Source of the DNA: Holophagaceae bacterium
GTDB lineage: Bacteria > Acidobacteriota > Holophagae > Holophagales > Holophagaceae
NCBI GenBank assembly: GCA_023257195.1
Contig: JALRCU010000042.1
Location: 1-32,164, forward strand
Length of the DNA: 32,164 nt
Direction of reading: 5' to 3'
Shown: positions 1 to 32,164 of the stretch, in pieces
Layout of the letters: each line of letters opens with the position of its first letter
How positions within the stretch are numbered: position 1 is the stretch's first letter
The notes under the pieces: generated by a model
The model's input: only the letters and a program-made list of their open reading frames with translations
Told to the model about the DNA's origin: nothing
Databases searched by the model: none
Program-made: the position numbers and the translations under genes

Positions 1-1
1 T

Positions 2-460
2 AGTGCCGTATTGGCCAATCTGAAGGGTTTTACGGTTGAAATGTTTTCTTTAAACCACCCGGGTGGAAGTATTGGGTCTAAATTACTGAAAGTACGAGAC
101 GTTATGAATACGATCTATCCAACAGTCCAGTGTGAGGATAATTTAATCACCGTTTTATCCAAATCAACTGAGGGGCGACTAGGGATGGTGGTGGTTCTAG
201 AGAAAGACAACAATTTGGTGGGGGTCATTTCCGATGGGGACGTCCGAAGAACCATACAAAAAAATGAGGATAAAGCTCATTTGTTAACCGCCAAAGCCAT
301 GATGTCCATCAACCCGATCACGATGGAGCAAGACAATTTAGCTATCGATGCAGCCAACCTCATGGAGGAGAAGAAGATAACGTTTATATGCGTGACCGAA
401 GGGAAGAACCCAGTTGGAGTTCTCCATATCCATGATTTGCTTAGGTTAAAAGTCCTATGA
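2..460 (+). CDS. kdsD: Arabinose-5-phosphate isomerase, C-terminal part (5' truncated by window edge)
   Basis: KdsD/KpsF converts ribulose-5-phosphate to arabinose-5-phosphate, the first step of Kdo synthesis for LPS. Only the C-terminal part is present. The reading frame is open to the left edge, so the first visible TTG (base 11) is probably internal. The junction after the SIS domain is seen as the KGFT...FSLNHPGGSIG segment, which matches the family's ARGFTAEDFALSHPGG-type sequence. It is followed by two CBS repeats, including the typical VISDGDVRR and GVLHIHDLLR segments. The gene ends 58 bases before the LPS-export permease, so the two likely form an LPS-related group. KdsD and KpsF paralogues cannot be told apart from this fragment. 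Confidence 0.9.
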   Translation, partial: SAVLANLKGFTVEMFSLNHPGGSIGSKLLKVRDVMNTIYPTVQCEDNLITVLSKSTEGRLGMVVVLEKDNNLVGVISDGDVRRTIQKNEDKAHLLTAKAMMSINPITMEQDNLAIDAANLMEEKKITFICVTEGKNPVGVLHIHDLLRLKVL

Positions 461-518
461 TTTGTTTGATGTTTGATTATAGGTTACATAATATACATTA
501 TCATAACTATCAATATTA

Positions 519-2750
519 ATGATGATATTTCAACGATACCTATTAAAAACTTGGTTTTACCCCTTAATGGGCGCTGTGGTTTTTTATGGCGCTTTAATAG
601 TCACCAACGAAGCCATGGCTCTTTCGAAAGAAGTATTTATTCAGGGTGCTTCTATTCTCTGGTTGGCCCTTTTACTCTTATCTTCTCTACCCGAACTACT
701 GTCCATTATCTTACCTATAGCATCCCTTATAGCTGGATTGGTCGGAACTCAATCACTTTCAGTTAATTCAGAGGTTGTCGCTGCTCAAGGCGTGGGGGTC
801 GGGTATCAAAACTGGATCAAGTCCTGGGCTATTTTTGCCACTCTAGTTCTTGGAGTGGGTTTATTAAATTCTCACTACCTAACGCCTTGGTCAAATTCAA
901 AACAACAGATTTTTAGGGATTCAATGTCTGAAACCCTTAAAACGAGGATAGTTAAACCCGGCGGTCTGCCTTGGAGTCCTCCAACTAATCCCAACATGAC
1001 AATTTGGAGTGATTTCAAGGGAAATACTCATATCGTAGAAGTCCGTCCAAATGAAGTTCAGCACATGATTGGCCAAGACATAAAATACACCTTTATCAAT
1101 AACTATGACGGTTCTTCCAATGCTTCCATTGACCTTAAAAATCTTAACGGAGCTCTTTACCAACAAACCAACGATTCCATTATTCTTGTCGACCAAAAGG
1201 AACAGACTTTAATGTTCCAGGTTCCACCCCCAAAGAGAATCTGGAAGTCTACCCCTCTTCGTACCGTAACCACCTCATCTCTTTATGAATTGAAATCTTC
1301 GTCGCTAGAAACCGTTCAGAATTCTAAGATTCGAGACATCGAATTATCAAGACGATGGTCCCTACCGTTTGCCTCGGTGGCATTCCTTTTACTTGGCATA
1401 TCAATAGGATTCCGTCACCCTCGGTTCAAAAAGTCTAGCAGTGCTATCACGGCTCTTCTTTCGGTTTTGGTCTATTACTTCCTGTACCGCTATATGGAAA
1501 ATCTCTACTCAGTTGCCGATAATCTATCTTCGTTGATTTTGTATGCAACGTTAATCCTAGCATTCGTCATTGCTAGCTATGCTTTCTACGTAAGCCTTAG
1601 ACCCATTCAATCAAAGAAGACATTACTGAAAACACCATTAATGAGGTTCAACAAATCTAAAGACGGGCTAATAGGATTTCGTAAGCGTCTGGATTCCTTG
1701 ATGGAATCAGGGCGTAGTCAGTTTTATGGAACGAACCGAACTCTAGTTAAGTATTTCAGTTCCTCCCTCCTTAAAAACTGGCTTGTTGTGACATTATCTA
1801 TTCTGTTGATACATCTTGTGATTACGTTTTCAAATCTCGCCAACGATATCATTAAAAACAATCAATCATTTTTACTTTTCTTCAAGTACTGGATAATCTC
1901 TCTGCCCGAGTTTTTGACGATTGTCGGTCCTATTATTTTTCTCGCTTCTGCAGCGTTAACCCTAACTGAAAAATCAATATCAAGAGAGTGGGTAGCCCTT
2001 AAATCAAGCGGGGTGAATCTTTTCGATTTAATGAAGTTTGCTTACCCTGCCCTGTCTATCCTGCTAGGAATGTCTTTACTCTTTTCTCTATGGGTAGGTC
2101 CAGCAACGATTACTACGGGTGACCGTCTATACCGACAAATACTTGGCCGTACTCCCATTTCAACTCAACCACCAAACGATAGCTGGGTTACCCTCAAGAC
2201 GGAAATATCAAAACCAACCACTCTTTGGTTCGCGTCACCTCAACAAGGTCTTCGTTGGGGATTTCCTCTTTCAAATTACTTGGAGTCAGATCCAATTATC
2301 AAATTCAATGAGCGCAATGGATACAGCACCGTTTTTGATTGGAATGGGCAACGACGCGAAAATCCAAATTCATGGGACGTCTATTTCCCTAGTAAAGCTT
2401 TAAGGACGATTTCATCACCCGCCACAACCTCGACAATTGACCTAGTGTCATGGGCCCTGCTCTCTAATGACCCTGAGCGCAACTATGAACTCATCAATCG
2501 TCTACTCGGCTGGCTTCTCGGCCCTCTTCTACTATTTGCATTCCTTTCTTACAGTTTACCGGATCCAAAACAGGGTAGAACTCGTGCTCTAGGCACTATT
2601 CTTTTTTCAAGTTTATTATTTTTTGGGATCAACTCTATTATCGTCGGAGCTACCCAGACGGGAGAGATACCAGTTTGGTGGGGAACCCTGGCGCCTCTAG
2701 TATTCTTATTTGCCATTGGACTCATTCGGCATAATCAAGTTCATACTTAA
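519..2750 (+). CDS. lptFG: LptF-LptG fused LPS export permease
   Basis: This is a 743-residue protein, about twice the length of a single LptF or LptG (around 360). It contains two consecutive YjgP/YjgQ permease units. Unit one spans about residues 1-360, with membrane segments near 12-30, 45-76, 101-120, 281-298, 310-326 and 337-358. Unit two spans about 405-740, with segments near 418-438, 455-482, 508-527, 660-680, 691-710 and 718-735. Each unit has a soluble middle part of about 130-160 residues, as expected for the periplasmic beta-jellyroll domain. In separate form, LptF and LptG make the inner-membrane part of the LptB2FG transporter that extracts LPS and passes it to LptC/A. LptB, LptC and LptA are not in this window. 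The start could be ATG 519 or the next ATG at 522, and no clear ribosome binding site is seen. Confidence 0.88.
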   Translation: MMIFQRYLLKTWFYPLMGAVVFYGALIVTNEAMALSKEVFIQGASILWLALLLLSSLPELLSIILPIASLIAGLVGTQSLSVNSEVVAAQGVGVGYQNWIKSWAIFATLVLGVGLLNSHYLTPWSNSKQQIFRDSMSETLKTRIVKPGGLPWSPPTNPNMTIWSDFKGNTHIVEVRPNEVQHMIGQDIKYTFINNYDGSSNASIDLKNLNGALYQQTNDSIILVDQKEQTLMFQVPPPKRIWKSTPLRTVTTSSLYELKSSSLETVQNSKIRDIELSRRWSLPFASVAFLLLGISIGFRHPRFKKSSSAITALLSVLVYYFLYRYMENLYSVADNLSSLILYATLILAFVIASYAFYVSLRPIQSKKTLLKTPLMRFNKSKDGLIGFRKRLDSLMESGRSQFYGTNRTLVKYFSSSLLKNWLVVTLSILLIHLVITFSNLANDIIKNNQSFLLFFKYWIISLPEFLTIVGPIIFLASAALTLTEKSISREWVALKSSGVNLFDLMKFAYPALSILLGMSLLFSLWVGPATITTGDRLYRQILGRTPISTQPPNDSWVTLKTEISKPTTLWFASPQQGLRWGFPLSNYLESDPIIKFNERNGYSTVFDWNGQRRENPNSWDVYFPSKALRTISSPATTSTIDLVSWALLSNDPERNYELINRLLGWLLGPLLLFAFLSYSLPDPKQGRTRALGTILFSSLLFFGINSIIVGATQTGEIPVWWGTLAPLVFLFAIGLIRHNQVHT

Positions 2751-2753
2751 ATC

Positions 2754-3590
2754 ATGTTCCATTCATTTAGAAGATTCACCCAATCCTTAAGTTTTATGTT
2801 TTTTCTCTTTGCCCCTTTTTTTGATATCTTTCGATTTGATATTAGAAATAATGAATTTATTTTCCTCGGTAACCATTATTCTTTTACAACTTCAAATGGA
2901 ATTTATTTAGCCCTTGGATTTATATCGTCATTATTAGTCTTTATTATCCTTAGTTATACGAAAGGGCGTGTATTTTGTGGGTGGTCATGCCCTTATGGAA
3001 GTGTCATCGAATTTTTTAACGCAATTCGAACTGTGTTCGGATCAGGTACGAATCGCGCAGTTTATGACTTTATCAAAAGATCAGACGCACACCGAATCCT
3101 AGCTCAAGTCCTTAGTGTAGTTTTTTTGCTCATAGGACCAATCATTATTGCACTGGGGCTTTCTGCTTACCTTGTAAATCCTTCGCGCATTCTCACTATC
3201 ATTATGAATCCCTCAGCACTAAATAGCGAAGCAGCTCTAGGCTCATGGATACTTCTTTTTTCAGTATTGACATGGATTGTTGGGTTTATTGTACGATTTG
3301 ATTTCTGTAGAATTGTGTGTATCTATGGGATGGGACAATCCATCATTTATAGCTCTAACGACCAAGATAAGACACTGAGACCCAGGTTTAACTCAGAGCT
3401 AAGTGAATGCGGGTCTTGCACAGCATGTGTTAATACATGCTTTGTTGATCTTGATCCTAGATCTGAATCTCTGTTCATCGGCTACGGCGAGGGTTGTTTC
3501 AATTGTGGCGATTGTGCAGATGTATGCTCAGTGGTCCAAAACCACAGAGGAAAAGATTCTTTAATTACATTTAGGAGTAATAAACAATGA
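2754..3590 (+). CDS. Membrane-bound polyferredoxin, NapH/CcoG-like
   Basis: A 278-residue membrane protein with four cysteine groups: C75xxxC79 in GRVFCGWSCPYG, C185xxxC189 in DFCRIVCIYG, and two ferredoxin-type clusters, C219xxC222xxC225xxxC229 and C248xxC251xxC254xxxC258. Hydrophobic segments lie near 10-24, 50-68, 116-140 and 162-181. The layout resembles NapH, CcoG/RdxA and related quinol- or membrane-linked electron carriers with two [4Fe-4S] clusters. The prolines that usually follow the last cysteine of each cluster are F230 and S259 here. The gene starts 3 bases after the LPS permease and overlaps msrB by 4 bases (ATGA), so it is probably translationally coupled to msrB. A role in delivering electrons for methionine sulfoxide repair is an inference from this coupling. 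Confidence 0.8.
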   Translation: MFHSFRRFTQSLSFMFFLFAPFFDIFRFDIRNNEFIFLGNHYSFTTSNGIYLALGFISSLLVFIILSYTKGRVFCGWSCPYGSVIEFFNAIRTVFGSGTNRAVYDFIKRSDAHRILAQVLSVVFLLIGPIIIALGLSAYLVNPSRILTIIMNPSALNSEAALGSWILLFSVLTWIVGFIVRFDFCRIVCIYGMGQSIIYSSNDQDKTLRPRFNSELSECGSCTACVNTCFVDLDPRSESLFIGYGEGCFNCGDCADVCSVVQNHRGKDSLITFRSNKQ

Positions 3591-3958
3591 GGCTATCTAA
3601 TGACGAATGGAAGAAAAAACTTACCGCTCAACAGTACAGAGTGCTTATTGAAAAAGGGACTGATCCAAGATTTATGAGTTTCGAGTTTGGGGATGACGTA
3701 AGTATTTTATCCTGTGTAGGTTGCCAAAATCCCCTTTTTGCCGTCAGTGATAAATATGAATCCTCATCAGGTTGGCCAAGTTTTATCAGACCAGTTAACG
3801 ATACCGCCTTAGAAGAAATGCCTGATTTTACCCATGGCATGAATCGTATAGAGGTAATCTGCTCAAAATGTAAGGGGCACTTAGGGCACGTATTTGATGA
3901 TGGCCCTAAACCGACAGGTAAAAGGTATTGTATTAATGGAAGTATCCTGTCCAAGTAA
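3587..3958 (+). CDS. msrB: Peptide-methionine (R)-S-oxide reductase MsrB
   Basis: MsrB reduces the R epimer of methionine sulfoxide in oxidised proteins. The 123-residue protein has the zinc-binding pairs C43/C46 and C92/C95, the SSSGWPSF segment at 59-66, the GHLGHVFDDGP segment at 97-107, and the catalytic cysteine C115 in RYCING. There is no signal peptide, so the protein should be cytosolic unless the true start lies elsewhere. The length is normal for stand-alone MsrB, and MsrA is not in the window. Its start codon overlaps the stop of the preceding polyferredoxin gene. Confidence 0.95.
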   Translation: MRLSNDEWKKKLTAQQYRVLIEKGTDPRFMSFEFGDDVSILSCVGCQNPLFAVSDKYESSSGWPSFIRPVNDTALEEMPDFTHGMNRIEVICSKCKGHLGHVFDDGPKPTGKRYCINGSILSK

Positions 3959-4016
3959 CTTCAGGTCTATTTATTAAGGGTAGCTTTTAAGTTAAGCCGG
4001 ACATTTAAGCTATTAG

Positions 4017-4091
4017 TGGAGGCGCCGGTCGGATTCGAACCGACGTATACAGGATTTGCAGTCCCGGACCTTACCACTTGGCGACGGCGCC
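4017..4091 (-). tRNA. tRNA-Cys (GCA)
   Basis: Read on the minus strand, it folds as a full cloverleaf of 75 bases including an encoded CCA end (complement of 4017-4019) and discriminator U. The acceptor stem GGCGCCG pairs with CGGCGCC. The anticodon arm reads CGGGACTGCAAATCCUG-like, with GCA in the loop. The T arm contains GTTCGAATC. It lies 14 bases downstream of tRNA-Gly on the same strand, so the two are likely transcribed together, opposite to the flanking msrB and pdxA. No convincing T-run terminator was found between base 4016 and msrB. Confidence 0.97.
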
Positions 4092-4105
4092 GATAATACA
4101 AGGAA

Positions 4106-4180
<75 letters not shown>

Positions 4181-4261
4181 AGAAGTTTAATAATAACAGT
4201 ATGCGCTCCTTAAAACTAGTTCATAGAAAAGTATCTAATTATTAGTAATCTGTGAATGATT

Positions 4262-4265
4262 GGAG
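4262..4265 (+). promoter_or_regulatory. Ribosome binding site deciding the TTG start of pdxA
   Basis: GGAG lies 7 bases before a TTG at 4273. The TTG is directly followed by the conserved N-terminal family sequence (LIITLGDPSGIGPE), and no in-frame ATG lies nearby, so TTG is the likely start. Confidence 0.65.
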
Positions 4266-4272
4266 TGCTTAG

Positions 4273-5442
4273 TTGACCCCTTTACCAACCCTTATCATCA
4301 CCCTAGGAGACCCTTCCGGTATTGGTCCGGAAATACTGCTTAAATCACTACCGCAGTTAACTCATCGAGCAAAAATAGTAATTATTGGAAGTCGCGCTGG
4401 TGTTGAGCTGTTTTCTAAAAGCGAAAATAATGTCTATAAATGGCTATGGGGCGATCCACCCTTTTCAATCGCGAACTCAATGGAGTCATTTGGTTTTTAT
4501 CTAATCGATTCTAATTCTGACAAAATGCACTCTGCTGTATGGCTTGATCCCTACCCTCTTTCATTGAATAAATTAAAATTAGGTTTACCATCCGCCAATT
4601 CTGGTAAGTCATCAATGGAAGCATTGGTCCTCGCTACGCGATTAATGAGTAGTCATAAAGCGGATGCACTCGTCACATTACCCATATCTAAAACTTCAAT
4701 AATAGCCACGGGAGAGAGTTTTACTGGTCATACAGGTTATTTAATGGAAGCGACAAATTCAAAGTATACGCAAATGATATTTATGAGTCCAAAAATGAAG
4801 GTGGCTCTTCATACAGTCCATATGAGTTTAAAAAGAGTCATTGAGAGTATGGATGCAGAATCCATTTCTCAGAGTATCGAGTTTAGTGTGGGATCCTTCA
4901 TCGAACTGATGGGTACTTCTAACTTTAGGATTGGCGTTGCAGCTTTAAACCCTCATGCCGGAGAAAATGGGGCTTTTGGAAATGAGGATTCACTAATAGA
5001 GGAAGCTGTCAGGGGTTCGATTGCTAAGTTCAAAAAAAACAATTATTCACTGGATGTTGAAAAGTTTGGGTCCTCGATTTACTCAAAATATAAACCACAC
5101 CATCCGTGGAACCCCTACCCTCATCAGGAAATGGTAAAAAGGGAGGATGGTCTTAGGATTGAAGGTCCACTAGCTGCTGATTCAGTGTTCAAACGATCCT
5201 ATGATGGTGAATTTGACCTTGTAGTTGCCATGTATCACGATCAAGGACTAATACCGATAAAATTTGCAGAACCAACTCTCGCTGTAAATGTAACTTTTGG
5301 CCTCCCGTTTGTTCGAACAAGCCCCGATCACGGGACAGGATTCGATATTGCTGGTTTAGGAATCGCCGATCATCGTAATTTTCAAGAAGCTTCGAGGCTA
5401 GCCCTTAGATTGTCCATGCGCTCAAAAGGCCTATTCGAATAG
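4273..5442 (+). CDS. pdxA: 4-hydroxythreonine-4-phosphate dehydrogenase PdxA (with insertion)
   Basis: PdxA oxidises 4-phosphohydroxy-L-threonine in the deoxyxylulose-5-phosphate-dependent pyridoxal phosphate pathway. Visible family segments are TLGDPSGIGPEI near 10-21, LVTLPISKTS near 133-142, GHTGYL at 152-157, NPHAGENGAFG at 226-236 and VRTSPDHGT near 347-355. The three metal-binding histidines appear to be H183, H228 and H322 (in MYHDQG). At 389 residues it is about 60 longer than E. coli PdxA. Much of the excess is an insertion of some 35 residues near 253-292 containing KPHHPWNPYPHQE. Translation starts at TTG. It lies 53 bases upstream of glmU on the same strand. Confidence 0.93.
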   Translation: MTPLPTLIITLGDPSGIGPEILLKSLPQLTHRAKIVIIGSRAGVELFSKSENNVYKWLWGDPPFSIANSMESFGFYLIDSNSDKMHSAVWLDPYPLSLNKLKLGLPSANSGKSSMEALVLATRLMSSHKADALVTLPISKTSIIATGESFTGHTGYLMEATNSKYTQMIFMSPKMKVALHTVHMSLKRVIESMDAESISQSIEFSVGSFIELMGTSNFRIGVAALNPHAGENGAFGNEDSLIEEAVRGSIAKFKKNNYSLDVEKFGSSIYSKYKPHHPWNPYPHQEMVKREDGLRIEGPLAADSVFKRSYDGEFDLVVAMYHDQGLIPIKFAEPTLAVNVTFGLPFVRTSPDHGTGFDIAGLGIADHRNFQEASRLALRLSMRSKGLFE

Positions 5443-5484
5443 TGTTATCTCTAGTTTGAAAGATCAGTAGCATAATAAAATATT

Positions 5485-5490
5485 AGAGGT
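5485..5490 (+). promoter_or_regulatory. Ribosome binding site for the TTG start of glmU
   Basis: AGAGGT lies 5 bases before TTG 5496, which begins the conserved N-terminal sequence (IAVILAAGNSKRM). This makes glmU a second TTG-initiated gene in the row. Confidence 0.55.
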
Positions 5491-5495
5491 GTCAC

Positions 5496-6863
5496 TTGTC
5501 ATTCATAGCAGTTATATTGGCTGCCGGTAACAGCAAGAGAATGGTTTCTTCTAGGTCAAAGGTGTTGCACGAAATCCTTGGTGACTCCTCTCTCTTATGG
5601 GCTCTAAGAGCTATTCCGAAAGAAGTAAAAAATACGGTCATCGTGATCAACAAGAATCACGATGAAATAAAGCGCCTGGTTAAGGTTTGGGAAGACAAGA
5701 AACTTTTCAGTACAAGCGTTTACTTTGCCGTTCAGTCCTCGACAGTGGGTACAGCCCACGCATTGCTTTCAGCTAAACCATTAATCGACAAATTTAATGC
5801 AACCAATGTCCTTATTATGAGTGCCGATGTTCCACTAATAATGGAATCTAGCTTATCCAAACTTATAAAGAAGTGCCCATCGTTAGCCGTCGCAGATTTC
5901 ATTGAACCAAATGGATATGGAAGGATTTTCTTAAAAAAAGATGGAATACATTTGGCTTCCATCGTAGAGGACCTAGATACGAATAAAATGCAATCCCGTC
6001 ATCGGGTTGTGAATGGAGGTATCTATGCTCTTCCTTGTAAAAAGATTTTTCCTTTATTAAAAATGGTTAAAAATACCAACAAGCAAAAAGAATTTTATCT
6101 AACTGATGCAATCAATATACTTGCAGAAAATCAAAAGATTGAATCAGTACCTATCGACTCGCAAGAATTATTTGGATTGAATACTCGAACCGATCTTTCA
6201 CTTCTTCAAAACTATGCAAAAAACAGAGTGAATAGTAGATGGTTGAAAAGCGGGGTAACTATTTTAGATCCCTCTACAACGTTCATAGGCCCTCGAGTTA
6301 AGATAGGCTCCGATGTTTTGATTGAGCCCAATGTTACTTTAATTGGGGCCGTAACCATTGGTACCGGTAGCATAATCCAAGCTGGATCACGAATTGAAGA
6401 TTCCAAAATTGGAAATCACACCGTTATTAAGCCTTACACCCTCATCGATCGCTCGGTACTAACAAATCATGTTGTTGTAGGCCCCTTCGCACGTTTAAGG
6501 GAGGGCACTGAGTTATCAGATCATGTTCAAATAGGAAATTTTGTGGAAACCAAGAAGGCTAAGATATCTAAGGGCAGTAAGGCTAACCATCTTACTTACC
6601 TTGGGGATGTATCAATTGGAACTAATTCCAATATCGGAGCAGGAGTCATAACCTGCAACTATGACGGGCTCAAGAAGCACAAAACAGTTATCGGTGATAA
6701 TGTATTTATTGGCAGCGATACGCAGATAATTGCCCCAATCAAAGTCGGCGATGGAACTCTTGTGGCAGCGGGTACAACCGTAACCGTGGATATTCCCTCC
6801 CACCATAAGGCTAAAAGTCGCGTTCCTCAAGTAAACCGACCCCTTAAAAAGGCGAAGAAATAG
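5496..6863 (+). CDS. glmU: Bifunctional N-acetylglucosamine-1-phosphate uridyltransferase / glucosamine-1-phosphate acetyltransferase
   Basis: GlmU makes UDP-GlcNAc for peptidoglycan and lipid A. The 455-residue length is normal. The N-terminal nucleotidyltransferase domain (about 1-230) begins with LAAGNSKRM at 8-16 and keeps the substrate lysine K22 in SKVLHEI. The C-terminal left-handed beta-helix (about 250-445) shows hexapeptide repeats and the acetyltransferase signature NHLTYLGD at 364-371, with catalytic histidine H365, followed by NIGAGVITCNYDG. The start is TTG. The stop codon is immediately followed by the ATG of mlaE with no gap, so the two genes are probably co-translated. Confidence 0.97.
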   Translation: MSFIAVILAAGNSKRMVSSRSKVLHEILGDSSLLWALRAIPKEVKNTVIVINKNHDEIKRLVKVWEDKKLFSTSVYFAVQSSTVGTAHALLSAKPLIDKFNATNVLIMSADVPLIMESSLSKLIKKCPSLAVADFIEPNGYGRIFLKKDGIHLASIVEDLDTNKMQSRHRVVNGGIYALPCKKIFPLLKMVKNTNKQKEFYLTDAINILAENQKIESVPIDSQELFGLNTRTDLSLLQNYAKNRVNSRWLKSGVTILDPSTTFIGPRVKIGSDVLIEPNVTLIGAVTIGTGSIIQAGSRIEDSKIGNHTVIKPYTLIDRSVLTNHVVVGPFARLREGTELSDHVQIGNFVETKKAKISKGSKANHLTYLGDVSIGTNSNIGAGVITCNYDGLKKHKTVIGDNVFIGSDTQIIAPIKVGDGTLVAAGTTVTVDIPSHHKAKSRVPQVNRPLKKAKK

Positions 6864-7637
6864 ATGGTATCTTTTGTGGAATTTCTAGGGGCAAAAATCA
6901 TATCTAACGTTTCGTCTTTTGGTGATTTTATTCTTGTCAGCATTAGATGTTTCAGAAGTATTTTCAAGCGGCCCTTTGATACTAATTACTTTTTGAACCA
7001 ATGTTCTTTTGTAGGTGTTTCATCTGTACCTGTTGTTTTAATGACCTCTCTTTCAGTCAGCATGGTATTTGCTGTTCAATTAGCCTTTGGTTTCAAGCAA
7101 TTTCAAGCTGAAGGCTTGGCGAGTCAAGTCGAGGGGCTCGCTGTTATTAGAGAATTAGCACCAGTAATTACCGGGTTAATGCTTGCTGGACGCGTTGGAT
7201 CGGCAATGGCCGCTGAGATCGGTACCATGCGAATAACCGAGCAAATCGATGCCTTAGAGTGTTTAGCCACTGATCCCATTCATTATTTATTTGTGCCAAG
7301 ATTCTTGGCTGCAATTTTAATGCTGCCTATGTTGACAATACTTTCAATCTATATAAGCTTTTGGGGGGGTCATTTCATATTAGTTAATCTATCATTTCAG
7401 AGTTCAGACTTTTATACATCAGAGTTCTTTAAGTTAATATCCTCTTCGGATTTACGGATTGCTCTTATCAAAGCCTTCGTATTTGGTGTAATCATCTCTC
7501 TTGTTGGTTGCTGGAAAGGCTTCAGAACCGAGGGGGGCGCAGTTGGAGTCGGCGCGGCGCCTACCAGCAGTGTTGTTACATCAAGTCTATGGATATTGAT
7601 TGCTGACTTTGTTCTAACAAAACTTCTTTTGGTCTAA
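6864..7637 (+). CDS. mlaE: MlaE-type lipid ABC transporter permease
   Basis: MlaE forms the inner-membrane core of the MCE lipid transporter MlaFEDB, which moves phospholipids between the inner membrane and the outer envelope. The 257-residue protein shows the diagnostic MlaE segment near residues 90-135, with VIRELAPVITGLMLAGRVG, AAEIGTMRITEQIDALE and LATDPIHYLFVPRF. Hydrophobic segments lie near 48-72, 146-172 and 195-215, and again at the C-terminus. It begins directly at the glmU stop, and mlaF follows after 3 bases. Confidence 0.95.
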   Translation: MVSFVEFLGAKIISNVSSFGDFILVSIRCFRSIFKRPFDTNYFLNQCSFVGVSSVPVVLMTSLSVSMVFAVQLAFGFKQFQAEGLASQVEGLAVIRELAPVITGLMLAGRVGSAMAAEIGTMRITEQIDALECLATDPIHYLFVPRFLAAILMLPMLTILSIYISFWGGHFILVNLSFQSSDFYTSEFFKLISSSDLRIALIKAFVFGVIISLVGCWKGFRTEGGAVGVGAAPTSSVVTSSLWILIADFVLTKLLLV

Positions 7638-7640
7638 CTT

Positions 7641-8420
7641 ATGCCTATGATCAAACTTCATAATGTGTCAAAGGCTTTTGACCAAAATAAGGTTCTCGAT
7701 CGTATTTCACTCGAGGTAGAAGAATCTGAGAGTTTAGTTATCCTAGGGGGATCGGGCACAGGAAAAACAGTACTACTAAAAGTCATATTAGGCCTTCTTA
7801 GACCCAATGATGGAAACATTTTTGTCGACGGTGCTCGGGTCAACATTGATCAACCCACTGCCCTATTTGAAATAAGAAAGAAAATCGGAATGTGTTTCCA
7901 GATGGCAGCTCTATTTGATTCAATGACTGTTCTGGAAAATATTTCATTCGGCTTATCTCGACATACGAATTACTCGTCCGTGCAAATCCGATCGAGAGTC
8001 GACGAGTGCTTAACCTTAGTTGGCCTAAGAGACACCGCCACCCTTTACCCCTCGGAACTATCAGGGGGCATGAAACGTCGAGTCGGATTCGCAAGAGCCA
8101 TTGCGCTAAAGCCTAAGATCCTTCTTTTTGATGAACCTACAACAGGGCTCGATCCTGTAATGACTGATGTAATTTCTAAAGTTATTACAGATTTAAGAAG
8201 TGAGTTACGAGCGACGACAATTACTATCACGCATGATTTAAAGGTGGCGTTTAACATTGGCCAGAATATATCCCTGCTGCATAGAGGTTCAATAGTTGCC
8301 TCAGGAAGCCCCCAAGGTTTTGCATCGAACCAAGATCCCTTGGTCGTTCAATTCATAAAAGGAACATCCGAGGGCCCTTTTCTTGCCGATCCTCCCCCGA
8401 AATCACAAATAACGATATGA
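7641..8420 (+). CDS. mlaF: MlaF-type ABC transporter ATPase
   Basis: This is the ATPase that drives the MlaE lipid permease. The 259 residues contain Walker A GGSGTGKT at 36-43, the Q-loop glutamine Q87 in CFQMAALFDS, the ABC signature LSGGMKRR at 140-147, Walker B ILLFDEP at 160-166, the D-loop GLDPV, and the switch histidine H198 in THDL. The MAALFDSMTVLENI sequence after the Q-loop is typical of the Mla/Ttg2A/MKL branch. Genes on both sides are the matching permease and MCE protein. No MlaB-like STAS protein was found in the window. Confidence 0.95.
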   Translation: MPMIKLHNVSKAFDQNKVLDRISLEVEESESLVILGGSGTGKTVLLKVILGLLRPNDGNIFVDGARVNIDQPTALFEIRKKIGMCFQMAALFDSMTVLENISFGLSRHTNYSSVQIRSRVDECLTLVGLRDTATLYPSELSGGMKRRVGFARAIALKPKILLFDEPTTGLDPVMTDVISKVITDLRSELRATTITITHDLKVAFNIGQNISLLHRGSIVASGSPQGFASNQDPLVVQFIKGTSEGPFLADPPPKSQITI

Positions 8421-8450
8421 TTAAATACTCTTATGGATTAATAAAAAACA

Positions 8451-9827
8451 ATGAAGACAGAGTTTAAAGTCGGCATTTTCTTCCTAGCTACCATTGCTGC
8501 ATTGGTCACTTTAGTCTTATCTCTAGAAAAACTAGGGATATCTTCTAGACAAGATACAAATATTTATACGGCTTATTTTGATCAAGTTGCCGGCTTGAGT
8601 CGACAAAGTGACGTTCGGGCAGCAGGTGTTCGAGTTGGTAAAGTGGAGTCCATTAATCTCGAGGGTAACAAGGCAAAAGTTGTTTTTTCTCTACCTAAAA
8701 ATATAAATGTCTATTCAGACGCTCATGTAAGCCTGGTGTCGCTTGGCATACTCGGTGAGAAGTATATTGATTTTTCTAACGGTAGATTAACAAATACAAA
8801 TTTAGAATCAGGATCAACGTTGAAAACAGTTCAGGGGACTGGGTTGGATGAATTAGTGAATGTCCTAATAGACGTTGGGAAAGATATGAAAGCTATCACG
8901 GAAAGTCTTAACGGCGAAGGCGGTAAGTTGACATCCATTATGGATAATTTGGATGTTATGACTTCCGACTTGAGAGTACGAATTCCCCGACTAGCCGAAG
9001 ACTTTCAGAACGCTGCTCGAACCTTCAATGCATTCATTAAAGATAACGAAACAGAAACCTCAGGGGCCATCAAAGACTTTAGGTTACTCGCAACAAAGTT
9101 CCAAGTCACAGCAGATAACCTTAACGCCATGAGTCAGAAGATTAATAGTGGCGAGGGTACGCTTGGTAAACTTTTAAATGATGGTTCAACAGGTGAAAAG
9201 ATCAACAAGACTCTCGATTCACTAGAGTCGGCTCTGAGTGGCTATTCCAATCTGGACCTCAGGCTTGATGCTTCTGCTGCTTACTGGGCAGATAGAAGCG
9301 ATGCGCGTGCCGGACTCAGGATTGAAATGGCTCCGCAGAATGACTACTGGTACAGCCTAGATCTAAATAGTTCCCCGGACGGTAAGAACTCAAAGGTAAC
9401 CAGAACAACTACCAGTATTGATCCCATTACAGGGCTTCCGACAGGAATCGTTTCATCACAGTCAACAAGCATATCGGATAAAACCGTATCACTGTCGGCA
9501 GCCTTCAACAAAAAAGTAGGTAATGTTGTCTTCTCTGCCGGTATTTTTGATGGCAAGGGTGGCGGTTCCATCGAGGTGAGAAATTTGAATGACACCCTAA
9601 GATTGGGTTTTACTGCGTACGATTTTTCTAAAGATTCATCCATCAATAAAAATAATCCCAGATATCGTTTTACCTCTAGCTATCAGTTCTACAAGAATTT
9701 CTATATCCAAGCTGGTGTTCAGGATTTCGCCAATAAGGACTATCGAACAATGTTCGTGGGTGGCGGTATTCGTTGGAAAGATGAGGATCTTAAGAAGCTC
9801 CTGGGTCTTGCCGCTGTTGGAAGATAG
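8451..9827 (+). CDS. mlaD: MlaD-like MCE protein with long helical region and C-terminal beta-rich domain
   Basis: The 458-residue protein has an N-terminal membrane anchor at about 7-25, an MCE domain at about 37-112 (YFDQVAGLSRQSDVRAAGVRVG and LVSLGILGEKYIDFSNG-type segments), and a predicted helical stretch at about 130-262 with two glycine-rich breaks (NGEGGKL, NSGEGTLGKLLND). From about 265 to 443 it has at least ten alternating hydrophobic/polar strands rich in Y, F and G, ending with TMFVGGGIRW and then a short helix. E. coli MlaD is only about 183 residues. The last domain resembles an outer-membrane beta-barrel by eye, which is an inference. MlaD binds lipid and associates with MlaFE. 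DUF116 starts 2 bases downstream. The start ATG 8451 fits the MKTEFKVGIF family N-terminus. Confidence 0.88.
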   Translation: MKTEFKVGIFFLATIAALVTLVLSLEKLGISSRQDTNIYTAYFDQVAGLSRQSDVRAAGVRVGKVESINLEGNKAKVVFSLPKNINVYSDAHVSLVSLGILGEKYIDFSNGRLTNTNLESGSTLKTVQGTGLDELVNVLIDVGKDMKAITESLNGEGGKLTSIMDNLDVMTSDLRVRIPRLAEDFQNAARTFNAFIKDNETETSGAIKDFRLLATKFQVTADNLNAMSQKINSGEGTLGKLLNDGSTGEKINKTLDSLESALSGYSNLDLRLDASAAYWADRSDARAGLRIEMAPQNDYWYSLDLNSSPDGKNSKVTRTTTSIDPITGLPTGIVSSQSTSISDKTVSLSAAFNKKVGNVVFSAGIFDGKGGGSIEVRNLNDTLRLGFTAYDFSKDSSINKNNPRYRFTSSYQFYKNFYIQAGVQDFANKDYRTMFVGGGIRWKDEDLKKLLGLAAVGR

Positions 9828-9829
9828 AA

Positions 9830-10597
9830 GTGGAATCCATCAGTATTCAACCCCTTATTGGCTCAAGGCTTTTTAGGAGCGTAAGGTTCGGCATCCCTTT
9901 CATAGTCCTAGTTGTTTCGCTTTATCTTTTTCTTGAAACAAGAAATAACTTTGCCTCATGGTATTTAATTCTTACCATAACTTCCCTTCTGGCTATTGAA
10001 TTGTCAATGAGAGAGGGAGAGCGCTACATTGCTTCCCACAGCTCTATTATGCGCGTCGATCTATTTTTTGTAGATGCACTTAGACCCATATTTAAACTCA
10101 TAAAAAGGGAAGAGGTTTTTCTCATGAGTTTCTTCAGATGGAATAATGAAAAGGTTTATAAATGTTTCGTGGACTCAAAGTCGAAGAAAACACTTTTACT
10201 TCTCCCGCATTGCATTCAATGGTCTAACTGTACTGCACCTATCCTCGAAAAAATGGCTTCCTGTTACAACTGTGGTCTATGCCACATCGAAAATCTTGTA
10301 GAAGACACCGTCCAAGAACAGTGGGATGTAAGAATTACGAATCGAAGTTATAAGGCGTACATCGAAGCTATGAAAACAAACCCAGATCTCATCGTTGCTG
10401 TAAGTTGTACCGATCGTCTTCTGAAGGGGGTTCGAAAACTTCTCAATTATCCATCCTTTTTGATTCCATTAGAGCTTCCTTTTGGCATGTGTGTGGATGC
10501 AACTTTTAATTACGACCATCTCACATCAGCAATGTCCTTACTCGCGCAAAGACGAAATACGAATAATCCTCCGATTAAAATACTAAAGCACGGCTAA
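9830..10597 (+). CDS. DUF116 family cysteine-rich membrane protein
   Basis: The 255-residue protein begins at GTG, 2 bases after the MlaD-like gene. Two hydrophobic segments near 21-38 and 44-58 would anchor it in the inner membrane. The remaining soluble part has eight cysteines: C112, C128 (LLPHC), C134, C145, C148, C151 (CYNCGLC), C193 (AVSC) and C221 (GMC). The LPHC...C...CxxCGxC...C...C order is that of DUF116, a family without established function. The cysteine pattern suggests metal or iron-sulfur binding, which is an inference. It overlaps the next gene by 1 base (TAATG). A function in lipid or isoprenoid handling is suggested only by its position between mlaD and a prenyltransferase. 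Confidence 0.8.
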   Translation: MESISIQPLIGSRLFRSVRFGIPFIVLVVSLYLFLETRNNFASWYLILTITSLLAIELSMREGERYIASHSSIMRVDLFFVDALRPIFKLIKREEVFLMSFFRWNNEKVYKCFVDSKSKKTLLLLPHCIQWSNCTAPILEKMASCYNCGLCHIENLVEDTVQEQWDVRITNRSYKAYIEAMKTNPDLIVAVSCTDRLLKGVRKLLNYPSFLIPLELPFGMCVDATFNYDHLTSAMSLLAQRRNTNNPPIKILKHG

Positions 10598-11466
10598 TGT
10601 CTATCGATATAAGACCATATATCATGCATTTGAGGCCTAAAGAGTGGCCTATCGTTGGACTTCATTTGATTGCTGGCATGCTCTGTTCAAAGAACTTTGA
10701 TTTTCATGATGCCGCCAGGTCTACATTCATATTTATATTACTTCTTAACGGCGGAACTCTCGCCTTAAATTCCTCTTTCGACAATGATGAGGGTGATATC
10801 GCTTTCTTGAATAACCCACCCAAGCCACCCAAGTATCTCAAACACTTTGGTCTATTACTTTTATCTTTATCTCTCTTTGCTTCAATGTTAGAAGCGAATA
10901 AAACCATCGGTGATAAATATTTCTTTGAAATCATAATGACATGCGTTTTAATGAGTATCGCTTATTCGACACCTCCAATTCGCCTAAAGTCTAGACCCGG
11001 CTATGATCTAGTCATTAATTCAATTGGATTTGGCTTCTTTACATTTCTAGCGGGCTTTGTATCCACAGGAAACGCATTTACACCTGAGATTCTTAAACTA
11101 TCTGTTGGTTTTGGTTTTTTATTTGGCGCGCTATACCCGTTAACTCAAATTTATCAGAACGACGAGGATAGTCGTCGTGGCGATCAGACGTTGACATTAT
11201 GGTTGGGTACCAATAAAGCATTGAATTTATCCATGGGATTCTCGTTAGTAGCTTTTCTCTGGATTATCTGGGGGACACTCCACAGCGGAATATATACAAT
11301 CATGCTTCTTTTCAATCTTATGCTTTGGCTTTATTTGCTTTATTATTGGAAACGTCGCTTAAAATCGATGTCTGCAATGAATCATAAAAGATTTATGTAT
11401 TTTTTCTTACTATTATGGCCCTTGACTGATTTCATTGTCCTAGGCGCACATTTTGCTAGATATTAA
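10597..11466 (+). CDS. UbiA-family prenyltransferase, atypical subgroup
   Basis: UbiA-type enzymes are multi-spanning membrane proteins that transfer an isoprenoid chain to an acceptor. This 289-residue protein has about eight hydrophobic segments and two aspartate-rich motifs. The first, N58SSFDNDEGD67, is followed by the unusual IAFLNNPPKPPKYL; the second is IYQNDEDSRRGD at 185-196. The first motif differs from the common NDxxDxxxD...NRPL pattern of menaquinone and ubiquinone enzymes. It could be the MqnP prenyltransferase of the futalosine pathway, since mqnE and mqnC are nearby, or act on another acceptor. It overlaps the DUF116 gene by 1 base, and pgeF follows after 2 bases. Confidence 0.8.
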   Translation: MSIDIRPYIMHLRPKEWPIVGLHLIAGMLCSKNFDFHDAARSTFIFILLLNGGTLALNSSFDNDEGDIAFLNNPPKPPKYLKHFGLLLLSLSLFASMLEANKTIGDKYFFEIIMTCVLMSIAYSTPPIRLKSRPGYDLVINSIGFGFFTFLAGFVSTGNAFTPEILKLSVGFGFLFGALYPLTQIYQNDEDSRRGDQTLTLWLGTNKALNLSMGFSLVAFLWIIWGTLHSGIYTIMLLFNLMLWLYLLYYWKRRLKSMSAMNHKRFMYFFLLLWPLTDFIVLGAHFARY

Positions 11467-11468
11467 AG

Positions 11469-12116
11469 ATGGTTATTTCACTAAAAACACCCGAACATCT
11501 CCCAATTACATGGGGTTTCACAGACCGAAGTGATTTATCGGTTCGACATGATATTCAAACTCCGCAGCAGGTGCACGGTAATCATATAATCGAATATTCC
11601 CCAGACCAGTATCTTTGCGAAGCCGATGCAATTTTCACAACTATCCGAGGAGTCAAAATTGGAGTGCGAGTTGCAGATTGTGCTCCAGTTTTATTTGGGG
11701 GTAAATTATATGACGGTAATGTACTCATCGGTGCAGTTCACGCAGGATGGAGAGGTGCCACCAGCGATATTTGGGGTAAATTCATAGACTTATTTATTCA
11801 TCGTGGGGGCCTACTGGAGACTGCGGCATGGGCAATAGGGCCCTGCATTATGAAATGTCATTTTCAAGTAGGTAATGAGGTCTTTAAAGCTGCTGAAACC
11901 CATAAACATTGGGTTCAGGTGAAAGGTCAAAACTACCATGCGAAAGATTATTTTGATCTACCGGAGTTCATTCGTTTACAGGCGAAATCTAAGGGGCTCG
12001 ATCCAGCCTTAGAGTTCGGTCAGCCTGAATGTACCTATTGCAATAGTGAACGGTTCTATTCATTTAGGAGAGGTGACTTAAAAGATCGTCAGTACGGATG
12101 GATAAAAATCGAATAA
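11469..12116 (+). CDS. pgeF: Peptidoglycan editing factor PgeF / multicopper-laccase domain protein (YfiH family)
   Basis: The 215-residue protein belongs to the YfiH/DUF152 family. In E. coli its member removes wrongly incorporated L-serine from peptidoglycan precursors, and other members have purine nucleoside phosphorylase or laccase-like activity. The expected residues are present: H36 in QVHGN, C71 in VADCAPVLF, H91 in AVHAGWRGAT, the AIGPCI segment at 122-127 and the C-terminal FYSFRRGD. The reported metal site of the family uses two histidines and a cysteine from these segments. It is slightly short for the family (about 240-250) because the N-terminus is compact. It sits in the mla-centred operon, 2 bases after the UbiA-type gene. 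Confidence 0.88.
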   Translation: MVISLKTPEHLPITWGFTDRSDLSVRHDIQTPQQVHGNHIIEYSPDQYLCEADAIFTTIRGVKIGVRVADCAPVLFGGKLYDGNVLIGAVHAGWRGATSDIWGKFIDLFIHRGGLLETAAWAIGPCIMKCHFQVGNEVFKAAETHKHWVQVKGQNYHAKDYFDLPEFIRLQAKSKGLDPALEFGQPECTYCNSERFYSFRRGDLKDRQYGWIKIE

Positions 12117-12126
12117 ACTAAATAAT

Positions 12127-12492
12127 ATGATTACAATCACTGATATTCGCATCAACCTGGTCAAAGGCGACGATAAGCTCAAGGCCTATGCCACAATCAT
12201 CATTAACGACAGTTTCTTAGTGAGCGACTTAAGAGTCATTGAGTCTGATGATGGTTTCTTTGTAGCGATGCCAAGCCGTAGAAAACGCGATGGAAGTTTT
12301 AAAGATATCGCCTATCCCTTAAACAATGATTTAAGAATTGATATTGAAAAACAAGTACTTGTAGCATTTGAAAAGTCCTCGGGATCTAGGGCTATTTCTA
12401 ATATTGAACATGCGGAAGGCATAGTTCGCCCCGATCTTCTCAGTGCAGTAGAATTTGGTCTCACGCCAAAATCAGATAACTCAGCAAAATAA
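12127..12492 (+). CDS. spoVG: SpoVG family regulatory nucleic-acid-binding protein
   Basis: The 121-residue protein starts with the typical ITDIRINLVKGDDKLKAYAT sequence and contains the core RVIESDDGFFVAMPSR at about 37-52 and the KDIAYPLN segment at about 60-67. SpoVG was named in Bacillus sporulation but is also found in non-sporing bacteria, including spirochaetes and deltaproteobacteria, where it binds RNA and DNA. It is the last protein gene of the pdxA-to-spoVG row, and a tRNA-Gln gene follows 33 bases later. The extra 35 residues after the conserved core have no recognisable motif. Confidence 0.92.
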   Translation: MITITDIRINLVKGDDKLKAYATIIINDSFLVSDLRVIESDDGFFVAMPSRRKRDGSFKDIAYPLNNDLRIDIEKQVLVAFEKSSGSRAISNIEHAEGIVRPDLLSAVEFGLTPKSDNSAK

Positions 12493-12525
12493 GGCTTTTT
12501 TTGCGATAGAATAAAGGTTCTTATT

Positions 12526-12600
12526 TGGGGAGTGGCCAAGTGGTAAGGCAGCTGATTTTGGTTCAGCTTATCGTGGGTTCGAATCCTACCTCCCCAGCCA
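12526..12600 (+). tRNA. tRNA-Gln (TTG)
   Basis: This is a 75-base cloverleaf with encoded CCA. Acceptor stem TGGGGAG pairs with CTCCCCA, anticodon stem GCTGA pairs with TCAGC around the loop TTTTGGT (anticodon TTG), and the T arm contains GGTTCGAATCC. It follows spoVG by 33 bases on the same strand and could be processed from the same transcript. Confidence 0.97.
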
Positions 12601-12665
12601 ATACTCGATCTACAAATACTTAAAGTGTTGATTTTAATGTGCAATCTGAGAAGATAATAGATTCT

Positions 12666-12673
12666 AGGAAGGG
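12666..12673 (+). promoter_or_regulatory. Ribosome binding site of the glycosyltransferase gene
   Basis: AGGAAGGG lies 6 bases before TTG 12680, 9 before ATG 12683 and 12 before ATG 12686. The three codons are adjacent and in the same frame, so the start is uncertain by two residues. TTG or the first ATG gives the best spacing. Confidence 0.6.
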
Positions 12674-12679
12674 CCTTGT

Positions 12680-14194
12680 TTGATGATGCTTTATCGAGAA
12701 ATAGTCTTAGGTATTTATTTCACTATCCTGACGATTTTGAGTATATATGGGACTCACCGACTTTGGATTTTATACCTTTACTATAAACATAAAAATGAAA
12801 CCCCAGTGCCTCTTGGCGATGCATCATTTTTACCAAAAGTTACTGTTCAACTAGCTGTTTTCAATGAATACAATGTAGTGGAAAGACTGATAGCTGCCGT
12901 AACTGAACTAGACTATCCCAAAGATAAATTAGAAATCCAAGTCTTAGATGACTCAACAGATCATACAAAGGATTTGGTTGATGTCACTGTCGCAAGATAC
13001 AAAAAACTGGGTTTCGATATCTATTCCCTTCACCGCATCGACCGACGAGGTTACAAGGCAGGAGCACTCGAAGAAGGGTTAAGGGTAGTTAAGGGTGAAT
13101 TCGTAGCAATGTTTGATGCAGACTTCGTTCCAGACCCCGATTTTTTAATTAAAGCTGTGCCCTACTTTAAAGATAATAATATTGCTTTTATTCAAGGTTG
13201 TTGGACCCATTTGAATCGATCGTCATCGCTACTAACACAAGTCCAAGGCATTCTGCTTGATGGGCATTTTGTCTTCGAGCATACTGTACGACATCGTTCA
13301 AATGCTTTCTTCAATTTTAGTGGAACGGCAGGTATGTGGCGTGTATCTGCAATTGAGGATGCAGGTGGTTGGCAACATGACACGATAACTGAAGATGCAG
13401 ATTTAAGTTATCGAGCGCAGCTTAAAGGTTGGCGTGGTGTCTACCTCAAAGATCTCTTAGTACCAGCGGAACTTCCCACTGATGTCAACGCCTTCAAGAG
13501 TCAGCAGCATCGATGGGCTAAGGGTAATGCGCAAGTAATTCGAAAATTAATGCCTACAATTTGGAAATCGAAGGCTTCCCTTCACACAAAGATTGAATGT
13601 TGGTTTCATCTCACAGCTAATTGCAATTATCTGTTAGTAGTTATTTTAAGTATTCTCATGATTCCCGCAATGGTTCTAAGGGCTGGAACACCTGTCCATG
13701 TCCTTATGATGACCGATGGACCGTTTTTTGCCCTAAACGCTCTAAGTATTGGGCTATATTTTGGATTAAGTCAGAAAGAACTAACAAGCAATGAGGGTTG
13801 GAAATCACGGTTGAAGTACATTCCCGGGTTAATGAGCCTAGGTGTGGGATTAGCTTTCAATCAATCAAAAGCAGTTCTCGAGGGATTCTTCACTAATGAT
13901 AAGGAGTTTACAAGAACTCCAAAGATGGGCCATGGTTATGCTGCTAGCAATACTAGAATCAAGTACAAAGTTAGTAAAAGCGTCACTACCTATTTAGAGT
14001 TATTGTTTGCGTTTGCCTTCTTGATTTCAATATTTGTTAGCATTTATTTTAGTAAATGGGCTTCGTTACCCTTCTTGATTTTATTTTTTAACGGTTATGC
14101 CTACATGAGTCTATTATCTTTAGTTAGTACTGATACGTTGAAGTCTTTTACCAAGGCAGAGATAGAAGATGATCACGTTTTAGGAACCGAGTAA
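12680..14194 (+). CDS. Family 2 glycosyltransferase, cellulose/glucomannan-synthase-like
   Basis: The 504-residue membrane protein has one hydrophobic segment at about 7-35, a cytosolic GT-A domain and more membrane segments near 314-334, 345-363, 382-394 and 435-475. The processive GT2 residues are present: D90-D91 in VLDDSTD, the DAD motif at 146-148, TEDADLSYR at 237-245 (catalytic aspartate D239) and the QQHRW motif at 275-279 followed by AKG. It resembles CESA-like and glucomannan 4-beta-mannosyltransferase-like bacterial enzymes that use a nucleotide-sugar to extend a beta-linked glycan. Its product is unknown: no cyclic-di-GMP PilZ domain or cellulose export genes accompany it. It ends 3 bases before lspA, which runs in the opposite direction. 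Confidence 0.85.
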   Translation: MMMLYREIVLGIYFTILTILSIYGTHRLWILYLYYKHKNETPVPLGDASFLPKVTVQLAVFNEYNVVERLIAAVTELDYPKDKLEIQVLDDSTDHTKDLVDVTVARYKKLGFDIYSLHRIDRRGYKAGALEEGLRVVKGEFVAMFDADFVPDPDFLIKAVPYFKDNNIAFIQGCWTHLNRSSSLLTQVQGILLDGHFVFEHTVRHRSNAFFNFSGTAGMWRVSAIEDAGGWQHDTITEDADLSYRAQLKGWRGVYLKDLLVPAELPTDVNAFKSQQHRWAKGNAQVIRKLMPTIWKSKASLHTKIECWFHLTANCNYLLVVILSILMIPAMVLRAGTPVHVLMMTDGPFFALNALSIGLYFGLSQKELTSNEGWKSRLKYIPGLMSLGVGLAFNQSKAVLEGFFTNDKEFTRTPKMGHGYAASNTRIKYKVSKSVTTYLELLFAFAFLISIFVSIYFSKWASLPFLILFFNGYAYMSLLSLVSTDTLKSFTKAEIEDDHVLGTE

Positions 14195-14197
14195 GGG

Positions 14198-14662
14198 TCA
14201 CGCTTTACTATTATGATAATAATCGCTTAGAAACCAGCCTATAAGACCTATGACGATAAAACTATCAGCAAAGTTGAACGTCCAATAATGTAGGTCTTTG
14301 TAATAAAAATCGATGAAATCGATAACGTAGCCGTTAAGAGTGCGGTCGATAATATTCCCTATACTTCCTGAAAGGATCATACCGAGGCTGTAGCTCCCAA
14401 AGTTAGTCAATGTTTTTTTAAAATAGAGTGACCCAAAATAGATAATGGTAATTAACCCGATTATTATAAGCAATACAGTTTGCTGATGATTAGTAGATTG
14501 AGAAAGAAATCCGAAGATAATTCCAGGGTTCTCTGTAAGCTTTACATTTAAGAAAGAAGGAACTATTTCTTTAAACTTAATAGATACCGCTAACGATTTT
14601 GAATACTGATCAATCCCAACAAGAGATACGAGCCATAAGGTTTTAGGAAGCCAACTGGTCAA
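14198..14662 (-). CDS. lspA: Lipoprotein signal peptidase (signal peptidase II)
   Basis: LspA cleaves the signal peptide of lipid-modified prolipoproteins in the inner membrane. The 154-residue protein has four hydrophobic segments and the two catalytic aspartates: D106 in IGNIIDR and D133 in FNFADS. The TENPGIIFG segment at 43-51 corresponds to the NxGAAFG-type motif. Its start overlaps the ileS stop by 4 bases, the ileS-lspA order being very common in bacteria. A candidate substrate in the same window is the small lipoprotein at 19588-19710. Confidence 0.95.
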   Translation of the reverse strand: MTSWLPKTLWLVSLVGIDQYSKSLAVSIKFKEIVPSFLNVKLTENPGIIFGFLSQSTNHQQTVLLIIIGLITIIYFGSLYFKKTLTNFGSYSLGMILSGSIGNIIDRTLNGYVIDFIDFYYKDLHYWTFNFADSFIVIGLIGWFLSDYYHNSKA

Positions 14663-17466
14663 GTGAGTACAACCTTATAGCAGCGAGAACATAACTCCGG
14701 ATGATCAATTCTTACATGGAGGCTTTCGTGTTTCCAGCATCTCGGGCACTTGGGGAGCTTGGTCGGCTCAACAGAGTACTTGATCCCCACAGAAGAAGTT
14801 GGGTATTGTGGTTCATTTTTAAGGTTTATAACGACTTCTGAACACACAAAATAGTCCTTTAGATGGTCATCGAATTCACCCAGAATCATTCTTGTTAACG
14901 GTGAGTCCTCGAGACTAATTTTCGTATCCAAACTAGTTCCAATCAGTTTCCCTGCCCTCAATGGCTCCATCGAAGCGTGAATGTCTCTTCTTAATTGCCA
15001 AAGGGAGTTCCACTTTGATATATCGATTGAAGATTTGTCAGTTAAATCGGTGAAAGTAGTTTGATAGATACTAGTCTCTGGATGAAGAATTTCCCACGCT
15101 TCACTGACGGTAAAGCAGAGGATTGGGGCAAGGGTTTTTAGGAGTGAATCTAATATCTCGTGGAGGGTGATCACATGAGAGATTCTTTTTTTGTCTTGTA
15201 GAGAATCACAGTAAAGCGAATCCTTTATGATATCAAAGTAAATACTTGACAATTCGTTTTGACAGAATGAAAGAATAACTCGAGTGGCTTCAATATATTG
15301 GAATGATCGATAAGCTTCAATAATTTTTTTACTTTCCTCCTGAAGTCTTATTAGAATCCATTGATCGATCGGATTTCTATCAGTAAAGGGTAAGGAGTTT
15401 TCGGGAAAATTGAATCCATCCAAGGCACCTAACATAAAACGAAGTGTATTTCTTATCTTTCGATATGAATCTGCAGAGCGATCTAGAATTTCCTTAGAGA
15501 TTCGAACATCTTCATGGAAGTTAGATGTAGCTGTCCACCATCGCAGAATATCGGCTCCATAAGTTTTCAAAACTTCATCGGGGCTTACGACGTTTCCAAC
15601 GCTTTTGGACATTTTTTGGCCTTTACCATCGAGAACAAACCCATGCGTAATCACGGTTGAATAGGGTCGATTTCCCGAAACGGCTAGATTAAAAAGTAAA
15701 GAACTATGAAACCATCCCCTGTGTTGATCGCTTCCTTCAAAATAAATAAAATTACCGAAATCAGACGGAAGGATGGAAGGGTGTGTCTTCGAGATAACGT
15801 TTGCTGAGATTCCAGAATCCATCCATACGTCAAGAATATCGGTTTCTTTTTCCCACTCCATTGGATTCATGTCAATACCACGGCATAATTCATCAACGGA
15901 TACCCTATGCCAGGCCTCAATCCCCTCAACTTCAACTAATTGGGCTACTCTTTCGAAGAACTGAGGGTGCACTAAAGGCTTGCCGGATGTTTTATTTTTA
16001 AGAATAGGTATAGGGGTGCCCCAAGAACGCTGTCTTGAAATGCACCAATCCGGCCTCCCGGCGATCATGGATGTAATACGTGACTCTCCTTGATCGGGGA
16101 TCCATTGAACCTTTTTGATATTAGATAAACCCATACTTCGCAGTGTTTGATCTGACTGTGATGATAGAGTATCCATCGAGATAAACCACTGTTCGGTGGC
16201 TCGGAATAATATGGGGGTTTTCGTTCGCCAACAATGGGGATAGGAATGTCTAAGAGATTCTTGGGCGAACAATGAATTATGTTTTTTTAGTTTTTCGATA
16301 ATAATTCCATTAGCTTTAAATACATTTATACCTACAAGTTCATCGTCATTCAGGTGAGGTAGATACCTTCCATCTGCTCCAACGTATTGAAAGAGCCCAA
16401 GATGTTGCGCGACATTGAAATCGTCAACTCCATGATCTGGGGCTGTATGTACAATACCTGTTCCTACATCTGAAGTTACGTGGTCGGCTAGTAAAAATGG
16501 AGATGGTCTATCTATCCAAGGATGAACGGCGGACACATCAGATAAGAGGGTGCCTTTAAAGGCATCTCCCATTGTTGCTTTTGAATCAAAAAGCTGTTGA
16601 TTAATCTTATCTTTGAGTTCATAGGCGACTAGGTAACTTTTGGTATCAACAGTAAGAAAACAATAATCGAGATTCGGATTTACCGACAACGCTTTATTGC
16701 TGGGTAAAGTCCAAGGAGTTGTAGTCCAAGCTAAGGCATAACAATTCAACGGAAGTTTAATGGAGAGATTTGGATTTGGTTCGATTTTGAAAGAAACTGT
16801 AACAGCGATTGTTTCGTGGAGATCGTATTCTACTTCAGCTTCGGCTAAGGCCGTCCTAGCACCGTAACTCCAATGGACTACTTTAAGTTTCTTTGTAATG
16901 AGACCTATACTAAATAATTTTCCTAAATTGCGTATCGTTTCCGCCTCGTAGCGTGGCGCCATAGTGGTATAGGGATTCTTGAAGTCACCGAGAACTCCTA
17001 GTCTCTGAAAGTCCTTTGATTGATTATTTATCCAATTTGTAGCGTAATCTCTGCACTTCTTTATAAAAATTTCTTTAGAGAGATCTTTTCTTGAACTACC
17101 AAGTTCTTTTTCAACTGCATGCTCGATAGGAAGACCATGGCAGTCCCAGCCAGGTATAAAGGGCGACTCGTATCCATCGAGCCACATAGATTTAACAACA
17201 AAGTCTTTTAGGATTTTATTGAGTGCATGACCGATATGAATATGGCCATTAGCATACGGAGGTCCATCATGAAGAATTCGTCGGCCTTTACCGATACCCC
17301 TTTGATTTTGTTCTCTTTTGGTCTTTTCAATGGAAGCATAGGTTCCCTTCTGATCCCATTTCTCAACCAACTTAGGCTCTCTTTGGGGGAGATCCGCTTT
17401 CATTGGAAAACTAGTCCGTGGTAAAAATACAGAATATTTTTTTGCCGGTAAATCTTCTTTTGGCAT
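14659..17466 (-). CDS. ileS: Isoleucyl-tRNA synthetase
   Basis: IleS charges tRNA-Ile. The 935-residue length is normal for bacterial-type IleS. It has the HIGH motif at 77-80 (GHIHIGHAL), the KMSKS motif at 618-622 (GQKMSKSVGN), the editing-domain segment TTPWTLPSN, and a C-terminal zinc-binding finger with C907/C910 (CPRCW) and C926/C929 (CSRC). The first-class synthetase fold continues in the anticodon-binding domain (about 660-850). A strong AAGGAG ribosome binding site (complement of 17471-17476) lies 4 bases before the ATG. It is downstream of the biotin carrier gene by 69 bases and overlaps lspA by 4. Confidence 0.98.
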   Translation of the reverse strand: MPKEDLPAKKYSVFLPRTSFPMKADLPQREPKLVEKWDQKGTYASIEKTKREQNQRGIGKGRRILHDGPPYANGHIHIGHALNKILKDFVVKSMWLDGYESPFIPGWDCHGLPIEHAVEKELGSSRKDLSKEIFIKKCRDYATNWINNQSKDFQRLGVLGDFKNPYTTMAPRYEAETIRNLGKLFSIGLITKKLKVVHWSYGARTALAEAEVEYDLHETIAVTVSFKIEPNPNLSIKLPLNCYALAWTTTPWTLPSNKALSVNPNLDYCFLTVDTKSYLVAYELKDKINQQLFDSKATMGDAFKGTLLSDVSAVHPWIDRPSPFLLADHVTSDVGTGIVHTAPDHGVDDFNVAQHLGLFQYVGADGRYLPHLNDDELVGINVFKANGIIIEKLKKHNSLFAQESLRHSYPHCWRTKTPILFRATEQWFISMDTLSSQSDQTLRSMGLSNIKKVQWIPDQGESRITSMIAGRPDWCISRQRSWGTPIPILKNKTSGKPLVHPQFFERVAQLVEVEGIEAWHRVSVDELCRGIDMNPMEWEKETDILDVWMDSGISANVISKTHPSILPSDFGNFIYFEGSDQHRGWFHSSLLFNLAVSGNRPYSTVITHGFVLDGKGQKMSKSVGNVVSPDEVLKTYGADILRWWTATSNFHEDVRISKEILDRSADSYRKIRNTLRFMLGALDGFNFPENSLPFTDRNPIDQWILIRLQEESKKIIEAYRSFQYIEATRVILSFCQNELSSIYFDIIKDSLYCDSLQDKKRISHVITLHEILDSLLKTLAPILCFTVSEAWEILHPETSIYQTTFTDLTDKSSIDISKWNSLWQLRRDIHASMEPLRAGKLIGTSLDTKISLEDSPLTRMILGEFDDHLKDYFVCSEVVINLKNEPQYPTSSVGIKYSVEPTKLPKCPRCWKHESLHVRIDHPELCSRCYKVVLT

Positions 17467-17470
17467 TAAA

Positions 17471-17476
17471 CTCCTT
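17471..17476 (-). promoter_or_regulatory. Ribosome binding site of ileS
   Basis: On the minus strand this reads AAGGAG, 4 bases upstream of the ileS ATG at 17466. No T-box or other tRNA-sensing leader fits in the 69-base gap to the biotin carrier gene. Confidence 0.65.
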
Positions 17477-17535
17477 CCGCCGTCGTGCGTTCGGTTTATT
17501 TAATACTCTTACAAGAGGAGAGTTTTGTCTAGTAT

Positions 17536-18066
17536 CTATTCTTTTTTTAGATGAGGAATAATTTCTATCATTGAAACAGAGGGGTCAACAACGGAACCCT
17601 CAGAGACCGAAATGAACTTAATTTTACCCTCTATACTCGCTTTAATCTCGTTCTGCATCTTCATGGCTTCTAAAATCAAAAGCGTATCTCCCGGCATTAC
17701 GGAATCATTAGTTTTAGCCAGGATTTTAATGACCCGTCCAGGCATTGGAGGAAAGATTTTCTCGGAGCCTCCTGAGACAGCCGTATGGGCATCCAAAGGC
17801 TGTTTGATGGGATTAATAAGTTCAACCTTGATATCTTGATTTTTGAATAAGAGCCTGAAAATCGATAAATAGTTTTTATCTGACTTAATTTTATCAGTCT
17901 TAATTTCATAGACTTTTCCATCAATGGATATTGAGTATAAATTGGTGCTGATTTCAGCTATTTGAACTAAATATTTCTGATCCCCAATCTTTAGTTCGTA
18001 TGCATCACCATTTGATAGAAGAATTACCTCAAGGGTTTGATCTTGGTATTTCCAGAGCCGTTTCAT
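17536..18066 (-). CDS. Biotin carboxyl carrier protein of an acyl-CoA carboxylase
   Basis: The 176-residue protein ends in a biotinyl domain at about 103-171 with the biotin attachment lysine K136 in LEAMKMQNE. The N-terminal 90 residues form a beta-rich domain that resembles the BT/linker domain preceding the biotinyl domain in propionyl-CoA and related acyl-CoA carboxylase alpha chains, rather than the flexible AccB N-terminus of E. coli. It starts 4 bases after the accC stop, so both are one transcription unit. No carboxyltransferase subunit is in the window, so the acyl-CoA or pyruvate substrate cannot be settled. Confidence 0.85.
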   Translation of the reverse strand: MKRLWKYQDQTLEVILLSNGDAYELKIGDQKYLVQIAEISTNLYSISIDGKVYEIKTDKIKSDKNYLSIFRLLFKNQDIKVELINPIKQPLDAHTAVSGGSEKIFPPMPGRVIKILAKTNDSVMPGDTLLILEAMKMQNEIKASIEGKIKFISVSEGSVVDPSVSMIEIIPHLKKE

Positions 18067-18070
18067 GAGT

Positions 18071-19570
18071 TCACTGCGTTCCTAGTCTGTTAAAAATTCC
18101 GCCAGTTCTTGGAGCCGCCCAAGATGAAGTTCCAGATTCAATAGTATTTGGAACTGATGTGGATTTAATTTCTTCTAGTAAAGCAACTGCCAGTGCAAAG
18201 GGGATGATCTCGTTAGGGAATGCTGTCGATATCCAAAATGGTTTATCGAGGAAACTAGTATCAAAAAGGCCTTTTTTAAAATCTTCATTATCCATAAGGG
18301 TTCGATGAAATTGTAGATTCGTACGAATACCCCCCACTTGATATTCGCAAAGAGCTGACTTCATTCTTCCAATAGCGGATGCTCGATCGGGGCCCCAAAC
18401 ACTAAGTTTTGAAATCATGGGATCGTAATAAGTAGAGACTTCACTTCCCTCATAAACACCTGCATCGTTTCGAACATAGGGCCCCGAAGGGGTGGTCATG
18501 TAGGTGATTTTACCGGGACTCGGTATGAATTTTCGATCTGGGTCTTCAGCGTATATACGACATTCGATCGACCAACCTTGGAAAGGAATTTGATCTTGTT
18601 TTAAGGGTAAACTTTGACCCTCGGCAACCATAATTTGCCAGGCAACAAGATCTTGGGCGGTCACCCATTCTGTAACTGGATGTTCTACCTGAAGTCGAGT
18701 GTTCATCTCTAGAAAATAGAAATGTTCATCTTTGTCAACTAAGAATTCGACAGTGCCGGCTCCGACGTATTGAACAGCCTTAGCAACCTTAAGGGCGGCC
18801 TCACCCATCGCCTTTCGGGTTGCGGGACTGATGAAGGGAGAGGGGCATTCTTCGATGACCTTTTGATGGCGCCTCTGAATTGTGCACTCTCGCTCCCAAA
18901 GGTAGACTAGGTTACCCTTGGTATCGCCAAAAACTTGAATTTCAATATGCCTAGGCGCAACGATGGCTTTTTCAACATAGACTGAATCATCTCCAAAAGC
19001 GTTGAGAGCCTCACTTCGGGCACGCTGAAGGGAACTGAGAAACTGGGATTCGGAAGATACCAATCTCATCCCCTTCCCTCCGCCGCCCATGGCAGCTTTG
19101 AGCATGATTGGGTAGCCAATTTTTTGGCACTCGATGAGAAGATCCTCGTCTTTCAGTGTCTCTTGAATGCCAGGAACCACCGGACAACCAGAGGCAATAG
19201 CCACTTTCCTTGCACTAGTTTTGGAGCCCATCAGTCGAATTGACTCTTCGCTTGGTCCTATGAATGCAATGCCTGCTGATCGGATTTTTGCAACGGCATC
19301 AGCATTTTCACTCAAAAAGCCATAACCCGGGTGTATTGCATCGACCCCCGCATGCTTTGCTATTTCAATGATCTTGGAGACAACGAGATAGCTTTCAGAA
19401 GATGGAGCTGGACCGATACAGTAAGCTTCATCAGCTAACCTTACATGTTGAGACTTACGGTCGATTTCTGAATAAACAGCAACTGTTTTGATACCAAGCA
19501 TCGCACAAGTTCTCATGACTCGGCAGGCTATCTCACCTCTGTTAGCAACTAGAATTTTCTTAATAGTCAT
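18071..19570 (-). CDS. accC: Biotin carboxylase subunit of an acyl-CoA carboxylase
   Basis: This subunit carboxylates the biotin carrier using ATP and bicarbonate. The 499-residue protein begins with KILVANRGEIACRV, and shows SENADAVAK at 87-95, glycine loop MGGGGKGMRLV at 161-171, HIEIQVFGD at 208-216 and EMNTRLQVEHPVTE at 288-301. About 50 residues at the C-terminus (ALAVALLEEI and SSWAAPR) exceed E. coli AccC (449) and resemble the linker after biotin carboxylase in propionyl-CoA carboxylase-type alpha chains. That and the following gene suggest a split alpha chain. Divergent from the lipoprotein gene, with only 17 bases between the starts. No clear ribosome binding site precedes the ATG. 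Confidence 0.93.
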   Translation of the reverse strand: MTIKKILVANRGEIACRVMRTCAMLGIKTVAVYSEIDRKSQHVRLADEAYCIGPAPSSESYLVVSKIIEIAKHAGVDAIHPGYGFLSENADAVAKIRSAGIAFIGPSEESIRLMGSKTSARKVAIASGCPVVPGIQETLKDEDLLIECQKIGYPIMLKAAMGGGGKGMRLVSSESQFLSSLQRARSEALNAFGDDSVYVEKAIVAPRHIEIQVFGDTKGNLVYLWERECTIQRRHQKVIEECPSPFISPATRKAMGEAALKVAKAVQYVGAGTVEFLVDKDEHFYFLEMNTRLQVEHPVTEWVTAQDLVAWQIMVAEGQSLPLKQDQIPFQGWSIECRIYAEDPDRKFIPSPGKITYMTTPSGPYVRNDAGVYEGSEVSTYYDPMISKLSVWGPDRASAIGRMKSALCEYQVGGIRTNLQFHRTLMDNEDFKKGLFDTSFLDKPFWISTAFPNEIIPFALAVALLEEIKSTSVPNTIESGTSSWAAPRTGGIFNRLGTQ

Positions 19571-19587
19571 AACATCTAGATTAAGGC

Positions 19588-19710
19588 ATGATAATTATTA
19601 TGGTCCCTAAATTTATCGTCTTATTGGTACTAACTTCATTGTTGAGTGGAATTACCGCTTGTGGATTCAAAGCAGACCCTATGCCTTCCAGAAAGATTGT
19701 CACAAAATAA
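19588..19710 (+). CDS. Small LptM/YifL-like lipoprotein (40 residues)
   Basis: This short open frame encodes 40 residues. The hydrophobic stretch at 9-20 is followed by SGITAC with a lipobox-like I-T-A-C and lipidated cysteine C25, and then GFKADPMPS. The cysteine-glycine-hydrophobic-lysine pattern followed by prolines resembles LptM/YifL (CGLKGPLYFP in E. coli), a tiny lipoprotein that helps LptD mature. ATG 19588 is used here; an in-frame ATG at 19600 would give 36 residues with a better distance to the TTAAGG upstream. It lies on the plus strand ahead of rpoZ, divergent from accC. The match is by eye and short, so assignment is tentative, but the signal peptide plus lipobox is clear. Confidence 0.6.
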   Translation: MIIIMVPKFIVLLVLTSLLSGITACGFKADPMPSRKIVTK

Positions 19711-19752
19711 CCCTTATAGATGCTAGACTTAAATTCTGTCTTTATTGATCTT

Positions 19753-19757
19753 AGGAG
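19753..19757 (+). promoter_or_regulatory. Ribosome binding site of rpoZ
   Basis: AGGAG lies 6 bases before the rpoZ ATG at 19764 and supports that start. Confidence 0.65.
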
Positions 19758-19763
19758 TATTTT

Positions 19764-20048
19764 ATGCCTCGACGTACAATAGTACGCATTCCCCAAGAAA
19801 TTGACAATAAGTACAGGTTTGCAGTGATTACTGGTCGTCGCTGCGCCCAACTCCAAGAAGATGCCTATCCTAAAATAGAAGTTGTTGTTCCGGTGGCCAA
19901 GAACGGCCAACCGCAGGATGCTCCTAGGCTAGCTAGTTTTTGGTCAAATGTTGCTATTCAAGAAGTTGAACAAGATAAAATTGCTTGGGAAGAACGTAAA
20001 GTCGAAGAACCAGGTGATATTTTCGAGACCCCTATTTCGATTGAATAA
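19764..20048 (+). CDS. rpoZ: DNA-directed RNA polymerase omega subunit
   Basis: The 94-residue protein matches the omega subunit that helps assemble RNA polymerase by binding the beta-prime chain. The family segment is EIDNKYRFAVITGRRCAQLQ at 12-31, corresponding to the usual NRFDLVLVAARRARQ sequence, followed by the VAIQEVEQDKIAW segment that corresponds to the usual ALREIEEGLI. The ending with KIAWEE recalls the omega proteins of Acidobacteriota and some deltaproteobacteria. The gene has a clear AGGAG site and lies between the small lipoprotein gene and mqnE. Because the family is short and divergent, a profile search would be useful confirmation. Confidence 0.82.
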   Translation: MPRRTIVRIPQEIDNKYRFAVITGRRCAQLQEDAYPKIEVVVPVAKNGQPQDAPRLASFWSNVAIQEVEQDKIAWEERKVEEPGDIFETPISIE

Positions 20049-20089
20049 TTACTAACTTAAAACGTTCCGCATTTTGTTTGGCTTACTGT

Positions 20090-21223
20090 ATGACTAGTGA
20101 TCACGCAATCCTTCGTGGTATCCGTGATTCTAGTCTTAAGAACGTTGCACAAAAGGTACTTAATGGGCAGAGGCTGAACATTGAGGACGGGCTCCTTCTC
20201 TACACTACCAATGATTTATCTTCCCTAGGGTCCCTAGCGAATCACGTAAGACTAAGAAAACATGGTCTTAAGACGTTCTATGTCCACAGTCGCAGGCTCT
20301 CCTATACAAATATCTGCTATACCCACTGCCAATTCTGTGCGTTCCAGGCTAAGCCGGGCGATCCCAGAGCGTATGTGCTTACAGCCGAGGATATTATCAA
20401 GGATTTATCTTCAGACGTTAATAAGGGAGTTCGGGAACTCCATATGGTTGCTGGTCATTACCCGAAACTTAAAATTGATTATTTCGAAGATTTATTTATA
20501 AAGATTAAGCAGAAATTTCCCGATATCCATTTGAAAGTTTTTACTATGGTTGAAATGGATTATTACGCTCGTGTAAGTGGGATATCTATAGAGGAATTTC
20601 TCGATCGATGCATTGCTGCGGGTCTGGAAAGTTGTCCGGGTGGAGGTGCTGAGATTTTTGATGAGGAAATAAGACAAAAGATTTGTATTGGGAAAAAAGA
20701 TGCGGAGATTTGGCTAAATAATGCGAGAATTTGTCACAAAAAGGGGTTGAAAACTAATTGCACAATGCTGTATGGACACATCGAAAAGCCCTTACATAAG
20801 ATCGATCATCTTAACCGACTCCGGACTCTACAAGATGAGACAAACGGCTTTCTTGCATACATTCCCTTGGCTTATCAAATTGAGGATAATGAATTAGGGA
20901 GAACATACCCAATCCGAGAAACAACAGGGTATGCAGATCTTCGAGAAATTGCTGTGGCTAGATTATTTTTAGATAATATTCCGCATATTAAAGCGTACTG
21001 GGTCATGATCACCGAAGGGCTCGCGCAAGTTGCACTTTCGTTTGGAGCCAATGATCTCGATGGAACTATCATTCAAGAAGAGATAGCTCACAATGCTGGA
21101 GCTAAGACCCCGCAAATGCTTACGAAGCAGAGACTTCAAGATTTGATCTCTTCAGCTGGCTACATACCTTCAGAGAGAGATCATCTCTACCGGGAGTATG
21201 CACAGCCATCTGCGGCTATTTAA
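20090..21223 (+). CDS. mqnE: Aminofutalosine synthase MqnE (radical SAM)
   Basis: MqnE joins 3-enolpyruvyl-benzoate and S-adenosylmethionine to make aminodeoxyfutalosine in the futalosine menaquinone pathway. The radical SAM cysteines lie in the CYTHCQFCAF segment as CxxxCxxC, followed by AKPGDPRAYVLT. The segment ELHMVAGHYPKL and the following KVFTMVEMDYYAR separate it from MqnC, which has LLQGG instead. SCPGGGAEIFD and PLAYQ are further family marks. ATG 20090 gives 377 residues and a family-like N-terminus; TTG 20078 would add four. Neither start has a clear ribosome binding site. The gene lies 41 bases after rpoZ and 2 bases before the cyclo-ligase. Confidence 0.93.
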   Translation: MTSDHAILRGIRDSSLKNVAQKVLNGQRLNIEDGLLLYTTNDLSSLGSLANHVRLRKHGLKTFYVHSRRLSYTNICYTHCQFCAFQAKPGDPRAYVLTAEDIIKDLSSDVNKGVRELHMVAGHYPKLKIDYFEDLFIKIKQKFPDIHLKVFTMVEMDYYARVSGISIEEFLDRCIAAGLESCPGGGAEIFDEEIRQKICIGKKDAEIWLNNARICHKKGLKTNCTMLYGHIEKPLHKIDHLNRLRTLQDETNGFLAYIPLAYQIEDNELGRTYPIRETTGYADLREIAVARLFLDNIPHIKAYWVMITEGLAQVALSFGANDLDGTIIQEEIAHNAGAKTPQMLTKQRLQDLISSAGYIPSERDHLYREYAQPSAAI

Positions 21224-21225
21224 TT

Positions 21226-21762
21226 ATGGATAAAGTTCAACTTCGAAAAGATCTCCTCAAACAGAGGGATGGATTATCTGAAGAATTAAGGTTATTCATA
21301 AGTACGAAAGTCACTGAGCATTTGAGGACGTACATCGAAGCCAGTAAGGTGAACAAGATCGGGTCATACTCGCCTATTCAAGGTGAGATAGACATAGAGG
21401 AAATTGAGAATAGAATGCCTAGAGTGAGATTTTACTTCCCCAAGGTAGTAGATCCTTACTCAAAACTTCTGGGCTGGGGTGTAAGACCTTTAAAGCCAGG
21501 ATTCAAAAATATTAATGAGCCCACAGAAGCGTCTGTAAACCAAGACCTCGATATGCTTCTCGCTCCCTGCATTGGCTTTAATGACGATGGTTATCGATTA
21601 GGCTACGGAGGAGGCTTCTATGATCGCTACTTGAATTCGTTACAAGTAAAGCCCCATATTGTAGGAATATCATATGCTCTTTCTCGGGTAAGATTTTCAC
21701 CAGAGGTTCACGATCATAAACTTGATGCGGTCATCACAGAGTCAGGTATTACCTTCTTCTAA
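21226..21762 (+). CDS. 5-formyltetrahydrofolate cyclo-ligase
   Basis: This enzyme uses ATP to convert 5-formyl-THF to 5,10-methenyl-THF and so recycles folate. The 178-residue protein has the typical N-terminal KVQLRKDLLKQRDGLS and C-terminal substrate loop LGYGGGFYDRYL near 125-136, plus the LLAPCIGFNDDGYR segment just before it. Length is normal (about 180-200). It starts 2 bases after mqnE, so it is likely co-transcribed. Its last 21 bases overlap the 3' end of yhbY, which runs the other way. Confidence 0.93.
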   Translation: MDKVQLRKDLLKQRDGLSEELRLFISTKVTEHLRTYIEASKVNKIGSYSPIQGEIDIEEIENRMPRVRFYFPKVVDPYSKLLGWGVRPLKPGFKNINEPTEASVNQDLDMLLAPCIGFNDDGYRLGYGGGFYDRYLNSLQVKPHIVGISYALSRVRFSPEVHDHKLDAVITESGITFF

Positions 21763-22056
21763 TAGAAACTTGGTTTTATCAAGTGGTTTGCTCTTAAACA
21801 AGATGAGCGTGTGTCCAATGCGATCTACAATGTTAATCCTTTCTGGTATGGCGCATATGGCGTTTTCGATTAGTTCATGATTTTCCCATGCTATTTTTGA
21901 GAGTTTACATTTAATAAGTTCCTTGTTGTTGATGACTAGCAATAGTTCTGACACGAAAGAAGGAGTAACCCCTTCCTTACCAATAATGAGAACTGGTTTT
22001 AAGTGATGGGCCTGTGATTTTAAATATTTTCGATTTTTAGGGGTAAGAGGGAGCAT
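21742..22056 (-). CDS. yhbY: YhbY-family RNA-binding protein (CRM domain)
   Basis: YhbY is a small CRM-domain protein associated with large ribosomal subunit precursors. The start at 22056 gives 104 residues and the family N-terminus LTPKNRKYLKSQAHHLKP, followed by IGKEGVTPSF (the conserved GxxG-type loop), ELIKCKLS and DRIGHTLILFK. A GAGGA site (complement of 22065-22069) lies 8 bases before this ATG. An upstream in-frame ATG at 22110 would add 18 residues of different character inside uvrB, so it is rejected. The gene overlaps the 3' end of uvrB by 20 bases and the 3' end of the cyclo-ligase by 21. Confidence 0.87.
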   Translation of the reverse strand: MLPLTPKNRKYLKSQAHHLKPVLIIGKEGVTPSFVSELLLVINNKELIKCKLSKIAWENHELIENAICAIPERINIVDRIGHTLILFKSKPLDKTKFLLEEGNT

Positions 22057-24085
22057 CAGGTGAGTCCTCAGGTTCAATGGACGGGGCAAAAGTAAGTCTT
22101 TGTTGCTCAATTCGCTTGATTTTATCCCTTACATTAGCAGCAGCTTCAAATTTCATCTCTAAAGCTAGCTGTTTCATTTGGGATTCTAAAGAAAATACCA
22201 TTTCTCGATATTCATCATCCTTGGCAAAAACTACAGGATCAATTGGTTGATCAAGACTTTTAATCATTGGAGATACAAATTCATCAGAGAAGGCTGAGCC
22301 CATAACGTCATCGATCCTCTTAATTATGGATTGAGGTGTAATGTTGTTTTCCTTATTGTGCTGAAGTTGCTTAGCTCTTCTTCGGTTAGTTTCATTTATG
22401 GCGTATTTCATCGATTCGGTTGTACGATCCGCATAAAGAATAACCTTTCCCTTGATGTTTCGGGCTGCACGTCCGATAGTCTGAATTAAAGAACTTTTAC
22501 TTCTCAAATATCCCTCCTTATCAGCATCTAGGATTGCTACTAGAGCTACCTCTGGGAGATCCAAGCCTTCTCGAAGTAAATTGATACCAATAAGGACATC
22601 GAAGACCCCTTTTCTTAAGTTTTTTAGCAACTCAACTCGCTGGAGAGTATCAATTTCACTGTGCATATACTCGGCTCTTATACCCAGCTCCGAACAATAA
22701 GACGCCAGTTGTTCAGCTAATTTTTTAGTGAGTACGGTCACGAGCACCCGGTGATTCTCCTTGGTGACACTTCGAATAGTATCGATAAGGTCATCAACTT
22801 GATTGCCAAGGGGTCTTACAATAATCTCAGGGTCTACGAGACCCGTAGGCCGAACTACTTGCTCAACTACGACTCCTTCTGATTTATCAAGTTCATATGG
22901 GCCTGGAGTGGCTGATACAAAAATGATTTGTTTGACCTTTTTTTCAAATTCAGAAAACTTCAATGGGCGATTGTCTAGGGCTGATGGAAGACGGAAGCCA
23001 TAATCAACGAGCGTCTGCTTTCGACTTCGATCACCGTTATACATTCCATTTAGTTGACCAATAGCCACATGGCTTTCATCCATAAATAGCAGGAAATCAT
23101 CAGGGAAATAGTCAAGCAGCGTATTTGGGGGTTGTCCTGCCTTTCGGCTATCTAAAAAACGGCTATAGTTTTCGATACCTGAACAATAACCCATCTCTCG
23201 CATCATCTCAATGTCATAACTGACCCGCTGATGTAAACGTTGTGCCTCAACGATTTTGCCTAACCTCTTGAAATTGTTCTCTTGGTTTTCTAGTTCTAAA
23301 CTTATTTCATTAATAGCACTCTTGAGAGTTTGATCTGGAGTTACATAATGAGTTTTGGGCCATATAGTTATTTGAGTTCGATTTTCAAGAATCTTACCGG
23401 TTAGAGGATCAATCAGGGATAGCTTTTCAATCTCGTTGTCGAACAAATGGATACGATAAGCTACATCCTCATAAGCTGAGTGAATATCGATCATGTCTCC
23501 ACGAACCCTGAACATACCCCGGTCGAAAGCAATATCATTTCGTAGATACTGGATGGCTACTAAATCCCGGAGCAAAATGGATCGATCAATACGACTACCT
23601 ATTTCAAGTTTTATGGCTAAATTCAAGTAAGCGGTAGGGTTACCAAGACCATAGATGCAGGAAACAGAGGCTACAACGATCGTATCTCGGCGCTCATAGA
23701 GATTTCTAGTTGCACTTAGTCTAAATTTCTCGAGCTCTTCGTTTATCTTTGCATCTTTTTCTATAAATAAATCACGTTGAGGAACATATGCCTCTGGTTG
23801 ATAGTAGTCATAATAACTTACAAAATATTCGACTGCATTCTCTGGAAAGTATTGCTTAAACTCAACGTACAATTGCGCTGCCAAAGTCTTGTTAGGGGCA
23901 AAGATTAACGCAGGACGATTAAGCTCCGCTATTACCGAAGCCATTGTGAAGGTTTTTCCTGAACCCGTAACTCCCAAAAGAGTTGAGTAGGGATCTCCAT
24001 TATTAAGGGATTCTACAAGACTCTTAATGGCATTGGGTTGATCACCTGAGGGTGTATAGGGTGAGCAAAGCTTAAAGTTGCTCAT
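22037..24085 (-). CDS. uvrB: Excinuclease ABC subunit B
   Basis: UvrB is the damage-verifying helicase-like subunit of nucleotide excision repair. The 682 residues include Walker A GVTGSGKTFT at 38-47, the beta-hairpin region YYDYYQPEAYVP near 92-103, the DESHVAIGQLNGMY Walker B region, helicase motifs VSATPGPYE and QTIGRAARN, and a C-terminal UVR motif with EMKFEAAANVRDKIKRIE near 645-662 that binds UvrA or UvrC. Length is typical. It follows fabF by 19 bases on the minus strand, and its tail overlaps yhbY. Confidence 0.98.
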   Translation of the reverse strand: MSNFKLCSPYTPSGDQPNAIKSLVESLNNGDPYSTLLGVTGSGKTFTMASVIAELNRPALIFAPNKTLAAQLYVEFKQYFPENAVEYFVSYYDYYQPEAYVPQRDLFIEKDAKINEELEKFRLSATRNLYERRDTIVVASVSCIYGLGNPTAYLNLAIKLEIGSRIDRSILLRDLVAIQYLRNDIAFDRGMFRVRGDMIDIHSAYEDVAYRIHLFDNEIEKLSLIDPLTGKILENRTQITIWPKTHYVTPDQTLKSAINEISLELENQENNFKRLGKIVEAQRLHQRVSYDIEMMREMGYCSGIENYSRFLDSRKAGQPPNTLLDYFPDDFLLFMDESHVAIGQLNGMYNGDRSRKQTLVDYGFRLPSALDNRPLKFSEFEKKVKQIIFVSATPGPYELDKSEGVVVEQVVRPTGLVDPEIIVRPLGNQVDDLIDTIRSVTKENHRVLVTVLTKKLAEQLASYCSELGIRAEYMHSEIDTLQRVELLKNLRKGVFDVLIGINLLREGLDLPEVALVAILDADKEGYLRSKSSLIQTIGRAARNIKGKVILYADRTTESMKYAINETNRRRAKQLQHNKENNITPQSIIKRIDDVMGSAFSDEFVSPMIKSLDQPIDPVVFAKDDEYREMVFSLESQMKQLALEMKFEAAANVRDKIKRIEQQRLTFAPSIEPEDSPDAPSYP

Positions 24086-24104
24086 ACGCTATTTTCCCAA
24101 CAAT

Positions 24105-25355
24105 CTAGCCCTTTCCGAGCACTAAACAAGCGTTCGTCCCCCCAAAACCAAACCCATTATTCAATGCAATAGAGAACTTGTGGGGTTGGCTTTTGTTGGG
24201 TGTCACATTCAAATTACAATTTGGATCTTGGTTCTCAACATTCATAGTTGGGGGGATGATCTGGGTCTCGAGCGCTTTGATCGTTACTATAGTCTCGAGC
24301 CCACCTGCTGCGCCCAGCAAATGTCCATGCATTGATTTTGTACTGCTTACGTACAGTGATTCGACGTGTGAGCCAAATACATTATGGATAGCTCTGCATT
24401 CGATTTGATCGCCTACAGGAGTACTAGTGCCGTGCATGTTGATATAGCCTACTTGCTGTGGGGTAATATTTGCATCTTTCATTGCTAATTTCATGACTCG
24501 AGAGCCTCCATCGCCGTCCGGAGAAGGACTTGTAATATGATAGGCATCTCCCGTCATACCGTAGCCAAGAACCTCCGCGTGTATATTAGCTCCCCTTGCA
24601 AGGGCGTGATCTCGCTCTTCGAGAACTAAAACCCCAGCTCCTTCCCCCATGACAAAACCATCGCGATCTTTGTCGAAAGGGCGGCTTGCAGTTGTAGGGC
24701 TTTCATTGCGTGTACTCAAAGCTCGCATTGCCGCAAAGCCCCCTACCCCCAAGGGGTTGATGACAGAATCCGACCCGCCCGCAATCATCAGATCAGCGTA
24801 ATCATGCGTAATGAGACGAAAAGCATCACCAATAGCGTGATTGCCCGTGGCACAAGCGGTTGCCACTGAAGAATTGGGGCCCTTTAAGCCATATCGAATA
24901 CCCACCGATCCTGACGCCATGTTGACGATAAGCGAAGGGATAAAGAAAGGACTGATTCGCCTAGGGCCTTTGAACTGACTAGCTTCTGCCCAAATAGTGT
25001 CCAAACCCCCTATCCCTGAGCCAATATAGACGCCAAAACGCTCTTTTTGGTCAGGAGTCAGATTTAGATCACTAAGTCCTGCGCTGATCCAGGCCTCTGA
25101 GGAAGCGGCCATAGCGTATTGGATAAAAATATCCATTTTTTTTTGTTCTTTTCTGTCGATGAAATCGTCCGGGTTGAATCCCTTGACTTGCCCGGCAATC
25201 TTACATGCATATTCAGATACATCAAAGCGATCAATCAATGAAATTCCACTTCGACCGGAGACCAAAGCTTTCCATGTATCGTTGACTGTATTACCACATG
25301 GATTCACGGTACCCATTCCGGTAACAACAACACGACGCTTTGAAAGACTAGGCAT
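24105..25355 (-). CDS. fabF: 3-oxoacyl-[acyl-carrier-protein] synthase II
   Basis: FabF condenses malonyl-ACP with acyl-ACP in fatty-acid elongation. The 416-residue protein keeps the catalytic cysteine C168 in VATACATGNHAIGDA, H308 in NMHGTSTPVGD, K340 and H345 in SSTKSMHGHLLGAAGG, and the NNGFGFGGTNA C-terminus. The usual T in SMTGHLLGAAG is H343 here, which is unusual but not catalytic. It follows acpP by 23 bases on the minus strand, matching the common acpP-fabF order. Confidence 0.97.
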   Translation of the reverse strand: MPSLSKRRVVVTGMGTVNPCGNTVNDTWKALVSGRSGISLIDRFDVSEYACKIAGQVKGFNPDDFIDRKEQKKMDIFIQYAMAASSEAWISAGLSDLNLTPDQKERFGVYIGSGIGGLDTIWAEASQFKGPRRISPFFIPSLIVNMASGSVGIRYGLKGPNSSVATACATGNHAIGDAFRLITHDYADLMIAGGSDSVINPLGVGGFAAMRALSTRNESPTTASRPFDKDRDGFVMGEGAGVLVLEERDHALARGANIHAEVLGYGMTGDAYHITSPSPDGDGGSRVMKLAMKDANITPQQVGYINMHGTSTPVGDQIECRAIHNVFGSHVESLYVSSTKSMHGHLLGAAGGLETIVTIKALETQIIPPTMNVENQDPNCNLNVTPNKSQPHKFSIALNNGFGFGGTNACLVLGKG

Positions 25356-25378
25356 TTTTAGTGAAATAGAAGTGGAAT

Positions 25379-25615
25379 TTATTTTTTGTTTTTTTGAATA
25401 TAGTTAATTGCATCGCCAACAGTTTTGATTTTTTCTTGTTCGGTATCTGGTATCTCAATACCGAAAGCCTCTTCCATAGCCATTATAATTTCGACGGTAT
25501 CTAAACTATCCGCACCGAGGTCATCAATGAAGCGGCTTGTTTCTTTAATAGACTCTTCGGGTTTAGCTAATTGCTCTGCGATGATCGATATAACCTTTAT
25601 TTTTACATCGGACAT
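25379..25615 (-). CDS. acpP: Acyl carrier protein
   Basis: The 78-residue acidic protein carries fatty acyl chains on a phosphopantetheine arm attached to S37 in [19 protein letters not shown]. The start at 25615 gives the normal ACP length and the [10 protein letters not shown]-terminus. A GGAG site (complement of 25623-25626) lies 7 bases before it. The longer frame from 25756 is rejected because it would overlap the divergent xerD gene and add 47 non-family residues. It heads the acpP-fabF-uvrB-yhbY minus-strand group. Confidence 0.96.
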
Positions 25616-25622
25616 AGGAAAT

Positions 25623-25626
25623 CTCC
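25623..25626 (-). promoter_or_regulatory. Ribosome binding site deciding the acpP start
   Basis: GGAG on the minus strand lies 7 bases before ATG 25615 and supports the 78-residue acyl carrier protein rather than a longer form. Confidence 0.6.
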
Positions 25627-25694
25627 AAAAGGAATGTGATGTGAGATTAACATAGGGATAGCCCTGAGACAATAAGGAAAGGCTGAAATGTATT

Positions 25695-26621
25695 ATGCCT
25701 AAATCTAACCTCATTTCGAGCAAATCAGAGTGGCTCTCTATGCTTAAAGATTTCAAAGGTTATCTAATTTCAGAAAGAGGCTTGAGCGCCAATACTGTCC
25801 AATCTTATATATCGGATCTTAATCAGTTTATTCAATGGGCATCTCAACATAGATTTAGTACCGCTTCATCTAAAAACCGAGAAAGAATCAACGAATTTAT
25901 TTTATACCAACAGAGTTTAGACAAGACTAATCGGACAATTGCCCGAATGAATAGTAGTTTAAGACACTTCTTTTTATATCTGAACCTTGAGGGCGATCAG
26001 TCTCTTCGACCGGAAGACGTGACACAGATAAAAATAAATCCTCGCGCATTGCCTAAGTATCTGAATGAAGATCAGGTAGATCGATTACTGAGTGCACCGT
26101 CCGCCGACACCCCGAGGGGAATCCGGGATCGTGCCTGGCTCGAACTTTTGTACGCTAGCGGTTTACGTATCTCAGAACTCTCCCATCTACCTCTCAATTC
26201 TCTATTTATTGATGAAGGCTTTCTTAAAGTGATGGGCAAAGGAAAAAAAGAAAGATTAATTCCTTTTGGAGATAGCGCTGAACTTTGGTTGCGTCGATGG
26301 CTAATACAAAGGTCGCTCATTGAAGCCAAATCTTCAGCCTTGTTCATCTCGCTCAAGGGGAAAACATTAACTCGTCAGCAATTTTGGAGATTAATCAAGA
26401 AATATGGGGCTATGTCGGATATTCCATCAGATCGAATAAGTCCTCACGTGCTTCGACACGCTTTTGCTTCTCACCTTCTAGACCACGGTGCTGATTTACG
26501 ATCAGTCCAAACAATGTTAGGTCATACGAACATTAGTACCACTCAGATTTATACTCATATCCACACCAGCCGCCTCAAGGCCATCTATCATTCACTTCAT
26601 CCAAGATCAGAGCCCGGTTGA
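25695..26621 (+). CDS. xerD: Site-specific tyrosine recombinase XerD
   Basis: XerC and XerD resolve chromosome dimers at dif near the end of replication. The 308-residue protein has an N-terminal SAM-like core-binding domain (about 17-105) and a catalytic domain with the full set of residues: R158 in [10 protein letters not shown]182 in [11 protein letters not shown]251 and R254 in [13 protein letters not shown]277 in [10 protein letters not shown] and nucleophile Y286 in TQIYTH. The [20 protein letters not shown] segment favours XerD over XerC. A lone recombinase beside core genes, with no integron or phage genes nearby, also supports a housekeeping role. Internal methionine M16 could be an alternative start. 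It is divergent from acpP across 79 bases. Confidence 0.92.
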
Positions 26622-26623
26622 TT

Positions 26624-27169
26624 TTAGTCGGCGCTAAGAATTTCAAGTAGCTCTTCGGTCATATTTTTTTTAGGATCCGAGGGTTGCTCAATGATTGAAC
26701 CTTTAAGATTCCAAGTGCTTTCTAAAGTCTTTTTAAAAATCCAAACAGAAGGAACTTTAGTTGTGATCTGGTAAGGAACCATTGATGGCCAGTTCTGTGT
26801 AGCGACATCCTTCGTTCTTCCTACTCCAAGATAGGTAAATTTAACATAAGGATTTTTAACTCGGTCAAGCGCTAGAATCCATGGGAGATGGCGATGCGTA
26901 TCCGAACACCAAGACCCAAATACTATGACCACTTGCACATCTTTATTTATTTTTAAAAACTTATGGACTACTTCCTCGGATAACTTAATGGAGGATTCTT
27001 GAGCGCTAAATATTTTTCGATGTTTTAAAATGAGGTCCCTAGAGGTAACCCCAAGAATCACCGGTTGATTGTCTTTTGGATCGCAAGGGAGCGAATCCAC
27101 ATCTTGGGAAGATAGGGGGATAGAAAGAACTAAAAAGCTTAAAAACCCCCTTAAAATGGTAGACAACAT
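26624..27169 (-). CDS. Thioredoxin-like protein, exported, with single-cysteine WCSDT motif
   Basis: Using ATG 27169, the protein has 181 residues and begins with a signal-peptide-like hydrophobic segment (about 5-20). The thioredoxin-fold active-site region reads FGSWCSDTHRHLPW with one cysteine (C88) instead of CxxC, and KVPSVWIF supplies the cis-proline loop. Such WCxDT proteins belong to the thioredoxin superfamily but cannot form the classic disulfide; their function is usually unknown. A longer frame starting at GTG 27232 would overlap the Rrf2 gene and is less likely. It is divergent from the Rrf2 gene over 52 bases and convergent with xerD, 2 bases apart. Confidence 0.7.
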   Translation of the reverse strand: MLSTILRGFLSFLVLSIPLSSQDVDSLPCDPKDNQPVILGVTSRDLILKHRKIFSAQESSIKLSEEVVHKFLKINKDVQVVIVFGSWCSDTHRHLPWILALDRVKNPYVKFTYLGVGRTKDVATQNWPSMVPYQITTKVPSVWIFKKTLESTWNLKGSIIEQPSDPKKNMTEELLEILSAD

Positions 27170-27221
27170 ATCATTAGTAATACCACCAAAAACAACCAAA
27201 AAATAGGTACCAACGATATCT

Positions 27222-27734
27222 ATGAAAATCACAGCACAAGGTCGCTACGCCATTCTTGCTATCTTCGATCTGGCACACCTGAGTCATGGCAAGGCTGTTC
27301 CACTTAGAGAAGTTTCTCTGAATCAGGGTTTACCTCTTCCTTTCCTCGAAAAGGTATTCAGAAAACTTGCTCTAGCTAAGGTGGTTAGGTCCTCATCGGG
27401 CGCTAAGGGAGGCTACGCGTTAACCCAAAGATGCAATGAGATTAGTATCGGCGAAGTGCTTCGGATCGTAGAGTCAAATCTTCGATCGACCCCCAAGAAA
27501 AAGATATCTAAAAATCCTAGGTCGACACCGGAATCTATGTCTAGCCTACTTTGGCGTCAAATCGATGAGCGTCTGTTGGGAATTCTTGAAACAATTACTG
27601 TGGCTGATATATGCGCAGAGAGCTATAGTAATTCATGCGAAAAGTGTAATTGCAAAGACTATGTGGCTGAAGTGCAATCAAATATGGCGAATGGAAAACC
27701 TATGGGATGTGCAAGCCTGATCAAGAAAGCTTAG
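27222..27734 (+). CDS. Rrf2-family transcriptional regulator with C-terminal cysteine cluster
   Basis: The 170-residue protein has an N-terminal winged helix-turn-helix (about 1-85) with the Rrf2 start MKITAQGRYAILAIFDLA and the wing GAKGGYALTQ at 60-69. IscR and NsrR hold an Fe-S cluster with three cysteines near residues 92-106, but this protein has none in its corresponding loop. Instead C131, C139, C142, C144 and C163 lie behind the dimer helix. It may sense iron-sulfur or redox state in a different geometry, which is inference. It is divergent from the thioredoxin-like gene and overlaps the rlmI-like gene tail by 4 bases. Confidence 0.88.
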   Translation: MKITAQGRYAILAIFDLAHLSHGKAVPLREVSLNQGLPLPFLEKVFRKLALAKVVRSSSGAKGGYALTQRCNEISIGEVLRIVESNLRSTPKKKISKNPRSTPESMSSLLWRQIDERLLGILETITVADICAESYSNSCEKCNCKDYVAEVQSNMANGKPMGCASLIKKA

Positions 27735-28921
27735 CTAAGACCTAACAATAGGCCTTTTAAATAGGTTCCTTCTGGATGATTAATATTGTAAGGATGATCC
27801 CAATTGGCTCCTAGATGTTCAAAAACGGATCCCTCGCGACCTGATTCAAGAAGAGAAGTCCAAACAACCTCTTGAAAACGATCCGCATCAAAGTAATGAC
27901 TACAAGAAAAGACCCACAGTAGACCTCCAGGTCTTACCAATTTAGATGACTCTCTAAAAATATCTTTGTATGCTTTGAATGCTGAAGGAATATCCTTTTT
28001 TTGCTTCGCAAACGCCGGTGGATCAACAATTACACAATCATATTTAGAAGTTTTATCTCTAACAAAATCAAAAACATCTGACTCAACTACAGTGTGACGA
28101 ACCGGATCTAGACCGTTATTGAGCCAATCTTTTTCTGCGATAGATAGCGCAGCCTTAGAGAGGTCTACTGTAGTAACGTGGTTAGCGCCACCTAGGCCCG
28201 CTTGGATTGAAAAAGCCCCTGTGTATCCAAAAAGATTTAGGATATCCATGGAAGAAGCCAATCTGTTTAGTTTTAAACGACTTGCTGCTTGGTCTAGAAA
28301 GATTCCGGTTTTCTGACCCGTCATTACGGGAACTGAAAGACGCGCATGGCCTTCAAGAATTTCAACGGGTCCAGAAAGACTGCCTTTTAACAGAGAATTA
28401 ACAACTTGAAGATTTTCATTTTTACGACCAGAATTACTCCGCTCAACAAAAACAAGAGCCCCGAAAGCGGATCCGATACGATAAATTGCTGGAAGCCATA
28501 AATCTCTAAGTTTTTCGATTCCTGAGTTTGTGGATTGCAAGACCCAGACATGGGAGTACTGGTCAAGAATCAAACCGGGAATACCATCACCTTCCGCATT
28601 CACCAAGCGACAAGCTCGTTCGATCGAGAAAAGTCCCAGCAATTGGCGGTAAGAAATCGATTTTTCGATGATTTTATAGAAAAAATCTTCATCAATTCTT
28701 ACATCTTCATAGGCCAGAATACGAATCGCTATGGACATCCCTTGACTAGACGTCATCCCTACAGCAAAAATTGAACCTTGGGAGTCGGCAATACGAACTA
28801 AAGGCTCATCCGGAAGAGATTGAAGAGCGCCACTAAATATCCACGGATGGCGTTTTCCGACAAGGCTATCCTTGTCTTTTTTAAGCCTGACTATAGGATA
28901 AGGTTTAGTTGTATCTAACAT
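27731..28921 (-). CDS. rlmI: RlmI-like 23S rRNA (cytosine-5) methyltransferase
   Basis: The 396-residue protein has an N-terminal PUA-like domain (about 1-80, with GKRHPWIFSGAL) and a C-terminal SAM-dependent methyltransferase domain. Marks are the SAM loop LNLFGYTGAFSIQAGLGG, acidic loop TTVDLSKAAL, motif IV VDPPAFAK and motif VI with catalytic C340 in FSCSHY. E. coli RlmI (also 396 residues) methylates C1962 of 23S rRNA, and the same target is inferred here. The start is divergent from the phosphodiesterase gene by 23 bases. Confidence 0.9.
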   Translation of the reverse strand: MLDTTKPYPIVRLKKDKDSLVGKRHPWIFSGALQSLPDEPLVRIADSQGSIFAVGMTSSQGMSIAIRILAYEDVRIDEDFFYKIIEKSISYRQLLGLFSIERACRLVNAEGDGIPGLILDQYSHVWVLQSTNSGIEKLRDLWLPAIYRIGSAFGALVFVERSNSGRKNENLQVVNSLLKGSLSGPVEILEGHARLSVPVMTGQKTGIFLDQAASRLKLNRLASSMDILNLFGYTGAFSIQAGLGGANHVTTVDLSKAALSIAEKDWLNNGLDPVRHTVVESDVFDFVRDKTSKYDCVIVDPPAFAKQKKDIPSAFKAYKDIFRESSKLVRPGGLLWVFSCSHYFDADRFQEVVWTSLLESGREGSVFEHLGANWDHPYNINHPEGTYLKGLLLGLS

Positions 28922-28944
28922 TGGGGTGACCCTGGGGTGTGTTC

Positions 28945-30171
28945 ATGAAGCGCTTATTTTATGACTTGTTATTTGCCCTGACTCTGATTGTTTTAACAGG
29001 GAATACAATTCAAGGACAAACAAATCTATCTCCTAAAGTAGTTTTATTTAGTTTAGACGGTATTGGCGTTGATCAGTTCAATGAACAAATGATGCCTCGC
29101 CTGTGGAAAATAATGAAAGAGACAGGAGGCTGGGGATCATCCACTCCTTCAAACCCTGCCATGACCTTCCCTTCCCATGTTTCTATCGCCACCGGCGTCC
29201 ATCCTGAACGACACGGCATCGTCTCGAACTCTTATTACGACTCCTCGGCAAATGAGATTGTAAAATCATCAGCCTTCGTAGAGTACCTTAGTGAGGAACC
29301 CCTATGGGTAGCCAGTACCCGTAAAGGGATCAGAACCGCTGTCTATCATTGGCCCTGTGCTACGGGAGCATGGAAAGGAATTGCTCCTGAAGTTTATAAA
29401 ATCTTCGATAAGAAAGTTAGCGATGCGGAGAATTTAGATCGATGTTCCGAAGGGTTGTCTCAGGGTATTCAGTTTGTTATGGCTTATCTCAGCGGTACTG
29501 ATACCGAGGGACACGTTTACGGGGCTCTTAGTGCCGAAGTACTCAAAAAGCTCAAGCTAACTGATGATCTGTTGGCTGATTGGATTGTGGTGACTAGACA
29601 GAAGTATCCGAATATTAGAATTATTTTAACTTCAGACCATGGTATGGCATCTCCTACCAAAAAAATTAATCTTTATCGCTTGCTGAATGAATTTGATATA
29701 AAAGTATTTGCCTTTGGGGGCTCGGCCTTTATCTATACAAAGAGCGATCAGATTCAAAATATCCTCAAGAAATTGAATTCTACTCCTGGGTTAAGAGCGT
29801 GGAGCCGGTCCGATATTCCTTCCGAACTTCATCTAAGAAATAATTCAAGGACCGGTGATATTTACGTAGTCGCCGACTTACCAAACTGGCTCTCGGATAG
29901 CAAAAATGACCTTGAAGCAATCTCTGAAATCAATGGACGCAGAGGGGCTCATTCGTATATATCAACGGCTACAATCAACCCAAAGATGGATCAAAGAAAG
30001 GAAGATATCCAAGCATCGGCTTCTATGGCAAGTTTCTTTGTTTTTATAGGGAAGCAGGTTGGCTATTTAGGTACCTTCGATAATATTGATATTGCTCCGA
30101 CTATTGCTGAATGGTTTTCAATTAAATGGGATTCGCCTAGGGACGGCAAGTCCATTAAGCTCTTAAAGTGA
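28945..30171 (+). CDS. Secreted type I phosphodiesterase / nucleotide pyrophosphatase-like (alkaline phosphatase superfamily)
   Basis: From ATG 28945 the protein has 408 residues and a signal peptide (about 1-25, ending in IQGQ). The metal and nucleophile residues of the NPP-type alkaline phosphatase superfamily are present: D38 in FSLDGIG, nucleophile T74 in NPAMTFPSH, D186 and H190 in SGTDTEGHVYG, D231 and H232 in TSDHGM, and a late histidine in RGAHSYIS. TGVHPERHGIVSNSYYD matches NPP enzymes. It should act outside the inner membrane on nucleotides or other phosphodiesters. GTG 28939 is an alternative start two codons earlier, but GGGG 7 bases before ATG 28945 favours that one. The 5'-nucleotidase gene follows after 7 bases. 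Confidence 0.88.
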   Translation: MKRLFYDLLFALTLIVLTGNTIQGQTNLSPKVVLFSLDGIGVDQFNEQMMPRLWKIMKETGGWGSSTPSNPAMTFPSHVSIATGVHPERHGIVSNSYYDSSANEIVKSSAFVEYLSEEPLWVASTRKGIRTAVYHWPCATGAWKGIAPEVYKIFDKKVSDAENLDRCSEGLSQGIQFVMAYLSGTDTEGHVYGALSAEVLKKLKLTDDLLADWIVVTRQKYPNIRIILTSDHGMASPTKKINLYRLLNEFDIKVFAFGGSAFIYTKSDQIQNILKKLNSTPGLRAWSRSDIPSELHLRNNSRTGDIYVVADLPNWLSDSKNDLEAISEINGRRGAHSYISTATINPKMDQRKEDIQASASMASFFVFIGKQVGYLGTFDNIDIAPTIAEWFSIKWDSPRDGKSIKLLK

Positions 30172-30178
30172 GTAATCC

Positions 30179-31078
30179 ATGAGCAACGTTCAGCAGCTTA
30201 TAGTAGCGATATCATCGCGTGCTTTGTTTGATTTTGAGGATGAAAATCAATTTTTTGAAGCCGAAGGGGACCAAGCCTATATGAGGTTGCAGCTATCCCG
30301 ATTAGATATACCGGCTAAGCGAGGAGTAGCGTTTCCTCTTATCAAGAAACTCATGGCTTTCAATACAGCCGATGAAAACTTAGTTGAAGTTGTCATCCTA
30401 TCTAGGAATGATCCCGTCAGCGGAATGCGAGTCTTTAAAAGTGCTCAAGCGGAATCCTTAGATGTAAAACGAGGTGTTTTTATCAAGGGTCGTCCCCCTT
30501 TTCCTTACCTAAAACCCCTTGGTGCTACGCTTTTCCTTTCGGCTAAAGAAGAGGATGTTCGCGAAGCATTACTCTCCGGATATCCTGCAGCGAGGGTCTA
30601 TCCATCTTCTTCTAATGACGCTGACCAACATCCCAATGAAGTCCGGATTGCATTTGACGGAGATGCAGTTCTATTTAGTGACGAAGCCGAAATCGTGTAT
30701 CAAAAGTCTAAATTAGACGGCTTCCAGCAGCATGAGAAAAAAAATGCTCTAAATCCCCTACCGGATGGTCCCTTCAAGCCTTTTCTTTCAGCATTAAATG
30801 TTCTTCAACTTCGGTCTAAGGGTTCGAGCATGAAGATTCGCACCGCCCTGGTTACGGCCAGAAGCGCCCCAAGTCACGAAAGAGCCATCAGAACTCTAAT
30901 GTCATGGAACATTCACGTCGATGAAGCCATGTTTCTTGGTGGTTTATCAAAGACCGAATACCTAAAGGAATTCGAACCTGATTTCTTTTTTGATGACCAA
31001 ACCGGACATTGTGAGGATGCAGCTAGAAATATTATTCCTACAGGTCATGTTGTGAGTGGAATTAAAAATATTAGGTAG
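30179..31078 (+). CDS. Cytosolic 5'-nucleotidase (cN-I-like)
   Basis: The 299-residue protein matches the bacterial 5'-nucleotidase family related to eukaryotic cN-I. Typical segments are SSRALFDFEDEN at 12-23, VVILSRNDPVSGMRVFKS, FIKGRPPFPYLKPLGATLFLSAKEEDVREAL, RIAFDGDAVLFSDEAE and the C-terminal AMFLGGLSKTEYLKEFEPDFFFDDQ. It removes phosphate from nucleoside monophosphates such as AMP or IMP in the cytosol. It follows the secreted phosphodiesterase by 7 bases, which suggests shared use in phosphate or purine recovery. The last 8 bases overlap the 3' end of mqnC, running opposite. Confidence 0.88.
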   Translation: MSNVQQLIVAISSRALFDFEDENQFFEAEGDQAYMRLQLSRLDIPAKRGVAFPLIKKLMAFNTADENLVEVVILSRNDPVSGMRVFKSAQAESLDVKRGVFIKGRPPFPYLKPLGATLFLSAKEEDVREALLSGYPAARVYPSSSNDADQHPNEVRIAFDGDAVLFSDEAEIVYQKSKLDGFQQHEKKNALNPLPDGPFKPFLSALNVLQLRSKGSSMKIRTALVTARSAPSHERAIRTLMSWNIHVDEAMFLGGLSKTEYLKEFEPDFFFDDQTGHCEDAARNIIPTGHVVSGIKNIR

Positions 31079-32153
31079 TTTTACCCTTATTGATAGCACC
31101 ATAGACGTTATCTCTTTGCCAAGGTATGAACCCGGCATCCATAATAAGATGGTTCATTTCTTCTAAGTTGACGCTGTAGCAAGTTCCTGCTGCGCTGACA
31201 ACATTTTCTTCCAGCATCAATGAGCCCATATCATCACAACCAAATGCTAGAGCAACTTGGCCAGTTTTCTTGCCCATAGTGACCCATGAAGACTGAATAT
31301 GTGGAATGTTATCAAGATAAAGTCTGGCTATCGCTATCGTCCTTAAGTATTCATCATCGTTTGCGATGGGAATTTTACCCTCCCAGACCGTGTTCCCTGG
31401 CTGAAAGGGCCAAGCAACAAATGCCGTATACCCACCCCCATTGGGAGTCCTCAAAGCACGATCCTGTTGTGTGCGGATTACATCAAAATGTTGCAACTTC
31501 TCTAAGGTAGTTTCGCCAATACCATACATCATAGTTGCCGTGGTTTTCATTCCTTCTTCGTGAGCTGCTTCCATTACTTCAAGCCAACGTTCGGGGCCAC
31601 CTTTGAGGGGGGCAATTTTTTTACGAATCCGGGGTACTAAGATTTCTGCACCTCCCCCTGGAATGGAACCGAGTCCTGCGTGCTTCAGTTCAGCAATAGT
31701 TTGACGAAGGGTTTTATGATTAAGTTTGGACATCATTTGAATTTCAACAGGAGAAAAACCATGAACCCAAAGACCCAATTCGGAATTTATGTAGGAAACC
31801 AGATCTAAGTAGTATTCCCAGGGTAAATCAGGATTAACACCTCCTTGCAGGAGAAATCCGGTACCGCCAAGGGCTTTTGTCTCTTCAGCTTTTACCTTCA
31901 ACTGTTCTTTTGTAAGTACGTACCCCTTTGTATCACCTGGCTTCTTGTAAAAAGCGCAAAAGGTACAGTAAACGTTGCAGATATCCGTATAGTTAACGTT
32001 ACGATCTATGACGTAACTCACTTTGGATGGATCATTGTGTTTATTTCGAATGAATGTTGCTGCTTGACTAAGTTCTGGCAGACTTGCAGAGTCATAAAGC
32101 GTAGCCGCTTCATCAATCGATAAACGCTGTGAGGAATATACTTTGTCTAACAA
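31071..32153 (-). CDS. mqnC: Cyclic dehypoxanthine futalosine synthase MqnC (radical SAM; 5' end at or just beyond the right edge)
   Basis: MqnC cyclises dehypoxanthine futalosine in the futalosine menaquinone pathway. In the 360 residues from TTG 32153 the radical SAM cysteines are C59, C63 and C66 (DICNVYCTFCAF), followed by YKKPGDTKGYVL, GTGFLLQGGVNPDLPWEYY and IPGGGAEILVPRIRK. The LLQGGxNPD segment separates MqnC from MqnE. The frame stays open from 32153 to the window edge and no ATG is in frame there, so the true start may be TTG 32153 or a codon beyond the edge. Typical MqnC length (about 360-370) means little can be missing. Confidence 0.92.
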   Translation of the reverse strand: MLDKVYSSQRLSIDEAATLYDSASLPELSQAATFIRNKHNDPSKVSYVIDRNVNYTDICNVYCTFCAFYKKPGDTKGYVLTKEQLKVKAEETKALGGTGFLLQGGVNPDLPWEYYLDLVSYINSELGLWVHGFSPVEIQMMSKLNHKTLRQTIAELKHAGLGSIPGGGAEILVPRIRKKIAPLKGGPERWLEVMEAAHEEGMKTTATMMYGIGETTLEKLQHFDVIRTQQDRALRTPNGGGYTAFVAWPFQPGNTVWEGKIPIANDDEYLRTIAIARLYLDNIPHIQSSWVTMGKKTGQVALAFGCDDMGSLMLEENVVSAAGTCYSVNLEEMNHLIMDAGFIPWQRDNVYGAINKGKTT

Positions 32154-32164
32154 AGCATCATGGG

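Follow-up and report, generated by a model that had tools for sequence, protein, structure and literature searches.

Gene string at the locus

Five closely spaced genes lie on the forward strand of the window, the 32,164-nucleotide stretch of Holophagaceae DNA that was analysed, and are bordered by two further members of a conserved gene string.

5496..6863, + strand: glmU, 5' member of the conserved string (TIGR01173, 466.8 against a cut-off of 366.85)
6864..7637, + strand: mlaE, inner-membrane permease of an MCE/Mla ABC transporter (Pfam PF02405, 5.7e-75; TIGR00056, 243.3 bits against a cut-off of 212.2)
7641..8420, + strand: mlaF, ATPase (Pfam ABC_tran, 3.8e-33; top NCBIfam match MlaF PRK11831, under its cut-off)
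8451..9827, + strand: mlaD, probably of the long kind (PF02470, 2e-18, and AlphaFold model)
9830..10597, + strand: DUF116 protein, GTG start (PF01976, 89.5 bits against a cut-off of 25; 2e-25)
10597..11466, + strand: intramembrane prenyltransferase of the UbiA superfamily, from a clade not yet characterised (PF01040, 63.1 bits against a cut-off of 34.2; 3.3e-17)
11469..12116, + strand: pgeF, 3' member of the conserved string (PF02578, 7.8e-38; TIGR00726, 118.8, under its cut-off of 141.15)

The order mlaE, mlaF, mlaD, DUF116 and UbiA with gaps of 3, 30, 2 and -1 bases, as given in the original prediction, was reproduced from the coordinates and agrees with Pfam. MlaE, MlaF and MlaD occur together in one string, which places them in the Mla/MCE group, and the last two genes of the five belong to the DUF116 family and the UbiA superfamily by profile cut-off. 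A single mlaD copy was found in this genome, and MlaA, MlaB and MlaC were absent from the ten ORFs scanned with Pfam (4273 to 14194). Both DUF116 and UbiA have been retained despite a genome size of 1.2 Mb.

The tight spacing had been taken as a sign of one transcript with coupled translation. The gaps are compatible with this and we infer that the genes from mlaE to UbiA are on a single transcript, but the spacing carries less weight than was given to it, as the string runs beyond the claimed borders with 0 bases between the end of glmU and the start of mlaE, 2 bases between UbiA and pgeF and 10 bases between pgeF and spoVG. With the ORFs as chosen here 95.3% of the window is coding and short gaps are usual, so they argue only weakly for a special unit. 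A special operon proven by tight spacing was therefore rejected, glmU and pgeF being equally close. A consensus scan of positions 3500-14700 returned 19 promoter-like sites (shuffle mean 28.2) and 6 terminator-like sites (shuffle mean 8.8), an excess of neither.

The arrangement of DUF116 and UbiA with mlaEFD was well conserved across most of Holophagaceae. The mlaD gene adjoined DUF116 in 47 of the 50 informative loci of a named set, where distances were measured from the blast match to the stop codon and not from start codons, and in 36/39 informative loci of a second, overlapping set. The refuting case set out with the prediction, a rare adjacency in related genomes, thus fails within this family, but the adjacency does not extend to the loci outside it that are described below. 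The UbiA clade was present in all 39 Holophagaceae genomes drawn, with one partial match, and DUF116 in 38 of them. DUF116 was parted from mlaEFD in genera g2 (L056 and G003, the latter with dispersed genes) and g9 (L059 and L070). The third genome of the source genus (G001) was without mlaE and DUF116 and had one UbiA fewer; it is 84% complete, and a gap or a loss is alike possible. The genes glmU, pdxA, pgeF and spoVG were also kept in the Holophagaceae string and, as they carry no hint of a lipid-transport role, conservation of the order is not peculiar to genes for lipids.

MlaD, DUF116 and UbiA proteins

The predicted layout of MlaD comprises a transmembrane helix (3-30), an MCE domain (36-126), helices (132-262) and 12 predicted beta strands (269-442). 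The AlphaFold model had a mean pLDDT of 57.7, with a block of 48-84 over residues 271-440 and a helical part at or below 50, and its best Foldseek matches, listed without aligned ranges, were to chains of MlaD and Mce1, with E-values as low as 1.2e-10. From this model, MlaD may be of the long kind with a beta-barrel tip, a type regarded as spanning the envelope. The minimal MlaEFD with a long MlaD of Veillonella parvula, as far as the main text of PMC10665443 describes it, is similarly encoded in one string and has the transmembrane helix, MCE domain, helical stretch and C-terminal strands that are predicted for MlaD here, whereas in the window mlaEFD is followed by DUF116 and UbiA. That system is described there as acting on glycerophospholipids, and the same main text contains no mention of DUF116, UbiA or Acidobacteri.

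The eight cysteines ascribed to the DUF116 protein were counted correctly. Two membrane segments had also been claimed, and one is clear from hydropathy (17-35) while the second appears only as an AlphaFold helix (42-60). Seven of the cysteines (C128, C134, C145, C148, C151, C193 and C221) were invariant in 40/40 aligned Holophagaceae proteins, the starts of which were set by rule; L218, L219, L221, L294 and L309 were left out of one DUF116 alignment, having no anchor, and were aligned in another. The AlphaFold model (mean pLDDT 83.4) consisted of N-terminal helices followed by a flavodoxin/REC-like domain at 118-241. The highest-ranking rows from VIA-align, which covered residues 118-241 only, were 3kip (Z 8.2 and rmsd 3.4 over 107 aligned positions) and 1srr (Z 8.0 and rmsd 3.6 over 97), a Z near 8 being common by the tool's own note. 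Foldseek with the same model gave no match under E 0.001, and comparison with PDB sequences gave just six matches, to alphaRep-type designs over 18-42 positions.

The protein resembles the family described as DUF116/COG1852/arCOG02078 in its PF01976 match, N-terminal membrane part, CxxCxxC motif and flavodoxin-like domain. Spo0F (1srr), one of the top structural matches here, was also the profile match reported for an archaeal member (PMC5898192). Metal binding by the DUF116 cysteines was predicted in that study and, judging by sequence, the cysteines would most likely carry an Fe-S cluster. Unlike the cases in PMC5898192, where in archaea DUF116 stands next to a sulfite or nitrite reductase or to an ATPase (section 3.6), the gene studied here adjoins a UbiA prenyltransferase and mlaEFD. 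In the literature library searched, DUF116 or COG1852 occurred in no other paper.

The UbiA protein had been called atypical, and it does belong to a distinct clade with a changed second Asp motif. Its motifs read N58-x3-D62-x-D64-x2-D67 and Q187-x2-E190-D191-x2-R194-G195-D196-x-T198, and in the alignment Gln stood at the first Asp position of the second motif throughout the clade. Clade support was 100/98 for 17 rows, L080 and L096 having been left out for want of a match; deep branching in the tree was uncertain owing to the long branches of E. coli MenA and an IspH fusion, and the 17-row clade alone was used. The protein shares its PF01040 score, an N-x3-D motif and the YSxPPxRLK loop (here YSTPPIRLK) with the superfamily of MenA, UbiA/COQ2, MqnP, ChlG, heme O synthase and DGGGPS, but departs from the literal motif forms with N-x3-D-x-D-x2-D in place of NDxxDxxxD and with Q-x3-D as its second motif. 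Membership does not hinge on these literal forms, since the leading Asp of the second motif is missing in the alignment from E. coli CyoE too, an accepted member. The active-site change of the clade is common to no reference enzyme in the tree, so the acceptor or metal chemistry of the clade may differ.

None of the NCBIfam models for MqnP, MenA, UbiA (4-HB), heme O synthase or ChlG was passed, the best score being 33.5 bits against 225 (TIGR02235), and the weak matches under cut-off were to quinone- and chlorophyll-type prenyltransferases. The sole credible PDB profile match was the prenyltransferase 4tq3 (E 1.3e-9). An identity as the MqnP, MenA or heme O synthase of the genome was rejected by the family models and the separate clade. 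A second UbiA protein in the genome passed the model for general polyprenyltransferases (TIGR01475, 292 against 180.8) and grouped in the tree with the MqnP-like clade; it scored under the cut-offs of three dedicated MqnP models, so its identity as MqnP is not certain.

Contexts outside Holophagaceae

The same UbiA clade was examined at 26 loci outside Holophagaceae, nearly all of them in Gemmatimonadota and some with short flanks, and neither mlaE nor mlaD turned up near any of the 26. DUF116 was absent around these loci by tblastn with Holophagaceae queries, a search which the divergent Gemmatimonadota form can escape. In a genome of another acidobacterial family (L214, family f74), mqnE (TIGR03700, 471 against 434.55) was located directly 5' of DUF116-UbiA with no mla genes alongside and mlaE on other contigs, while in the other f74 genome (L301) DUF116 was cut by the contig end. 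The sharing of a string by mla and DUF116-UbiA is an arrangement specific to Holophagaceae.

DUF116 was fused to a polyprenyl synthetase at 13 of the 21 places fetched from Acidobacteriota outside Holophagaceae, four identified by Pfam and nine more by tblastn, and was unfused at the other eight. The seven cysteines were kept in 13/13 of the fused proteins in the alignment, and two further long DUF116 frames (L298 and L300) were without a fusion. The same type of fusion has been described in Pirellula (PMC5898192). Genes resembling pyruvate:ferredoxin oxidoreductase adjoined DUF116 at L215 and L216 and, together with the archaeal neighbours mentioned above, this suggests that the role of DUF116 may exceed isoprenoids.

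The UbiA clade was present in 37 of 249 Gemmatimonadota genomes, and DUF116 was found in 35/37 of these compared to 10/212 without the clade (Fisher test 3e-31, with the kinship of the genomes ignored). The exceptions were ten genomes with DUF116 and no UbiA clade, and two the reverse. The genomes in the UbiA and DUF116 searches were judged to be the same from their labels, and E-values of whole-genome searches were per genome. The two genes were on different contigs in all 35 genomes having both, DUF116 adjoined unrelated genes, and four of the seven cysteines were absent from the three Gemmatimonadota proteins aligned. By eye and not by profile, we take the UbiA neighbours to be mutL, miaA, bshA, uppP, birA, coaX and groESL and the DUF116 neighbours to be an FAD oxidase, thyX, kamA and a thiolase, neither set pointing to a pathway.

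A candidate isoprenoid-lipid module and its alternatives

The preferred reading, to which we give a probability of about one half, is of a two-gene module for an isoprenoid lipid, made up of DUF116 and this UbiA, that in Holophagaceae is strung together with mlaEFD. The module is supported by homology, motifs, synteny, fusion and co-occurrence, and the association of the two in other lineages, with no transporter alongside, hints at a shared isoprenoid-lipid step. Within the inner membrane, UbiA would take the prenyl chain of a prenyl diphosphate and attach it to an acceptor. Given the separate MqnP-like enzyme in this genome, that acceptor is probably something other than the usual precursor of menaquinone. 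DUF116 would be anchored to the same membrane via its N-terminal helices, and its seven-cysteine flavodoxin-like domain would most likely perform a redox step in the pathway of UbiA. We infer metal binding and electron transfer by DUF116, as well as the acceptor and product of UbiA. The module would be read in one string with mlaEFD in Holophagaceae, where it is possible that MlaEFD carries the UbiA product; if true, this would widen the cargo of the transporter beyond glycerophospholipids. No paper in the library searched treated mlaD and a UbiA prenyltransferase together in an operon, or joined MqnP, futalosine and prenyltransferase.

A less likely alternative is that UbiA is a second prenyltransferase for a futalosine-pathway product or for a menaquinone variant, with DUF116 as its electron supply. 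The mqnE gene next to the pair in L214, a further mqnE within the window (20078-21223), the weak quinone- and chlorophyll-type matches and the failure of the MqnP-like protein to reach the dedicated cut-offs would all fit, but the link to mqnE was seen at that one locus, with DUF116 truncated in L301, mqnE in the window is 8.6 kb from UbiA, and the genome has its second UbiA in the MqnP-like clade.

The original prediction was of a lipid transporter tied to an isoprenoid or quinone step. The order within Holophagaceae, the atypical UbiA and the ties of DUF116 to isoprenoid enzymes uphold part of it, while the dedicated tie to Mla is not supported, given g2, g9, f74 and the 26 outside loci. That UbiA and DUF116 make or modify a lipid moved by MlaEFD to or from the outer membrane, the five genes being one dedicated unit, is doubtful. 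The mlaD-DUF116 adjacency in both overlapping sets and the envelope-spanning layout modelled for MlaD, comparable to that in the main text of PMC10665443, speak for it; the separation of DUF116 from mla in those three groups, the want of mlaE or mlaD outside the family (some flanks being short), the presence of glmU, pgeF and spoVG in the same string and the glycerophospholipid substrate in that text speak against it. A housekeeping string in which DUF116, UbiA and mla are mutually unrelated would agree with the retention of pdxA, glmU, pgeF and spoVG, the 95% coding window and the different contigs in 35/35 Gemmatimonadota genomes, but is unlikely given the pair in another context in f74, the co-occurrence and the synthetase fusion.

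An extension of the module reading, which we consider improbable as a whole, is that DUF116 serves enzymes of prenyl diphosphates generally as a redox partner, being fused in some Acidobacteriota to the enzyme that builds the chain and paired in others with a Q-motif UbiA that consumes it. The two would yield an undescribed isoprenoid lipid common to Holophagaceae and Gemmatimonadota, which in Holophagaceae would be set in the outer membrane by an envelope-spanning MlaEFD from the same string. For DUF116, a partner enzyme, a recurring fusion and the co-occurrence provide a pathway that is testable in culturable Geothrix.

Gene string in the window

The five genes that the original prediction assigned to one transcript lie where it had placed them, with gaps of 3, 30, 2 and -1 bases, and their Pfam identities are as follows:

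6864-7637, forward strand, mlaE (MlaE)
7641-8420, forward strand, mlaF (ABC ATPase)
8451-9827, forward strand, mlaD (MlaD)
9830-10597, forward strand, DUF116 gene (DUF116)
10597-11466, forward strand, UbiA-type gene (UbiA)

The mla genes do not bound this unit: glmU and pgeF are packed equally on either side, with glmU ending 0 bases before mlaE and pgeF starting 2 bases after UbiA. Since there is no border at mla and 95.3% of the window is coding (ORFs as selected in the analysis), gene spacing alone tells little. Further upstream, a 743-aa ORF (519-2750) with LptF_LptG matches in four stretches may be a fused LptF-LptG, and PdxA (4273-5442) was matched in separate stretches with about 40 residues unmatched between them.

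The genome carrying the window is 1.2 Mb. The nearest named contig, whose UbiA is 76% identical, is Acidobacteriota LBMAG_Acidobacteria_hypo.bin1, and the other near named contigs were Holophagaceae, Geothrix and Holophaga; these names are the basis for equating the searched family and phylum groups with Holophagaceae and Acidobacteriota. PMC11561045 describes a streamlined Holophagaceae genus, UBA12189, of less than 1.4 Mb and 44.3-48.7% GC. The window may belong to this genus; its GC content of 38-44% per 2-kb block is mostly under that range.

Conservation within Holophagaceae and beyond

The order pdxA-glmU-mlaEFD-DUF116-UbiA-pgeF-spoVG recurs across 40 Holophagaceae loci as far as the contigs extend, and the conserved thing in the family is this entire string, glmU and pgeF included. 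mlaD adjoins DUF116 in 36 of these loci, the exceptions being one with the two genes about 3 kb apart (L070), two with no mla nearby (L056, L059) and one ending at a contig edge (L054). In a second, overlapping set of 54 Holophagaceae loci among 80 named ones, mlaD was at most 351 bases from DUF116 at all 47 loci where it was present; it was absent from L149, L169 and L184 despite sufficient flank, and four loci ended at a contig edge. DUF116 and UbiA were both present in 51 of the 54, directly adjacent in 46 and separated by 0.9-1.3 kb in five, while DUF116 was not found at L149, L156 and L169. At L039 an insert of this kind is a quinone-oxidoreductase-like gene, named by eye. Searches with the window protein found DUF116 in 57 of 61 Holophagaceae genomes, with no match in G001, G028, G033 and G052; in one genome of genus g2 (G003), DUF116, UbiA and mlaE are on three separate contigs. 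The original prediction would count the arrangement as incidental if DUF116 and UbiA were rarely adjacent to mlaEFD in related genomes; within Holophagaceae this refutation does not apply. Nt197P3bin133, a Holophagaceae bin of termite-gut type, carries two genes of the UbiA clade on separate contigs (L149, L169), with a pgeF match behind each.

The clade of the window UbiA was detected in 42 of 396 Acidobacteriota genomes at E 1e-25, comprising all 39 Holophagaceae drawn, two genomes of family f74 (G297, G318) and a weak match (G087). It was also found at 25 Gemmatimonadota-titled loci and in one untitled bacterium. No mlaE, mlaD or DUF116 was found in the available flanks of these 26 loci, some of them short, and L186 had one 33% ATPase match that is not mla-specific. 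In G318 the order is mqnE-DUF116-UbiA and the mlaE genes are on other contigs.

Pairing of DUF116 with prenyl-lipid genes

Among 249 Gemmatimonadota genomes, 37 carried the UbiA clade, 45 carried DUF116 and 35 carried both, on different contigs in all 35. DUF116 was found in 55 of the 396 Acidobacteriota genomes (38 Holophagaceae and 17 others), and is fused to a polyprenyl synthetase in nine of the 17 and in four separately fetched genomes of the window's own class, or 13 of the 21 fetched acidobacterial DUF116 places outside Holophagaceae. Fusions were called by Pfam for four and by tblastn for nine, the synthetase being matched in two pieces in L292 and L293. The eight unfused places are a DUF116-UbiA pair (L214), stand-alone genes (L215-L217, L297) and divergent ones (L298-L300). 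A DUF116 fusion in Pirellula was reported earlier (PMC5898192, section 3.6). At L215 (7137-7730) and L216 (7247-7846), stand-alone DUF116 genes of about 200 aa from other Acidobacteriota lie by pyruvate:ferredoxin oxidoreductase-like genes, named by eye.

Adjacency, fusion, co-occurrence and motifs were observed in the searches and alignments and underlie a proposed UbiA-DUF116 module. The gene order was rightly observed, and its interpretation as a lipid transporter linked to an isoprenoid or quinone step was half right: the DUF116-isoprenoid pairing gains independent support from fusion and co-occurrence, while a dedicated Mla tie gains none. The likeliest reading is that UbiA and DUF116 share a single prenyl-lipid step at the inner membrane, in which DUF116 would be the redox or metal partner, and that mlaEFD is their neighbour in the Holophagaceae gene string. 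Metal binding, electron transfer, acceptor, product, transcript and transport are inferred parts of this scheme.

Features of the DUF116, MlaD and UbiA proteins

Seven cysteines of the window DUF116 are kept in 13 of 13 fused domains. Because five aligned proteins (L345, L350 and L358 from Gemmatimonadota, L361 from the untitled bacterium and the acidobacterial L297) keep only three and have no CxxCGxC stretch, C128, C193 and C221 look like the core and C134, C145, C148 and C151 an addition. In the DUF116 model (mean pLDDT 83.4), residues 13-36 and 42-60 are helical, further helices run to 113, and an alternating strand-helix domain follows; loop 130-140, close to the cysteines, is mostly poorly modelled. 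This domain resembles REC-like folds such as Spo0F (1srr, Z 8.0, rmsd 3.6, 97 aligned), with 3kip as top row (Z 8.2, rmsd 3.4, 107 aligned), both at a Z level that the tool notes as common. Spo0F 1SRR was also found by sequence profile for an archaeal DUF116 member (PMC5898192). The low-confidence MlaD model (mean pLDDT 57.7) predicts 12 strands after a TM helix, an MCE domain and a helical stretch, which looks like the layout of the long MlaD described in Veillonella (PMC10665443).

The window UbiA is above the PF01040 cut-off and meets no NCBIfam subfamily cut-off. A tree built with MenA, UbiA and CyoE of E. coli, MqnP-like proteins and other sequences put it in a 17-row clade with support of 100/98, whose deeper placement is unsure because of long branches. 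Rows from Holophagaceae, f74, Gemmatimonadota and G087 have Q-x3-D-x3-G as their second Asp motif, with the Gln invariant in 38 of 38 Holophagaceae proteins, whereas the MenA, UbiA and MqnP-like rows have Asp at that position; E. coli CyoE likewise is without this Asp. Two additional UbiA-like genes occur in the genome that carries the window. One is of the general polyprenyltransferase type and falls in the MqnP-like clade, under the cut-offs of three dedicated MqnP models. The other is an IspH-UbiA fusion:

L103 (own genome, G000:C33) 1423-3144, minus strand, 573 aa, IspH/LytB (HMB-PP reductase) joined to a UbiA-like domain at the C terminus that scores 30.6 bits, short of the 34.2 that Pfam requires for UbiA

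The window also contains mqnE (aminofutalosine synthase, 20078-21223), and menaquinone is therefore likely to be made by the futalosine route in this organism.

Follow-up and report, generated by a model that had tools for sequence, protein, structure and literature searches.

A long MlaD protein with a predicted C-terminal outer-membrane-type beta barrel in a minimal mlaEFD operon of a reduced Acidobacteriota genome

Results and discussion

The mlaEFD locus

The window, that is, the whole stretch of 32,164 nucleotides that was analysed, belongs to a strongly reduced Acidobacteriota genome (1,195,406 bases in 56 contigs, 97% complete). Three genes for a lipid transporter follow glmU in this window, and the last of them, mlaD, encodes the only MCE protein found in the source genome. 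The genes, and the regions of the MlaD protein, are as follows.

5496-6863, plus strand: glmU, which precedes mlaE, mlaF and mlaD on the same strand, near-contiguously
6864-7637, plus strand: mlaE, lipid ABC permease, 257 aa (PF02405, 5.7e-75; TIGR00056 above cut-off)
7641-8420, plus strand: mlaF, lipid ABC ATPase, 259 aa (ABC_tran, 3.8e-33)
8451-9827, plus strand: mlaD of the long, barrel-bearing type, 458 aa, ATG start (open reading frame, Pfam and fold model)
8451-8534, plus strand: predicted inner-membrane anchor helix, residues 1-28 (hydrophobic stretch; helix 2-28 in the low-confidence full-length model)
8556-8780, plus strand: MCE domain, residues 36-110 (Pfam MlaD PF02470, 2e-18)
8847-9239, plus strand: predicted helical bridge, residues 133-263 (low-confidence full-length model; length comparison)
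9255-9776, plus strand: predicted ten-strand outer-membrane-type beta barrel, residues 269-442 (AlphaFold2 model, Foldseek, amphipathicity, conservation)
9753-9776, plus strand: last strand, FVGGGIRW, which fits the BAM beta-signal pattern G-x-x-hydrophobic-x-aromatic
9780-9821, plus strand: predicted amphipathic C-terminal helix, residues 444-457, DEDLKKLLGLAAVG (both models)

The best NCBIfam match of mlaF was MlaF PRK11831, under the cut-off of that model. The order mlaE-mlaF-mlaD is kept across the family, as the comparison of flanking regions indicated, and mlaF lies directly 5' of mlaD in nearly all the Acidobacteriota relatives checked. In a relative of the same genus (L002) the gene order is the same, mlaE is syntenic and 92% identical, and MlaD is 81% identical. 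MlaD was also present in all 26 other same-family genomes of the first draw of the phylum. On the 3' side of mlaD (9830-11466) come genes for a DUF116 protein and for a UbiA-type prenyltransferase, as in most of the family relatives whose flanking region was compared.

The alignment showed that the beginning of the protein, MKTEFKVGIFF, is common to other MCE proteins. When the profile of the relatives was compared with the PDB, it matched solved MlaD and Mce1 chains. The helical region that follows the MCE domain gave a weak match to Mce4_CUP1, below the cut-off.

The C-terminal domain is predicted to fold as an outer-membrane-type barrel

Residues 260-458 were folded alone, using a thin alignment of three sequences (the window protein, L002 and L004, the latter from an Epsilonproteobacterium). 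The model obtained (mean pLDDT 71.9, pTM 0.64, with strand blocks mostly at 77-91) consists of ten antiparallel strands, at residues 269-279, 284-294, 299-308, 345-356, 359-366, 369-378, 383-390, 404-413, 417-424 and 433-442, followed by a helix from residue 444. Only the two ends and one long loop had pLDDT values below 50, and residues 309-344 form a disordered loop. The initial annotation had proposed an MCE protein carrying its own beta-barrel-like domain, with at least ten amphipathic strands between residues 265 and 443. Exactly ten are predicted, the three strand segments that it quoted all lie in the open reading frame 8451-9827, and the Pfam match at 36-110 together with the model of 269-442 bears out the combination of the two domains. 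In fact, the alternation of hydrophobic and polar residues in the ten strands was 0.96, as compared to 0.40 ± 0.09 in within-strand shuffles, and none of 5000 shuffles reached the observed value; chance amphipathicity of the strands was rejected on this basis.

A Foldseek search of the PDB returned neighbours of the model that are nearly all outer-membrane barrels, and a search of a viral structure library gave the same result. The best neighbour by TM-score was a designed ten-strand transmembrane barrel, TMB10_163 (8uzl), with a TM-score of 0.49 by query and 0.63 by target; the scores of the model to solved barrels were below 0.5 by query length. In outer-membrane barrels, turns on the periplasmic side are usually short and loops on the outside long. 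In the model, the turns on the side of the N-terminus count 4, 2, 4 and 3 residues, and the loops on the opposite side 4, 36, 2, 13 and 8. If the N-terminus is taken as periplasmic, the polarity is therefore the one expected of an outer-membrane barrel.

The last strand points in the same direction. The pattern G-x-x-hydrophobic-x-aromatic, which is the signal recognised by BamA, was found at the C-terminal end of the barrel in 30 of 34 relatives, and in one of them (L055) the protein terminates exactly on the terminal Phe of the signal. The source genome encodes two Omp85 proteins, the class that inserts barrels, and one TamB. The motif DEDLK-LLG of the C-terminal helix is kept in most relatives, not in all. 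In three proteins from other Acidobacteriota families (L061, L064 and L066) the barrel domain is compact, at about 146 aa: strands 3 and 4 are not joined by the long loop, the C-terminal helix is missing, and the protein ends within 1-2 residues of the last strand.

Comparison of the window protein with L002 shows purifying selection on the barrel domain, although the selection ratio is rough, synonymous sites being close to saturated. The most constrained stretch measured is the second part of the barrel (residues 345-443), which is 89% identical in the two proteins.

The profile of the barrel found nothing among PDB sequences (best E = 3.7), and no Pfam family consistently matched the C-terminal domain. 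Since these searches were empty, the identity of the barrel rests on the structure prediction and on the motif, which at moderate model confidence suggest that the C-terminus of MlaD is an outer-membrane-type barrel. We also considered a soluble periplasmic beta domain, either lipocalin-like or a sandwich, that would take lipid from the tunnel. Alternating strands occur in soluble barrels too, and conservation did not differ between the two faces of the strands (entropy 2.04 vs. 2.10, p = 0.65), the polar face being no more conserved than the hydrophobic one. However, the top Foldseek matches were outer-membrane barrels, with one hot-dog fold at rank 40 (TM-score 0.19), and a soluble domain would account poorly for the conserved beta-signal, for a relative ending exactly on its Phe, for the polarity of the turns and for the lack of a consistent Pfam family. 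A soluble domain is thus very improbable. The fold neighbours, the beta-signal and the polarity of the turns led us to reject the sandwich, whose prediction the initial annotation had named as an argument against a bridge.

MlaA and MlaC are missing and the barrel occurs in part of the phylum

The operon contains neither mlaC nor mlaA, as had been noticed from the sequence, and the search of the 97%-complete source genome for MlaC (PF05494) and MlaA (PF04333) found neither, whereas the E. coli and Caulobacter positive controls matched. The second argument against a direct bridge that the initial annotation had named, intact copies of both genes elsewhere, is thus not borne out either. An ordinary Mla system of the E. 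coli type, with both genes in the missing 3% or so of a genome assembled in 56 contigs, would explain this absence. However, MlaA was found in none of 297 Acidobacteriota genomes and MlaC in six, and on this phylum-wide scarcity the loss of the two genes in an assembly gap was rejected. Moreover, the window MlaD counts 458 aa with a conserved C-terminal domain and does not stop early after the MCE domain. We regard an E. coli-type system as extremely unlikely.

Using the barrel profile (alignment A3, in which L004 is included as a row), the barrel domain was detected in 88 of the 297 Acidobacteriota genomes, distributed over 49 of 167 genera, and in all 27 drawn members of the source organism's own family. 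Some match to the whole MlaD protein was obtained in 258 of the 297 genomes. The barrel is thus frequent in the phylum without being universal, and most members do without it. Five of the six genomes positive for MlaC (G001, G017, G031, G090 and G099) also encode a barrel-bearing MlaD and none has MlaA, so that MlaC and the barrel are not strictly exclusive. The MlaC hits in these barrel-bearing genomes could be other members of PF05494.

Comparison with known MCE systems

The initial annotation left it in doubt whether such a fusion had been described before. It has: MlaD of Veillonella parvula is a protein of 419 aa with an anchor, an MCE domain, about 150 helical residues and a ten-strand barrel, and it is encoded with MlaE and MlaF only, in the absence of MlaA and MlaC (Grasekamp et al., 2023; PMC10665443). 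In that work, the barrel, as a separate construct, was recovered in the outer-membrane fraction. The tunnel was modelled at about 23.5 nm, in agreement with a periplasm measured at 24.2 ± 1.8 nm, and mutants of mla showed lipid-asymmetry phenotypes that tamB mutations suppressed. The barrel was inferred in 103 sequences, some of the barrel-bearing members having an additional helical extension, and it was judged too narrow for a lipid; predictions made six barrels in one ring look unlikely (PMC10665443). The word Acidobacter- is absent from the main text of the same paper.

The window MlaD shares with that of V. parvula the order of the domains, the ten-strand barrel, an operon of mlaE, mlaF and mlaD only and the absence of MlaA and MlaC, a likeness judged on architecture, operon and gene absence and not on barrel-to-barrel sequence. 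The two proteins are similar in length (458 vs. 419 aa); they differ in phylum and in the helical segment (about 130 vs. about 150 residues). A full-length match is MlaD of an Epsilonproteobacterium metagenome-assembled genome (L004), which includes the barrel, the beta-signal and a terminal DxDLK helix; its identity to the window protein is 22-26% and its helical region is about 29 residues longer.

The E. coli Mla system has a homologous MlaE, MlaF and MCE domain, but its MlaD, of 183 aa, is devoid of the long helix and of the barrel, and it works with MlaB, MlaC and MlaA, of which MlaC and MlaA were not found in the source genome. As is proposed for the window type, PqiB, LetB (YebT) and mycobacterial Mce1 build MCE rings whose helical or stacked tunnels traverse the periplasm, and along the helical region the profile of the window MlaD family matches chains of Mce1. 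Unlike the window MlaD, none of these proteins has a ten-strand barrel in each chain; in Mce1, six chains together form one small six-strand barrel (as cited in PMC10665443).

The bridging architecture of MlaD was therefore already published in 2023, and the window protein is a further, well-conserved example of it. What is added here is the distribution in Acidobacteriota, a diagnostic motif and a bridge shortened by 31 residues. With the barrel profile and the end motif GGGIRW-DEDLK-LLG, proteins of this type are easily found.

A putative bridge between the two membranes

It is evident from sequence and prediction that one polypeptide joins an anchor, an MCE domain, a helical segment of about 130 residues and a ten-strand barrel of the outer-membrane type. 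We consider it likely that this MlaD belongs to a minimal MlaEFD lipid transporter of the V. parvula type, encoded by only three genes. By analogy with the relatives, a hexameric ring of MCE domains would sit on MlaE, and the helices would together make up a tunnel through the periplasm, hydrophobic on the inside. BamA would insert the barrel into the outer membrane, and phospholipids would be moved at the expense of ATP, most likely from the outer to the inner membrane, in the absence of a periplasmic shuttle. The barrel itself, probably too narrow for a lipid, would most likely anchor the mouth of the tunnel at the inner leaflet of the outer membrane. A single-polypeptide bridge in place of the MlaC/MlaA relay had been suggested from the sequence of the window, and this idea, proposed and partly tested for V. 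parvula (PMC10665443), is supported by our results; for the window organism, both the spanning of the periplasm and the replacement of the relay are what we infer. How six barrels are accommodated on one ring is sterically unexplained, here as in PMC10665443.

The main rival explanation accepts the outer-membrane barrel and gives it a mainly structural role, as a tether of the transporter or of the two membranes, while lipids leave the MCE ring via a diffusible carrier, TamB or a membrane contact. The barrel is absent from most of the Acidobacteriota genomes that encode MCE proteins, hence MCE systems in general do not need it; the narrowness attributed to the V. parvula barrel (PMC10665443) and the TamB encoded in the source genome fit such a role as well. 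Nevertheless, neither MlaC nor MlaA was found, and both the helices and the barrel have been retained under purifying selection in a strongly reduced genome. For these reasons we judge a mere tether unlikely. Coming from another phylum and from a strongly reduced genome, the window example supports the published view of the basic Mla system as a bridge made by three genes, as against the six-gene relay of E. coli.

The helical bridge is shortened in one genus

In the full-length model of the monomer, obtained with five sequences (mean pLDDT 52, poor outside the MCE domain), helices are predicted at residues 133-153, 158-198, 205-232 and 248-263, with breaks in between; the model is too poor for their path and reach to be read from it. 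The length of the region, which is present in all the relatives, can be compared more directly. The span between residues 128 and 265 counts 138 residues in the window MlaD and in L002, 169 in each of 26 family relatives from other genera, and 163-193 in the other 58 aligned proteins. The bridge is thus 31 residues shorter than in the family relatives, and the difference from each of the 58 is 25 residues or more. Among 59 aligned relatives the shortening is common only to L002, which belongs to the same genus. It results from losses of 25 and 6 residues in the helical region, the length of the barrel being unchanged. No MlaD match was obtained in a further genome of the genus, the third, which is 84% complete, and L082 (G299) and L002 may come from one organism; the shortening therefore rests on two species.

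At 1.5 Å per residue, 31 residues correspond to about 4.6 nm of straight helix. If the helices are straight and the protein is stretched between the membranes, the periplasm of this lake genus is expected to be a few nm thinner than that of its family relatives with larger genomes. We put forward only tentatively, as a doubtful possibility, that the helical segment of MlaD acts as a molecular ruler of the width of the periplasm. The TamB frames of the two matching genomes of the genus are 1319 and 1311 aa long, as compared to at least 1329 aa in the rest of the family, when frames are taken from stop to stop and two of 693 and 261 aa, apparently cut by contig ends, are left out. These short frames would be weakly consistent with a thinner periplasm, considering that genome reduction could shorten proteins generally and that the frames run from stop to stop. 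The naturally shortened bridge offers a simple test of whether MlaD really spans the periplasm.

Other genes in the window

The open reading frame at 519-2750 encodes a protein of 743 aa that is apparently a tandem LptF-LptG fusion. Four stretches of it match LptF_LptG, and its first half can be aligned to its second (25% identity over 166 residues, E = 3e-07). The source genome gave no match to the LptD family (PF04453), in spite of its LptF/LptG-like permeases; LptD may be divergent or lost. Two radical-SAM proteins, encoded at 20078-21223 and 31071-32153, have C-terminal regions of the CofH/MqnC type, and this pair suggests the futalosine route to menaquinone.
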